Shown: positions 1 to 64,000 of the stretch, one piece after another
Layout: each line of letters begins with the position of its first letter
How positions within the stretch are numbered: position 1 is the first letter of the stretch
Assembly (NCBI GenBank): GCA_022925895.1
Contig: JAKSYS010000074.1
Location: forward strand, 79,015-143,014
Direction: 5' to 3'
Source of the DNA: Fragilaria crotonensis
Taxonomy: Eukaryota > Bacillariophyta > Fragilariophyceae > Fragilariales > Fragilariaceae
Length of the DNA: 64,000 bases
Notes under the pieces: model-generated
What the model was told of the DNA's origin: nothing
Databases searched by the model: none
What the model saw: only the letters and a program-made list of their open reading frames with translations
Program-made: the position numbers and the translations under genes

Positions 1-1
1 A

Positions 2-1689
2 CTCCCGAAAAGTGTCGCCCATGCGTTAGCGATCGACAAGAGAACGGGAACGGATTTCTGGACGAAGGCGATCGAAAAGAGATTCGGAACGTTTTCCCTG
101 CATTCGAGTTTATCGAAGACGACGACACAAAAGTTCCACCTGGGTACGAGTTCGTTGATACATATTTTGTCTTCGACATCAAAATGGACCTTACTAGAAA
201 GGCCAGATTGGTAGCGCGAGGCAATATGACCGAGGCAACGAAGGAACAAACGTTTGCGTCTGTCGTGAGCAGAGATACGGTGAGACTCTTCTTCCTCTTG
301 GCCGCTCTCAACGATTTAGACCTCTTGTCGTGTGATATTCAAAATGCTTACCTGGCGGCACCGAATAAGGAAAAGGTGTGGACTAAGTTTACTGATCAAT
401 TAGGACCTGAGTACAATGGTAAAAGAGCTATAATCGCGAAAGCTCTCTATGGCTTAAGATCGAGCGGAAGATCGTTTCGCGACTACTTGGCTAAGAATTT
501 AAGGGAACTGGGCTTCGCGTCGTCGAAAGCTGACCCTGATCTGTGGATGAAAGCGGCGGTCAAACCGAACGGGGACAAAGTCTACGAGTACGTCATATCG
601 TACGTGGACGACTTGATTTTTCAAGGAATAGATCCGGAGGGCTTTATGGATGCCCTGGGACAGCGTTTTACCTTGAAGCCCGGGAGCATTAAAGAACCAG
701 ATACTTATTTGGGCGTTGACATAAAGAAATTCCGTATCCCAGATTCTGACGAGCCCGATAAGGTGCGGTGGGCGTTCGAGTCAACTTCATACGTGAAGAA
801 GGCGATCGCCGACCTGGAAAAGGAACTTGAAGATGCCGATCTCAGACTGTTGCCAAATGCAAAGACTCCGCTGGCAAGTGGATACCGGCCTGAGTTAGAC
901 CTTTCAGCGGAGTTGGGGAGCAAACAATTGAACTACTATCAAGGTTTGATTGGCGTCCTCAGATGGATTTGCGAAATTGGGAGGATTGATGTTTTGATGC
1001 CGGTGTCGTTAATGTCGCGGTACTTGGTATCGGCACGACAAGGACATTTAGAACAAGTCTTCCATATTTTTGCATACTTAAAGCATCATCCGAGATCGAC
1101 AATGGTGTTCGACGATACGATCCCGACATTCCGAGGTGAGCGATTCGTCAAATGTGACTGGTCCGAGTTCTACCCCGACGCAGCCGAAGCAATACCCGAA
1201 AACATGCCGACGCCACGTGGAAAGGATGTCACAATGTCATGTTTCGTGGATGCTGACCACGCAGGGTGTAGAGAGACAAGGAGGTCACATTCAGGGATCT
1301 TAATATTCGTTAATCGAGCGCCGATACTTTGGTTTTCCAAGAGGCAGAATACGGTCGAGGCGTCTACGTATGGTTCAGAGTTACTTGCAATGCGACTATC
1401 GATTGAGATGATAGAGGGACTACGTTACAAACTGCGGATGATGGGTGTTCCGCTAACCGAGGAATGCTCCGTGTTTTGTGATAATTCGGCAGTTGTGACT
1501 AATTCCCGACCTGAATCGACACTCAAGAAGAAGCACGCTGCAATTAACTTTCACCGCGTACGCGAAGCGATTGCTGCCGGGACCATCAGGGTGGCAAAAG
1601 AAAACACACAGACGAACTTGGCAGATATCTTGACAAAGTTAATGCCAGGACCGAAGATGAAGGAGTTGTTGCATAACATACTCTGGTAA
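2..1689 (+). pseudogene. Copia gag-pol 3' part: reverse transcriptase and RNase H
   Basis: C-terminal part of a Ty1/copia polyprotein; the 5' part lies outside the window. It would copy element RNA into cDNA (reverse transcriptase) and degrade the template (RNase H) in cytoplasmic particles. Visible in order: the RT start (FDIK..LTRKARLVARGN), the palm block SCDIQNAYL, the catalytic YVDD box near 600-611, then a copia-type RNase H with SCFVDADHAGC, RRSHSG and the ASTYGSE block. The protein is strongly similar to the second copia at 8247-13792. Translation starts in frame 2 (LPKSVAHALAIDKRTG) and moves to frame 1 at about 77-80, where one G seems to be missing, so the segment is frameshifted. 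The open frame from the ATG at 184 is intact to the stop at 1687-1689, but that ATG is internal to the polyprotein. Confidence 0.93.
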
Positions 1690-1862
1690 TCGACGACCAA
1701 CACCCGGGGACACGAATTGGGTAGTCGCGATATAATGGTAACTGTCCATCGAAAACAGTAGGTGACCGTCGCAGGGTTATATATGTTAACGACGTAGCCG
1801 GGGCCTCTGTCGATCGGTTCAGGAAGTGTGATTCGCCTCTGATTCAGGAACTTAATTCAGAG

Positions 1863-2050
1863 TCGCGGGGACTGTTGATATTACAAGCTACCGGTACTGT
1901 ATCATTCAGGATGCTATGAATCATGTATCAAGTATCAAGTACCATTATACGGTACTACATCTGCACAGTACGACTCGGGATTGAAGGATGACTCCGAACA
2001 AGGTAATGCTCACTTTTCTATGTTTTAGATAATTCATAACTGAATCAAGA
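1863..2050 (+). repeat. Polypurine tract and start of putative 3' LTR of the first copia
   Basis: About 170 bp after the pol stop there is a purine run (GCGGGGA, 1865-1871) followed by TGTTGATATTAC from 1873. The complete copia downstream has the same arrangement: GTGGGGAC directly before TGTTAAG. I read this as the polypurine tract and first bases of the 3' LTR. The matching 5' LTR is outside the window, so the right end is uncertain; about 2050 is a guess where other remnants begin. Confidence 0.5.
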
Positions 2051-3970
2051 CATGCTTTCCTGCAAGGATGATCTACTTGTAGGATTAACAGTCCCTTTCG
2101 TCCAGATCGTGCGCCGCCTCCTCCTGATGCGCTGGGGGCTTCCGCCTTCGCGGCAGCGCTGCCCCCGGACCCCATCCTGTCTTTCAAGAAGTCGCAGGCG
2201 GGGAAGACGAAGGCTCCGTCCTCCAGTTGCTGACGCGTCGAACGGAGTCCAGCAGATTCGGGTTGATATCGTCCTCGTGTTCCACTCCTGCGCACAACAC
2301 CAAGTATTGTTGCGTGCGTTTCTCGATGAACCAACCGAGGCGACAGGCGGTGAGTTGTCTTCGTGAGCTAGCTGTCGTAACGTCGCTAAGTCGATCCGAC
2401 TGCTCGCGTCAGGAAACGACACCACTCGTCCAACATATGCGTCAACGGGGACCGCGGGCCGAAGAGGAGCTCGGCCACCCCGCCATGTTCTCGGTAGTCG
2501 CGCGAGCTCGTGAAAATCACGCGGGATAGTGAAATTGAGCTTCGCCATGCTCTTGATGTCTTTGTCCGAGAATCCAGTTGTCGTGTCTGTCGTCTTAAGT
2601 TGCATTTGAACAAGGGTGCTGGTGGTCGAGCATCCTGCCGTCGCGTTCGATCGTGCGAGCGTCTGGGGCCCGCAGCAAAAAGGCTGAAGCTCCTGGTCTG
2701 TCCAAGCGTCGGCTAGGAAGGATGCGGTCGAATGGCTGCGCAGAAACCCATTGGGATGAATGCATCCCTCCCTTTCGTGTTGCGCAAGAAATGGTGTATG
2801 TGGTTTGGACGTACGCCACGTTGCTGAGCGCTAGGATGTCTGCGAAGGTCTGGACGGGGCGAGTTGGGGTCCTCCCAAGGCGTCCTTCTCCGAAACGAAC
2901 AGGATCATCCGCTTTGTCGACGGGAACGAGTCGAATCCTGTCTTCGGGATTTGAGGAGATGACGCGACTGCGCTAGCGACCTGTCTTTCGAGGAGGCTCG
3001 ACAAGTTTCTGATGGCGTCGTTCTCTCGTCCTGGCGTTTCTGACTGATCGTCCGATTGGATGAGGCTTTTCACGGCCAGGTACTTCATGTGGGGACTTTC
3101 GCCCAGTCGTCCGCTCGCCTAGAGTAAGCTGACAAGCCGCCACTCCCCACTTTGTTGGACCGTGAGTGGTTCTGGTGCTCGCTGCAACGCAGAGAACCCA
3201 TCGAGGTACGTAGGACGCTGCGCTTCGGCCAACCTCGACGCCCGGTCGAGGTCCGGGTCCTCACTCGCCCCTCTGTTTGATGGTCCTGACTATCATCAGG
3301 GCCAATTCCTCAGGTCGGTGACGTATGATTCCATGATGGCTGCTGCGATGAACGCCGGAACTGGTACTGTCGGTTTCATGGTGAAACCGACGACCGTGAC
3401 GTCTTCTGTGTCGTCGCGTCCGCGTCGTTCGTCTTGTCTTGGTCGTTAGTCCCGAGTATGTTTGCTCGACTGGATCTGCCTCTTGGGGCACTGCCTTTCT
3501 TAGGGCGTCCTCTCGTCGCTGCCACAGGAGGTGGCTCCGCGCCGCGCCGATGCCTGTCCGGCGCCTCGCTGACGCCTGACACCGAAGATCTCGTCGTCAC
3601 CAATTCTTCAATCGCTCTTCGTACGTCGGACGTAGAATTCCACGTGAGCATTTTGGACCAATCGTAAGGCGCCCAACGTGGCTTCTGACGATCTGTTTCG
3701 TGTCGACCGCCATGGCGGCTGCGAATCCACCGCCGCCGAGAAGTGCCCATAGGGCGTTCGTTCCGTCGTTTAGTCCGTCGTCGGCGTCGTGGTGAAAGTG
3801 GTGGAACAGACGGATCGTCCGTGCGTGTTTACCATCAGGTGTGCGATGTCCGGCGAACACAGGTGTACAAACCCTGTAGACTCCGTATTAATCGATTCGA
3901 TTTCGTGTGTAATCTGTTGAGCCGGGACCACTTCCCACTGGTCAAGGGCACGGAAGACGCTCTTCCCACG
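2045..3970 (-). pseudogene. Decayed minus-strand coding remnant, possibly retroelement gag-like
   Basis: No product is recognised. The minus strand carries a chain of overlapping open stretches in shifting frames (3860-3597, 3750-3376, 3491-3261, 3088-2831, 2819-2595, 2605-2045). They read more like protein than the plus strand does, with blocks such as APYDWSKMLTWNST and DVRRAIEELVTT. One stretch near 3500-3530 contains RGRPKKG, the core of an AT-hook DNA-binding motif. At least four frame changes are needed to connect the pieces, so the gene is not functional as read. Position between copia debris and a repeat cluster suggests the 5' (gag-like) part of another retroelement, but that is inference from context. 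Confidence 0.3.
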
Positions 3971-4235
3971 TAGACGTCATCGTCATGGGGACGACATGTC
4001 GGCCATCCTATCTGCGTTCGTCGTTCGAGTCGTCGGTCGGTTGGTGGTTTGAGGGAAGAGGCCAGATTAAATTAACTAGAGTAGTGTCTTTGTTGATTCG
4101 AGTTCGTCCGGATTGTGAGCAATTCGCATCTTGTGTTGTGTCCGGGTGTTCGTCTGTCTGTGTCTCGTGTTCGTCTGTCTGACGGCGACTGCTCTCCCTT
4201 TCCCGAACTTCGGACATGCCAAGCTAGTTGTATGT
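3971..4235. other. Short non-coding stretch before the repeat cluster
   Basis: No convincing gene. It holds a short imperfect GTCTGTCTGTG / CTCGTGTTCGTCTGTCTG repetition near 4140-4185. Confidence 0.4.
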
Positions 4236-4983
4236 CATAGTGTGCATTGCTCTGTTCTTTTTTATCCATCTTTTTGCACTTCAATCTTGTCTCGGAGTAC
4301 CGATGACAACATTAGCTCATGGTTATTTAGAGCTGCCTATGTGACGTCTCCTTAGCAAAAAGCAAGCTGCAGTTCTCCGCAATCTCGAGTGACGCTGGAT
4401 ATCATTCCTTCGAGCAACTTGCTTTTGCTAGAGGGAGACGCCAAGAGCTTCCTGTATCTTCCCGTTAAACTTTGGATGAGCCATTTACATGTGCCGAGTA
4501 TCAGCACTTGACCTGTGCAAACGGACGTTGATGTTGCGGAGTTAATTACTAATTCGCCAGCCTGGTCCCATTAGCAACGACACCTGGTACAAGTACCGGT
4601 TGATGCATAAGTCATTTATAGTGTATTGCTCTGTTCTTTTTCATCCGTCTTTTTGCACTTCAATCTTGTCTCGGAGTACCGATGACAACATTAGCTCATG
4701 GTTATTTAGAGCTGCCTATGTGACGTCTCCTTAGCAAAAAGCAAGCTGAAGTTCTCCGCAATCTCGAGTGACGCTGGATCTCATTCCTTCGAGCAACTTG
4801 CTTTTGCTAGAGGAAGACGCCAAGAGCTTCCTGTATCTTCCCGTTAAACTTTGGTACAAGTACCGGTTGATGCATAATTCATTTATAGTGTATTGCTCGG
4901 TTCTTTTTTATCCATCTTCCATCGATGATCTTTCTGCACTTCAATCTTGTCTCGGAGTACCGATGACAACATTAGCCCATCGT
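4236..4983. repeat. Three direct copies of a ~240-267-bp non-coding repeat
   Basis: Copy A spans about 4236-4474, copy B 4586-4852 and copy C 4853-4983 (3'-truncated). All contain the path GTGTATTGCTC(T/G)GTTCTTTT, then CACTTCAATCTTGTCTCGG and CCGATGACAACATTAG. B and C also share a GGTACAAGTACCGGTTGATG leader, so B/C is a tandem array with a 267-bp unit, while A is preceded by different sequence. Copy C has an extra ATCGATGATC-containing insertion. No reading frame is conserved between copies. The unit could be a solo-LTR array or a satellite-like duplication. Confidence 0.8.
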
Positions 4984-5287
4984 TAGCGTTTGTGTCGATG
5001 CCAGCGAACAATCAAGTCAACCAAATCCGAACCCCAATGTTTGCCACCATCCTCAATCCAAATATTGAGAACACCACCACTTTCATTTCGCATCCACTTT
5101 TCTCATAACTTGGGAAAAAGCCGTCGAGTTATCGTGTCGTCAGCCCAATCTACTCGTAAGTACTGGAGTGGAACATTGTTTCTGCTGCTGCATAGATCCA
5201 TTCAGTTGGGTTCTCTTTAATTCGTTTCGACGACTGACAACACTGACAACACAACACGCACAACACAGAAAGGTATTCACTGTGACC

Positions 5288-6305
5288 ATGAAGCTTTCCA
5301 TTCCGACTCTGTCCATTGGATTCGTCGCGGCCATTGCCATTCTCGGTGACACTGCCTGTGCCCAGAACAACATCCCCCCCCACTCGATCACCACTGGCGA
5401 CGAGCTTGAAAAGGACAGCATCGTCAGCATCGATCAAGACGAGCATCGTTTGCTTAAACAAGGCAAGGGCACGAGCGCTCCAACGCGCGCTCCAACGAAG
5501 TTTCCAACCCGCGCTCCAACGACGTTTCCGACCCGCGCTCCAACGAGCGCTTGCCTCATCATCGATCCGGAGGAGCGTCTATTGAAAGGAGGCAAAGGCT
5601 ATCAACGCGCGCTCCAACGCGCCCTCCAACGAAGTTTCCAACGCGTGCTCTACGAATCCTCCAAAAGAGCGTGATTGCAACGACAATAAGGCCTGTACGG
5701 TGGACAGCTGCGACCCTGCCACTGGATGTGTGAACTCTCCTGTGAATGTAATCGACCCCAAACATCGACGGGATAATCAGCCCCAATGAATGGACCGGCG
5801 CAGCCACCGCCACGATCGGCAACGGTGGCGGCACGGCTTATTTCAAAGCCGATGCCAATTTCATCTATGGGGCATTTGATATCACCGGCTGGACAAGTCA
5901 AGAGGGGCTACTTCGAATGGCAACCTCTTGGGATTTGGTGTTTGGAACGAGGATAATAGCTACCCGGGTAACGGGGTCGAATTCCAGCAAGCGACAGGCC
6001 AAGCGAACTGGGGTAATGATGGACAGTCTGGGACCCTGAACGGGCTAGTTTCGGCTTTCCGGATCAATGCCCAGTCCCCTCCTGCGTCCTCAATCCCAAC
6101 TACTTTGGAGGCGATGGATTCGTTTGGTACGGGCCACCGCGTCTGGGAGGTGAAAATGCCGATCAGCACCATGACAGTAGTCGATTGTCAAGTCTGGGTC
6201 GTTGGTGGCATTAATTACGCGGGAGCTCAACATTGGTATCCGGCCTCCTTTTTCCCTGGTTATAACGGCTACTTCTCTGTTCAGCTGCAGGTACCGGTAC
6301 CCTAA
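5288..6305 (+). pseudogene. Secreted P/T-rich, Cys-repeat protein with a beta-rich C-terminal domain, frameshifted
   Basis: ATG at 5288 opens a clear signal peptide (hydrophobic SIPTLSIGFVAAIAIL, then ACAQ). It is followed by an acidic pro-like region ending in HRLLKQGKG, an APT/FPT repeat stalk (5472-5550), a second LLKGGKG block with a further APT stalk, and a cysteine motif (DCNDNKACTVDSCDP-type, about 5670-5715) of the kind repeated in secreted adhesion-like proteins. The last part (about 5767-6305) begins DGIISPNEWTGA and ends FSVQLQVPVP and looks like an extracellular beta-sandwich, perhaps carbohydrate binding; that is inference. At least four frame changes are needed: near 5595, near 5650 (one base short in a CCA-ACG repeat), near 5760 (AAAC for AAC) and near 5900. 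It is either a pseudogene or an intact gene with consensus errors. Confidence 0.7.
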
Positions 6306-6365
6306 TCAACATTACTTCCTGGATGCGCCAGAAATCATGCAATGGCGCCTAGTATGCGACGTATG

Positions 6366-7151
6366 TTACGGCATGGAACGGGATAGCCTTATACTTGTTA
6401 GATGAATGTAAATTGTGACTTGAAACATGTTCGTTGTAGCCATATGAACGACCACTTCGGCAACACGTGCAGCCGTTGAAACCAGCTGTTCTATAAGCGT
6501 GCTGTGCAGACCGGAGGGGTCATCAAGAACCAACCGACTTCCAGCCTCGGAAAATTTCCTCTGTGCCTCAGCTTGTCCCATCTGAGCCACGACAAGTTCC
6601 TTCCCTAAATCAGAATACTCCGCAAAGGCTCCGCATTTTTTCTCTCTGGCTTTGCGAGCTTCGTCGCAGCATCAGCATGTAATCTCTTTGCCTTTTCAAG
6701 CTCCTTTTCATCGTCAGTGCGCGTTTTCTTGCTCTTGAGGAATCTCTCGCAAGTTGCTTTCATCTTGGCAAAGGATTGGCATAAAGTCAATGTGCATACT
6801 TCGTTGCCACTGGTAGAACACTGCAAGACGTTCAAAATTGATCATTTCCTGCTCCTCTTGCTGGCACCATTGCTGCATCTCATGCACAAGTTCTTGGAGC
6901 TTCAACGCCCGCTCGCGCCAACGATTGGTGATTGAAACACAGGAAACGAGTCTCTCTTTCTCCGAATTTTGTTCTGTTCTTGATTCATGAGGCTGAGTGT
7001 CTGGATTGAATCGCTCTATAAGATAACGGTTCAAGTCAATCCCCTTTGCGGGAATTGCTGATGCAACGCCACTGCTGACATTGCTGAGCGAGCTTACGTC
7101 GTCGTCGTCGTTGTCGTCCATCTGATTTACTTGTACCGTAATAGTATTCAT
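6366..7151 (-). pseudogene. Charged alpha-helical (BAR/coiled-coil-like) protein, frameshifted
   Basis: The minus-strand ATG at 7151 opens a 145-codon frame with an acidic, Ser-rich N-terminus (DDNDDDDVSSLSNVSSG), a short ordered part (GIDLNRYLIERFNP) and a strongly helical region (RWRERALKLQELVHEMQQW). The helical character continues in another frame at about 6790-6640 (FAKMKATCERFLKS, EKELEKAKRLHADA) and again at about 6640-6430 (EARKAREKKCGAFAEYSDL, then a MAQMGQAEAQRKF stretch), so two frame changes are needed. Long heptad-like helices with this charge pattern resemble BAR-type domains of sorting nexins, but no diagnostic residue supports that. Codon use and helix continuity argue it was a real gene. 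Function unknown. Confidence 0.4.
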
Positions 7152-7409
7152 GATACTACCAGTAGTAGGATTCCGTCGGCGGGATGAGTGAGGACTGGTC
7201 GACTTTCACGATGGATACGAGATCGTGATGCTACTGCATGTACTAACTACATTGAGTGGATAGTCGATTGCAGAATGTGAAATGTGAAACTGTGAACGAA
7301 CAGACACGATGGAAAACATAGAGGATGGGTGTGTGTGAGTGTGTGCGGAGAAGGGCGGAGGTAAATGAAGCGAAACCGTTCGCTGTTTTGACGTTTTGAC
7401 CGGTCGCAG
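7152..7409. other. Left flank of the second copia, with target site
   Basis: No gene seen. The last four bases (GCAG, 7406-7409) recur directly after the 3' LTR (14138-14141 allowing for the shared G), giving a 4-5-bp target-site duplication. Confidence 0.6.
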
Positions 7410-7623
7410 TGTTAAGTTCTGCTCGTGCTATCGTGTTTTCAGGCTACTGCATATGCATGACCGTACGATTCGTACGGTAGCTATGATGCATGTAGAGGAA
7501 TGCGAAGTATGTGTTATAATTTTTTTAAGTTACTAGCATCACCAACATGCTGCCCCTTCGGGGCACATTCACCTTGCGAAAGGCCTTGCCTAGATCTTTG
7601 ATTATGCGGACAGATATTAATAG
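7410..7623 (+). repeat. 5' LTR of the second copia
   Basis: 214 bp, starting TGTTAAGTTCTGC and ending GATATTAATAG; matched without visible difference by 13925-14138. It does not end in the usual CA. It contains a near-perfect inverted repeat around 7459-7477 (ACCGTACGA / TCGTACGGT with a 1-nt centre) and an AT-rich run (TTATAATTTTTTTAAG) near 7515-7530 that could serve as core promoter or 3' processing signal. A CCCCTTCGGGGC stem-loop lies at about 7554-7565. Confidence 0.92.
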
Positions 7624-8246
7624 TTTATCAGACCCAAGGCGCTGCAGGGCAACTTTGGCATAGCAGCACCATCGTCGTTTCGGTATATGGCAGCTTGGCT
7701 GGGCTGAATCCAATCGACGACGAATGTGTGATCGGGTCGGCGCATGCGCCTTTCACATGGGTAACAGAAAACGAGTCCCAGCCCTCGAATCCCCGGATGG
7801 ATAATGTTTATGGCGACGTTCGTTTGCGGTGATTATCAATGGGATGCGTGCGATTCCTTGTCATGCCTGCGGTAGTTGAGGAGTGATGTCGTGTCGTTTC
7901 TTTACACAGCGACGCATACCTCACAGCTGTCCAAAGGTTCGTCCTTCTGTCAGACTGCATGGGACAGATCACCGTTTCCGTTTTGGTCCTGTGGGGCGAC
8001 AGTCGAGGTCGGGTGCGCAATTTTTGGTCGCTTCTTTCGCGATATTACATCCGGTTAAAATTGTCTCAACCGATGCGTCGGTATTGAGCAAGTAACACCT
8101 CGGGCGCTGATTGATTTCGGTTGGCGCAACTTCCGCTGAAATATGGTTCGTGGGAACCGTTGGGAAACTAATGCTGGAACGGTCTCTCTCGAAGATTACT
8201 CACTTCTTGAACGGTTTGTGTTTTAATCGCTCTATTCTCAAGGTTT
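7624..8246 (+). promoter_or_regulatory. Leader of the second copia with possible primer-binding site
   Basis: Region between the 5' LTR and the first in-frame ATG. Directly after the LTR, TATCAGA (7626-7632) matches the core of the initiator-Met-tRNA 3' complement used by many copia elements; the flanking bases do not match well, so this is tentative. Two short open frames occur on both strands without recognisable product. Confidence 0.4.
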
Positions 8247-11200
8247 TTGGATCATAGAAAGATGGCCGATGCAGTCAATATGAGAGCGGCTTTGGAGAGG
8301 TGTGGCCTCAACCAAACGACTGCAACCTACATGATGACCGATCAAGGTTTTGATTCTACGGATGAGCTTCTCATGGCTTCGAAGGAGAGCTTTGACACGA
8401 TGATAAAAAATGCAATCAAGTCTTCCCCACCTGACGTCATTTTCTCAACTGCTTCTATCAGGCGGTTGAATGCTTTCAAGTACTGGGCTGAGGAGCGTCA
8501 CATGTGTGGTTTGCCAGTGACTCCCATCCTTTTTACCGCTGCGGTTTTGTCGGAATACATGAATGTTTTGCGCTCCGATGAGATCGAGATCACTGCCAGG
8601 AAGGACCAGATCCCAACGAAGCCGGACCCGTTAAAGGCTGAAAAGGAGTGGTTCAAGTTCTGGGAGAAGCTTAAGAATTACCTCGGGCGTATTCGGGGTG
8701 CTGCCAAGATTCCGTTGCTGTACACGATTAGAGACCATGATGTGGTCACAGATGAGATTCGAGGTGCAACGTATTCCACGCACACCAAGAAGATCATTGA
8801 TATTGTTTTGTTGTCAGGCGAGCATTATGCTGTTGACAACGTGAGCTTGTGGGAGATCATTAAGAGCCTCGTTATTGACGGGTTCGGATGGTCGTTTGTT
8901 AAACGCTTTGACAAGACGATGGACGGTAGAGGAGCGGTGCTTGCCTTACGTCGCCAGTGCGAGGGGAAGACATCGGTCAAGACTCGCAAGAACAAGGCAT
9001 ATGCTTCAATCGCATCGTCCAGTTATCGGGGCATAAGGAAGCAGTTTACTTTTGCTCAGTATGTTGCAATACATCAGTCTGCGCACAATGAGCTTGAAGA
9101 CTGCAACGAGCCCATTCCCGAGACAAAGAAGGTGTCGGACTTTCTCGCTGGAATATCGGATTCGTCGCTGGAGGCCGGGATCACATGTGTCCTTAGCGAG
9201 GATCGATATCAGGACAGCTTCGAGGCGACTCAACAGTTCTTAGGAACATTGGTCGCCAACCAGATGATTCATCGTCAAGCCAAGAGGGCTGGGGGCGATG
9301 ATCGCAATGTGTCTTCGACTGACGGCGGGAGCAACGCTCACGGAAAAACGAAGGGCGGGAAGAAGAAACTTGAGGCCCGATTTTATTCGACGGAGGAGTG
9401 GAAACAGCTCACGCCTGAAGAGCGTACCAAGGTCATCGAGCTCAAGAAACAAAAGGGATCTAAAGGCAAAGAAAAGAAGGGTTCTAGTAAAAGGAAAGCA
9501 GCTTCTGCCGAATCGAGTAAGGACAAGGATGATGAGGCTGCACAAAGCGAGGGTGACGATGCGAATGAAACTGATACGACGACCCAAGGAGGTAACGAGT
9601 TTGGACGTGGTGCTCACAAGAAATCCAAGAAGAAGGCAACGGTTTCGGCCGTCTCTTCTACGGCAGCGTTGCCCACTCCGAGGGCTGTTCGTCACGTGAT
9701 GATGGTCACCCGCAGAAACGTCATGGATTCGAGTCAATTAGTCGAGACCGAGACAGGCGTTGAGGGACGAATGGAACTGGACACCCACGCTGACACGTGT
9801 GTCGCGGGTGGTAATACAGTTGTCCTTGACCTCACCGGTAAAGTTGCATCCGTGTCACCCTTCTGTGATTCAGAATTCAAGGCACTTGAAGACATCCCGA
9901 TCGCAACTGTTGCGACTGCATACGATTGCCCATTGACCGGCAAGACTTATGTCTTGGTGATCAACGAGGCTTTATATTTTGGGGACAAGATGAAGCATTC
10001 TCTTCTTTGCCCCAACCAACTGAGAGCCAATGGGTTGAAGGTGGATGACTGTCCTCGACAGTACGATTCGGATTCCACTCACAGTATACATGTGCCGGAA
10101 TCCGACCTAAGTATACCCTTGGCACTACGTGGCGTCATTTCGGGTTTTGTAACACGGGTTCCGACCAACGCCGAGCTTGCTGACCTGACGCGACACGTTG
10201 AGATGACTTCCGAAGAAGAGTGGGATCCTTATGCTTCGGCATTCTCCACTGCTGAAGAGGACCGCGATGTCTTATGGAAGGAGCGGGAGTTGTCCTCCAC
10301 TACCGTGGGAAGGCAACAGCACGCTGTTGATTTCGACCCCTTGATTGAGTTGGCAATTGGTGAGTCCAATGATATGGCGGATCGACTCATAGCCTCGGTT
10401 CGCGTAGACTTGGTTGGCAGTGATCCGGTTCGTTCTGCTGGCGCATGCGAGTCACGCTCTGTGGCCGCCGTCGTACGCGATGGGACTCGCTCGGTCATTG
10501 CTCCCGAAGATGTTGCGAAAATGTGGAATATCGGTTTGTCTACAGCAATGAAGACGCTTCAAGTCACGACACAACTTGGCGTCCGGACGTTACAACATCC
10601 GGCGCAACGACGCTTTCGGACAGCCATGCCCCATTTGCGATACCCACGCTTGAAGGGGACCTTTTATGCGGATACTCTTTTTTTCACGGTGAAATCGGTC
10701 CGCGGGTTCAAGTGTGCGCATCTGATTGGGAATGGACTTGGGTTTGCAAGGTTCATGCCAATGGAATTGAAGAGTGATGCACATTTGTCGCTCACAAGCT
10801 TCATTCAGCAGCACGGGGTGATGGAAAACTTAATCGTTGACAATGATCCTACGATGGCTTATAAGGAGTGGCGTCGAACAGTACGCGAATTTCGGATCGA
10901 TCAGCGGATGACAGAGCCTTACTCACCATGGCAGAATCGAGCGGAACTCGATGTCCGTGAAATAAAACGGTCCATTAGGAGGTTTACGAAACGATCGGGT
11001 TCTCCGAAAAGACTATGGTGTTTTCTTGGCGAATTGGTTGCCACCTTGAGGGGACTGACAGCGTACGAATCGCCAAAGTTGCAAGGACGTTGCGCAACCG
11101 AGCATGCATTGGGTTATACACCTGATATTTCCCCTTGGGTTCAACATGCATGGTATGAGAATGTCTGGTACCGTGACTCCGACGGAGAAAGTAAGATCGG

Positions 11201-12530
11201 GAAGTGGCTTGGGTTGGCTGCTAACATAGGGGGCGGAGATTGCTTTTGGATACTGCCTTTATCGGCGCGACCTATCGCAAGGTCGACGGTATGGTCGATC
11301 ACCCGAGATGAGTTGGCTGGTGACGCTGTAAAAAGGGCCATTGAATCTTTGGACTTGTCAATCAGGGACAAGATTGGGGATGGCATTGATGACGGTGTCG
11401 CACAAGAGAATGTGGGAGCGTTACCGGTGAATGGGGACCTGTTGGAGGATTTGGACGATGACGCAGCAGTTACTGATGACGAAGCTGGTGTACCAGATAT
11501 GGACGAGTATACTCCAGAAACTTTTGATGGTTACTTGACTGCGTCCGTCATGTTACCTCGGGGCGATGAGGTGTTGAAAGCACAAGTTGTTGCCAGAAAG
11601 AGGGATGCCAATGGGAATCCAATCGGGAAGGCAAACTCTAATCCGATATTGGACACAAGGGAATATGTCGTTGAATTTGAAGACGGCACGAAGGAGGTGT
11701 ATATGGCAAATATGATTGCCGAAAACATGTATGCACAGGTGGACAGTGAAGGCAGGGCCTTTGCACTTATGTCTGAGATTGTGGACCACGAGTCGGACGC
11801 ACGGGCGATGAAGATTGCTGACGGTACCTTTGTCGACAAGCAAGGTCGCCAGCGGCCACGGATAACTACCCAAGGGTGGAGGCTCTTGGTTGAATGGAAG
11901 GACGGTACGACCACTTGGGTGCCTCTTAAGGATTTAAAGGAGTCGTTCCCAATCGAAGTGGCTGAATATGCCGTTGCAAACAAGATTTCGGAACAACCGG
12001 CTTTTAAATGGTGGGTTGATGACACGCTGAGGAAGCGACATCGCATCATTAAGAAGGTTAAGTCGGCTAAGTACTGGAAGCGGACGCACAAGTTTGGCAT
12101 TCGGCTTCCGCATTCAGTTGAAGAAGCGCTGAGATTTGACGAGGAATCAGGAACTGATTTCTGGCGCAAGGCGATTGAGAAAGAGATGAGGAATGTCTTA
12201 CCTGCTTTCGAGTTCAGGGACGATGACAAGATGCCAATTGGTTACGAGTGTATCAGATGTCATATGGTCTTCGACATCAAGATTGGAGACCTGACGCGGA
12301 AGGCAAGGTTTTGTGCAAATGGCAATGAAACAGACCCTCCGAAGGAATCGACGTTCTCCACAGTTGTGTCAAGGGATACGGTTCGCCTCTTTTTCTTGAT
12401 GGCAGCGTTGCATGACACTGATATATTATCGGCAGACATTCAGAATGCCTATCTGAATGCGCCGGTAAAGGAGAAGTTGTATACTATTGCCGGAAAAGAA
12501 TTTGGCCCAAAGAATGAGGACGGCCGGTGA
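8247..12530 (+). CDS. Copia gag-protease-integrase polyprotein (to start of RT)
   Basis: 1,427 codons. The N-terminal ~390 residues are gag-like (helical, no CCHC knuckle) and end in a Lys/Ser-rich linker. The aspartic protease is at about 508-560 with the active site written ELDTHADTCVAG (Asp512) instead of D(S/T)GA. The integrase has Asp809 (FYADTLF), Asp865 (VDNDP) and Glu900 (NRAELD), an exact DD35E spacing. The usual HHCC zinc finger before the core is not seen. About residues 1100-1245 form an integrase C-terminal extension including a chromodomain-like stretch (WRLLVEWKDGTTTWVPL, about 1210) that may bias target choice. The RT fingers begin at about 1330. The frame stops at 12530 because one G appears to be missing in GGCCGG(G)TGATAATT; RT continues in the ORF starting at 12527. 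The start could be the second Met (MADAV..., residue 6). Confidence 0.92.
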   Translation: MDHRKMADAVNMRAALERCGLNQTTATYMMTDQGFDSTDELLMASKESFDTMIKNAIKSSPPDVIFSTASIRRLNAFKYWAEERHMCGLPVTPILFTAAVLSEYMNVLRSDEIEITARKDQIPTKPDPLKAEKEWFKFWEKLKNYLGRIRGAAKIPLLYTIRDHDVVTDEIRGATYSTHTKKIIDIVLLSGEHYAVDNVSLWEIIKSLVIDGFGWSFVKRFDKTMDGRGAVLALRRQCEGKTSVKTRKNKAYASIASSSYRGIRKQFTFAQYVAIHQSAHNELEDCNEPIPETKKVSDFLAGISDSSLEAGITCVLSEDRYQDSFEATQQFLGTLVANQMIHRQAKRAGGDDRNVSSTDGGSNAHGKTKGGKKKLEARFYSTEEWKQLTPEERTKVIELKKQKGSKGKEKKGSSKRKAASAESSKDKDDEAAQSEGDDANETDTTTQGGNEFGRGAHKKSKKKATVSAVSSTAALPTPRAVRHVMMVTRRNVMDSSQLVETETGVEGRMELDTHADTCVAGGNTVVLDLTGKVASVSPFCDSEFKALEDIPIATVATAYDCPLTGKTYVLVINEALYFGDKMKHSLLCPNQLRANGLKVDDCPRQYDSDSTHSIHVPESDLSIPLALRGVISGFVTRVPTNAELADLTRHVEMTSEEEWDPYASAFSTAEEDRDVLWKERELSSTTVGRQQHAVDFDPLIELAIGESNDMADRLIASVRVDLVGSDPVRSAGACESRSVAAVVRDGTRSVIAPEDVAKMWNIGLSTAMKTLQVTTQLGVRTLQHPAQRRFRTAMPHLRYPRLKGTFYADTLFFTVKSVRGFKCAHLIGNGLGFARFMPMELKSDAHLSLTSFIQQHGVMENLIVDNDPTMAYKEWRRTVREFRIDQRMTEPYSPWQNRAELDVREIKRSIRRFTKRSGSPKRLWCFLGELVATLRGLTAYESPKLQGRCATEHALGYTPDISPWVQHAWYENVWYRDSDGESKIGKWLGLAANIGGGDCFWILPLSARPIARSTVWSITRDELAGDAVKRAIESLDLSIRDKIGDGIDDGVAQENVGALPVNGDLLEDLDDDAAVTDDEAGVPDMDEYTPETFDGYLTASVMLPRGDEVLKAQVVARKRDANGNPIGKANSNPILDTREYVVEFEDGTKEVYMANMIAENMYAQVDSEGRAFALMSEIVDHESDARAMKIADGTFVDKQGRQRPRITTQGWRLLVEWKDGTTTWVPLKDLKESFPIEVAEYAVANKISEQPAFKWWVDDTLRKRHRIIKKVKSAKYWKRTHKFGIRLPHSVEEALRFDEESGTDFWRKAIEKEMRNVLPAFEFRDDDKMPIGYECIRCHMVFDIKIGDLTRKARFCANGNETDPPKESTFSTVVSRDTVRLFFLMAALHDTDILSADIQNAYLNAPVKEKLYTIAGKEFGPKNEDGR

Positions 12531-13792
12531 TAATTGTACGGGCACTTTATGGACTGAGGAGTAGCGGCAAATCCTTCCGTGACTTTCTTGCAAATAATCT
12601 GCGGGAGATGGGATACGCGAGTACTAAGGCGGACCCGGACTTGTGGATGAAGCCGGATTGTAAGACTGATGGAACTGAGTACTATCATTATGTGATATGC
12701 TACGTTGATGATGTTGCGGTTACAATGGAGGAACCCGAGCGCTTCATGGACGAACTGGGGCGTAGGTTTACATTGAAGGAGGGAAGTGTCCAGGAACCAA
12801 CCCTGTACTTAGGGGCTGACGTTTTGAAGTGGTATATCGCCGAATCTGATGAGCCGGGTAAGGTTCGTTGGGCGTTGGCGTCTACCAAGTATACCAAGAG
12901 GGCAATCGCTGACCTTGAGACTGAGCTTGACTCGATAGGCAAGCGACTGCCCACCAAGGTTGTGACTCCGCTCTCGGGCGCCTACCGGCCGGAGTTGGAC
13001 CAAACAACGGAGTTGAATGCCGAGAGGCAAAACTACTATCAAGGACTGATAGGGGTGCTTCGCTGGATTTGCGAATTGGGACGGCTCGATATCCTTATGC
13101 CTGTCTCAATGATGTCGCGATATATAGTGGCCGCCAGAAGCGGTCACTTGGATCAATTGTTTCATATATTTGCTTACCTGAAACGATACGATTCATCAAC
13201 GATGGTGTTCGATGACACCGAACCTGCCTTCGATGAAAGGAGGTTTAAGGATTGCGATTGGAGTGAATACTATCCTGGGGCTAAGGAAGCTTTGCCTCCG
13301 GATATGCCTGCGCCGCGTGGGCGTTCCGTCGTGATGTCCTGCTTTGTTGATGCAGATCATGCTGGGTGCAGGGTCACGAGGCGCTCACACACAGGTGTGA
13401 TCATTTTCGTGAACCGTGCCCCTATTCTGTGGTTTTCAAAAAGACAGAATACTGTGGAGTCCTCGACATTCGGTTCTGAGTTTGTTGCAATGCGGATTGC
13501 TATCGAAATGATTGAGGGTCTACGTTATAAGCTTCGGATGATGGGTGTTGGAATTGAAGGACCGTGCAATGTGTTTTGTGATAACAATGCGGTGGTGTTG
13601 AATTCGGTGAACCCGGAGTCTGTGTTGAAGAAGAAACATGCAGCTATCAACTACCATCGGGCGAGAGAAGCAATAGCCGCGGGAGTGATTAGAGTTGCGA
13701 AAGAGGATACGGAGACCAACATCGCCGATCTCTTAACGAAATGTTTACCTGGCCCAGCTTTGCGGGAACATGCAAGTCGGGTCTTGTGGTGA
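12527..13792 (+). CDS. Copia reverse transcriptase/RNase H (continuation after frameshift)
   Basis: 421 codons continuing the same polyprotein after a 1-bp shift. The first codons MIIVRALYGLRSSGKSFRD are the conserved copia RT block that should follow directly on the previous frame, so the ATG here is internal. The catalytic YVDD is at 12701-12712. The connection domain follows, then RNase H with SCFVDADHAGC, RRSHTG, the STFGSE block and FCDNNAVV. It ends in a conserved C-terminal tail (LLTKCLPGP). Apart from the junction the frame is fully open, which fits a young element. Confidence 0.93.
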   Translation: MIIVRALYGLRSSGKSFRDFLANNLREMGYASTKADPDLWMKPDCKTDGTEYYHYVICYVDDVAVTMEEPERFMDELGRRFTLKEGSVQEPTLYLGADVLKWYIAESDEPGKVRWALASTKYTKRAIADLETELDSIGKRLPTKVVTPLSGAYRPELDQTTELNAERQNYYQGLIGVLRWICELGRLDILMPVSMMSRYIVAARSGHLDQLFHIFAYLKRYDSSTMVFDDTEPAFDERRFKDCDWSEYYPGAKEALPPDMPAPRGRSVVMSCFVDADHAGCRVTRRSHTGVIIFVNRAPILWFSKRQNTVESSTFGSEFVAMRIAIEMIEGLRYKLRMMGVGIEGPCNVFCDNNAVVLNSVNPESVLKKKHAAINYHRAREAIAAGVIRVAKEDTETNIADLLTKCLPGPALREHASRVLW

Positions 13793-13908
13793 ACGATGCG
13801 CCATGGCGCAAACCCCTTTCTCTTAATACCGAGGTTCCCAAAATGGTGCCTCAGGCCTCTGTTGGTTGATGGGGATTGTTCCAAGGCAAATTGATTCGCG
13901 GCATGCGT

Positions 13909-13924
13909 ATCATTTTGTGGGGAC
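13909..13924 (+). promoter_or_regulatory. Polypurine tract of the second copia
   Basis: ATTTTGTGGGGAC directly before the 3' LTR. The G-rich run would prime plus-strand DNA synthesis. The same style (GCGGGGAC before TGTT) is seen at 1865-1874. Confidence 0.6.
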
Positions 13925-14138
13925 TGTTAAGTTCTGCTCGTGCTATCGTGTTTTCAGGCTACTGCATATGCATGACCGTACGATTCGTACGGTAGCTATG
14001 ATGCATGTAGAGGAATGCGAAGTATGTGTTATAATTTTTTTAAGTTACTAGCATCACCAACATGCTGCCCCTTCGGGGCACATTCACCTTGCGAAAGGCC
14101 TTGCCTAGATCTTTGATTATGCGGACAGATATTAATAG
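13925..14138 (+). repeat. 3' LTR of the second copia
   Basis: 214 bp identical by eye to 7410-7623. It is followed by CAGTAGTC, which restores the target duplication GCAG(T). Confidence 0.92.
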
Positions 14139-14142
14139 CAGT

Positions 14143-14583
14143 AGTCCCGCGTCCCGCACATGACGGGGAGTATTCCTACACACCTGTACCTGGTACAAGC
14201 ATAAATGTCACTGCTGCACATGGTGGCAACCAGTACCATTGTACGACTTACTGGAGTACTGGAGTACATTATAGAGATATATGTGTATCATACAAATTGT
14301 ACTTGTACCCAAGGCTCAACTTGTAGTTTGGCGTTGAGCAGAACCTGCATCCGAATTCCATATGCATATCTACTCTACCTAGTGCTAGTACCATAGAGAG
14401 TACCAGTGACTAGTCCTACTGTGCCGGTATTAGAATACGTATGTACCAGGTAGCGAAAAAAAAGTATGATGATACACATGATACATGATGTATGCCGATC
14501 ACGGGCAAATGCTTGACATCAGGGTCACGATCGACTCAAACCGCATCCGCGACGACCGATGACATTCTATTGGCTAATCTGTT
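14143..14583. other. Non-coding upstream region of the first LRR gene
   Basis: AT-rich and dense in GTAC-containing words (CTGTACCTGGTACAAG near 14183, AGTACTGGAGTACATT near 14255). No gene seen; it probably contains the promoter of the LRR gene, but no specific element is recognisable. Confidence 0.45.
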
Positions 14584-16395
14584 ATGCTAGTGGCGCGGCA
14601 GATTTACGAGCCGGCACGAGAATTCAACAAAATCGATGAATTCTCGAGCGCCCCAAATGAAATTTTATCGACCCATTATGGTCCATTTGGGTCATTCCTC
14701 AGATTTCGCTCCAGAAGGCAGCGCTGCGCCGACGACGATTGCATGGATTCTTATGATGACGAGCATGAGAATGAGAATGTGCCCGTAACTGCACCAGCAG
14801 AACTTACTATAGACTTGACAGAAACCGAAATCAAGCATGATGACTTTGTGGAAGAGTTTTTGCTTCGATTGGAGAATGGAGGTACAACGTCGTTCGAAAG
14901 CACCGCCGCCGACGACGGCGGCGTGGATGCTTCGGCTGGCAATGCGGAGGATGCTCTCCTTGCTGCAGCTGCAGAACGTACTACAGACGAGACGGAAGAC
15001 AGGTGTGATGACTTTGTTGGTGAATCTCAGACTGACTTGCCCACCGTGTCCATGTCGTCGGATCCTTCTGCCGTCGCTTCACATGCTTTGTTACCACTAA
15101 TTGAAGTACGCAACCTTGCTCCCAGTGATGATATTAATGGTTTAGATCATGCACCACTGGTTGAATCATTGCATCCAACCGGGCTACGAAATGTCGATTC
15201 CGGAGCATATCCCATATCATCAGATAGCAACACAGCAACACGCCCGGCATCTGCGTTTCCAACTGCTGCATATGGTTCAACCACAGGGTTCGCCGATGAA
15301 TCCAAGGAGGAAGAGGAGGTGCCAAACTATGCAGGAGCACCTACTAATGCGCATGACAGCAATGGAATTACTGGTGAACGTGGTTTGCAAATTGTGGAAG
15401 CACAGCCGGTGCATGATGTAGATGAAGAGGGATCGATGATTGTTGCGGAGGCCCATCACGTCACAATCAAGTGGTACCAACGTCCCTTCTATCGGTGGAT
15501 TCTCGTTGGAAGTACTCTGTTTACCACCGGTCTTATTGTGGTTGTGATTGTCCTTGTCACTCGACCATCAGCTGCACCAGGCAGCTCTTTGTTGCAGCCC
15601 CCAACACTGGCGCCGAGTGAGGCGTCGCCCCCCACACCGGTACCTTCCTTGTTGACGCCGGAACAAATTGCCTGCAACTTTCTTTCTACTCCGAACGTGA
15701 CGATGTGTCGATCGAAAGTCGTCTTCGACTCGTGGAATAATGGGAATATTGGCGACAATACCACTGGTTCCACAATTCCGACCGAGATCGGGCTCATGAC
15801 GCAGCTGACGTATTTGGATTTCTACAACAACCAATTGAATTCTACTGTTCCAAGTGAGATCGGGCTCTTATCAAATCTGACGTTATTGTCCATCTGGAAA
15901 AATCAGTTGACCTCCACAATTCCAACTGAGATCACACGCCTTACTGATCTGTTGTTTTTGGATTTTTTATACAATCAGCTGACGGGCACAATTCCTAGTG
16001 AGATGGCGCTCATGACAAAGCTGATTAGATGGGATGTGTCCAACAATCGATTGACCTCCACATTTCCAAGTGAGATGGGGCTCTTAACGGATCTGACGTA
16101 TTTGTCTTTCTACAGCAATCGTTTGTCGGGGACAATCCCAACGGAGATCGCTCTCTTGACAAATCTGCTATACTTTTATACCTCCAGCAATCAGTTGACT
16201 TCCACAATTCCTACGGAGATGGCGCTCATGACGCAGCTGACGGAACTGGATTACTATAACAATCAGTTGGCGGGCACAATTCCATCATCTCTGTGCTCAC
16301 TCGGTTATATGATGATCTGGATTGACTGTGATAAAATTTCATGTGCTTCAGGCTGTTGCATTTCAGGTACAGATGGGTTTCCTTCCTGCGGCTGA
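14584..16395 (+). CDS. Single-pass transmembrane LRR receptor-like protein (paralogue 1)
   Basis: 603 codons from the first ATG. The more likely start is 14743 (MDSYDDE, 550 aa), because similarity to the paralogue at 17409-19241 begins just before it. Layout in full-frame numbering: an acidic, Ser/Ala-rich cytosolic region (about 54-295) with a conserved KHDDFVEEFLLR block; the juxtamembrane VTIKWYQRPFYR; a transmembrane helix at about 305-326 (WILVGSTLFTTGLIVVVIVL); a short Pro-rich linker; an LRR N-cap with Cys pairs (IACNFLSTPNVTMC); about seven plant-type 24-aa LRRs (IPTEIGLMTQLTYLDFYNN); and a Cys-rich C-cap (SCASGCC). The LRRs would be extracellular. No kinase domain is present, so signalling would need a partner. 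This architecture is common in diatoms, and ligands are unknown. Confidence 0.85.
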   Translation: MLVARQIYEPAREFNKIDEFSSAPNEILSTHYGPFGSFLRFRSRRQRCADDDCMDSYDDEHENENVPVTAPAELTIDLTETEIKHDDFVEEFLLRLENGGTTSFESTAADDGGVDASAGNAEDALLAAAAERTTDETEDRCDDFVGESQTDLPTVSMSSDPSAVASHALLPLIEVRNLAPSDDINGLDHAPLVESLHPTGLRNVDSGAYPISSDSNTATRPASAFPTAAYGSTTGFADESKEEEEVPNYAGAPTNAHDSNGITGERGLQIVEAQPVHDVDEEGSMIVAEAHHVTIKWYQRPFYRWILVGSTLFTTGLIVVVIVLVTRPSAAPGSSLLQPPTLAPSEASPPTPVPSLLTPEQIACNFLSTPNVTMCRSKVVFDSWNNGNIGDNTTGSTIPTEIGLMTQLTYLDFYNNQLNSTVPSEIGLLSNLTLLSIWKNQLTSTIPTEITRLTDLLFLDFLYNQLTGTIPSEMALMTKLIRWDVSNNRLTSTFPSEMGLLTDLTYLSFYSNRLSGTIPTEIALLTNLLYFYTSSNQLTSTIPTEMALMTQLTELDYYNNQLAGTIPSSLCSLGYMMIWIDCDKISCASGCCISGTDGFPSCG

Positions 16396-17408
16396 ATGAA
16401 GGGAAGAGGAGCAAGTCTCGTACAAGCCTCTGAAAAGTGCGACTGCTTGCCGGGGTCTTCCATTTGCTCGTCGTTTGTTAGGTTTTCGCACTGTTTGAGA
16501 TCGGAAGTAAATGGAGTGGCAATTGGTAATCAAGTGGGCGCGGCGGAATTCATGGTGCAAAGAAAGTAATTTGATTTTGGATGATTGGCGTCGCATTGAC
16601 TTCGTCGTTCAATCTGCGTTGATGGACATGATGTATGGTGGATGATTTATGTTTCACGTGATGACGAGTACACGACAAGCTGGAGTACAAGAATTGTGTC
16701 TGATGCGAGTTTGCGACAATTTTTAATACTTGTCTAAATTTTTTGTTCCGTACTTCGCAGTACCCTCATTGTCTACAACACTATGCATGCGATGTTGAAC
16801 ACCAACGAAAAGACTTCTGCAACATGGGTATGATCAGCGGACTACTGCCGCTGTTTAGTCGAGTATGCCATAGGCCTCGTAGGCGCAGTTATTACCAGCG
16901 CTGGTCAGAAGTCGCGACCGAACATTCGCAAGGCCTGTCAATGCCGTCGCACTTCGGATATCACCGAGATTGCACGGGATCTCGGCAGGCGCGACTCACA
17001 TTCGTCGTCCCAACCTTTTCACCATGCCTTCACTTAAGATGGAAAACGTGGCAAAAACATCGCCTGCAAGGAATAGTCCGTCCCACGGCTAGTCTCGAGG
17101 GTCGCATTACGTCCAAACAAGTAACTGGCTCACATCCGTGGAACACATGGCTCGTCCGGGATGCTGAAGCAGCTGTCAGAAATAGACATCACTAACACAA
17201 CAATCGCAGTCGCTGAGATGAAAGGTTCCTGCACCGCGACAACAGGCACCTTATTTCGCAACTTCTCGAACGCTTGAAGAGCGTATCACAATTCCTGCGC
17301 CCCATGAATCATCAACCGCCAACCATCAACCATGTAACCATAACCCGCATCACGGATGGAATAACGGAGCCAGTCCGACGTCAAACATCCAATTATTTCA
17401 ACTGCATC
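16396..17408. other. Spacer between the convergent LRR genes
   Basis: About 1 kb holding the 3' ends of both genes. A 150-codon plus-strand frame at 16743-17195 has no recognisable domain and unusual composition, and is probably spurious. No inverted similarity between the two halves of the spacer was noticed. Confidence 0.4.
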
Positions 17409-19241
17409 TCACATATCTTTTCGCACCGCACCACACCGATTGCCACCATGGACAACGCGACCAAATCTGTAACACCTACCAAGATGAAATTCATAATAAG
17501 CATTTGCAATCTCCTGCGAATACTGCGTGCCTCGATTCATCCATTTTCTTTTGTTACAGCCACATGAAGGGTAACCTTCTCCACCTGACTTGCAACAACC
17601 TGAACCGCACGTGATTTCACCACAGTCAATCCATATCGGGATAACACCGAGTTCGCAGAGAGATGATGGAATTGTGCCCGCTAACTGATTGCTGGCGAGA
17701 TATAAATAGGTCAGGTATGTTAAGAGCCCCATCTCACTCGGAATGGTGGAAGTCAGTTGATTGCTGGAGAAATCCAACAGCAGCAGTTTTGATAAGAGCC
17801 CAATCTCACTTGGGACTGTCCCGGACAACTGATTGCTATAGAACGACAAAAACGTCAGATACGATAAGAGCCCGATCTCGCTCGGCAAAGTGGAAATCAT
17901 CTGATTACTGGATGCATCCAAATGTGCCAGCTGTGTGATGAGCCCGATCTCTGTTGGAATTGATCCAGAGAAATGATTAAATAGAAGATCCAAATTCAAC
18001 AGATTTGTCAGGAGCACGATCTCACTTGGAAGTGTGGAAGTCAACTGATTGTTCCAGAAAGACAATAACGTCAGATTCGATAAGAGCCCAATCTCACTTG
18101 GAATTTTGGAAGTTAACCCATTGCCATAGAAATCCAAATACGTCAGCTGCGTCATGAGCCCGATCTCGGTCGGAATTGTGAAACCAGTCGTTGCATCGTC
18201 CGATTTATACGAGTCAAACATGACTTTCGATCGACACTTTGTCACGTTCGGAATAGAAAGAAACTCGCAGGCAATTTCTTCCGGCGTCATCAAGGAAGGT
18301 ACCGGTGTGGGGGGCGACAATTTATAGCCTCCTGGTGCTGCTGACGGTCGAGTGACAAGGACAATCACCACCACAATAAGCCCACAGCCAAGAAAAGTAC
18401 TTCCAACAAGAATCCATCGATAAAAGGGACGTTGGTACCATTTAATTGTGACGTGATGGACCTCAGCAACCACAGTCGCTCCCTTCTCGTCTACATCGGG
18501 TACACGGTGCCCTTCGACAATATACAAACCACTTTCAGCAGAGCTTGGCATCCCCTCTTCTTCCTTGGATTCAACAACACGCAAACCGCTTTCGGAAGAG
18601 ATTGGAAGCCCGTCTTCTGCTTTGAATTCATCTAAGAACACTATGGTTGAACCATATGCACCAATTGGAATCAAGGGCGCCCGACGTGTTGCAGTGTTGC
18701 TATCTGATGATATGGGATACGCTCCTGGAGCGACATTTCGTTGCCTGGTGGGACGCATTGGTTCAACCAGAGGTGCATGATCTAAACTATTAATACCATC
18801 ACGGGGAGCAAGGTTGGGTTCATCAATTAGCGGTACCAAAGCATATGAAGGCAGGGCAGAAGGATCCGATGACGTGGTAACGTCGGGCAACTTGGGATGA
18901 AATTCATCAAGAAGGTCATCTTTCTTGATTTCGGCCTCCGTCGCGTCGGGAGTACGTTCTGCCGCTGCTGCTGCTGCGGCAGCAGCAAGGAGAGCATCCT
19001 CCTCATTGCCAGCCGAAGCATCCACGCCGCCGTCGTCGGCGGCGGTGCTTTCGAACCAAGTAGTATCTCCATTCTCCATTCGAAGCAAAAATTCTTCCAC
19101 AAAGTCATCATGCTTGATTTCGGTTTCCATCAAGTCTGCAGTACGTTCTGCTGGTGCAGTTACGGGCGCATTCTCCTCATCGTCATCAGAAGAATCCATG
19201 CAATCGTCGTCGGCGATGCCGTTCGAACGAACTGCAAGCAA
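17409..19241 (-). CDS. Single-pass transmembrane LRR receptor-like protein (paralogue 2)
   Basis: 610 codons. The likely start is the Met at 19199 (MDSSDDDEENAPV), where alignment to paralogue 1 begins. Same order of parts: acidic cytosolic domain with KHDDFVEEFLLR, a longer Ala run (nine consecutive Ala against three in paralogue 1), VTIKWYQRPFYR, a transmembrane helix at about 276-297, Pro-rich linker, N-cap IACEFLSIPNVTKC, 24-aa LRRs and Cys-rich C-cap. The C-terminus runs about 45 residues beyond the cap (CNKRKWMNRGTQ...), unlike paralogue 1, which ends SCG; this tail may come from read-through into the spacer after loss of the original stop. The gene is convergent with paralogue 1 and forms an inverted duplication with it. 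Confidence 0.85.
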   Translation of the reverse strand: MLAVRSNGIADDDCMDSSDDDEENAPVTAPAERTADLMETEIKHDDFVEEFLLRMENGDTTWFESTAADDGGVDASAGNEEDALLAAAAAAAAAERTPDATEAEIKKDDLLDEFHPKLPDVTTSSDPSALPSYALVPLIDEPNLAPRDGINSLDHAPLVEPMRPTRQRNVAPGAYPISSDSNTATRRAPLIPIGAYGSTIVFLDEFKAEDGLPISSESGLRVVESKEEEGMPSSAESGLYIVEGHRVPDVDEKGATVVAEVHHVTIKWYQRPFYRWILVGSTFLGCGLIVVVIVLVTRPSAAPGGYKLSPPTPVPSLMTPEEIACEFLSIPNVTKCRSKVMFDSYKSDDATTGFTIPTEIGLMTQLTYLDFYGNGLTSKIPSEIGLLSNLTLLSFWNNQLTSTLPSEIVLLTNLLNLDLLFNHFSGSIPTEIGLITQLAHLDASSNQMISTLPSEIGLLSYLTFLSFYSNQLSGTVPSEIGLLSKLLLLDFSSNQLTSTIPSEMGLLTYLTYLYLASNQLAGTIPSSLCELGVIPIWIDCGEITCGSGCCKSGGEGYPSCGCNKRKWMNRGTQYSQEIANAYYEFHLGRCYRFGRVVHGGNRCGAVRKDM

Positions 19242-20673
19242 CTCGACTTCGAGTATCTGTCAGCGACATTCTAGAGGGTTGAGAAAAACCACCGCAACCC
19301 AAAACGAGGTGGTTTTTTAAATAAAAAAACAAAAACCACTCAGCAAAAAACACCTTCCTGCGAACCTGGGACATCCGGAAATTTGTCTTGATGGGATTAC
19401 GGATTACGGTCACAATACCGTACTTGTAGTGATACAGGACAACAGACATGACCTGCAGAAGTGTACTACCGGTAGTATACGGAGTACCAGGTACCGACTT
19501 AAGTTGACTACTGGTACAGCGAGGGTATTTTCTGTTTTCTATCCTTGAGAGGAACAGGATGACATTCGTACCGGTACTGTAGGAAAAAAGGTTATACTGT
19601 ACAGTCAACATTTTTAGTGAGCTCGATCGTGTGTACCGTTGCATTGGCTCTTTATGCATACTGTACAATTCGCCATGTGTGTAGTAATGTTTGCTTCGTG
19701 GTAGTACTGTAAAACGTACCACCGGTAGTACCATAGACTGAACAACATAAATTAACGGTCAAAATCTTCTAGTTGAATTTTAACACAGTAGAATAGTCTT
19801 ACTGCATACCCTCTCCGGTACGACCCACCGGTTTTTAGATTCTTGTAGCATTCTCATATGCATGTTCCTACTGTACTGCACAAGTACATACAAGTACCAG
19901 GTTGTGCGACCGCAACAAAATCCCTCATCTTACGCTACAGTACCTGGTACTTGTACTTTTTCCGTGATGTTTATCGTACAATATTTGGAGAAGTACTGTA
20001 CAACTGGCATTGGCATGGTCGACAATCCTCATTTCTCATCCGCACGCCAATGGTGCGATTGAATATATATATAGCGACTATGAATACTAGCTAGTGGGTA
20101 ACTCACATTTGATCGAGTGTCTACTACAGGAAACTGGACGTACAGTACCCCAACCTGGTCACTCCGTACCACTACTTTTTCCCTACAGTATGCAGTACCA
20201 TGGTACCAACGTAGGAAACTTCATGAAGTACAGTACCAGGTACTTATCATGCCCCAGTATTGCAGTTCATCGCACGGTATATTTTACAGTAGCATTTGTG
20301 AAGCAACCTGTTCACAGCAAATTCAATAAGTATTCCATCCAGTAACTTTGAATTCGTACAGTATTGTAGTTCAGTAACGTAACACACTGTCGTGTCAACA
20401 TAAATTACCGTCCGTTTGTGTACTGTAGACCTGTAGTACATGTAATCCACGTAGCAGTGCAACAGTACCCCAGAGTGGTCATACTCCGTAACAGACGCAC
20501 GCACGCACACAATTAATTTATAATATAGTAGGATATATGTATGGTTGTATGGTGTATTCATACTTCATACAACCACTCGCACATGGCGAAACAAGGATTG
20601 AGCTTCGCGTACAGTCATTTTCATGTTGTTTTTGACTTAACACAAATCAACAATCATCCATCATTCAATCATC
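19242..20673. other. Non-coding, GTAC-rich intergenic region
   Basis: 1.4 kb without a convincing gene. Words such as CCGGTACTG, GTACCAGGTAC, CAGTACC and CAAGTACC recur throughout (for example 19450-19500, 19870-19960, 20130-20250). The open frames that cross it are short and have no recognisable domains. Confidence 0.5.
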
Positions 20674-21385
20674 ATGACGACCGCTGCTCCTGAGAATCCT
20701 CGCATTATCAGACTGCTTGATGTTGATTGTGTATGGCACGTTGACGATTCCTCGTGGTGAGGTAGAACCGTCCATAATGGACTTTATGATTGAGTTGAGC
20801 AAGAAGATCACGGTTGGCATTGTTGGCGGTTCCGATCTTCCAAAGCAAGAAGAGCAGCTTGGAGAAGGCATTGCCAGTATCTTCCCATACAACTTTAATC
20901 AGAATGGGTTGGTCGCGTATAACAATGGTGAACTCAAAAAGTTCAGAAGATTGCCAAATTCCTTGGAGACGACAACGTCAAGAAGATTGTCAACTGGGTT
21001 TGAAGTACATGGCGGAACTCGATCTTCCCATCAACGTATGCAAACATTGGTTGGCGTGTTTCATTACCTTCCGCGTTGTGAAGGCGATAGCATGTATGTC
21101 TCCATTGGAACATTTGTCGACTTCAGGAGTGGCATGCTCAATATTATGAAAAGTTTGAGTTGTATAATTTCGTGAGAAAGAATATGGTGGAGACTATGAG
21201 AAAGGAATTCAATGCCTTGAACTTGAAGTACAGCATTGGAGGTCAGATTTCGTTTGTTGTTTGAGATATTTGTCTCCCGATGACGTTGAAGATCCACTTC
21301 TTTTGGTTGTTTGAGGACAAGACTTTGAGGGAGGCGACAACTGAGATCTTTCCATGAAAGGATCTGTTGACATACGGTCACTGAT
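20674..21385 (+). pseudogene. PMM: Phosphomannomutase (PMM) pseudogene
   Basis: Recognisable eukaryotic phosphomannomutase, which converts mannose-6-phosphate to mannose-1-phosphate for GDP-mannose and N-glycan synthesis. Recognised blocks in order: N-terminus (MTTAAPENPRIIRLLDVD), GTLTIPRGEVEPS, ITVGIVGGSDLPKQEEQLG, FNQNGLVAYNNG, DDNVKKIVNWV, LKYMAELDLPIN, GTFVDFRSGMLNI, FVRKNMVETMRKEFNALN, KYSIGGQISF, RYLSPDD and GQDFEGGDN. These lie in different frames. A 7-bp insertion (TGTGTAT, 20728-20734) separates DVD from GT, destroying the HAD-family catalytic DVDGT motif. About 80 extra bases starting GTATGC follow LDLPIN and could be a retained intron; further shifts and in-frame stops follow after 21170. 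It cannot encode an active enzyme. A working copy is presumably elsewhere in the genome. Confidence 0.88.
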
Positions 21386-22117
21386 CGAACATGTGTGGAC
21401 TACACACCGACACCAGCGAGCACATGTTTCAGCTGCCACTTGTAGCGTCACAACCTTTTTCATGGTGGACACGAAACAGCACTCAGAGTGCCGGTGCCCA
21501 GGAATAATATTGTAGGGCCACCATTGGATCTATCAGGGACGGGTTACTGCTCATTATTACTGCATCATTGAAATACTAACCTTCACAGTGGGCATAATGC
21601 GGCCGATGTTGACGCAGGTCGCATTACACTGTTGGAGTAGATTGCTCACGAACTAAAGGGCGTGTGCTCATTATAGGTTCTGAATCTATTGGTGACACAA
21701 GCAACTCGAATCCTCCGAGGTTGTCGAGCGAAGCTGGCGACGATGAGTTTCGACAACCCTGAATTGCTATATCATAATTGCTTTTCTATTTGCATCATAC
21801 ATTATACACTACGTTTTACAATGGCAACACAACACAAACAAATATTCGAAGTAGTTTTAATACGGGTGTGGACGACAGAATGCTTTCGAACTTGAACTCA
21901 ACCGTGAAAAGAGAACCATTGTCAACAAACGCAAACTCAACTCACTGTACGGGGGGCGACACCTTTGAAGTAGGTGATCCGAATTCCCCAGAATCCGGAA
22001 GGTTACTTAACGCTTAAAGTACAATATGAGTTACGAGAGTCTGCTGTTGAAGTCAATGGGTCAGGGTTACACAATATAATGAGTCACGAACATGGGCATC
22101 CTGCAAAGTTTGTGAAG
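21386..22117. other. Region without recognised gene
   Basis: No convincing CDS. A short plus-strand open stretch near 21900-22017 (TGGDTFEVGDPNSPESG) reads like protein and may be a remnant of another gene, but it is too short to identify. Confidence 0.35.
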
Positions 22118-23218
22118 TTAGTAGACGAAGTACTGGCGCACTAGGTGCTGTGGGTTGTCATACGAAGCCTGTACAGTCAAGAAACGCAACACAGGAGTGA
22201 GTAGTAGAGCCGGGGCAAGAGAAATTCCTTGGAAAGAAGTTACCAGAAGATCCATTTCCGCAGGAGTCACATCATCCTTGCTAATGGAAAGTGCTTCGAA
22301 AAAAGGAATCAGGAGATTAACTTCTTCATCGGAAGATTCCCAATCCATGGTATCGTCGATCTCGTCTTCGGTCTCGTCTTCGAAGCATGGAATCAGGAGA
22401 TTAACTTCTTCTTCGGACGATTCCCAATCCATGGAATCCACGGTTTCTCTGTATTTCCAATACATGGGATCGTCAATTTCCGTGGGCTCCCAATCCATGG
22501 GAACGGGATCCTCGATTTCCGTGGATTCCCAATCCATGGGAATTGGATCGTCAATTTCCGTGGATTCCCAATCCATGGGAATGGGATCTTCAATCACCGT
22601 GGATTCCCAATCCATAGGAATGGGATCCTCAATTTCCCTCGATTCCCAATCCATGGGAATGGGATCCTCAATGACTGGGACAAGGGGGGTTGCGGGCGTG
22701 GCGGGCCAACGTGGACTGGCATAGCTGATTGGCGTGTTGAATGGGAAGCCAAACTGGTTCAAGTTCGACGGGGGTGGCGTAGCACGAGCGTTGTGGGGCG
22801 CACTGGCATAGCTGATTGGCGTGTTGAATGGGAAGCCAAACTGGTTCAAGTTCGACGGGGGTGCCAGAGCACGAGCGTTGCGGGGTGCACTGGCATAGTT
22901 CGTGGTCGCGGGTGTGGCGGGCCAACGTGGACTAGCACGTAAAATAGATCTGGGATTTTTGGCATAATTGTTCGGAGTGTTCGTGGGAAGCCATGGGAAG
23001 CCAAACTGGTTCAAGTTTGACGGGGGTGGCGTAGCACGAGCGTTGTGGGGCGCACTGGCATAGCTGATTGGCGTGTTCAATGGGAAGCCAAACTGGTTCA
23101 AGTTCGACGGGGGTGGTGGAGCATGAGCGTCCGAAGGCGAACTTGCATGCTTTGGGAAGCCGAACTGATTGAAGTTCGAGGGGGGTGGAGCATTGGGGGG
23201 ATCGGTAGGGGCGCACAT
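22118..23218 (-). CDS. Repetitive Pro/Asn-rich acidic protein, function unknown
   Basis: 366 codons, not recognised. The N-terminal half (residues 1-180) is built from copies of a PPPSNLNQFGFP motif, each usually followed by NTPISYASAPHNARA; six NQFGFP cores are visible. The middle (about 180-270) has seven tandem 13-aa units of the type IEDPIPMDWESTE, with conserved MDWE. Two MDWESS-EEEVNLLIP-F units follow, and the C-terminus is more ordered and partly hydrophobic (DVTPAEMDLLVTSFQGISLAPALLL). There is no signal peptide or membrane helix at the N-terminus. Evenly spaced aromatic motifs in a disordered background suggest a multivalent binding or phase-separating protein, which is inference. 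The opposite strand is also partly open, as expected of repeats in multiples of three. Confidence 0.55.
   Translation of the reverse strand: MCAPTDPPNAPPPSNFNQFGFPKHASSPSDAHAPPPPSNLNQFGFPLNTPISYASAPHNARATPPPSNLNQFGFPWLPTNTPNNYAKNPRSILRASPRWPATPATTNYASAPRNARALAPPSNLNQFGFPFNTPISYASAPHNARATPPPSNLNQFGFPFNTPISYASPRWPATPATPLVPVIEDPIPMDWESREIEDPIPMDWESTVIEDPIPMDWESTEIDDPIPMDWESTEIEDPVPMDWEPTEIDDPMYWKYRETVDSMDWESSEEEVNLLIPCFEDETEDEIDDTMDWESSDEEVNLLIPFFEALSISKDDVTPAEMDLLVTSFQGISLAPALLLTPVLRFLTVQASYDNPQHLVRQYFVY
22430..22680. repeat. 39-bp tandem repeat encoding 13-aa units
   Basis: About seven copies of a 39-bp unit carrying GATTCCCAATCCATGGGAAT, in frame within the minus-strand gene. Copies differ by a few substitutions, consistent with expansion by slippage or unequal exchange under selection for frame. 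Confidence 0.8.
22730..23190. repeat. Interspersed ~75-bp repeats encoding the NQFGFP motif
   Basis: Repeated blocks containing GCCAAACTGGTTCAAGTTCG, separated by variable spacers; some copies are followed by the same CTGGCATAGCTGATTGGCGT segment. They form the N-terminal half of the repetitive protein. Confidence 0.75.
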
Positions 23219-24059
23219 GGTGTCTTTAAGAGGTTGTTGATGTTGATGGTAATGTTTTTTGTAATTGTGATGATGTTAACGTGGTCAGTCGGTCTTTGTT
23301 GACGCTGTCCTCGCTTTTCTACAGCCCTTTGTACATGGGTCCACCGTATTGAATGTCCGTTCAGTTTTGTCGATGAGACATCCACGTATCTTCACGGCAC
23401 TTCCTACAAAGGTTCTTCGTATATATTGTCCGTTCAGATTTCCTTGTAACACCCCTTATCCGTTCAGTTTTTGTCCTCACCAAGCCTGTTCGTTCAGTTT
23501 CAGTCAGTCGGTCCACCCCCTCAGTTCGGAGACACCATTCGGCCATTCAACGACGTAAACAGTTGTGTCCTTTCTGTCTGCTCAGTATGTAGGACCTGTG
23601 GGCTTACTGATAAATATTTGAGACTTAGAGCACTAAATGTCTTGGATTCAGAAGTAACGGGGTTAATACTACGTATATAAAAAGATCATGCCGGTTTGAT
23701 ACGATGCATACCTGTGTACCATGGTGCAAGTACTAGCTTGTACCAGGTAGTGCGCTGGAAAGTTCCGGCCACGCACCTCAGCTTGGTATTAACTGCGTGT
23801 AGAAGCTACGAGAAAAAAGTCATTTTACCGGACCTCCTCATAAGTGGAGGTCGTTCGTCTACAAAAGGTAGCAGTACTAATACTTAGTACTATAGCTACT
23901 GTAGCTAGTATTTCTGCTTGCACTCGGAGCACAGAACAGATTGCTGTACCGTACTCCAGTACTCGAGTATTGGGTACCAGTGAGCTTGAAAGAGATACGA
24001 GCATGTTGGAGAAATCTTGGACTTCAACGTCATCGTCGTTTTTTATGACCAGCTCAGTG
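23219..24059. other. Region without recognised gene; GTAC-rich part
   Basis: 23219-23600 contains repeated CCGTTCAGTTT words (at least four). 23690-24000 again has clustered GTAC words (GGTGCAAGTACTAGCTTGTACC). A minus-strand open frame (24127-23825) may be the continuation of the ankyrin-like fragment, but it is not recognisable. Confidence 0.35.
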
Positions 24060-24415
24060 ACCAGTTCAAAACATGGATAACTCGCAGATACCATCCCGAG
24101 GCTGTGACAGCTGAGAGTCGAGTCCATTGGGACGTTCCAATTTCACAAGATAGTACAGAACAATAGAGAGCCTTTTGCGAACATTCTTATCTTCGGGAAG
24201 AATGCACACGAAAAGAAGGGGAGTTCGTCCATCACCATCTCTGCTTTCCAAAAAAAAAGTCAAAGTGTACGCACGACCCCGAACTGCTCGGCTCACCAAC
24301 AACTTGACCAACTCGACTATCATTCCTGCGGATGGCAATGTGCAAAAGTGATTCAGATGAGCACAAGCCCACCACATCAATCGCACGAAAGATATCCAAC
24401 AGGTACTCCACCACC
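24060..24415 (-). pseudogene. Ankyrin-repeat-like protein fragment, frameshifted
   Basis: Read on the minus strand from 24414, VVEYLLDIFRAIDVV then SSESLLHIAIRRND is a typical ankyrin helix pair. After a frame change near 24310 it continues VELVKLLVSRA, then SRDGDGRTPLLFVC, the DG-TPL hallmark of ankyrin repeats, and KRLSIVLYYLVKLE. There is no start and only about two repeats. It lies immediately downstream (plus-strand left) of the LINE insertion site at 24516-24528, so the host gene may have been disrupted by that insertion, but I find no coding continuation on the other side of the LINE. Confidence 0.5.
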
Positions 24416-24515
24416 TTTAGATTACGGCCTTTTAACCGAAAAACGCAACATGGAGCGCTGTTGTGCCTTGACGATCAACAGCGTACATAAGTTCCTTCCG
24501 ACTGCCACCCCATTC

Positions 24516-24528
24516 TGTCCCGAGGTAT
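24516..24528. repeat. Left 13-bp target-site duplication of the full-length LINE
   Basis: TGTCCCGAGGTAT, repeated exactly at 33584-33596 on the other side of the element. A duplication of this length is typical of target-primed reverse transcription. Confidence 0.9.
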
Positions 24529-24822
24529 AATAAACCTAATTATTAGGGTTTTCACCGTCGATGGTCTTTTAACAAAACCATCGTGTGTACCCCGTCGTGG
24601 CCATCCCTTATTCCATGGTGGCGACGATCATGTTATCCTAACCCCATCCCTAGCGCGATACCTTATTTCGGTGCATGTATTCCAAGTGTGTTTGAACGTT
24701 GTGTATCCGTGTTCGACGGTCTGAAAAAGTTTGTCAGTAAAGTTTGTCTCTTCCCGTCACGACTGTATCTATCCTGTGCCATTTTCATGTAACGAAGCCA
24801 TCGCCGTCGTGAGGACGCTGAT
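24529..24822 (-). other. 3' UTR of the full-length LINE
   Basis: Shares with the truncated copy (37920-38044) the imperfect palindrome CCTAAT-A-ATTAGG close to the end and, upstream of it, a block seen on the plus strand as GTGTACCCCGTC(G/A)TGGCC. Conservation of the 3' terminus suggests it is the recognition signal for the element's own RT. Confidence 0.65.
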
Positions 24823-27381
24823 TTATTTAAAATCTTCCAATGGTTGCTCGCAGTAATGCCTATCGCCTGCTCTTAAGGTTTCCGATTGTCGGTGCATTGC
24901 AGTTATCTCCGCCGCCTCCGCTTCCCTGATGTGTCGGTTGATGGCATCCTGGTTGTCGTAGCATTGTATTCCGGGCCTTCCATGTTGTCTGCGTGAGAGC
25001 TTGAACGGCTTTAAGAATGTGTGTATGCGGTGAAAACCAGTGTCCGGTTTAGCTGGAGAAGAATCGAACATAGCGTCCTCCGCCATGAATCGCCACTCGA
25101 CACTCAAGTACCCTTTGACTGCGTTATCCCATCCAATCGTCAGCTGATCACTTAAAGCTACACGCAGGCGTTCGTGGAATTTAGACGGAATTTGATCGAA
25201 CGGAGGATCGTATACTGCAATGCCCTCCACCCAGGAGATGATGCCATCTCGTAGGATTTGAAACACCGGGTGGGGTTCCTTCGGGGACATTGTTTTCCTG
25301 AAAGTTTGTAGACCTTTTTCGTGGTCCAATTCGATCGGCATTGAAGGACGTGCTGTGTCGTCTCGTCCGTCGTCTTGCAGCACGGACATAATCGAAGCTG
25401 GGGATCCTTGACCTTTGCGTTACGTATCCTCGTTACGCCCGTATGCCATTGGTTGAACATGAATTTTGTTTGCGCCACCTGTGCAGCCGGTGGTAATCGT
25501 CTATAGAAACGCCCGAGAGCTTCCACGTCGATTCGGTTCCAGGTGGCATTCGACCACCGATTTTGCGATTGGATATGCAACCGCAAGTGATAGCCGTTTA
25601 TGTGGAATCGAATACTGGACTCGACCTGGGATACCAATCGAACCCCGTTAAGCAATACCGTGACTCGTGCTTCAGGAGTGTGATCTGTTTTCTCAATTGA
25701 TTGTCGTTTGTTGGATTGTTCGCGATACCATGTTGCCAGAGAATCAACGTGATTGTTACGGATGACATCCCGATTATGCCCATTACAGACATCGTGTCGC
25801 ACCGTTTGATGGCCTTTGATCCACTTCGTCGTTATTTTCCGACGAAGGAACTTTGTTTCCGATCGAATGACTCCCAGATAATCAGAGTTTGCAGGTTGAC
25901 GTGTTTGGTTGATGATGATTTAGTTTCCGCACCACGTTGTTTATCGCGGTTTGACTGTCCGTTACCCATCGGAACGTGCATTTATGACGATGTCCCCAGT
26001 GTCGGTGTAACAATGAGAGAAACAGGAGAGCTGCCGCGTATCCACCGAGTTCGCATCTCGTAGAACTAGCGGTATCGTACGGTCCATCGATAGGTCCAGC
26101 CCTTCGCAGAGAATGTCATTCTTTGGTGTCGTCACGCTCCATCCAACGTACCTTTGCGACCTTTCAGACCGCCGTCCGAAGCAATCGTAAGAATTTGTTT
26201 GCGTTGGCATTCTTTCCAAAGCGTGTCCTCGTCGGATGTAAAATTGATGTGAGACAAGAGGCGTCGCGTGTTCCTTGGTAATCGTTTGAGTCTCGACGAT
26301 AGGGTCAATGCGTCGTCTTGTTGTTGCGAAGATTCCATGCTGACTTGGGTCTTCAGATCCTTCAGTGTGCTTTGGGGTGCTACTCTCCATGCCCTGCCGT
26401 ACCTGAGAAATTGTGACGCTATATACCGTCTCCACAGGCGCTGCTGTTTCACAGTCGGATTTTGTTGCCTCGGCCACGTCGGATTGACAACAAAATCTGT
26501 AGGTCGTATGCCGTCAAGTGCCCATGCTGCAATCTTAGAAGGTTCATGGCAATCCACCATATCGGCTATCGTCGTCACTTGGAGGAACAGTCGTATGAGA
26601 TTGATATCGGTCTGTTGTTGCGTTGTATCCCTTCAAACGGATTGAGTTCATGATGTACTGGTCATGTGGACCCCGAAGTGGAAGCGAGAGGACATTTGTG
26701 ATGTCCATGCTAATGTTGTGATTGGACATGAACTGACGCATTGAAAGGATCCAAGTCGGCGTGAGATACGGTATATGTATACTCGGTTCCGCTAGTAGTT
26801 GCATGGGGACGCCCGATTCGAGTTGTGATGCTTGAAGTTGAAGAAGAAGCAACTTCCCGACTTCTGTGTTGCCGTAAACCTCGTGACGAAAATATTTAAT
26901 CATTTCAATGCCTCCCTCTGTGCGAAGGTCCATGAGTCCTAATCCGCCCATGGATATGGGACCGTGACACAGCGACCGGTAATTTGCTGGAGAGTCCCAG
27001 TTTTTGCACAATCGTCGGAATGATTTTTGTCTGCACCTGAGCCAATTCTTCTTCGTCCACCGCTACGGCTGGCAGTGAATACCTCATGGCCGGATCGTAT
27101 ATAGTGCGATGGAAAACTCGAATGTCGCCAGGAGTTAATCGAGGTGATTTGAGGTAACCTGCGAATTTGTCAGCCTTGGCTTTCAGAGCTTTGATATGTG
27201 CCGAGAAATCCCCTGACGGTGTTTGATGCACACCAAGAATCCTTGCAGGCTGGTTGATGTCTTGTCGTCGAATTTTCGCCCTTTGATGATGGGATAATGA
27301 CCCCTGATATAAATTGATGGAGGGATCGGAGAGGGACGATGTGCGCATTTGTGGTCGACCATTGCGCCAGTCCCAATACAT
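24823..27381 (-). pseudogene. LINE ORF2, post-RT region, RNase H and zinc motif (frameshifted)
   Basis: Continuation of ORF2 beyond the RT. It contains the thumb/connection region (MYWDWRNGRPQMR ... RQDINQPARILGVH ... GPISMGGLGLMDLRTEGG), an RNase H (TIASDGGLKGRKG, then frames holding the rest of the fold) and a C-terminal LCPCCKTTDETTQHVLQC zinc-binding motif. The frame changes several times (near 27390, 27000, 26560, 26150 and 25800). The first is an extra T in a run of six at 27423-27428; removing one restores the conserved GGALNLKKCSWY continuation. The parallel copy at 38507-39772 is uninterrupted and serves as reference. Confidence 0.85.
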
Positions 27382-27406
27382 AATGTACCAGGAACATTTC
27401 TTCAGA

Positions 27407-29104
27407 TTAAGAGCTCCCCCTGAAAAAATGGAGAAGTTGTTCCCATGTCTGTGCGACCGTTTCTAGTGCTGTTGTCAATTCATGGATCGATTTTGTACCA
27501 TCATCTGTTATCCCGATAGCTGTGTCATCGACAAACGCGTCCACCAGTCGTCTATGAGTAATAGAGCCATCCACTGATCGAAAGCTTATGCGATCGGGAA
27601 TAACACGTTCCAACGTATTCAGCAGAAGTACCACGAGTGATAGCCACACCGATGGTGATGCCCCGCTTCCTTGGCCAGTACCGAAAAGAGGTTCCAAAGG
27701 CGTACCGCTGTACGACTCTTCTGATACTCCGTACACCGTTTTCACCATGTATTTCATCAATTCGAGAGATGTTGCATGAGTACGGATGGCCTCTGGCGGC
27801 ATCCCGCACCTTCGAGCTGCCAACATACCCAATGCTACAATAATTCGATCAAAGCATGCCGACGCATCGTTATCGAAACGAGCGTAGTTGATTTTGAGGA
27901 CTCTGCACAGGTCGGTGGTGAGTTGGTTTAACATTACTGGGTCCATTGTTGTTCGTCCCGGAACTGATCCATGTTGACCATCATTTAATAGATGGAGTCT
28001 GACCGAACGTCTGACCAGACGGGATCCCCACATTATTTTGAGAAAAAGGTTGTAATCAGCCTCGAACAGATGTATAATCCGCAGGCGGTTGATTTGAGGT
28101 CGTCCAGGGTCTTTTTCTATCATCACATTCACAGCATTACTCCATCGCGGTATAGAAATCCCTCGTGAGATTGCTATATTCATAAACTTGCGGAAACACT
28201 CCAATAGCATTGTATCCTGAATCATTGCCTTATAGTGACCCAAATGCCTCCCAGACGGAGACGTGGTTGTCGTCTCCTTCCAGGATTTGAAACCCCTTAC
28301 GATATCTGCTGAGGTTATGTCGCAGGGTATTGGTCCGCTTTCAAGTACTGAACCCGGTATTTGGAATGAAGCAAGAAACTCTCGTAACAGTTCGCGATCT
28401 CCATACCACTCCTCCGGGATTTCGCCTTGCAATAGAGCCTCCGATTCCGGGGAGAGGCTCGTGAACGTGAGTGCGTCATGTATCAATCCATGTCCGCACG
28501 GTGATTCAGCAGCTGCTCGGAAAGCTTCTCTGTTGAAGCTCAATAAATGTGCCTCGATATCTTCCCGTGTGATCACAGTATCCCAAATGAGATTGTCAGG
28601 GCAACTGTGTTGGAGTAGATTGTGAACTTGTCCGGGGGGTGTAACATCGCTCGATTCCGGGTGTCGAGGAACCAATACCTGAGAAAGAGCCGAATACTCG
28701 GTCGGTTTGACGATCTGCCTGAGTTTACCAAAGAGTTGTCTACTGGTTTCGCCAAGTAGAGTCCTTTTTACAATCCGAGCTTTTCTTGCCGATTCTGTTT
28801 TTGTAAGAGGATTGTTGTCCATTTCGTAGGTTTCGAGCAATTCCGCATAATTGTTGTTGTGTAGCTCGGACGCGTCCTTCTGAGTTTTGCGCAGTACTTT
28901 TGTCGCCTGATTAAGTCGTTTCCGTACCTCACATATTGGTAACTCTATCGAACGGTCGGGGAGCACGAAAGATGGATCGCAAGATTGTATCTGTCTCTCC
29001 CAGCGGCTAAATGTATTGTAGTAATCTTCCCGTACTGATGTTCTCGTAATCGCAGTTTCCAATATCGCATCAACACTCCCGCATTGCGTAGCCGTGGCGA
29101 CCAT
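27407..29104 (-). CDS. LINE ORF2, reverse transcriptase part
   Basis: 565-codon open segment. An N-terminal helical linker (about 1-200) leads into the RT domain: SPSGRHLGHYKAM (about 280), INRLRIIHLFEADYN, GRTTMDPVMLNQL, the palm motif FDNDASACFDRI (about 410-421), GTGQGSGASPSVW, and the catalytic FVDD (about 524-527). It reverse-transcribes the element RNA from the nicked target. The frame ends prematurely at a homopolymer shift. The ATG at 29104 is internal to ORF2, so translation must begin near 30590. Confidence 0.9.
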   Translation of the reverse strand: MVATATQCGSVDAILETAITRTSVREDYYNTFSRWERQIQSCDPSFVLPDRSIELPICEVRKRLNQATKVLRKTQKDASELHNNNYAELLETYEMDNNPLTKTESARKARIVKRTLLGETSRQLFGKLRQIVKPTEYSALSQVLVPRHPESSDVTPPGQVHNLLQHSCPDNLIWDTVITREDIEAHLLSFNREAFRAAAESPCGHGLIHDALTFTSLSPESEALLQGEIPEEWYGDRELLREFLASFQIPGSVLESGPIPCDITSADIVRGFKSWKETTTTSPSGRHLGHYKAMIQDTMLLECFRKFMNIAISRGISIPRWSNAVNVMIEKDPGRPQINRLRIIHLFEADYNLFLKIMWGSRLVRRSVRLHLLNDGQHGSVPGRTTMDPVMLNQLTTDLCRVLKINYARFDNDASACFDRIIVALGMLAARRCGMPPEAIRTHATSLELMKYMVKTVYGVSEESYSGTPLEPLFGTGQGSGASPSVWLSLVVLLLNTLERVIPDRISFRSVDGSITHRRLVDAFVDDTAIGITDDGTKSIHELTTALETVAQTWEQLLHFFRGSS

Positions 29105-29179
29105 TTGTAGAGTTTTGGTCTGACGCGTAAAGAATTCTCAGCTTTAGCATCGCACGTCCTTGATCATCATCCCATGCAG

Positions 29180-30686
29180 TCAAAATTTCCGAACCTGCTG
29201 TCGTGTCATCGCTCGATGTGTTTTGAACAGTGTATCGATTCGCTCTTTCATTCGGTGATCTGAGTAATACTCTCGAATCGCCTTGTGGTATCTTTCCGTT
29301 AGTTCTGGATTGCCGCTCTTAAGAGCACGTCGATGGATCGTTGGTAAGGAGGTCTCTGTAACGTCCGCCCCAAAGAGAGATGACAGATTGATATCAATGT
29401 ACAGAGCCCTATGGTCCGATTGTGGACCTTCGAAGTAAGATAGAGTACCTTGACGACTCATAGCGTTACGAGTTCGAGGGCAACCAAACATATAATCGAT
29501 TCTCCTATTTGCAGACCCAATGAAAGTTGACGGTGCAGGAGTCAGCCGATGTAGGTCTTCAAGGTCCTGGGACATTAGCATGTTTTCGAGTCGGTGATCT
29601 CTCTCAAGAACTGCGTTCGAGTCCATCATAAGCAGTAGGGCATGTCCTTGCTCGCGCAATTCTCTTAACTTAGATGAAATATCCGTCAAGAAGTTTGTCC
29701 TAGGTTGTGGGTGTTGTTCTCCTTGCTCCTGATAGTACACGTATTCTCTATGGAATGTACTTCCTAGGGGCTGAGGATATGGAGCTCGCGCATGTACGGT
29801 AACCAGTAATAATGCTAAACTTCTGACCGTCTTTTCCGATCAGCGTGAAACCACTCCACCTACCAAGACCAGTTGGATCCGTTATTGGTGGACCAAAACC
29901 GCTGTCGTTAATGCGCCTCGAACCAGTTGGAGGACTCCCCAGCGTGGAAGGTTTCCCTGTCATGGAGAGGATCAATCGCGACAGATGGCGAACCGAAGAC
30001 TGTTTTCCGTACTGGAATTGCCTTTGGACGCACTGTTTAAAAGCATTTCGCAAGTGCGTATGTTGCCAGCCCAAATTTGTTTCAGCCATACCAAAAATGT
30101 CCACAGAGTACGATAGCATGGATGATAGAAAGTACCGATAGTCGGAACCTTCCTGTGTGGATGTAAGACCTTTGACGTTTTGAAACATCACTCTCGTTGT
30201 GTTCGGAGCCTTGTAAACAATAGCGTCGCCAAAACTTTGATCTGCCACCGGATCCACTGTGCGTCGAATCGTTAGACGTCCTGGACGCTGCTTTTGAAAC
30301 AGCAAAACCTGAGACGGTGGTATGGGAGGATGCCTGTCGATCCCTCGAGATGTGTAACGACCTCTGTTAATGAAGGTCGGAATATCGCCGGTAGTCTCCT
30401 CGGATCTGTTGGATGTATTCCTGAAAATGCCATGGATATGTTCCTGGCGTGTTGCTTCCGCAGCACCGTCCTGACTTCCTTCATGAGTTTGCCTTAGCGT
30501 AAATGCCGTAGTAGGATTCATGTTTTGTGTGGTTGACTGCTGCCTATGACTCAAAAGGGAGTTTCCAGTCGTTGATATTCTGATCGGTGAAGGCGTCATC
30601 ATTCGTTGTCGCCTCCTCTGGATCACTTTGTTGGTTGTATTGAGTGTCCAGATTAGGCAAAATTGATGAGCTGTCGTCGGATGCAT
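29180..30686 (-). pseudogene. LINE ORF2, N-terminal AP-like endonuclease (frameshifted)
   Basis: Two open stretches (30686-29748 and 29740-29180) form one exonuclease-endonuclease-phosphatase fold. Motifs in order: RVMFQNVKG (metal Asn), GMAETN (catalytic Glu), GRWSGFTLIGKDGQKFSIITGYR, then after one frame change TNFLTDISSKLREL, MMDSNAV (the D-x-N motif), RRIDYMFG and SDHRALYID (catalytic His). All key residues of an AP-endonuclease-type target-nicking domain are therefore present. The likely start is the Met at about 30520 (MNPTTAFTL), about 20-30 bp after the ORF1 stop; the earlier Met at 30686 would overlap ORF1. The break near 29745 is a single-base shift in an otherwise conserved GSTFHREYVYYQEQG block. 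Confidence 0.87.
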
Positions 30687-33531
30687 CCATTGTTGATGAT
30701 ATGTCCGGAGGTGCGGAATGTGGTTGAAAGGTCACAAGAGTTTCTTCCTCCAATTCATCCTCAAACTCGGTTGACCCCAAGGACATTTCCTCTAGTTCGT
30801 CGTGAAGTGATCGCGACTTTTTCTTCGTCGGTGAATTGGCTTGTAGAGATTCATTCCTGTCCGTAGGCTCCACATGGTTGATAGAGGGACTGTCAGATTT
30901 CTGCACGAGATTGAAGTGAAGTCGATTGACCCCGACGTGTTCAGTGCTCTCCGTCAGATCGCGCATGTCCATGAGTGTCCGTCGCCGTGTTGGATCCTTA
31001 GTACCAGTGGTCCGGTTGTGTTCGGTGCCTTTAACCTGATGTTCGTGTTCGCCTTTTACTATTGTTGCTGTGAGTACCTCGATCCGGGTGGCCATGCGAT
31101 CAATAACATCCATCAATTTTGACACTCGGATGTTCAGATCTACAATTTGAACATGGGAGTCTTGTTGGCGTTCCATCGTGACTGCGAGTTTGTCTCGGCT
31201 ATCGTGTAAAACTGCATCCATATCGTCGATCCGGCCCAGTTTGGACTCGATGTTGTCTAATCTGGTTGCGGTTTGGGACGTGAGAGTGGAAGTCTCCGCC
31301 GTTTCCTGCTGTTGACGTCGAAATAGAGCTTCCAACTCGTTTAGGCGTCGTGTGGTGTCAGAAGACATGACCGATGCGGTAGCCCTGGACTGTGTCGCTG
31401 ATTGAGTAAAGGCAGTGTTGTCATCACCATGCTCCAAATTGTTTGGTACCGAAGATTGAGCCGCTCCTGTGGGCAGCTTGGATGCCTTTGGGCCAGCTCG
31501 TTTTCCTCGTGAACGTTGGGTGGTGGAGAGGTCCTCTGCGTTATCCACCTCTGTCGTGATACCCCGCACCGATGATGGTGCATTTTTCCATATATCCTTT
31601 GATGACATCTGGCCTAAAAGATCCAAGTTCTTTTGAGTAGAGTGATCGATATGAATGACTGACGGTAATCCGGATAGACTGTCACGGAATCGAGCTTCGC
31701 GCTTGCCAATGGGGTTAAGTCTCAATCGATATTGCCGAAGGTGATCGGCAGCTTGCTGGGCGTACTGCCTTGGGACTAGCAAATAGGCTTTTTGGTCGTA
31801 GCCTCCGTTCACGACTTCACATCGAGCCGCGGGATCATCAACGTCCTGAAAAATTGTGCGCGCCCATTCCCTTGTGGAACGTTCAACAACCGTGCCATTT
31901 TCAAAAATTTCTTTCCGGATTTTATCCAAGTTGATCAGTGTTGGAAATAACGGAAAGGATTTGAGCGTTTTGGCGTAAACATCTTGCATCTCAAAGTATT
32001 CGCTAATCTGCGATGGTTGCAGTTGAGCGAGTGCAATACGTGGAAGAAACAAGGGAGAGTTATGTCCAGTCAAAAGAGCGGAGAGGGCCTGTGACAATGG
32101 TGACACGTGAGTTTCACCGCACTGAATCACAAGATGGTTAATCTTTTGTTCCATTGGTGTGCGATGGAAGAGAATAATGTCGAAAAAAGGGGTTTCCTTG
32201 GGTAGTTGTTGACGTAGACTCTGTAGGAAGTGGGTGCGTTGGGTAGTTCTAGCAGCTTTGAAAAGAATGTAACCGGCTGTTACAATTTTTCCGCTAGTTG
32301 TGGTGGAATTGGAGATTTTCACTTGTACTTTGTGCTCAGCAAGCTTGGTTACTGTGTTCTCTTTGTTTCTCCATTGGCAGGGAAATTTCGCTGCGAAGCA
32401 GACACGAGCTCCAAAAATGATTTGGGAGGTAGCCGACAGGAATGCAATGTTCGGTGAGAGAAATTCTCTCAGCTCACCTGGTGACAGAGTAGTTATCTCT
32501 GAGGAAAGCAAGAGATCACGACTTTCCCATCGATAGAAAAAACAGTCATTGTCTGGGAACAACTCGCACAACATTGCATGAACATCTGTCAACCAAAGGG
32601 GAGATTGTTCGTTGTAACGAGAAAAATCTCCTTGTGGCGACCATCGGAAAGTAAGTCGATACGTTCCGTCGTTCGTGGGAACATTGAGGTCTGGGTTAAA
32701 CACCGACTGTTTTTCCACAGTGAATGAGGTATCGGAGGCTGTAGTGCTGTTGGAGGATGTGGTTTTCTTGTTCGGAGAACCGCAATCATCCGTGGAGGTA
32801 GGCATGTTGGTGGTAGATAGATCACGTACGGGCGAATTGTCCTCTGTGCGCTCGAAAGTACTGAACGATACGTTGGCAGAGTCTGTGGTGAAAGATTCGG
32901 GTGGAACTTTGGATGCATTCAGGGTGTTGGGCGAGGAAGCCCTCTGCTGGGTCTTTTGCTTCTTCGATCCGACCTGTGTCCATTGGGTCACTTCGATATC
33001 CATAATGTCACGATCACCTTGTACGTAGTCTGTCCATGACATGTCAATCGTATTGATGGCGAGATATTGCGGAGCATGGCGCTGGAGATATGGCTGAGAT
33101 ACATCAGTGGCCCATGCCGACAAAGTTTTGGAAATCTCCAGTTTTCTGTCGACATGATACATAAAATTATACCATACCATTCTATGGCAGATGATCGGGT
33201 CAGCACTGTACTTCATCCACAACGTATCGAACTTTGTGCAGTCGTCGTACACAAAGAAGCCCAGAGTCACATATCGAGACCAGTTCTGCGGTGTTCCATG
33301 TTGCTTGTAGGCATGTGCGTTGGCATCTCGTCTGTATCGTTCTTCGACAGAGAACCAGTCTACGCCTGCAGTTGGCCTCGGGATGGCTTTCCACTCCGTC
33401 GTATAAAAACCATACGTCGGATGATGCGGATCATGGTACGCCGCGGGGTCGGGAGGGGACGGGAGCGCCGCATGGGCGGTCATGGTCATGGTGGGGATGC
33501 TACGCGACAACTTCCTATTCGGGATACGCAA
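30544..33531 (-). CDS. LINE ORF1 protein, long form with coiled coil
   Basis: Open for 995 codons; the likely start is the Met at 33489 (MTMTAHAALPSP), which matches the start of the homologue at 57047. Regions: an N-terminal conserved block (RYVTLGFFVYDDCTKFDTLW, WYNFMYHVDRKLEIS), a variable Ser/Thr-rich linker, a large conserved central block (about 290-650) shared with the other ORF1 (FRWSPQGDFSRY, FYRWESRDL, ISATSQIIFG-type, VSNSTTTSGK, THFLQ, REWARTIF, EARFRDSLSGLP), a predicted coiled coil (about 726-825, TRRLNELEALFRRQQQ) and an acidic tail. By position it should be the RNA-binding chaperone of the particle, but no zinc knuckle or RRM is obvious. Three times longer than most LINE ORF1 proteins. 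Confidence 0.88.
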   Translation of the reverse strand: MRIPNRKLSRSIPTMTMTAHAALPSPPDPAAYHDPHHPTYGFYTTEWKAIPRPTAGVDWFSVEERYRRDANAHAYKQHGTPQNWSRYVTLGFFVYDDCTKFDTLWMKYSADPIICHRMVWYNFMYHVDRKLEISKTLSAWATDVSQPYLQRHAPQYLAINTIDMSWTDYVQGDRDIMDIEVTQWTQVGSKKQKTQQRASSPNTLNASKVPPESFTTDSANVSFSTFERTEDNSPVRDLSTTNMPTSTDDCGSPNKKTTSSNSTTASDTSFTVEKQSVFNPDLNVPTNDGTYRLTFRWSPQGDFSRYNEQSPLWLTDVHAMLCELFPDNDCFFYRWESRDLLLSSEITTLSPGELREFLSPNIAFLSATSQIIFGARVCFAAKFPCQWRNKENTVTKLAEHKVQVKISNSTTTSGKIVTAGYILFKAARTTQRTHFLQSLRQQLPKETPFFDIILFHRTPMEQKINHLVIQCGETHVSPLSQALSALLTGHNSPLFLPRIALAQLQPSQISEYFEMQDVYAKTLKSFPLFPTLINLDKIRKEIFENGTVVERSTREWARTIFQDVDDPAARCEVVNGGYDQKAYLLVPRQYAQQAADHLRQYRLRLNPIGKREARFRDSLSGLPSVIHIDHSTQKNLDLLGQMSSKDIWKNAPSSVRGITTEVDNAEDLSTTQRSRGKRAGPKASKLPTGAAQSSVPNNLEHGDDNTAFTQSATQSRATASVMSSDTTRRLNELEALFRRQQQETAETSTLTSQTATRLDNIESKLGRIDDMDAVLHDSRDKLAVTMERQQDSHVQIVDLNIRVSKLMDVIDRMATRIEVLTATIVKGEHEHQVKGTEHNRTTGTKDPTRRRTLMDMRDLTESTEHVGVNRLHFNLVQKSDSPSINHVEPTDRNESLQANSPTKKKSRSLHDELEEMSLGSTEFEDELEEETLVTFQPHSAPPDISSTMDASDDSSSILPNLDTQYNQQSDPEEATTNDDAFTDQNINDWKLPFES

Positions 33532-33583
33532 TTACGAACGGCGGACAGAACGTACTTGCGCAAAACTAAACTAGAAAATTGTG

Positions 33584-33596
33584 TGTCCCGAGGTAT
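33584..33596. repeat. Right 13-bp target-site duplication of the full-length LINE
   Basis: TGTCCCGAGGTAT, identical to 24516-24528. Confidence 0.9.
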
Positions 33597-34280
33597 TGAA
33601 TAATCACAAGGTTGTATTTAGAAACGGCAACGTGAAGCAGGTTCTGACCACACGAGTCCCTCGCGAGTGGATTCAGCGACCCTGATGCCTGATGCCCTGA
33701 TGCCATGATGCCACATCACGACGGATTTGGTCAAGCGGACGTCTCACTACGACATGCTGACAGTAGCTTGTACTCCGTACTCCGTGCATTTAGACTTTGC
33801 TGTACCAGTCATGCTGCGTGACTAGTAGATAGCATGTCAAACGCGAGCGAGGAAAGGACGGGTCCCCGATTAGGTTTCACCAATTTGACGTCAGCGCCCA
33901 CGTCACAAACAGTAGAAGTACTGACGTCTTTATCGTTCAAACGTACTCCGAGTACCAACATACATAGTACCGGAAGAGCTGTACTGGATTGACGTTCGTA
34001 CTGTGTCACTGGTTACTTGTTTGCGGACCACGAGACTGCGCTCTTCCAGGAGGTTCCGGAATTTCGGCTCTTTTATGTGTCTCGTAACTTTTACGCAGAT
34101 TATTTACCAGAAATTTGTTCGACAAACATCTAAATAATTCCACGTTTCCAAAATGATAGAATATCTTCTGTTGATACACTATAATTAAAACCGTGCTTTA
34201 TTTTGGAACTGTTGTTTACATCGTTTGTTATGACAAGTACGACATCGATTCAATGTCTTGGATGAACTAGTGCTATGTAG
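33597..34280. other. Region without recognised gene
   Basis: Non-coding. Contains TGATGCC repeated several times at 33684-33715 and clustered CGTACTCCGTAC words near 33770-33785. No gene seen. Confidence 0.4.
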
Positions 34281-34696
34281 GGATATTCAAAAAAGACGTT
34301 GGCTCTTGAGCCACTGGCTCTTGAGCCATTGGCTCTTAAGCCATTGGTTCTTAAGCCAGTGGCTCAAGAGCCACTGGCTCAAGAGCCAATTTACCTCGTC
34401 CAACTAGTCGAGGAACGTGTTTTCTTTAAATGAGAACTCGCCACACGGGAACGGAAAAAATGACAGGTCATCTAAGGTCGATGGTATGCGTATGCATGTC
34501 TCCTATTGGTATGACATAAAGTGCGAGCACTTTTGAGGACGAGTTCTATGACACACAAAAACGTGTGTTCTTGAGTTTGACTTCGCCGGGGCTGTTGTTC
34601 AGCCGTTGGCTCTTGAGACAACGGCTTTGAGCCAATGGCTCTTGAGCCATTGGCTCTTGAGACAACGGCTGCCGACACTTCAAATGTCGAATATCC
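34281..34696. mobile_element. Fold-back (hairpin) element built from 15-bp palindromic units
   Basis: Ends in GGATATTC (34281) and its complement GAATATCC (34689-34696). Near the left end, 34299-34389 is a 91-bp hairpin made of a perfect 12-bp palindrome GGCTCTTGAGCC repeated with 3-bp spacers and then mirrored. A second cluster at 34601-34670 begins AGCCGTTG and ends CAACGGCT with the same core inside. No coding capacity. No flanking duplication was identified with confidence. Confidence 0.6.
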
Positions 34697-37090
34697 TTAA
34701 GTAGGATTTTTATAAAACGCCGATTCCGTTGTCGCATAGTCTAATCTCAAGTTCTTTAGTTTCAGCTCAAAATTTGTCACGTCATGAGATTGATGTACCT
34801 AATGATCCGGACATTTGAAGTGATGGAACGTGGAATATTTGTCCGGCGTGACGAACGAAGTTGTAGAATTAGTATCCGTAGCCAGTAGTAGACACTTATA
34901 GGTAAAAGAGCCGAAATTCCGGAACCTCCAGAACTCCACAAAAGGCGCGCAACTATTGGCAAGTACAAAGTACCGGCGGCAGTAGGTCTACTAGAGAGGG
35001 GATTGCTTCAAAACAATCCAAAAGTTGCTCGGTATCCTCTGTATTATGTTCCGACGTATCCCGAGTCCTCTTGAGTATCTGCAAAGATATGTGATGCATT
35101 ATGAATACATGGTCAACAAGCTGAGTGTTGCCTCACCAAGCACATTCGCAAATCGTGCCACAAATCACTTGGAGTATATGACATAGTGCTGAATCCCTTC
35201 ATCAATGACGTTCTGAGTGTGATTCGCGTCGACAAAATTCGAATGCTCCATCCAGCCCATTGCCGAGCACACATCACATGAAACGTGGAACTCAAGGACT
35301 TGTGTGGCCTGTCCAATCTGGCTAGCATCGACGAGGCGAACGTGTCAGAAGTGACCTGAACAGCCTGCACTTCATCAGCAGTGGGAAAGCTCGATACGTG
35401 TCTGTCTGCGTCTTGCTGTCTTTTCCTTCGGCTGACCGTCAACGCTGATGCTACTTGCTTTCGATTGCACCGCCGCCCTGATTGCAACCACCCACCCGCC
35501 TGTGTGTCCCAATGGACAATCACCCTGGAAAAGCTCCTCCCATAATCGGAGCGAAGACCTTGATAGTCAGCGGCGGTGACCGTTTTGCAACATCATTGGT
35601 GAAAGGAGTTGGCGGCAGAGGCCATATAGTCGGTATTGCCTGCCTTCTAGGTGAGAATGTATTTAAGCGACAGGAAGAAATGAACCAGGAAGGTTGTTTC
35701 GTTATCGACGAGTGTGCGGCTATACAAAAGTTCGAGTAACGACTGGCAAAAGCACGAGGCCGCAAAATCCTCCACTCCAGTGTATCGGAACGTATCGCAA
35801 ACACTGTGCAAGGCCTTGGATCACTAGAGCATCTTTGAGCTTAAATCGACTCACTCGTTCGGCAGCACCGTCTTTCTGACATTGGAAAACTAAGTTAACT
35901 TTGAATGGTCTGGACAAATTACCCCGGTATCACAGCGTTTGGTAGCAGTGCACCCAAAGGTGTCCAGCAAGGTTTCTCCGAATAGTTATCATGAACATTT
36001 ATCAGCCTGTCCAACGAAGATACTAATGCATTCGAAGAAAATTTTGGAAAGCTCGAGGGACTACTGATATGAGTCTCAACTGAGCACCGCGTTGGCGCAC
36101 ATGTCAAGATTTTGAACGGCCTCGAGCTCATCGCATCGAATGCCAGCGGCTAGTGCATGCCACAATTTGTGGAGAAATCATTGATTCCTTGAGAATCGAC
36201 GCAGCTTTTCATGTTGTTGCATTGCCTTAGCGGAAAATGCAGCGAATGTATTCGAGAGAGCGCATAATCGGATCATGAGTGATGCGTCAAGAGCGAAGAC
36301 GGAGAAAGATATGCTGGAGGAGTAAATTGCGTCATCTGCGTGTCTTGCTTTGGATGCGTTCGGAGTGTCCTTGTCGTTATGCAACTAGTATTCGAATGAG
36401 GACTCGACATCGCACGAGTTTCGAGTTTTATCTATTTGGTTTCCGACGCTGCTGCTGGTGCAGGATTTCAATGTGGTCGGTGATCGCATTTTGACGTGGT
36501 CATTGATCGCGTTTTCGACACGATCCCGACGTCGTGGCTGTTGCAATTGACGTACCACTTGCACTCGCGACTATGTGTTGGGCAAGGACTGGATTGGGAT
36601 CCTATTCAGACTACACTGTCGAAGCTTATCGTGCTTATGTGTGAGCAGCATCCATCTGACTGAACTCCTCTCTCTCACCCACGGAGAAGACCATCGATCT
36701 GTCGGTGAAAGCCTTGATCCAATAATCCAAGCAGCAAATGCCATTATGGCTGCATTGTGAGGAGCAGCTGACGCAAACCGGCTCGACCTGTATGAAACAT
36801 AAAAGAAGCCATCACAGACGCGTATCGTAGCCATGCAATGGCAGTCCCATCTAGCCTGAACAACACATCGTGCAGCAACGAGGAATCCCGATTAAGGATT
36901 TCTCGAAGAACGGCATCAGAGCTAAAATGCGGTGCGCCGAATGCGTGCCGTGAGTATTAACTTGGTCTCCCACAGTCATTGAAATAATGAATACGGCAAT
37001 TTCACGACGGATTCGCCTGGAAAAGAGTCGATAAACAATTTTCAGCCCGAATGCCCGCCTCGCGCCAACGGCCGTACGCGCCTGACGATT
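34697..37090. other. Long region without recognised gene; possible 5' remnants of the kinase pseudogene
   Basis: Several short open stretches on both strands. A plus-strand stretch at about 36230-36325 (AENAANVFERAHNRIMSD) and one at 36650-36780 (PIIQAANAIMAAL ... ADANRLDLYE) have helical character and could be decayed parts of the FAT region that precedes PIKK kinase domains, but I cannot show this. The 136-codon minus frame at 35113-35523 has no recognisable features. Confidence 0.3.
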
Positions 37091-37909
37091 TTGGTCTACA
37101 TGGTATCCACAGGAACGTGGTTCAAACAACTAGTGAAAGGAAATAACAACATCCAGCAAGATGCAATTATGCAACAAGGTTTCACGTATAGTAATGAGCT
37201 TCTGCGTCGTCGAACCGAGCAGAGTCGAGAACAGCCCTCTCGTCGAAAGAAGGGCGACACCCGATGTGTTCGCAAACCATTGAAACTTTTGACCAACAAT
37301 GTGGGTACCTCTGTGCCCCAAACGCGGCATTCTTGGCCGGATGTTGCGGGATACACGCACGAAACTGGTTAGGCGAATGGAGTTTTAATCGATGTATGGA
37401 GGAGCGAAATGATGAAGGTGTTCAAAGCCAAGCACGAAAAAAGCATGCTGCACTCGACCAATTCTGCCAGAATTTTTCGGCTGTTTTTGGAAGAGTCGAA
37501 ATGTTTGAACGCGATTTACTGGCTTGGCACACCGCTAACATGGCGTACACAAGAACCTTTGCCGTAAGCCGTATTGTCGGTCACATGTTGGGCATTGGTG
37601 ACCGGCATCATCGATTTTGGAAATTACTTTTGAACAGGGGCGTCTCGTGCGTAACCCAGAGACAGTTCCGTTCCGACTCACTTTGTGATATTGTCGACGG
37701 CACGGGACGCCTTGGGACGGACGGACCTTTCACAGCGGAGGCAGAAACTTCATCTCGGATTTTGAGGGAGAACTCCGACACGCTACATGAAATCCTATCT
37801 GGCCTTGTTAGCGATCTGCAATGCGAAAAGGCGCATCAAATGCTCGGGCCCGTCAAGAAGACGAGGAAGAGAGTGCGAGCTTGGTTGTAAGAAAATTTCC
37901 TCTAATGGA
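37091..37909 (+). pseudogene. PI3K-related (ATM-like) protein kinase, decayed catalytic domain
   Basis: Plus-strand blocks in two or three frames match the ATM/Tel1-type kinase domain in order: FKQLVKGNNNIQQDAIMQQ (37120), the EWSFNR block, YTRTFAVSRIVGHMLGIGDRH (37550-37608), IDFG (37610-37621, different frame), FEQGRLVRNPETVPFRL (about 37630-37680) and CDIVDGTGRLGTDGPF. In a live kinase about 15-20 residues, including the catalytic Asn of GDRHxxN, stand between GDRH and IDFG; here they abut, so the catalytic loop is deleted. Several frame changes follow. ATM-type kinases act in the DNA double-strand-break checkpoint in the nucleus. The 3' part continues at 40278 after a LINE insertion. Confidence 0.82.
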
Positions 37910-37919
37910 AGCCGCACGT
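37910..37919. repeat. Left 10-bp target-site duplication of the truncated LINE
   Basis: AGCCGCACGT, repeated at 40278-40287. On the plus strand it encodes part of the kinase reading frame (EAAR). Confidence 0.85.
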
Positions 37920-40277
37920 TATATATAACCTAATTATTAGGTTAACACCTTCCCCGGTCTTTCGACAAGACCAGCGTGTGTACCCCGTCATGGCCTACCC
38001 GTATTACAGGGAGGCGGTGACTTATCTATCCCTAACCCTAATCGTCATATGTATAACCCCCCCCCTGGTCGCGTTTCCGTGTCTGTGGCTGTTTCAATCG
38101 TGGTTCTAGATCGGAAGAAATTTGTCATGAGTGTTTGTCGTGTCCCGTCGGTGGATGCTCGAGTGATAGCTCTTCTCATGTACAGTAACCACCGTCGTCG
38201 TGATGATGGAGATTTCTTTTGAATCGCCTCTAAGGGCTGTTCGCAGTAGTGCCGATCCCCTGCTCTCAGCCTGTCAGACTTCCTGTACAAGTCTGCTATC
38301 TCGATCATCTCGAATCCCTGATCATACGAAGGTCCAAATCCTGGGAATGGTGTAACATTTTATTTCTGCTCCTCCAAACCGTCTGATGATAAGAATGTAT
38401 GGCCAGTAGAATGGTGTGCATCCGTTGGTAACCTCGGCCTTGGATGGGAATATCTGAATCAAAGAGATCGTTCGGCCATGTGTCCATGCGACACTTAGAT
38501 ATCCTTTCATAGCATTTCCCACCCAATGTCCTGTTGATCTTGGAGAGCCTCTCTTATTGAATCGCTGAACTTTGCTGGGTACTCCCCTGGCTGTATCGCA
38601 TATGGTGCCGAGTCGTCACGATAATCTATCCATTCGCACAGCTTGTCTTTTATTATGTTGAATACCGGATGAGGTCCTGACGATGATAGTGTAGTTCGAA
38701 GCTGGCGCAAGGCTGACGTGTGATCGGTGTTCGAGCGACAACGAAGTACATGAATAGTCGTCTCGTCAGTCACCTTGCAGCAGGGACATAAACTGAGTTT
38801 GGAATCTCGCACTTTGGCGTTTCGACTTCGCACTTTGCCGGTGTTCCACTGATCGAAAATGAACTTCGTTTGCGCCACTTGTGCTGATGCCGATAATCTT
38901 CGATGAAACCGTCCGAAGATGTCCACGTCGATACTGTCCCAGGTGTTGTTTGTCCACTTGTTTTTCGACTGTACATACGAGCGTAGATGATATCCGTTAA
39001 TATGGAACCTCAAACATGATTCGATCTGAGATACTAGCCGAACCCCGTTGACAGATAATGTGATCCTGGCTTCAGGCGTGTGCTCTGTCTTCTCAACTGA
39101 TTGTCGTTTTTTGGAGCGTTCTCGGTACCATGTCGCAAGATGATCCACATGAGAGTTCCGAATCCCATCTTTGTTGGAGGTACACACCGTTTGATGACCT
39201 TTAACCCAGACTCGTGAAATTTTCCGTCTGATAAATTTAGTCTCCTTTTGAATGATACCCATGTAGTCCGGATTGGATGGTTGGCATGCCTTGATTGGTC
39301 GATGGAGTGTAGAATTGGCGACGTTGGTGATCGCAGATTTGCTATCCGTAATCCAACGGAATTGACATTTGTGACGTTTGCCCCATGAACGTTGAAGTAT
39401 CGATATCAAGATAAGTGCTGCCGCGTAGCCTCCGAGTTCGCAACGAGTGGAATTGGCAGTGTCGAATGGGCCATCGACTGGACCGGCACCTTCGCAGAGT
39501 ATTTTGTTCTGAGGAGTTGTGAGGCTCCATCCGAATGTCCCGTGTCGACCTTTCAGTCCGCCGTCCGATGCGATAGTCAGCGTCTGTTTGCGTTGGCATT
39601 CACTCCAAAGTTGATCATCACTTGCTGCAAAATGAATGTGGGTCATCATCCGTTTCTGATTCCGCGGCAAACCTTTGAGCCGCAGTGCCACCGTACCCGC
39701 ATGGTTTGTGGAAGGTCGAGCAGGAGCGAGCGGTTCGTTTACCTGCGTGTGGCCTATTGATTCTCGCGCCATTTCCTGTCATACCGCAGAAATTGCGACG
39801 ATATGTACCGTCGCCAAAGTCGTTTCTGGGAGGAACTCGGAGGTAGTTGGCGGGGCCAAGCATCCTTCGGAACGAAATCGTCGGGCCGTTCACCTTGCAG
39901 AGCCCATCGTGCTATGTTGGTTGGTATGTCGCTATCCGTCATCTCAGCTATCGTCGTGATCTGTAGATAGATCCTCGTGAGATTGATGTCCTTCTGTTGG
40001 TTGGCGCTATATCCTTGGAGCCGTGCAACATCCATCACATACTGATCAGTGGGACTCTTGAGTGGAAGGGATAACGTATCGGTGAGTGTAATCTTAATGT
40101 TGTGGTTTGACATGAATTGTCGCATCGAGAGGATCCATGTTGGTGTTAGATACGGAAGGAAGAGACCGGGTTCCTCGAGAAGGGGTATAGGAAGGCCTGA
40201 CTCGAGTTGTGAAGCCTGAAGTTGCAGAAGAAAAAGTTTTCCGACCTCCGTGTTACCGTAGACTTCATGTCTGAAGT
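37920..40277 (-). mobile_element. 5'-truncated LINE inserted in the kinase gene
   Basis: 2,358 bp between perfect 10-bp duplications (37910-37919, 40278-40287). It retains only the 3' part of ORF2 plus the 3' UTR and is cut off at the level of the HEVYGNTEVGKL block, the common outcome of incomplete target-primed reverse transcription. The 3' end has CCTAATAATTAGG followed by ATATATA. Same family as 24529-33583 but clearly diverged. Confidence 0.9.
38045..40277 (-). pseudogene. Truncated LINE ORF2: post-RT region, RNase H and zinc motif
   Basis: Two open stretches (40277-39754 and 39772-38507) then a short tail. The first holds PTWILSMRQFMSNHNI and the LWRRYISSQFLRYDRKW block. The second (421 codons) contains a complete RNase H: Asp70 (TIASDGG), Glu112 (CELGGYAAA), Asp143 (TDSKSA), His193 (VKGHQ) and Asp210 (SHVDHLA). 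It is followed by LSLCPCC-x8-HVLRC (329-345), a compact Cys/His zinc motif perhaps used for nucleic-acid binding. Translation from this 5'-truncated copy is not expected, but the RNase H is uninterrupted and shows what the full-length copy should contain. Confidence 0.88.
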
Positions 40278-40480
40278 AGCCGCACGTGTTGTTTACGACC
40301 CAAAGGACAACGTCTCTACCAAATATATAATCGCGAGACTAAAGGAGAAGCTTCAAGGATACGAGGAAGTTACCTTAAGCGAACACCTAAGTGTTTGATT
40401 GTAGTGCGGTGCAGTTGTGAATTGTGATCCGATGTGCTGAATACTGAGTATACAGAATATACATACAAGTATCGGGTAAT
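40278..40480 (+). pseudogene. ATM-like kinase pseudogene, pre-FATC segment and decayed FATC
   Basis: Directly after the right target duplication the plus frame reads ARVVYDPKDN then IIARLKEKLQGYEEVTLSE, which matches the conserved segment just before the FATC domain of ATM (MRLQEKLKG-type). The frame stops at 40396-40398. Further down VQL, AEY and YRIY appear at the spacing expected of a FATC helix pair, interrupted by stops, so the C-terminus is decayed or lies in another exon. Joining the sequence before 37910 with this segment across one copy of the duplication restores a single open frame (MEAARVVY), showing the LINE landed inside a coding exon. Confidence 0.75.
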
Positions 40481-41069
40481 TCTACTGAGGATTGAAATTG
40501 GAACTAATGGTAGCATCATTACTACCCTATTCACATGTAGTGTTATGTAACGGTGTGGGCAGAATGGCGATGATGAGTGGGATGTGTGTACATGTTGGGA
40601 TTTAGGTTACGTTCAATTGAAAAAATGAGCGTTTGAGTGGTACGACTATTTATAGTATAAATACACATACACTAATGGCATGGAGGCATTGACCAGAATA
40701 GTACTCACTTTCGGAGTAATCGAGGACCAGGTAAAACACACATGATAACAAGTGACGAAAACATCACATCGAATGATTAAGGCATGGGTTACGCGAGCGT
40801 ATCCAGATACATGAAAATGTTTAAACAAATAAGTAACTAATCCGCTGTCCCCCCGCACTTCACTGATTGCTGATTGGCACACTGTACTCCCATCACCCAT
40901 CACGGTACCCACTTCATTCCGATCTGTAAAAACACGACCTGTAGATCGAAGGGCATCGGCAAGCAATCACACTCTCCGCACTGTTGACTGCTGAGCCATG
41001 CTACCTTCTGTACCTCCCCGTCATTATCATTCATACGTCAGCCACATGACCAAAAGTCATCAAGCCACA
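40481..41069. other. Region without recognised gene
   Basis: Non-coding, no repeats or motifs of note. It probably contains the 3' end of the secreted LRR gene to its right. Confidence 0.4.
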
Positions 41070-42082
41070 TTAATCACAACAACCAGCTCTGCATACGATT
41101 TCACCGGCGTCAATTGCAGGAGTCACATGTGAGCAGAGGACAGACGGAATTGTCCCCGTCAAGTTATTTCGGAACAACCATAACGTATCCAGCAGAGACA
41201 AGCGTCCTAACTCAGTGGGAACCTTGGAAGGCAAGCTGTTGGTTTGCAAATACAACCGAGTCATTTGTGTCAAGAGCCCCATCTGAGTTGGAATACTTGA
41301 TGACAAATTGTTGCGGGCGGCGGAAAACAAGTTGAGCAGTGTCAAGCGCCCAATTTCGCTTGGAATCCTGGATGACAAGGACCTGTCAGAGAAATCCAAA
41401 TATGTCAGCTTCGTCTAGTCGTTGTGTCGCCTGAATTTAGGAGCGCGTCAAACTTGGTTCTCGATTGACAAACAGACAATGATGGAATTGTTAGAAAATT
41501 GCAAGCAATTTGTATTGCGGAGAATGTGGGTGCTCTCGTGGGCGCTCTCGTGGGCGCTCTCGTGGGCGCTCTCGTGGGCGCTCTCGTGGGCGCTCTCGTG
41601 GGCGCTCTCGTGGGCGCTCTCGTGGGCGCTCTCGTGGGCGCTCTCGTGGGCGCTCTCGTGGGCGCTCTCGTGGGTGCTGTCGTGGGGTTGGCGGTGGGTG
41701 CTGTCGTGGGGTTGGCGGTGGGCGCTGTCGTGGGTGCTGTCGTGGGGTTGGCGGTGGGTGCTGTCGTGGGTGCTGTCGTGGGGTTGTCAGTGGGTGCTGC
41801 GGAAGGGTTGGCAGTGGGGTTGTCAGTGGGTGCTGCGGTCGGGTTGTCAGTGGGTGCTGTCGTCGGGTTGGCAGTGGGTGCTGCGGTAGGGTTGTCAGTG
41901 GGTGCTGCGGTAGGGTTGTCAGTGGATGCTGCGGTAGGGTTTGCAGTGGGTCGTACGGTAGGGTCGGAAGTTGGTGCTGCGGTACGGTTGATCGGGCCCA
42001 CAGCTTTGATCTGCATCCCTTTTTGTGCATCACATACCACGGCAAGCGATGCAAGGGATAGATAAATGTTGATCATGGTCAT
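41070..42082 (-). CDS. Secreted LRR protein with P/T-rich stalk (one frameshift)
   Basis: The start chosen is the Met at 42082 (MTMINIYLSLASLAVVCDAQ), a clean signal peptide; 14 upstream in-frame codons lack this character. A long NPTAAPT / APTR repeat stalk follows (about residues 35-180), then an LRR N-cap IQIACNFLTIPSLSVCQSR with paired Cys. The frame breaks near 41415 and resumes in KLTYLDFSDRSL, followed by about three 24-aa LRRs (RIPSEIGRLTLLNLFSA, SIPTQMGLLTQMTRLYL, KVPTELGRLSLLDTLWL) and a C-cap (CRAGCCD). The N-cap and LRRs are close to those of the membrane LRR genes at 14584-19241, but here the protein is secreted or wall-attached rather than membrane-spanning. The break is small and could be a sequence error. 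Confidence 0.78.
41529..41960. repeat. 12-bp tandem repeat (APTR-coding) and degenerate continuation
   Basis: About twelve near-perfect copies of GGGCGCTCTCGT (12 bp, four residues APTR on the minus strand) at 41529-41672, then imperfect 12-18-bp relatives to 41960 coding (N)PT-A/T-APT. Because the unit is a multiple of three, several other frames on both strands stay open, which explains the overlapping spurious ORFs here. Confidence 0.88.
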
Positions 42083-42124
42083 GCTGTAGAAATCAATGAT
42101 CCTACCAAGGAACGATGGCAACAA

Positions 42125-44006
42125 AATTCATCATTTGAGGCTTGTGTGAACTTCAAACTCGTTGCCGTGACTTGCGGCGAGTTCTGCGGTGTTCGCAAGA
42201 TTGACTTTGCAGTGGTTGTATAAATGTGACACTTGTGTCCTTTTCTTGACGTATTTAGTATCGAATTGGTGAAATGTAAACGTGCCTGCTACCGTAATAA
42301 AGAAAGCACGAAACGAGAGTTCAATAGTGTTGCCTTAATAAGAAATTCGCTAAATATAGGCTTTTCCTCCTTGAGACAATGCTTCGAGTATGTAGGACAA
42401 TTCTAGTACTGGTGATGGGACATATCCGTAAGTGACATAAAAGTCGGAAGAGCGTCGGCGAGCTTTTCTATTTCACAACAGTTGTATACGAAGTTGTTCG
42501 CTGCGCCACTTCGAAACCAGTCTGTTGTTCTCTCTTGTTTCCGTTCGGGTTGCCCAGAGTATCTCTCCGTCATGATCGACGGTGTAGGTAGTCAGCATTA
42601 GTGGTAACGTACGACTGTAGGGGCGAGGTAGACTGATGTTTGGGTTGGTCGAGGGGATTCCCTCGACGGTAAATTCAGCTCCAACTCCCCGGATGTTGGG
42701 TGGTCCAGGGGTGGGCTTGGGGAAAATTAAACGATTAGTAAGCTATTGACTTAGTTGCTGGGATGGAAGTTTGCTTGGCACAGTCGGTTCACTTTGGTGG
42801 ATCGATGTGGGCAAAATCTCCCACTCCAGCGGCTTGGATCGGCGAGTTCACGTTGCAGCTAGTTTTCGCGTTCAACGGTGAATCGTGGATGTCACCGTAT
42901 CCATTACGTATGTATGCATACAACATGCCGATACGACATGCCGATATGAACTGCCGATCCGGGGCAACGATAGTACAGGTAGTCGTGCCCGTAGTGCTGC
43001 CCGTACAGTACTTTCGTGCCCCGTTGTAGTAGTGGCGCTGGAGGCACAGTACTGTGCTCCCACCCCAGACCATGTAAATTAGGACATAAAACCTGATGCG
43101 CTAGCAGTGCAACAAATTATGCATCCTACTTCTCTTTAAACTTACTTAGTTCTGCTTGTATGTCCACATTGCACAGACTACCTGATACACTAGCCCGAAT
43201 TATGCATACTATCTCTATCTCCATAACGGTCAGTTCAATATGGATGTGACAATCTGGCTTGTCGTAATCATGTCGTTCCAGGACTGAGGTTGCCGAAAGA
43301 GCACCGGTATCAGTAGTAGCAGAGACAAGTAGTCGGTTTTTGAAATCTTGACAATGGCTGCGATAGTACCAGGTGCTTTAAGGCACGCGTCCATTCTTTG
43401 CAACGTACAGTATTTGTTGACGTTGTGCGCCAACTACGACACCACGACTATGCTGGTTTGCGTGTTCTCCAGTATGTCTTAAGATATAAGAGATTGGAAG
43501 CATAACGACGAAGTCATTCCTCGTCGAAACGACATGATTAGCAACTCCCAAGTTAGAACCCAACATGTGAAGGTTGAACAAGGACAATGAAGCACCATAG
43601 TGACAAAATCAAAAACCTGCTCTCGCAATTGCCGCATCATCTCTGTCATTCTCTAGTCCAATTGCGATAGGTGATTGGAGAAGTTGCATTGAAAGGACAG
43701 GGATGACGAAATTGTGCCGGACAATGCATTCTTGGTGGACAAGGACACTTTTTTTCAAGGTTCGAGGTCGTATCCACGCTCGCATTTTCTACCTGGCATC
43801 TGGAGTACTCGGTTGAGGTTGTGGTCATATCTTTGCTGAAATCTATTTCCTGACTGTACGACAATGAAAGCACTGTCATTAAAATTTATAGGAGATACAA
43901 TGACTGTGCCCAGGAAAGCGAAAATGCGTTCGTCAAGAACGCGCTCGCCCTAGGGGCTTGAACGATTTGTCCTTTGCAGGGGACAACGTGAGAAAGACTG
44001 TTATTC
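42125..44006. other. Region without recognised gene; possible LRR fragment
   Basis: Mostly non-coding. On the minus strand around 43760-43665, LSTKNALSGTISSSLSFQCNFS resembles a decayed LRR repeat. 42900-43070 is rich in short inverted CGATA/TATCG and GTAC words. The minus frames at 43230-43600 are unrecognised. Confidence 0.35.
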
Positions 44007-44012
44007 CTGACC
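44007..44012. repeat. Left target-site duplication of the third copia
   Basis: CTGACC, repeated at 50296-50301 immediately outside the other LTR. Confidence 0.8.
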
Positions 44013-44328
44013 TGTGATTTTACTACCTATCGGTACTATCTAACCTGTGATAGACGAATAGGATGTAAAGGGCTTTAGTATTTTGTAAATTGGTGTTAGC
44101 CAATATTGTGAGCATTGATCGTAGATTATTATTTGATCCAGAATGTGGGGACATTAGTACCTTGACATAATGGTGACATGATTGCAAGTACAATTCCTAC
44201 CACAATTGATACTGTACCTATGACCGAGTATTGTATCATAAGGTCATAATACGGTAAGTCGATTTGGGTAGCGTTGTCATACTGTGCTTAGCCGTACTGC
44301 TGTCCGGCTGTACCGTCGTATCATCACA
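44013..44328 (-). repeat. 3' LTR of the third copia (left end on the plus strand)
   Basis: 316 bp; differs from the other LTR by one T in a homopolymer (GGGCTTTAG here, GGGCTTTTAG at 50036-50045). The polypurine tract GTGAGGGAG lies directly inside (44329-44337 on the plus strand as CTCCCTCAC). Confidence 0.92.
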
Positions 44329-44367
44329 CTCCCTCACGCGTCCAAATTGAGCTCTGCGTTCAGCGCA

Positions 44368-46548
44368 TCACCATCCCATGACAGTGCGTCTGTGCTTTGC
44401 CAATTGGATCTCGTTGAGAGCCTTTGTCAGATAGTCGGCTGGCTGTTCTTCCGTTGCGATCGCATGGATACTTATCTCCTGCCGTTCCACGTAGTCTCTG
44501 AAGTGATGCAATCGTATGTTGAGGTGTTTCGTTCTTGGACGATATTTATGTACCTTCGCCATTCGCCACTGTTGTCCTCGAAGACGCGGCAGTGAACTAG
44601 TGAACTTGGCCTGCGCGGTGGCGATGGGATACCCTCTTGACTTCATCTCCTTCAGAAGTTCCATGATTGGTATGGCGTCCCTGAGCGCGTAGCTGAGTCC
44701 AGTGTACTCGCTCTCTGTGGTGGACAGTGCGATTTCGGTTTGCAACTGGGATTTCCAGAGCAAGGGACATCCCGCATAGTTTATAATATACCCGTGTCGG
44801 GAACGGGCAGTGTCTCGATCGGTCGCTGCTTCAACTGGATCCCAGTCACCACAGAAACTCGCATCCACGAACACTTCAAGATCCTTTCCACTTATCGGAT
44901 TCAATATTGTCCCTTGGTGTCGAGTCCCTTTCAGATATCTGCCGAGCCACCTAATGGCGTCTCCATGTTCGCGTTTAGGATCTGAGACGAAGCGTGCGCA
45001 CTGATGCACAGCAAACGATATGTCACTCCTTGTCGCCTTTTCCAAGTAGTTGAGTTTACCCACTACGGAACGGTAATTGAATGAGTTGTCGAATGCCGAT
45101 GAGCCGCTGTGCCTTGTGAGCAACTTTGAAGAGGCGCTGGGGTTGTCCTTGGTTTTACCGAGTCGTCATTCATGCGAAGGTCATCAAGGATTTGTCCGAT
45201 CAAGTGAGGTTGAGTCAGATGTATCGTTCCATCATCCTTGCGCTCGATGTTGACGCCTAGGAAGTCAGCCAGGTCACCCTCTACTGTTATTGCCAGTCGA
45301 GCCTTGTTCTTCAAGTCTTCAATCACCCTGTCGATCTCATCTTTGTCTGGTCCGGCCAGAAGACTGTCATCCGTGTAAAGAACATACAGTGTCTTTCCTC
45401 GGTAGAAGACACATTCGTCAACCTTGGACTGTTTGAATCCCAGGTCGTTGATCAGCTTATCGACGAGGAATTTGTTCCATACACGCCCAGCCTGCTTCTG
45501 CCCGTATATGTTCCGATGAATCATGAGAACATAGGCTCTTGGATCACCCATCTTCGAGCTCTACCTCGGATGGTATTTTCATGTAGAGTGTTCTTTCTAC
45601 TGGCGCCTGTGCGAACGCTTGGACGAAGTCAATTTGTTTCGTGTGCCATCCGTGCACCGCAGTGAGCGTCAGTAACATGCGGACGGAGTTCCAGGAGGCT
45701 ACTGGTGAATATGTTTCATTATAGTGCACTCCGTGGCGCATGCGTGATCCGTCGATGTTAAGTCTGGCCTTGTACTTCTTGACTGCACCGGTCTTCGCGT
45801 CGCGTTTACGTTTCAGTTGCCATACTGCCGGAAGTATGATCTCACCTTGCGGTACCTCCGACTTTGGTATTACGGTAAAGTTGCCGTTTTCGAACTGATC
45901 TCCCAGTTCTTTCTCCATTCCCTCTAGGAATTTCGCCCAATCCTTTTCTTTCATTGCTTCGTGGAAGTAAAGGGTATCGGGGTCCGACACCGCTTTGTAT
46001 GCGAGGAGCGGGTCATCGTGATCGCGATCGTCATCGGGGAACATTGCTGCGAAGCAGAACAGTTCGCCCTCAACATCATCGGCGGTTAATGGGGATAGCT
46101 CCGCCATCATGGCCTCGATCGTTAATCGTCGAATCGGCTTCGTCTTTCGACCGGACCGTGTTACTGTTACAGTGTTACGGTCCACAACTTCGCTGTGGCT
46201 TCCACTGCCAGTTTTCGAAGTTCGAGACACTCGGTTGTTCTCGTTTGCTGCAGCTTGTTCACTCTGTTGTTGTGACTCCGGAGTACCTGCCTGATTCGTC
46301 GATGCCTTTTCCTGCCTTTTCCTTTTCCTGTTTCCGGAGGTGTTGACTCCCTCAGAGCTCCACGTCCGTTCGATTGTGGTTTGTTCCTCTGGGCCTTTGT
46401 TTCTGTCCGTCAGAGTCTCCCTCTGAGCGACAAATCCTGCCCTATTCTGCCATTTGGATTTCACCGTGATGTCTTTGACGGTTTCGAATGCTGCGTCAAA
46501 TGCGACATGGAATTGTGGACTTACGAGCGCCGTTTCTATCCAGTACAA
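44368..46548 (-). pseudogene. Copia RT and RNase H of the third element (frameshifted)
   Basis: Three overlapping stretches. 46548-45544 ends an integrase-RT linker and holds the RT fingers (AVWQLKRKRDAKTGAVKKYKA, QIDFVQAFAQAPVE). 45551-45063 holds RNIYGQKQAGRVWNKF and the catalytic YTDD (about 45370). 45123-44368 holds RNase H (VFVDASFCGDW, RSRHGYI, STTESEY) and the C-tail ADYLTKAL. Junctions are single-base: at 45550 GATGGGTGATCC should read without the extra T, and at about 45130 one base is off in the TKDNPSASSKLLTRH block. Removing these would leave a conventional copia RT. Confidence 0.9.
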
Positions 46549-48346
46549 GCGCTACGTTCCTTCCGTGGTGAGGTGACGTGCCGATGTATATTCCCACCTT
46601 CGATCTGCTTTTCCATTTGTGAAACGGTTGCTGACCCTGAAGGCTGTTGTCCAGCACATATGCTGGACATCCAAACGGTTTCCAATGTTTTGGATTTGAT
46701 ACCACTTTTGTCTTCGTGAATATCTCCGTCGGCGATCGTCGTTCCTTATCCTGGAGGCATGGTGTGTTGTTTATTGCTTCGTTCGCGACTCGTACTGCGT
46801 ACGGCCATAGGTTTGCCGTCACACCATCTGGCCACCGTGAGCTTGCATGGATCAGCATCGAGCGAGCCATTTCCTGAAGCTCTCTGATGCGTCTCGGCAA
46901 TGCCGTTTTGATGATGTGCGTTCACACCCGCAAAGGTGAGTCCCTGGCCGTCCTTCGCAGGTGTCAGTCCAAAGTCGTGCTTTGAATATGCCATTGTCAG
47001 CGTGATAATTTTCGACTGTTATGCCGTGTCGCTTTGCGTACCGCTCAAAAGCTTTCTTGCCATCGACAGTTTCTCTGCGGATGCTGTCTTCTGCAAGTAG
47101 ACGTAACCCATTCGACTAAACTGATCAACGTATACTGTCGCATATTTGTATCGTTTGGTCGTGAGAAATCCTGTCATCTGTGCTATCAAACCTGGTGTCG
47201 GCGATACCAACTGGTCGACGGATACTATTTGTCCGGGTCTCACAGGTGTTCCTTCATCGATGAGGTTCTTCCTGGTCTTGCCTCGCCATGGCCTTCGTGT
47301 TGCTTTTGCGTACAGGCACGCTGTGCATATTGGGGTTCTGCACTTTGCCAGGCGTCGCGGTAGTATGCCTTGTTCGGCCATTGTTTGAAGCTTTTTCATT
47401 GGCACATGTCCATATTGATGGTGCAACATCAACAACTCTGCCATTTCCTCTTTGGCTGTCGAGTTTCTTCGTCGAGTATCACGTTTGGGGTGCTGACCAT
47501 ATTTGCGGTGGCGTTTTCCCTCTGAGTTTGTCGGGCGGACCTTGTAGATTAAAGTCCGTTTGTGACGGTTTGTCGTTATCGACTTCCGGAGGTCGTTGCC
47601 AGAAATGTTGCCACGACAGTGCGGTCGTAACCGGCACCTCATCGTGAGCATCATCGTCGTCATCATCGGAGATGATGCCGCTGGGTAACGCCATCGGTTG
47701 TCGACAATGGTCCGCGTCGTCAATCTCACAACAGAAGGCCGCAAATTGAGAGTACCCGTGTGCCAAGGAAATGTCGCACGTTATCGCGTTTTCCGAGAGG
47801 CACGTGACGCTTGCTGGCACCGTCGTTCCAGTACAGGACGCATTCGGTTGCATTCGTGTGTTCTCCGCACGAGTTTTTGCGGTTCCGATTGCTGCCAGTC
47901 TGGCTCTGCGCCCAATGTTGTGGACTGAGCAGCCTTACCTTCCCATCAGGAATGAAGTATGAGTTTGGAATATCGAACGTGGACTTGCATCCGGCGTCGT
48001 CCTCCCAACTCCAACGTATTGTCCCAACGTGGACATTGGTTGTCCTGGAGCCGCCAAAGCCTTTCACAACTCGACTGCTTGGCTTGAGCTCTCCGATAAA
48101 GTCTTCTCGCGTGTGGGAAATGCATCCCGAGCATCGATTGTCGATCCCGATAAGAGAGGAGTCTGTATCAAAGTGCACTGAGCGCTCTGTGGCAATCGCA
48201 GTTCGTGCTTGCATCGCCAAAACTGACATAGCGGTTACCGCGCTACGGTGTCGATGTGCCTTCAGCGTTGTGCGAAGTCTTCGGTGTGGAGTTCGGCGTG
48301 CGTTTGACTTGAGATTGGACTCCATCCAATCGCCCAGTGTGCTCAT
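46496..48346 (-). pseudogene. Copia protease and integrase of the third element (frameshifted)
   Basis: The 48346-47726 stretch holds an aspartic protease with the unusual site HFDTDSSLIGIDNRCSGCIS and GFGGSRTTNVHVG. 47744-47019 holds the integrase zinc finger (MLHHQYGHVPMKKL ... CRTPICTACLYAKATRRPW) and first acid (VSVDQLVSP). The second (HADNG) and third (HQNGIAE) acids sit around 47000-46890, then RIRELQEMARSMLIHAS and KPFGCPAYVLDNSL. At least three frame changes. The zinc finger and DDE triad are all visible. Confidence 0.88.
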
Positions 48347-49947
48347 TACCGACTCTGTCTTGCTGCACAGGTAAGACCATAACTTGCCTGCGATTGATAT
48401 TTTCTTCGTCTGTTCTTTCTGACGTACTCATCGTCACTGCTGTATAGCGCATGGTGTATCATGATGACGGTGAGTTGAACGGTCTGATGCTTGACATGAG
48501 GATCGAGTTTATAATGGTCCTCCGAATCGTCCTCAATGTGTTGGCGGTACTTCGTGTGACGTCTTGGATTGTTGTCGCAAGTTTCGAATGGGGTTGAGGC
48601 CAGTTCAATAATACTAGTATGAGAGTGGTTACCCATGCTAATCGGCTGGCCCACCTGAGAAGTCATTCCGTTTCTCCCCAGATGATACAGCCTCGGATGC
48701 CTGCTTCTCAATCCTTGCAACGTACGCTTTGGCGATCTTCAACTTCTTGGCGAGCTCTCTTTCTTATCGCCCTTATCGTTTGAGGTGTCGGTCGCTTCGC
48801 GTTTGCTGCCGGATGAAGCTTGCGCCCCTCCCTTGCATTCATTGGGCTTGTGTGCCCTCCACTTCTCACACTTGCCGCCTGTGTCTTTTCCGCACCAGTA
48901 CCAGGTGAAGCCTTTGTGTTCGACTTCCTTCTTATCGCCTTGCTTGGGCTTAGACCATGTCTTGGGATGACCTTTCTGCTTGTTGTGTCCCTTCTTGTTC
49001 TTGGACTTGTCGCTGGTCTTCTTTCCACTAGTCTTCTTTCCCAGTTCAAACGATACTTCTTGTTTAAGTTCTTAACCGTAGTTTCGAGTTTTGCTTCAAG
49101 CGCGACTATTTTCTCTTCTGCTGTTGGCGCGTTCCACGTTCCCTTCTCGACCATTGAGTCGTACTTGTTCTTCGCCGCTAACATTAACTCATCCGGCGTC
49201 ATCTCCTCGCTCCTTCATGATCATCCTGTTTGCGTCCCAGCCATGCTCGGAAGACTTCGTCGCTTGCTGCTCCGTAGCCTTTAAACAGGTTGATTAGGAG
49301 ATCGGAGGTCGATTGGTTTCGCGCCGTCAGGGACTGTAAGAGCAGCTTCACGTACTGGTTGAATCGTCCGATGTCGCTGTCGATAGTGGTGATGTACTGA
49401 TCGAGACTGGACAATTTTGTACGGATTTGGTTGGTGGTAGCGTTTGTGTCGAGGTGGCTCTCCTGATAATTACCTTGAGGAGTGCGACTCCACTGCATAC
49501 GTTATTCTCACCAATCCGATACTGGCTCGACCAAATGGACACTTTCTTCTTGGCATCGGTTGTCAGGGAGGCCATAAGACACTTGTATAGCATGTAAGTG
49601 TCCTGTGCTGGTCTCCCCTTCTTCGATGTATTGAAGTTCGGATATAACGACTTGCTCCAATGTCAACGTTCCATAGTTCTCGATGAGGTTTTCTTCTCTC
49701 TCATCTGGTTCGTCAGCATTCAACGTGATGTTCAGAATCCCTCCTGTCCAACCCATCTCGTCGGCTCTGTCTTGAACGTCCTTGAGGAATTGAAACAGGT
49801 TGTCCGCCTCACAGTTGAATAAGTCGTCCATACTTGCCTGATACCCGCCTTGTAGATCTTCGCATGGTCGCTCCTCGTGTAATCGAGGGCACCGTCAATA
49901 GCCAGTGCTGGGGAGCGCGAAGATAACTGGGGTTCTTCTTCTTCCAT
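48347..49947 (-). pseudogene. Copia gag of the third element (frameshifted)
   Basis: The likely start is the ATG at 49947 (MEEEEPQLSSRSPALAIDG), only about 30 bp inside the 5' LTR. Open pieces continue at 49831 (MDDLFNCEADNLFQFLKDV), 49593, 49498 and 49202 (MTPDELMLAAKNKYDSMV, KIVALEAKLET). Around 48900-48810 a Cys/His knuckle is readable (WYWCGKDTGGKCEKW, then H-x4-C), followed by a Lys/Ser-rich stretch and a linker to the protease. Gag packages the RNA genome. About five frame changes are needed. Confidence 0.82.
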
Positions 49948-49978
49948 GTTCTTGTTCTTTACTTGCGCAGAGGAAGCG

Positions 49979-50295
49979 TGTGATTTTACTACCTATCGGT
50001 ACTATCTAACCTGTGATAGACGAATAGGATGTAAAGGGCTTTTAGTATTTTGTAAATTGGTGTTAGCCAATATTGTGAGCATTGATCGTAGATTATTATT
50101 TGATCCAGAATGTGGGGACATTAGTACCTTGACATAATGGTGACATGATTGCAAGTACAATTCCTACCACAATTGATACTGTACCTATGACCGAGTATTG
50201 TATCATAAGGTCATAATACGGTAAGTCGATTTGGGTAGCGTTGTCATACTGTGCTTAGCCGTACTGCTGTCCGGCTGTACCGTCGTATCATCACA
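49979..50295 (-). repeat. 5' LTR of the third copia (right end on the plus strand)
   Basis: 317 bp, TGTGATTTTACTACC ... CGTATCATCACA on the plus strand; the partner of 44013-44328. Followed by the target duplication CTGACC (50296-50301). Confidence 0.92.
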
Positions 50296-50439
50296 CTGAC
50301 CCGATCGGAAGCTGTGCGACAGATTCTGTGCTTTAGAATTGCACCACAAGCAAACACGACAGTCTTTATGTTCCCCAGCTCAGGTGTCTCGAGTCAATAT
50401 GGTGGCTCGAACCCTTGACGCAGTTACAAAAGCATTTTA

Positions 50440-51161
50440 GAGCAGGTCTTATCATGGGGTTAAATGAGTCCAATAAAAATCAAAAAAGCAAGTCTTATAT
50501 GGGAGGGTATAAGAGCAGGTCTTATCATGGGGTTAAGTGAGTCCCGAATCGAAAAAAAATCAAAAAAGCAAGTCTTATGGGAGGGTATAAGTCATTTTTT
50601 AGGATCTTGGATTTGACCCCCTGGGGTCTATATTTTAATCCCGGGTCTAAATTCAGCAAATTTGACCCCAGGGTCAAAGTTTAGACCCCGAGGGGTCTAA
50701 ATATTCTACGCGTTTCCTACGCCATATATACCTCTATCCCCTTTTTCTTCGGCACGAATTCTGCTCGTCAATGCATGGTGGATGTCACACTAGTAGCACA
50801 TCACTACATGTATGCATACACAACAATGCCACCTCCACAACACATGATCCGGAGAAGAGATGTGAGCACTCCTGTTAAATTTGTTCCATTTTCTTTTCTA
50901 CAATGATCACCACATGGCCATCAGTCTCCTGTGGGTGTGATTTGCTTCGCAATCAAATTTGCCATGGCAATGTTGTTGTTGACGATGAGTGACGAGTATA
51001 GAAGGGAGCTCGACTCTTGATTTTTTCAACACTGTTCTTCAAAAAGGTTTGAGTTATTAAGCAAAATGATAAGACTTGCTTTTTCGTTGGACGTGGAGGA
51101 TCTAAAATTTAGACCCCAGGGGTTAAACTGCCAAAATTTAACCTGATGATAAGACCTGCAC
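50440..51161. mobile_element. MITE / non-autonomous DNA transposon with TTA duplications
   Basis: 722 bp with inverted ends: left GAGCAGGTCTTATCATGGGG, right the complement of GATGATAAGACCTGCAC. Subterminal inverted segments also pair: AGCAAGTCTTAT with ATAAGACTTGCT, and GACCCCCTGGGGTC with GACCCCAGGGGTT. TTA at 50437-50439 and 51162-51164 flanks it, the duplication typical of PIF/Harbinger elements. The left end carries a tandem duplication of about 75 bp (50440-50512 and 50513-50590). GACCCC/GGGGTC palindromes at 50615-50695 add secondary structure. No coding capacity. Confidence 0.75.
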
Positions 51162-51436
51162 TTATGGTGCAGACATTTTTTGAGACCTGATGTGGAGTGT
51201 AGCTGAGCCTTCTTTGCGGACTCCCACCGAATTCGGAATCTATGGCTGGGTGCAAATAAATAGTACTTTGGGTAGCCATCGTAGCTCTCGTCTAAAATAT
51301 GTTTAGTTCTAAATTCGTCTATGATGAGCACCAGAAAGATTTCTGTATAAAAAAGCTACAATATTGCATATTTTGAAAGCATGCTCTGGAGAATTTGCAG
51401 ACGAGAGAAACATCACATTCTTCCCAGAAACAAAGC

Positions 51437-51482
51437 ACATCATCACTCATCACTCATCACTCATCACTCATCACTCATCACT
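51437..51482. repeat. 8-bp microsatellite (CATCACTC)n
   Basis: Five to six copies of CATCACTC. The stop codon of the adjacent minus-strand transposase frame falls inside it (51464-51466), so repeat-length change alters the protein's C-terminus. Confidence 0.85.
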
Positions 51483-52391
51483 TCATGCCTCCATGATGAT
51501 TTGTAGTCGAAGTCGAACACGCAACGGTACGTTTTGAAGTTGTTGATCAGCTTGTCAACTGCTACTGGACCGAACTTCAAACAATCATGATGAGTTTGTG
51601 GATCAACTTGCCCTGTGTCGACAGCATGGTATGCCATCATATATTGTCGTGCTCGACGTGCATACTTTCTAACTCTCTCAATCGTTATAACTTCTTCCGA
51701 CAGGCAATGATATAAACTGGTCTTGAAATTGTCCTTCCTCTCTTTTGTGCAAGGCTTAATCTTCTGTATTCACCCTTCGCGCCACCCCAAACATACTCAA
51801 CACCCTCTCCTGCAAGCTCAGCATGACACTTCGGAGTCAAAAGGACCTCAACTCCGATACACTCTGCAATGTGTTGAAGCATGCCCTCTTTGTTAACAAA
51901 GTCATTGCACAAACCCAGAATATGCCTCAAGCTTGTTCCATAGTCAACTACACTCCCAAATGCATCCTTCTTTCCGGTAAGTGAATACTGTCTGATGTTG
52001 GTGGCGTCAATCAACCCTCTTTCCCACAGTACCTGTAATAACCACTTTGCTTTCCCTTCCCATCTTTCCTTTATCTTCTCAGCTGTCTTAGTGATCGCAA
52101 CGCTGTTAGTAGGCATGCATAAGTCCGCCAACTTCCGTTTGTTTTTCCCCTTAACGGAAATCCCCCTGCCTCGAAGTTCAACCTCCAATTCTGCTCAATT
52201 CCGCTCGATGACTTTTTCAACACGTCTTGAGGTCGGAATCTCATGTTGCAAACAAAGGTCCCTAAGGGGGCGGTCGGATTTCTATATAAAATTACTTCGG
52301 GGATGTATTTTTTTACTTGATACATCGGGTGGGAATTTAATATTGGAAAACTTGCATCAGGTGTGTCTTTTTCAGCATTGGGTGGTACCAT
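51464..52391 (-). pseudogene. DDE-superfamily transposase, C-terminal part with SAP-like motif (frameshifted)
   Basis: Three open stretches. 52391-52200 holds HPMYQVKKYIPEVIL and CNMRFRPQDVLKKSSS. 52188-51685 holds a SAP-like motif (LRGRGISVKGKNKRKLADLC), ILWERG-type and YSLTGKKDAFGSVVDYGTSL blocks, and TPKCHAELAGEGVEYVWGGA, the equivalent of the PP-HPELNPIE-W block carrying the last acid of Tc1/pogo-like DDE enzymes. After a shift near 51700, ERVRKYARRARQYMMAYHAVD and KLINNFKTYRCVFDFDYKSS follow. The first catalytic acids are not identified, so the N-terminal half may be lost. It would cut and join transposon ends. It may or may not belong to the MITE on its left. Confidence 0.6.
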
Positions 52392-52496
52392 AAGATACGC
52401 AACCGCTTCATCGGGTGGTACAGAGCTCCGCCGTAGGGGTCCCTATTCGTCGTCATCACATCGTCAGCATGGCAGGCGCGGATCAGCCACAAAAAT

Positions 52497-53147
52497 ATGG
52501 CGCGGACCTCCAATCACCGTCAGTATATCACACACACAATATTGCATGAAGCATCACATTCATTTGCTTTTGATGCTGCAATCATGTTTCCAATCACTCC
52601 CACACCAAAAAGACAAGCAACAACAGAGATTTCCCCATGGCAGGATTGTGTTGTTCCAGTAGTTTCTCCTCTTGCGTTCAGTTGTGGACCATTCAACTTC
52701 TCGCCATTTGGTCTGGGGTGTCGAATGTGCAAGAAATCGGTAACGATTCAGTTGAATCTGAGAAGCATTCAAATCCATCTCAAAAGCATGAGATGGAAAG
52801 CGGGATTTCTACTGCAAAATCCCTTTGAAAGCTTCAAAACACAAGTTGAGAAAGTGAAGCGTTATCGCTCAATTGAACCATATCGTGTCAATGATATCAC
52901 ATACAAGGGTGTATTGTGTACTTGTGGGAAAGTTCTTCAATTAGTAAGGAAGGATAGTACCATTTGGCATTGTCAGAAGGGTGGCTGTGACCCAACAAAG
53001 CTACAGAAAATCAATCTCATTAAGCTGTGTTGCGGTTCATACGTGTCTTTGAGTCAAATCGAATCCCTTTTCATGCCACCACATTACGAAACAATTCGAT
53101 TACGTAGAGGCAAGAGCGGCACTCATCTCATTCCTACCAAACCGTGA
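52497..53147 (+). CDS. Unrecognised protein with zinc-ribbon-like Cys motifs
   Basis: 216 codons, divergent from the transposase and separated from it by about 100 bp. No family recognised. Cys-containing motifs: a CRMCKKS pair at about 75, and LCTCGKVLQLV ... WHCQKGGCDP at about 147-172 (C-x-C, then H-C-x4-C), which could bind zinc. The rest is basic and partly helical (NPFESFKTQVEKVKRYRSIE). The first ~45 residues are less convincing and the start may be downstream. An adjacent plus-strand frame (53346-53968) may be a second exon or the same gene after a frameshift. Confidence 0.4.
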   Translation: MARTSNHRQYITHTILHEASHSFAFDAAIMFPITPTPKRQATTEISPWQDCVVPVVSPLAFSCGPFNFSPFGLGCRMCKKSVTIQLNLRSIQIHLKSMRWKAGFLLQNPFESFKTQVEKVKRYRSIEPYRVNDITYKGVLCTCGKVLQLVRKDSTIWHCQKGGCDPTKLQKINLIKLCCGSYVSLSQIESLFMPPHYETIRLRRGKSGTHLIPTKP

Positions 53148-53345
53148 AAAAGATGACCACACTTCCACACATATGTTTACCCCTCTCATAACTCAATGTG
53201 GTGGTGCTGCACGATTTGTCCAGAAAATTAAAGAAGATTTTGCGGCCATCCATACTCACCAAGTTCAACTCAAGAGCCACTTTTGCTACCCATCCATAAA
53301 GAAGCCGAAATCTAGCTTCTAAAGTATGCCCAGAAGAATATTTTA

Positions 53346-53968
53346 ATGGTCCCTGGCAATCTTTGTGCTGCATTGCAAACGCTTGAAGGCGGTGAAGTGG
53401 ATGATATCTCGCAACGCACCATTTATACCATGCAACATGATCCAACAACTCTCCTCATCGAACTCAAGAAGCTTCTATCATTTGCATACCGACGAGGTGT
53501 CTTTCTCAAGCCATTTCACACCAACGACGGATTTGCAATTGCGTACTTTTTGGCGGATCTGATGCTTGAGATCCCGGCATCAGTGGAACATCTTCCCCTT
53601 GCAGTTGAGTTTTGTTTGATGTCAGGATTTTGCATTGAAAAAACTGGTTCAAAAATCAAAATGATCTTGTGTGACACCATATCTTCCATTTTTGCCAAGG
53701 TGTCCTCAATATTGAAAGCTGCCATTTGTTCTGTTATTTGTTCCTATACAGAAGATGCATTCTCAACACATGGTCCAGCACTTTAACTGCTGTACGAGAT
53801 CCCATGTTCTCCATTCTCTGTCACCGATGCTCCGGCAAATTCGTGAAATGCATCGTTGACTCCCAAAACGGAGGAAGACCACTCGATGATATTGGAAACA
53901 TCATTGTCGATCAATTCTCCTTCCATTTGACACCTGGTCACAAATTGTTCCTAAGACTGTACTCTTGA
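53346..53968 (+). CDS. Unrecognised protein, possibly continuation of the preceding ORF
   Basis: Open to 53786 (146 codons: DDISQRTIYTMQHDPTTLLI, AYRRGVFLKPFHTNDGFAIA). A related-looking tail continues in another frame to 53968 (AVRDPMFSILCHRCSGKFVK ... LDDIGNIIVDQFSFHLTPG), again with a C-x2-C pair. No known domain. The intervening 53148-53345 is not open on the plus strand. If these three pieces form one gene it would encode roughly 450 residues. Low confidence. Confidence 0.3.
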
Positions 53969-53969
53969 T

Positions 53970-56945
53970 GAAGCTCGCAATGTCAAACTTGGCCAATGGA
54001 ATTTGGTGGGAGTCGGTAGTGGATGTTCTGACCGATGTAAAGTTCACGTGGAATGTAACACTGGTTACCTTTTTTAGTTGATGTGAGTCCCGTGTGGAAA
54101 CAAGGTTCTCTTTTTCACTGGAGCATTTCTGACCATATGCATGATGTTGTTGTTTCTGTGAGTGTATAGCCAGCAACCATGCGCCCAATGGTTGTTTTAA
54201 CTTTCCACTCGGGTGACTCAAAGTTTGTTTGCTCTCTTCCACAATACCCATTCCATCTCTGAAGGACGTTCTTGATGTATTGTGATACCTCGGGTGCGAC
54301 TGCTGATTAGACTGAACCTGCCGGTGAGTTCGTTAGGATCCAGGCAACGGCCATTTGGTTCCGTCAAATCCGATAACGTTGCCGCTTGAGGTATAAGCGA
54401 CAATGGTTTAACCTGCAAATTTCACTCGGTGAAAATTTCCGTGAGTCAAGGATGATGTCCATTATGTGAAAATCGTGCGTCCGTTGTAATGGTGGAATGA
54501 ACCGTGAATGTAACTGGAAGACTGGCGCCGCATGAAGAAAGAAACTTCCGGACGGAGACCAACAATTTTGATTCAAGATGTGGAAGATCCGTATCGGCAC
54601 GTTCCAAAAATGAATAAGAAACACCAACTTGCGCTTGAAACCAAGAAACCGCGATTTGTAGAAGTCGTCCTGCCACGGTGCTCTTCCGCCAGTGTTTAAG
54701 AAAGAGCAAAGTCTGTTGAATACCTTGTTGAACATATAATGACCGGAATGTTGCTCCCCATATTGCATCGGACCGTATAGGATTTCACGTTTTGTATTCC
54801 TGTTGAAGCCGCATCGAGGCACGATAATTGACATTGCTTTCCGTTGGATCTTATCTAATTGCACTTTTGATAGCGCAGAACATGCCAAGGGGTAACTAAC
54901 TGCCGGGAGACAACACGCATAATAATTGGTCCATGCTTCAAGACGTGAGCGGGCACTTCCATAAGAACGCCGTCGATTCGTTGCTCTTCTTCAACAATTG
55001 TCGGAACTGTTCGCCTTGGGTGCCTGCCGGGTCTTTGAAATGTCCTAGGGTTTAATGTGCGTGGAATGCTCCCAGGATCTGCAAGTTTTGTTCCTTTCCA
55101 CCGTCGGTCTCGAGGACTTTGACTTGTGCAATGTCGTTGGATATCTTTGGTACAAGAACAGGAGCCCTTGAGCAGAGAATTGCCATTGGAGAATGTGGCA
55201 CGAGCACTTGATAGCTCGAGTGCGCCTCCGCTAGCATTTAACATATCCGTCCACCCTGGGCGTTGGCTTGCGTTTGTTTGATCAGCTGAGGAACTGTATG
55301 TTCCGTGACATCGTCTCGAAAAGCGTTTGTTTGTCCATTGCAATCGTCAACAAATCCCACCATTCCTAACTCGACGGTGGTGCCCTCGGTATCGTAATAA
55401 TGCGCTTTCTGTGCCAAAGAGTCGTAACAATCGAATAATGTACTTGAAAGAAAACACCAGATTGCTGGCGAATTTGCACTGCCTTGTGCGGTTCCGTATA
55501 TTGGATGAGTCGGTGAATGTCGGTACCCTGAGGTTGACAATCCCAGCTCTGTCCGCACTCGATATTCAGCGTGTTGAAGTGTTGTAGCATTCATGTCGGT
55601 TACCGTGGCGGGGACACCAAATTTACGACTCACCGTCATTCCAAGATTTGGGATAATCCGATCGTAGCATGCTGATGCATCATAATTCGTGAGGGTCACT
55701 GGTTTCCGTGTGGCTCGAGAAACTTCCAGTTGTAACTCCTCAATGAATACGGGATCCGTTGCATTTCGAAAGGAGCGAGATCCGTATTGACCATCGTTTA
55801 GTAGTCTGAATGCCTCTGGCTGTTGTTGCATAGCAGCTCTCCATTTAACCTGAGTGCCAAGTTATAATCCGCTTCGTATATGTGGATCACTCTTGTCCGA
55901 TGCAGTCGGACATTATCGGTATCTTTAAATAGAATTGTGTTTGCGACCGTATGCCACCTTTGATACAAATAACCGCGCTCCAGCGAGTAATTGATCATTG
56001 ACAGATGAAGCTCCAAGAGAGCTGCCTGGCGTCGATTTAGCTCATCTCGTTTTGCCTTAAAGTCGTCCGTTAACTCATCGTCTGAAGCTGTTGTTGAGTA
56101 TGCATGCCTCGCAATAAGAGCTTTGTAGTGGCTCAAGTGCATCCCTGATGGGGATGTTGTTGTTGATTCCGACCAGACCTTAAGTTTGCCAATGAAATCG
56201 TTTTCCGAGATAGTGGGTCTTGATGTATCCTCAGCCATTTCTTGAGTATGTTGCAAGTGTGACAATAGCAGGCGAACGCTGGATGGTATGGTGAGGTGTC
56301 ATAAGTACCGTTCAACATATCCTCTTGCGCTTTGCTAGTGCCGGTGAAACCTAAGTGATCGGACAGCGGGGAATTGTGAAAGGAGTACCGTGGGCTTGTC
56401 CAAAGTGGTGACGATTTCGTTCCTGCAAATGTCTTGCCACCTCAGTCGGGACATCCACCTGGGTCCACTGAGTACATGATTTTGGATCATCCTCTGGATG
56501 CAAGGGTATTTCGATGCGAATGACTCCTTTCGTCGATCCGGTTTGTCTAACTCGTTGCAATTTCTGGAAAAGCATCTTTATATCTTCGGCTTTTTTCAAC
56601 CGACGCAGAATCCGTGCCGTATGCCGGTCCCCTGAAGCTCCCGATGATTCCAGAGCTTTGATCCGCTGATTTCGTTCGCTGTCTCGATGCAGAAAACTAT
56701 GTTGTACTATTTCACATACCTCTCGCTTTGCTATTCGCAACTGTCTAGAACATTCTCTTTTTGTTTGTGGTATCTCATTGTTGGTTGTTGCCAAGGGGTT
56801 GTTTTGTTGAATACTTAGAATTTTGGTGTGGTCGAGACCTGTTTTCAGTGTGGAGAGCAATTTCCGGAGCCACTGAACCTGTTTCCTGGCTAAAGACAGT
56901 TTCACTGACCACACGGGGGCTTCGAACTGAGGGATACGGGATTCA
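53970..56945 (-). pseudogene. LINE ORF2 3' segment: RT and C-terminal region (frameshifted)
   Basis: Minus-strand ORF2 of a LINE related to 24529-33583 but more divergent. 56945-56351: helical linker between endonuclease and RT (KRECSRQLRIAKREV, RILRRLKKAEDIKMLFQKL). 56265-55798: SPSGMHLSHYKAL and TRVIHIYEADYNLAL. 55831-55238: GSRSFRNATDPVFI, the palm NYDASACYDRI (Asp51 of that stretch), GTAQGSANSPAIW and catalytic GFVDD. 54888-54364: post-RT region (LSKVQLDKIQRKAMSII, PRCGFNRNTKREILYGP, MDIILDS). 54418-53970: tail (LQVKPLSLIPQAATLSDLT, HPSGKLKQPLGAWLL). No RNase H was seen before the segment ends. Multiple frame changes. Its upstream end abuts the 5' end of an oppositely oriented LINE part at 56946. 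Confidence 0.82.
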
Positions 56946-59900
56946 CACAATTTTCTAATTTAGTTTTACGAGTGTACGGTCTGTCCGCAGTCCGCACGTA
57001 CGTACTCTGAATAGGAAGTTGTCGCGTAACCAACAGTTGATCGACCATGACAGAAGCAGCGGTGATGCCGCCACCCCCAGCATACCCTACCTTTGAGGAG
57101 GTAGAGCATTCAGTGTATGGGTTTGAGTGCGACCAGTGGGAAGAAATTCCATACCCAAATGGACCAGATTGGTTCACGGATAGTGAACGTAGTCGTCGCA
57201 ATGAGCATTCCAATCGTTATCAAAAATATGGAGGAACGGCAACCGGGTGGGCACGCTATCTCGAACTTGGGTTCTTTGGCTATGAAGATTGTAGCGACTT
57301 TGAGGAAGTGTGGAAAAACTTCGATACCAATCCATTGGCAGTTCACAAAGCGATCTGGTACCAATTCATGTACCACTTGGATAGAGAGTTTGAAATCTCC
57401 GAGAAATTGCAAGAATGGGCTACGAACTATAGCCATGTGTATGTGGCATACTATGATCCGGCATCACTGCAAGTGGATACACACGCATCGTTGACGGAGT
57501 GGAAACTTCTAAAGATATGGACACATCCATGGAAGAAGTTGATGCCAGTACAGAGGCGTGGATCAATGTCCCAGAAAGAGGCAGACGCAGAGGAAAGAGT
57601 CCACCACTACAGGACAGCGGAGTCGAGCAATGCACACTATCTCGGACAGTCCAAACGAGGAGATGGAAAACCGTTATTTCAACAAGGCCGAGGAGGAAAA
57701 CAGCGTGCAACTCCGGCTAGACAGGCCATAAAGGAGCTTCATAACCAGCTTAAGCAATCCAAGAGATACCAAAAGACAATGAAACCAGCATCGAAATTGC
57801 CTCAAGTGTCGACGGTCCAAGAAGAAGAAGAAGATGAGTTCGTTTTGGAAGATGAAAACAGGAAAAATACCACGACAGGAAACAGGCTGGATGCATTACC
57901 AAGATTGCAACCGTTTAGGAATATCCCAGTGAATGATGGCACTCATCGGATGACAGTCAGGTGGAAACCATCGGGAGGTATCCAACAATATGAACATGAT
58001 AAACAGAAACTCAATATCGCGATTCATAACTTGTTATCATCCGTCCTCGCCGATGAGGATGGAATGTTGTACCGATGGGAAAGTGCAGATCTTAAAGCAG
58101 CAGCGGTTATATCCCAATTGACCGGTGGGGCACTGCGGGATTATGTGTCTCCACATATCTCGTTCATCTCCGCAACCTCACAGATCATATTCGGCGTCCG
58201 TGTGGCGTTCACGGACAACCCGATAAGGTGGCAACATGCACCTCACAAGAAAGAGCAACTCAAATCGAACAATGTGGAAATCAAGGTTTCAAACTCCAGC
58301 AGCACGGGAGGCAAAACTGTTATTGCGGGCTACATCTTGTTAAAAGCACCAAACACAACATCGACGCACAGGTACACCCAATTCCTCCGCAGTAAGATGC
58401 CAGAAGTGACACCGTATTTTGATATTGAGAGATATAAGAAAACTCCATTCGATCAAACCATCCCTCACTTAGTAGTCCAATGTGGAGAACGTCATGTCAC
58501 CCCAGTGTGTCAAGCCTTGCTTCAAGTGTTGACGGGAAAAGGTACCGCCGCTTTCCTTCCTCGGTATGTGTTCAGCGCGATGACAGATGATCAAATCAGT
58601 AACCAGTTTTGTTTCCATGAAAAATGGTTACACTCCGTCAAAGCCTTACACCTATCACCCATGATATTTCATCTGGACCAACAACGCATTGAGTATTGTG
58701 ACGACGGGCGGATAATTAAACGGTCGACACGTGAATGGGCTGGAACGTTGAAACTTCCCGACGGATCCGCAGCATTATGCGATGTGGTAAACGGCACCAA
58801 AGAGAAGAAAGCATACTTGTTAACACCAGGGCATTACTTTACAGAAGCAAAGGAAGAGCTGCGTTTATATCGTCTTCGCCTATCACCGCCGAGCCATCGC
58901 GAAGCGAGGTTTCGTGATAGCGTCCCAGACCTACCTGATGAGATCCATATCAAAACAGCTGCTGACTCGAAGGTTTTATTGATGGATAATCTGTCGATGT
59001 CCGACGTTTGGCAACAGCTGCCGTCATGGTATAAGGATAAGACACAGACGTCATTGTCTAGTACAGAAGGTTCGAAACAGACGAGAGGGAGCGCGAAACC
59101 CAAGACGCAACGTCCGAAGAATGCATGGGCACTTCCTTCAGAGGAGGCACCGGCAGGTAAACCCTCAGTCAGAACGGAGGAGAGGCAGCACCGGGGCGAA
59201 GATGACTCTGCAAGTGTTGACGACCGTACCTCGGTGGGAACGGATGAACTTAGCACAGCCTCCACACAATCCTTAACCTGGACGTCGGAATCCAAGTATC
59301 AAGTTAAACTTCGAGAAATAGAAATGTCCACGAAGAAAAAGCTTGAATCGTTGCAAGTCGCAGGGCGTGAGGCTTCGAAACAATTGGAATCGTTGGAAGA
59401 TAAGTTCCAGGCGTTTGCAACGGACACATGCAAGAAAATTGAGGCAGTGCAAAGTGACCTGCAGCAAGTGGTGACTCAGTTGGCGGAATCCGTGGATACT
59501 CAACAGCAGATCTCAGGCAGCTTGACAACCTTCCAAACAAACACAACACTACAATTTGATCAAATCGGTGATCATCTGGTAACAACGGGCGAAAATGTTA
59601 GCTCTTTGGCGAATTCCATGACCGACATTAGATCGGAGTTGGCAAGATTGTTTGGATTGATGGCACAAGATCTTGCATCAAGAAATATGTCACAGGCAAC
59701 ACAAAACCAGACCGCAGAAGAAATGACCAACATGCAGGTGATGCCCAATAATCGCGAAGTATTATCCCTCCCTAGGAGGATGGGCCTGGCATATGACAAA
59801 CTCAACGCTCACGAGGAAGGGCCTCTTCGATCTCCGCCACCAAAACGCACTCGAGAAGGGGTGACTCTCCACTATGACGATCGGCCGCCGGAGGAAATGA

Positions 59901-60863
59901 ACGTCGATCATACGGAGGAGATGTCGGTCGGAGTGGATACGATGTTCGAGGATGGAGATGACATTACGGTCAAATCACACGATACGACCGAATCCGACTT
60001 ATACTCGCAGGACGAACACGTATGCACAGATCTGGGTGATAGATTTGCAGCTGCGACGGCGCCGGTCGAATTAGTCTGTGAAGCAAGTACGCCAGGCTCA
60101 GTCACGGCATCAGAAGCCGATACACCGAGGCATACAAACGTGCACCCTCTTCCAACAACGAGGAACAGCAACACCCATTTACCACGCAACACGCCAGCTC
60201 CCCTTGACTCCCAATACACATACGACATGGGTCCAGCTGGAGCGGCGGACTCATGAATTGGTGGCCAGGCCACCGAGAGGATGGAAGACGTCGGCGGCAA
60301 ACGCTGACTCCTCCATCACATCAGCAGTCTACCCTAGCCCACGGAGGGGAAACCCCCTTGTGTACGGAAGTTCCCAATACTGCATTACAGCGAGCTCAAG
60401 CCCAGTGGCGACAGCTCATGTCGCGGACCGGTCCGCCAGTTGCAGACCTTCCACATCGGAGAGAAACGGTGCTAAGCACAGAGAACAGCAGAGATAACAA
60501 CCCGTGGGGTGATGAACTATGTGGAAAAGACGATACCATAACACGGGTGTATGCAATAAACCTAAAGGGTTTGCAACTTGACAATAAAGGCGGCAAATTT
60601 GACTCGGTCTGCCGATACATCAAGGAGACCCAAGCGGATGTGTTCTGCGGTCAAGAACACAACGTGGATACGACACAAGCCTCAGTACGAAATATCCTGT
60701 TTGACACGACAAAACAACATTGGGAGCGAAATCGAATCGTGTTCGGGACATCCCCAATTCCCTTTAAGACTCAGTTTAAACCGGGAGGCACTATGGTTAT
60801 GACGGTGGGATCTCTCACAGGTGTGAGACCCTCCCTAGTTACGAGCGCTCACGCTCAGGGGTA
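56946..60863 (+). mobile_element. LINE 5' segment in inverted orientation relative to its 3' segment
   Basis: Begins exactly at CACAATTTTCTAATTTAG, the 5' terminus also seen in the full-length LINE (33583, minus). It contains a 5' UTR (100 bp), complete ORF1 and the first ~200 codons of ORF2, then stops resembling ORF2 near 60830. Together with 53970-56945 (opposite strand, ORF2 from the linker onward) it accounts for most of one element, with part of the endonuclease missing. The 5' end sits at the inversion point, as expected from twin priming. Confidence 0.75.
57047..60256 (+). CDS. LINE ORF1 protein, long form (1,069 aa)
   Basis: Uninterrupted. The ATG at 57047 follows the 5' UTR and starts MTEAAVMPPPPAYPT. 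Regions: N-terminal block (ARYLELGFFGYEDCSDFEEVW, WYQFMYHLDREFEIS), a basic Gln-rich linker (about 180-300), a conserved central block (about 305-680: VRWKPSGGIQQYEHD, MLYRWESADLKA, SFISATSQIIFGVRV, VSNSSSTGGKTVIAGYILL, QCGERHVTPV, STREWAGTL, REARFRDSVPDLPDE), a long coiled coil (about 745-880, TKKKLESLQVAGREASKQLE) and an acidic C-terminus. It aligns with the 995-aa ORF1 at 30544-33531 over the N-terminal and central blocks despite low identity elsewhere, so those blocks are under selection. Probably the RNA-binding particle protein. Confidence 0.9.
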   Translation: MTEAAVMPPPPAYPTFEEVEHSVYGFECDQWEEIPYPNGPDWFTDSERSRRNEHSNRYQKYGGTATGWARYLELGFFGYEDCSDFEEVWKNFDTNPLAVHKAIWYQFMYHLDREFEISEKLQEWATNYSHVYVAYYDPASLQVDTHASLTEWKLLKIWTHPWKKLMPVQRRGSMSQKEADAEERVHHYRTAESSNAHYLGQSKRGDGKPLFQQGRGGKQRATPARQAIKELHNQLKQSKRYQKTMKPASKLPQVSTVQEEEEDEFVLEDENRKNTTTGNRLDALPRLQPFRNIPVNDGTHRMTVRWKPSGGIQQYEHDKQKLNIAIHNLLSSVLADEDGMLYRWESADLKAAAVISQLTGGALRDYVSPHISFISATSQIIFGVRVAFTDNPIRWQHAPHKKEQLKSNNVEIKVSNSSSTGGKTVIAGYILLKAPNTTSTHRYTQFLRSKMPEVTPYFDIERYKKTPFDQTIPHLVVQCGERHVTPVCQALLQVLTGKGTAAFLPRYVFSAMTDDQISNQFCFHEKWLHSVKALHLSPMIFHLDQQRIEYCDDGRIIKRSTREWAGTLKLPDGSAALCDVVNGTKEKKAYLLTPGHYFTEAKEELRLYRLRLSPPSHREARFRDSVPDLPDEIHIKTAADSKVLLMDNLSMSDVWQQLPSWYKDKTQTSLSSTEGSKQTRGSAKPKTQRPKNAWALPSEEAPAGKPSVRTEERQHRGEDDSASVDDRTSVGTDELSTASTQSLTWTSESKYQVKLREIEMSTKKKLESLQVAGREASKQLESLEDKFQAFATDTCKKIEAVQSDLQQVVTQLAESVDTQQQISGSLTTFQTNTTLQFDQIGDHLVTTGENVSSLANSMTDIRSELARLFGLMAQDLASRNMSQATQNQTAEEMTNMQVMPNNREVLSLPRRMGLAYDKLNAHEEGPLRSPPPKRTREGVTLHYDDRPPEEMNVDHTEEMSVGVDTMFEDGDDITVKSHDTTESDLYSQDEHVCTDLGDRFAAATAPVELVCEASTPGSVTASEADTPRHTNVHPLPTTRNSNTHLPRNTPAPLDSQYTYDMGPAGAADS

Positions 60864-60864
60864 G
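60253..60864 (+). CDS. LINE ORF2, N-terminal endonuclease start (truncated)
   Basis: Starts at the ATG overlapping the ORF1 stop by four bases (ATGA at 60253-60256), an arrangement that suggests termination-reinitiation. A low-complexity leader (about 95 residues) is followed by the AP-endonuclease start: RVYAINLKGLQLDNKGGKFD (metal Asn), then VFCGQEHNVDTTQ (catalytic Glu) and FKPGGTMVMTVGSLTG. After about residue 192 it no longer resembles the family and stops at 60864, so the element breaks off inside the endonuclease. The remaining endonuclease motifs (DxN, SDH) are absent. Confidence 0.82.
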   Translation: MNWWPGHREDGRRRRQTLTPPSHQQSTLAHGGETPLCTEVPNTALQRAQAQWRQLMSRTGPPVADLPHRRETVLSTENSRDNNPWGDELCGKDDTITRVYAINLKGLQLDNKGGKFDSVCRYIKETQADVFCGQEHNVDTTQASVRNILFDTTKQHWERNRIVFGTSPIPFKTQFKPGGTMVMTVGSLTGVRPSLVTSAHAQG

Positions 60865-63800
60865 GAGGGATAGAATGTGAGGTCCACAATCGTCGGTGAG
60901 TATGCGTCTTGGCAGTGAGCAGCAAACAGCTGAATCACGATGATTCAATGATGTTATTCAACCAGAAGAAGTTGATTGTGACTGAACGTGCTTGACTGTG
61001 GAAGGTTTAGTTGTGAGTGGTGTATGCGGTGTCTATTATACAGCCCGATACCTCTTCACCCTTACGATCAATGTGGACCGGCAAGAATGCAGTTGAGGCA
61101 ATAGTAGGCTATAATAGAAGTTGTGAGAACCGATGTGTGTGAAACACATCGGTATTAGACTAGACTAATACGACTAGTGCCGGAGGTATCAGCATCATGA
61201 CGATACCCGTACGATAGTGATGGCGGTACAGTAACATCTCTGAGTAACTTGACTGTGTGCAGTAGGCAGTACGAACATAGCACGGTATTGGAGAGCGACA
61301 TAGATATACCAACAATGCAGATGCACTGACACACTCCCCCATTGTATGCACCGGAAGTCGAGCATCACAATGAGCAAACATGAGTGCATCATCATCAGAA
61401 AACAACAAGATGAAGGTCCATTGCTGTCCAAGGAGAAATAGAATGCAATGACACACTTGCAGAAATGTCACGGGTGTAGCTCTGTAACATTGAGAAACAG
61501 CACTGCACAACATACTACCCTGGGAAGACCGTGGGAGGGAGCAAGCAAGCAACCACCACCGAGTGATGCTCTGGAAATTTGAGTTGTTGCTGTGCAGAAT
61601 TTGGATATGCTTGCTTCTTGAGTGCATGGCCTTGAGGGTTGTGGAGAGTTAGTACGACCAAGAAGAAGGCGTTGCTTCTGTTCATGGGTTGCGACAACCA
61701 TGTCGAAGGCGCACGGCTTGGTAGGAAACCACCTGATTTGTCGATGGATCAAGGGAGGCAGCTGTCCACGCGGGAATTTCCGCAAACCGGCGCGAGCAAA
61801 CTGCACCAGCGTTACACTTGGAAGCCTTGTCGTTGCCATCGAAAACCAAGGAAGGCCTCAAACAAAGGAGCCAAAATGAAACAGCAAGCCAACATGTGAA
61901 CTGCTGCATACTAACGGAAGTGGCAGGGCACCTAAGCGCAGTGCGGAGTTTCCATTGCTGTCATCGCTGGGCGGTACAAAGCCACCAGAAATTGAGTACC
62001 CAGAAATTGAGTTCAGATGTCCAGCCTACTTGACTGCGCCAGCGTCGAGCACGGTGCCGATGACCGGACTTTACAAGAGGCTGCAATGCAGGAATGCAAC
62101 TTCCCTCATCAGTGCGCGCAAGAGAAGCACTTGCGACAGTCTGTCCACGGTCTGCAGCTTCTTGAGTCATCCTGTCCCTTCACTCCTCCTTTCGTTACGC
62201 AGCAGCAACATACATCAGCGGAGCCAAAGAGTCGGATCAGGGGCCCAACGCAGATTGATGCATGCCGTGATTGCTCAGGAAAGGCCATCGCGACAACCGT
62301 TTCATCACGGGACAGTGATTGTGCCGCTGTCGGCGCGCAGCAAGGCTGTGCTTCTGCACCATAGGCGTCGGTCGCGTTCGATTGGCCCCCGACAGCACGG
62401 CGTGATTCGGGAGAGGAGTATTATATTGTTACGGTCCTCGCCTCACACTCCCCCATTGTCTGCGCTGGCATAGAGTAGACAATGAGCAAATAGAAGTACG
62501 CCAAGTGATGGTTTGGGTAGAAGGACCATACAAGCACACAAGGACTCGCAAATGATGGGGGGATGCCCAACACATTGGTACTATGGAACGTTCTTGATAC
62601 GGTCGGCATGGAACAGGACAATCAGCAAACATGCACAGTCCTGTACTCCGGCTGTGTCCAGAGGAATAACTTCTGCGGCATGTTCTTGGATGCGGAGGAT
62701 TCACAATACTGGAATGGTGCAGTAGTGAATCTGAGGAGGTGTCACGGATGTAAAAGGTGGACTGACAGTAGCAATGGGTGTTGCACTGACACACACACTT
62801 CCTCACTGTCTGTCTGCATCGGTAATGCAGGCAGCAAGCATGCAGCAGGTTATCAAGTGATGGTCCTTGTCCTTCGTGTCATCTCCTCCGCCATGGAAGA
62901 GACCAATAGCGCAGTACTGCAGTACTGCTGCAGCACACGATCATCTGCAATCATTGTGAACATATGGTTGGTGTCACAATGAGAGAGATGCATTGAATGC
63001 ATTGACGTTCAGGGAGTTTCAGAGCGCCGGAAATGCATATTGTTTGTAGGAACTACAGGTGGTAACTTCGAGCAACAGGAAAACTTGACATGTGTTGTAA
63101 TGAGTACTCAGAAGTCACCGTATCAAGATTGTTTGTCATTTTCCCCGACAATTTGAAGCAATCCGGTTTCTCTCAACATAGAGTAACTTCAAGATAGACT
63201 GAAACTCGGACAAAGTTGCTGATGGCTCGGTAGTGTCTTGGATTTCATGTAATTCACCCATCGTATCCCGTGATTTGTTGATCAATTGGCACGCTTCCTT
63301 CAACGCACCATCACTCGGGAATCTTGATCAACTGTGAACGACCGATTGCAGGGTGAGATCGGTTGTCACCAAGTGAACTCGAACGGATTAGCGACAATCA
63401 CTTGCTGGCTGTGCATGTCGTGGAGCCGCCCTTTGGTGTCAATCGACACAAAGAATTCACTTATCGGCCTGCTGAGAGCAATTGTTGCACTTATAATGCG
63501 GCGGGATTCGCCTAGACAAAACACTTTTACAGAAAAGGTGTCCACGGTGTCGGAGAGAGCGCAGTATACAATACCGGTACACTGTTGCTGAATGCACCAC
63601 CGAGACACTCCCCAACTTTCGGTTGCCTGTGCCCAAGGCATTGACATCCAGGATGAGCACCTCCGAACATATCCCAATGGTCTTTGCCGAAGATGAGCTC
63701 AGCCAATTACAGTATTCAAGCAAACAATTTGCTATCAAGTGCCATCAACCGCGATTGATTGGGTGATGCCTCATGAGTCTACCAAGAGAGACAAACGTGT

Positions 63801-64000
63801 GGGCCTGCACATGTAGAAGGCCCGCGCATTCCGATTCTGTTTCGGGAGGCATCTCAACATCCTCAGGGTGTGTGTATGCAACACACCAGCAGTGAGTGAT
63901 GTTACCTCGGCAGACGTTCCGCAGCAGGCATTGTCGACTGTTGTAATGTCATCAACGGGCCGTTCAGGTCCCATTCAACAACGATGGGAACATCCACCAA
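60864..64000. other. Non-coding debris with dispersed short repeats
   Basis: No convincing gene in 3.1 kb on either strand; open frames up to about 170 codons have no recognisable domains. A 16-bp block CACACTCCCCCATTGT occurs at 61330-61345 and 62444-62459, each followed by ACAATGAGCAAA 25-40 bp later. TGCACTGACACAC recurs at 61322 and 62782, and a related GACACTCCCC at 63604. On the minus strand these read GGGGGAGTGTG, the form of a polypurine tract followed by an LTR start, so they may be decayed LTR ends. A CCGATGTG...CACATCGG stem-loop is at 61129-61150. GTAC-rich words return at 61190-61210. Confidence 0.4.

Follow-up and report, generated by a model that had tools for sequence, protein, structure and literature searches.

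Few examples of how the second open reading frame (ORF2) of a LINE is translated from a bicistronic RNA have been worked out in the literature at hand, and an unconventional route has been proposed for LINE-1. SART1, an R1-type LINE of the silkworm, is described as using termination-reinitiation, with an ORF2 start that overlaps the ORF1 stop (UAAUG) and a hairpin 34 nt downstream of the stop/start. Caliciviruses use a TURBS to tether ribosomes for termination-reinitiation. Published accounts place the calicivirus and influenza B TURBS upstream (40–87 nt) of a stop/start overlap of AUGA or UAAUG. Complementary arms that differ between species (motifs 2/2*) present a conserved motif in a loop, and the motif 1 core, UGGGA, is complementary to helix 26 of 18S rRNA. 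The proteins encoded by LINE ORF1s have been sorted into types I–V, as defined in PMC4120745.

Here, we analyzed a LINE of the diatom Fragilaria crotonensis in a 64,000-nucleotide stretch of DNA (the window). Like SART1, it is a bicistronic LINE whose ORF2 start overlaps the ORF1 stop; unlike the SART1 hairpin, which is downstream, the diatom hairpin is upstream, inside ORF1, and bears a conserved loop motif. It shares with a TURBS an ORF2 start that overlaps or adjoins the ORF1 stop, as well as an upstream stem with copy-specific complementary arms and a conserved motif in the loop. However, the core UGGGA is replaced by a loop core of C[AG]AUAC, and the hairpin is carried by a LINE in a diatom host.

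A full-length LINE and two rearranged or truncated copies

Copy 1 occupies positions 24529–33583 (9,055 bp) on the minus strand, with its 5′ end at 33583 (CACAATTTTCTAG...) and its 3′ end at 24529, where the element terminates in AATTAGG followed by a short TTA-type tail. A 13-bp exact duplication, TGTCCCGAGGTAT, was found on the 3′ side (24516–24528) and on the 5′ side (33584–33596), with no third occurrence in the window even when one mismatch was allowed (0.07 expected from shuffles). The first-pass annotation had proposed a full-length LINE of ~9 kb bounded by such a duplication, and both points held. Both ends of copy 1 are identical to those of copies on contigs C44, C39 and C703.

The element is a bicistronic LINE, or non-LTR retrotransposon, composed of ORF1 and ORF2. 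Direct repeats of ≥60 nt flanking copy 1 were not found and LTRs are absent, while target-site duplications vary in length across five insertions (13 bp for copy 1, 10 bp for copy 3, and about 16, 16–17 and 15 bp for three other copies). Relatives of ORF2 show both an endonuclease and a reverse transcriptase (RT), and the copies include a 5′ truncation (copy 3) and a 5′ inversion (copy 2, for which a target-site duplication was sought and not found). Copy 3, which holds the 3′ part of ORF2 (37920–40277, minus strand; 10-bp duplication ACGTGCGGCT), was absent from the first-pass annotation.

Copy 2 has the layout of a 5′-inverted insertion. Its inverted 5′ part (56946–60864, plus strand) contains the 5′ end, an ORF1 (57047–60253, plus strand; 1069 aa) and the start of ORF2, with an ATG at 60253, a frame open to 60864 and homology to ~60822. 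The remaining RT part of ORF2 (54775–56944, minus strand) lies head-to-head with the 5′ end at 56946, and ORF2 residues ~178–426 (L022 frame numbering) are absent between the two parts. Since its 5′ end abuts an ORF2 RT fragment on the opposite strand, this ORF1 is not free-standing and belongs to the inverted 5′ half.

ORF2 is recognizable but broken in copy 1

Using tblastn with the ORF2 of relatives, we located the remains of the copy 1 ORF2 at 25078–30614 (minus strand) in several frames. The endonuclease, RT, RNase H and zinc-motif regions that had been described for it are all present, the domains being named via relatives and the zinc motif by eye, but the frame itself is broken, with at least seven frame changes relative to the ORF2 of relatives. 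Because the assembly is Illumina-polished Nanopore, some of these changes may be sequence errors. Among the ORF2 relatives, RVT_1 was detected in P0175 (5.3e-7, 30.0 bits, above the 29.6 cut-off) and slightly under that cut-off in P0076 (8.2e-7), whereas Exo_endo_phos in P0085 (4e-5, 23.9 vs a cut-off of 24.5) and RNase_H in P0058 (7e-4, 20.3 vs 25.8) scored below theirs. Precomputed PF03372, PF00078 and PF00075 assignments were found in 7, 5 and 1, respectively, of the 120 relatives listed. The endonuclease and RT of ORF2 would insert the element through target-primed reverse transcription. An apparent pattern in which ORF1 stays intact while ORF2 decays was dropped, as it came from a search that had used ORF1; a reciprocal ORF2 search returned 8 full open frames among 25 scored candidates.

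ORF1 encodes a long protein with three conserved modules

The copy 1 ORF1 (30547–33486, minus strand) comprises 980 codons counted from its ATG, the last ~22 residues being out of frame relative to relatives, and ORF1 sizes across the family are ~940–1130 aa; the 980 codons of copy 1 and 1069 aa of copy 2 bear out the unusual length remarked on at first pass. The two ORF1s of the window align over 760 alignment columns (35% identity, E 3e-146) and share both the N-terminal block and the ~370-aa central block that had been pointed out. The second, diverged ORF1 copy therefore aligns to the first as claimed, but it is part of an inverted 5′ half.

In copy 1, the protein is predicted to be organized into an N-terminal helical domain (residues ~10–160), a central alpha/beta block (~265–640; 31561–32703, minus strand, for residues 262–642) and a coiled coil (~708–810). 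AlphaFold predicts that the central block consists of two tandem ferredoxin/RRM-like folds (residues ~274–396 and ~401–494) and a further alpha/beta module (AF2 model: pLDDT 88.1, pTM 0.76). For one pair of copies, dN/dS was 0.04–0.07 in the three modules vs 0.46–0.63 in the linkers and tail; the N-terminal domain, central block and coiled coil are all under purifying selection.

Neither Pfam (51 families at E≤1, 25 of the 51 shown) nor a PDB sequence search gave ORF1 a trusted match, and the best PDB profile matches, at ~690–860, are coiled-coil-like in appearance. Foldseek/VIA searches, run with the whole model as well as with the central block alone, returned only fold-level similarity to common ferredoxin-like structures, with the regions beyond ~273–399 (full model) or ~271–467 in ORF1 numbering (block model) barely tested according to a VIA warning. 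The single Foldseek match below 0.001 in each PDB search, 9lmn_B, has an rmsd of 17–20 Å and was distrusted. The central block thus still lacks a known-family assignment, as had been stated, and the accompanying description of a protein of unknown activity can be narrowed to predicted tandem ferredoxin/RRM-like folds plus a coiled coil. Its supposed lineage-wide occurrence in diatoms was not demonstrated, F. crotonensis being the sole organism named among the ORF1 relatives. A search of IMG/VR and GTDB contigs for ORF1 relatives found none.

We then compared ORF1 with the defined types. Like Jockey-type (type I: RRM followed by CCHC zinc knuckle) ORF1s, it has more than one predicted RRM-like domain, but the CCHC motif C-x2-C-x4-H-x4-C is missing in 59/59 ORF1s examined, and zinc-knuckle families were not found in Pfam at E≤1 for the window's two ORF1s. 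Like type II (LINE-1-like: coiled coil ahead of a single RRM and a CTD, PF02994) ORF1s, it combines a coiled coil with an RRM-like fold, both predicted; unlike them, it is ~940–1130 aa long, has an additional N-terminal helical domain and carries its predicted coiled coil (~708–810) after the RRM-like folds of the alpha/beta block, and PF02994 is not among the Pfam families at E≤1 for the window's two ORF1s. For the same two proteins at E≤1, Pfam gave neither a PHD family (type III: PHD, occasional RRM) nor an esterase family (type IV: SGNH esterase). Type V (unclassified, outside I–IV) is provisionally the best fit, with types III and IV judged by Pfam at E≤1 only.

A covarying hairpin precedes the ORF1–ORF2 junction

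The most striking feature of the element, an RNA hairpin at the ORF1/ORF2 junction, had gone unmentioned in the first-pass annotation. Among 13 ORF1 ends chosen regardless of ATG, the ORF2 ATG overlaps or abuts the ORF1 stop in 12, the sole miss being copy 1 of the window, and an ATG is found at the stop in 28/32 stretches chosen by nucleotide motif alone. We called 31 junctions with a rule that required [QR]Y and a nearby ATG, not codons, and allowed offsets of −1, 2 and 4; since the rule required an ATG, the stop/start count among these 31 is partly by construction. All 31 called junctions contain C[AG]ATAC, and in 28 of them the motif peptide begins 51–54 nt from the stop. The loop motif is also present in L032, L046 and L009, which the rule did not call, and a junction could not be located for L016, L037 or L040.

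In the window, the copy 1 hairpin (30597–30657, minus strand; loop CAAUACAA), which includes a displaced ORF2 start region, was recovered by cmsearch at 58.5 bits (E 6.5e-20) with a covariance model whose training set contained its close relative L014 but not copy 1 itself. The copy 2 hairpin (60197–60258, plus strand), with an ATGA stop/start overlap at 60253–60256, has one middle-stem mismatch, is not the minimum-energy fold on its own and was in the training set.

To describe the stem, we used an alignment, A4, of 28 of the 31 called junctions, leaving out L041 (same as L023 there), L043 and copy 2 of the window, and an alignment, A6, of 27 of the 31, leaving out L041 and, for their longer loops, L021, L045 and L043. 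Across 28 rows, 88.7% of middle-stem cells were paired (13–45% when slid), 17 cells vs 4.8 had changed on both sides, and covariation was 0.307 vs 0.148; 0/500 shuffles were as high on these three measures. An arm-swap test of the upper stem, for which 34 distinct genome matches were sorted into 14 groups, gave 0/5000, and the hairpin pattern had 64 matches genome-wide vs 1 in a backwards control. Minimum-energy folds contain the hairpin in 29/31 junctions, with the 7-nt loop motif entirely unpaired in 26/27 predicted folds, and conservation in A4 falls off on either side of the hairpin element. The hairpin arms thus covary between copies, and the loop begins with C[AG]AUAC. RNAalifold returned no structure on 28, 27 or 16 rows, and an Rfam scan of the window yielded nothing at gathering scores. 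Neither a conserved stretch nor a consensus fold emerged from the ~90 nt downstream of 28 junctions, in an analysis where RNAalifold also missed the upstream hairpin.

This is a LINE family with a covarying hairpin at the end of ORF1, ahead of an overlapping stop/start pair, and the hairpin probably makes a fraction of ribosomes restart on ORF2. Some of the ribosomes that finish ORF1 would restart with the help of the hairpin: the loop motif may contact the post-termination 40S subunit, by pairing with 18S rRNA or through eIF3, and the subunit could be held until re-initiation at the overlapping AUG. Such a mechanism would make little ORF2 protein per ORF1 protein.

Alternative explanations

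The hairpin might merely reflect conservation of a C-terminal peptide (L-D/E-x-Q/R-Y...) that functions as protein, e.g. as a short binding motif, and this peptide is indeed recognizable in 19/24 ORF1 proteins of ≥900 aa, the window's own included. This is rejected by a synonymous-codon null, in which 62.5% of cells paired (sd 2.9; maximum of 72 among 5000) vs the 88.7% observed. Across 12 ORF1s whose frames are fully open (broken ORF1s being excluded), 62 degenerate columns are invariant in amino acid, and the motif Tyr is alone among them in being invariant in codon as well. One stem pair, seen as G-C, A-U and U-A, shows covariation between a silent third codon base and a second codon base; the residue facing the Leu wobble position varies between Pro, Gln and Leu in step with the silent base, and we regard a peptide origin as very improbable. 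No more credit is due to −1 ribosomal frameshifting, which would produce ORF2 as an ORF1–ORF2 fusion without restart: the ORF2 start is in one relative frame (−1) in 30/31 called junctions, L043 being the exception, and the genomic copy C44 is a single open frame (albeit with a junction length unlike that of its close relative), but an in-frame slippery heptamer is absent in 27/27 junctions, the conserved structure is upstream and not downstream, and frameshifting has no need of the ATG at the stop seen in 12/13 ORF1 ends. Alternatively, the hairpin could serve packaging or recognition: the element's own ORF1 or ORF2 protein, or a host factor, would bind its loop to select element RNA, and its adjacency to the stop/start would be incidental. 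A conserved loop motif that is single-stranded in predicted folds would suit this, as would the predicted RRM-like folds of ORF1. We nevertheless find it unlikely given the 51–54 nt between motif peptide start and stop (28/31 called junctions), the ATG at the stop in 28/32 motif-chosen stretches, and the drop of A4 conservation on both flanks.

Restart on ORF2 remains our preferred reading of the hairpin. The ORF1 central block could be an enzyme (e.g. an HUH-type or other ferredoxin-like catalytic domain) in place of an RNA-binding module, as weak Foldseek matches include ferredoxin-like enzymes, the viral library gives Rep proteins, and many polar residues (H451, C456, D521, E526, R536, R539) are invariant in a 41-row alignment. 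However, an H-hydrophobic-H tripeptide is present in only 22/59 ORF1s, too few for a conserved active site, a family-level match to any enzyme family is lacking, and the rows for the second subdomain include Prp24 and other RRMs. We judge catalysis to be quite unlikely, and RNA binding together with self-assembly to be the likely role of ORF1: as in other LINE ORF1 proteins, the predicted tandem RRM-like folds would bind RNA and the predicted coiled coil would mediate self-association. The whole element, with its ORF1 and junction, could also represent an ordinary catalogued LINE clade, for which Ambal, compared here by description only, is the obvious candidate. Ambal is a Repbase non-LTR clade and, like the present element, has been reported from a diatom, with LINE/Ambal at a relatively high proportion in Pleurosigma. 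The literature recovered by our search, as far as its accessible text goes, holds no description of this ORF1 or of an upstream junction hairpin, and we see this identity as somewhat doubtful.

Discussion

Our tentative proposal, which we put forward as a serious possibility short of an expectation, is that a restart signal that tethers ribosomes evolved independently in a diatom LINE, with the architecture of a TURBS and another loop code (C[AG]AUAC[AG]), along with a new class of ~1,000-aa ORF1. The variable positions of the loop (A or G opposite U) would preserve pairing with a fixed rRNA partner. An ORF1 of this size broadens the spectrum of designs known for LINE ORF1s, and purifying selection on its three modules points out which parts merit study. 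The dozens of diverged natural copies amount in effect to mutagenesis, in which the stem pairing (despite changing letters), the loop code and the stop/start joint have all been kept, and the junction hairpin is small, portable and readily testable in a reporter. If the proposal is true, this LINE would become the first retrotransposon in which a reinitiation hairpin lies upstream and reads rRNA, and should the loop indeed read 18S rRNA, a diatom LINE and caliciviruses would have converged on one ribosome-recapture trick.

The LINE, its ends and its relatives

The LINE copy at 24529-33583 (copy 1, minus strand) measures 9,055 bp between the 13-bp repeats by which the first-pass annotation had bounded it; this duplication proved exact, is the single such pair within the window and is not expected to have arisen by chance. 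The copy begins at its 5' end with CACAATTTTCTAG... and ends with AATTAGG and then a short TTA-type tail. Both ends are common to copies on contigs C44, C39 and C703, which have their own duplications (about 16, 16-17 and 15 bp, respectively) and TTA- or TTTTA-type tails of varying length. The window also contains two more insertions of the family. Copy 3 (37920-40277, minus strand) is 5'-truncated, has a 10-bp duplication (ACGTGCGGCT) and shares 95% protein identity with a copy on contig C347 across most of the matched ORF2. Copy 2 is split head-to-head, with its 5' end, ORF1 and ORF2 start on the plus strand (56946-60864), its RT region on the minus strand (54775-56944) and ORF2 residues ~178-426 (numbering of L022, another stretch with a family copy) missing between the two parts. 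Target-primed reverse transcription accompanied by 5' inversion leaves copies split in this way. A target duplication was looked for at copy 2 and none was found; the 3' end of this copy is uncertain.

Relatives were sought in 62.1 Mb of genome sequence (881 contigs); the SAG 28.96 draft, a Nanopore assembly polished with Illumina, is given as 61.85 Mb in 879 contigs in the available text of its description (PMC9476933). ORF2 is broken into pieces in copy 1. Among 25 ORF2 candidates scored out of 1,173 seen, eight had full open frames (1,874-2,026 aa, no stop within the match), and both ORFs are open in at least two genomic copies. ORF2 relatives matched RVT_1 (5e-7 and 8e-7), Exo_endo_phos (4e-5) and RNase_H (7e-4) in Pfam, the first RVT_1 match (5e-7) lying above the cut-off and the others below it; precomputed Pfam labels among the 120 relatives listed of 579 were RVT_1 (5), Exo_endo_phos (7) and RNase_H (1). 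This LINE RT is diverged to the point that RVT_1 (E≤1) went unmatched in four ORF2s of the F. crotonensis genome. The RT region of relatives such as stretch L021 carries the unusual motifs GTGQGSGASP and AFVDD.

Identical 214-nt direct repeats (7410-7623 and 13925-14138) flank long plus-strand ORFs (8247-13792), and the whole (7410-14138) looks like a recent LTR retrotransposon. A second LTR-like pair (44013-44330 and 49979-50297, 99-100% identical) encloses minus-strand ORFs. Inverted duplicated ORFs (14584-16395, plus; 17409-19241, minus), leucine-rich-repeat-like by eye, have 72-nt repeats that are 70-93% complementary, and a tandem array of a 12-nt unit (41490-42002) overlaps a minus-strand ORF.

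Stop/start overlap and codon choice at the ORF1-ORF2 junction

Our main result comes from the junction of ORF1 and ORF2. An ATG overlaps or adjoins the stop (ATGA, TGATG or TAATG) in 12 of 13 ORF1 ends picked by ORF1 frame alone, the sole exception being copy 1, whose frame has slipped. Among 32 stretches picked by the nucleotide loop motif alone (C[AG]AUAC, just upstream of the stop) and having a near stop, 28 carried the ATG there; the four lacking it were copy 1, stretches L009 and L032, and an additional site in L021. The junction of L009 (1009-6567, contig C44) is not of the same length as that of a close relative, and as a result ORF1 and most of ORF2 run together there in a single 1,853-codon open frame.

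A rule requiring both a [QR]Y tail peptide and an ATG at the stop identified 31 junctions among 37 stretches, which makes the ATG, and not the codons, partly given by construction. In 31/31, Tyr was encoded by TAC and Gln/Arg by CAA or CGA. Matches to the rule in L012 and L017, with other codons, were judged not to be an ORF1 end. Twelve complete ORF1s with a mean identity of 34% were compared. TAC accounts for 55% of their Tyr codons, CAA for 62% of their Gln codons and CGA for 20% of their Arg codons; the motif Tyr alone was codon-invariant among 62 columns with one invariant degenerate amino acid.

A hairpin presents the conserved motif

The motif is placed at the beginning of a hairpin loop. 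In 28 aligned rows, the six middle-stem pairs (arms including UCUGGA/UCCAGA, CCUUGA/UCAAGG, CCUAGA/UCUAGG and CUUGGA/UCCAGG) were 88.7% formed, versus 13-45% with one arm slid by 1-3 columns. Cells changed on both sides numbered 17 versus 4.8 in shuffles, and covariation was 0.307 versus 0.148; 0/500 shuffles reached the observed pairing, two-sided cells or covariation, 11/500 had as many pairs with two-sided change, and pair types showed no excess over shuffles in these rows. A test on 27 rows gave a similar outcome. Re-drawing synonymous codons left the stem 62.5% paired (maximum 72% in 5000). The pair with the strongest signal matches a silent base, the third of a Leu codon (G, U, A), with the second base (C, A, U) of the opposite codon (Pro, Gln, Leu), so that pairing in the RNA is preserved at the cost of an amino-acid change. 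For the upper stem, 34 distinct genome matches chosen without regard to it fell into 14 left-arm groups; the mean over the groups was 2.99 of 4 pairs, versus 2.13 with arms swapped (maximum 2.96 in 5000).

The hairpin was the minimum-energy structure in 29/31 singly folded junctions (not stretch L044 or copy 2). Fold energies averaged 1.9 standard deviations below synonymous recodings and fell below -2 in 12/27, with L023 above its own null. RNAalifold found no structure on large junction sets, perhaps because the lower and upper stems shift register among subgroups; one 7-member subgroup gave 13 pairs, four with two-sided changes (-18.2 kcal/mol). The L021, L045 and L043 junctions represent subfamilies with 24-36 extra nt separating motif from stop; L021 and L045 retain the middle-stem arms.

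A covariance model was applied to 11 copies that had not been used to train it. It gave E<0.01 in six (copy 1, L008, L009, L021, L045, L046) and 0.024 for L043, and missed L016, L032, L037 and L040; two further weak matches lie elsewhere in the window (E 0.007, 0.011). The pattern GAnnnnCRATACRA(n12)TCnAG had 64 exact genome matches, versus 1 when read backwards.

A possible route to ORF2 translation

For TURBS, the termination-reinitiation element of caliciviruses and influenza B, the available text of two sources (PMC5972666, PMC5902531) describes overlapping stop and start codons, an upstream stem with species-specific arms and, at a set distance, a conserved loop motif that pairs with 18S helix 26. 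The LINE junction shares the overlap and an upstream stem presenting one conserved loop motif at set distance. SART1, the worked-out LINE case, has UAAUG, but its hairpin, in the account available, lies 34 nt downstream. Since overlap and upstream stem match the TURBS description, we infer that the F. crotonensis LINE would restart ribosomes on ORF2 by tethering them upstream. Two loop positions can be either A or G, a freedom that would fit pairing to U; this is a lead and not a result.

On this reading, ORF1p is likely the abundant RNA-binding, self-associating protein and ORF2p likely the scarce enzyme. The portions of the open-licence literature searched, Repbase being outside the comparison, yielded neither a LINE with a TURBS-like hairpin upstream of the junction nor an account of this ORF1. 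The transposon itself belongs to a known kind, the LINEs; the novel part is the junction element.
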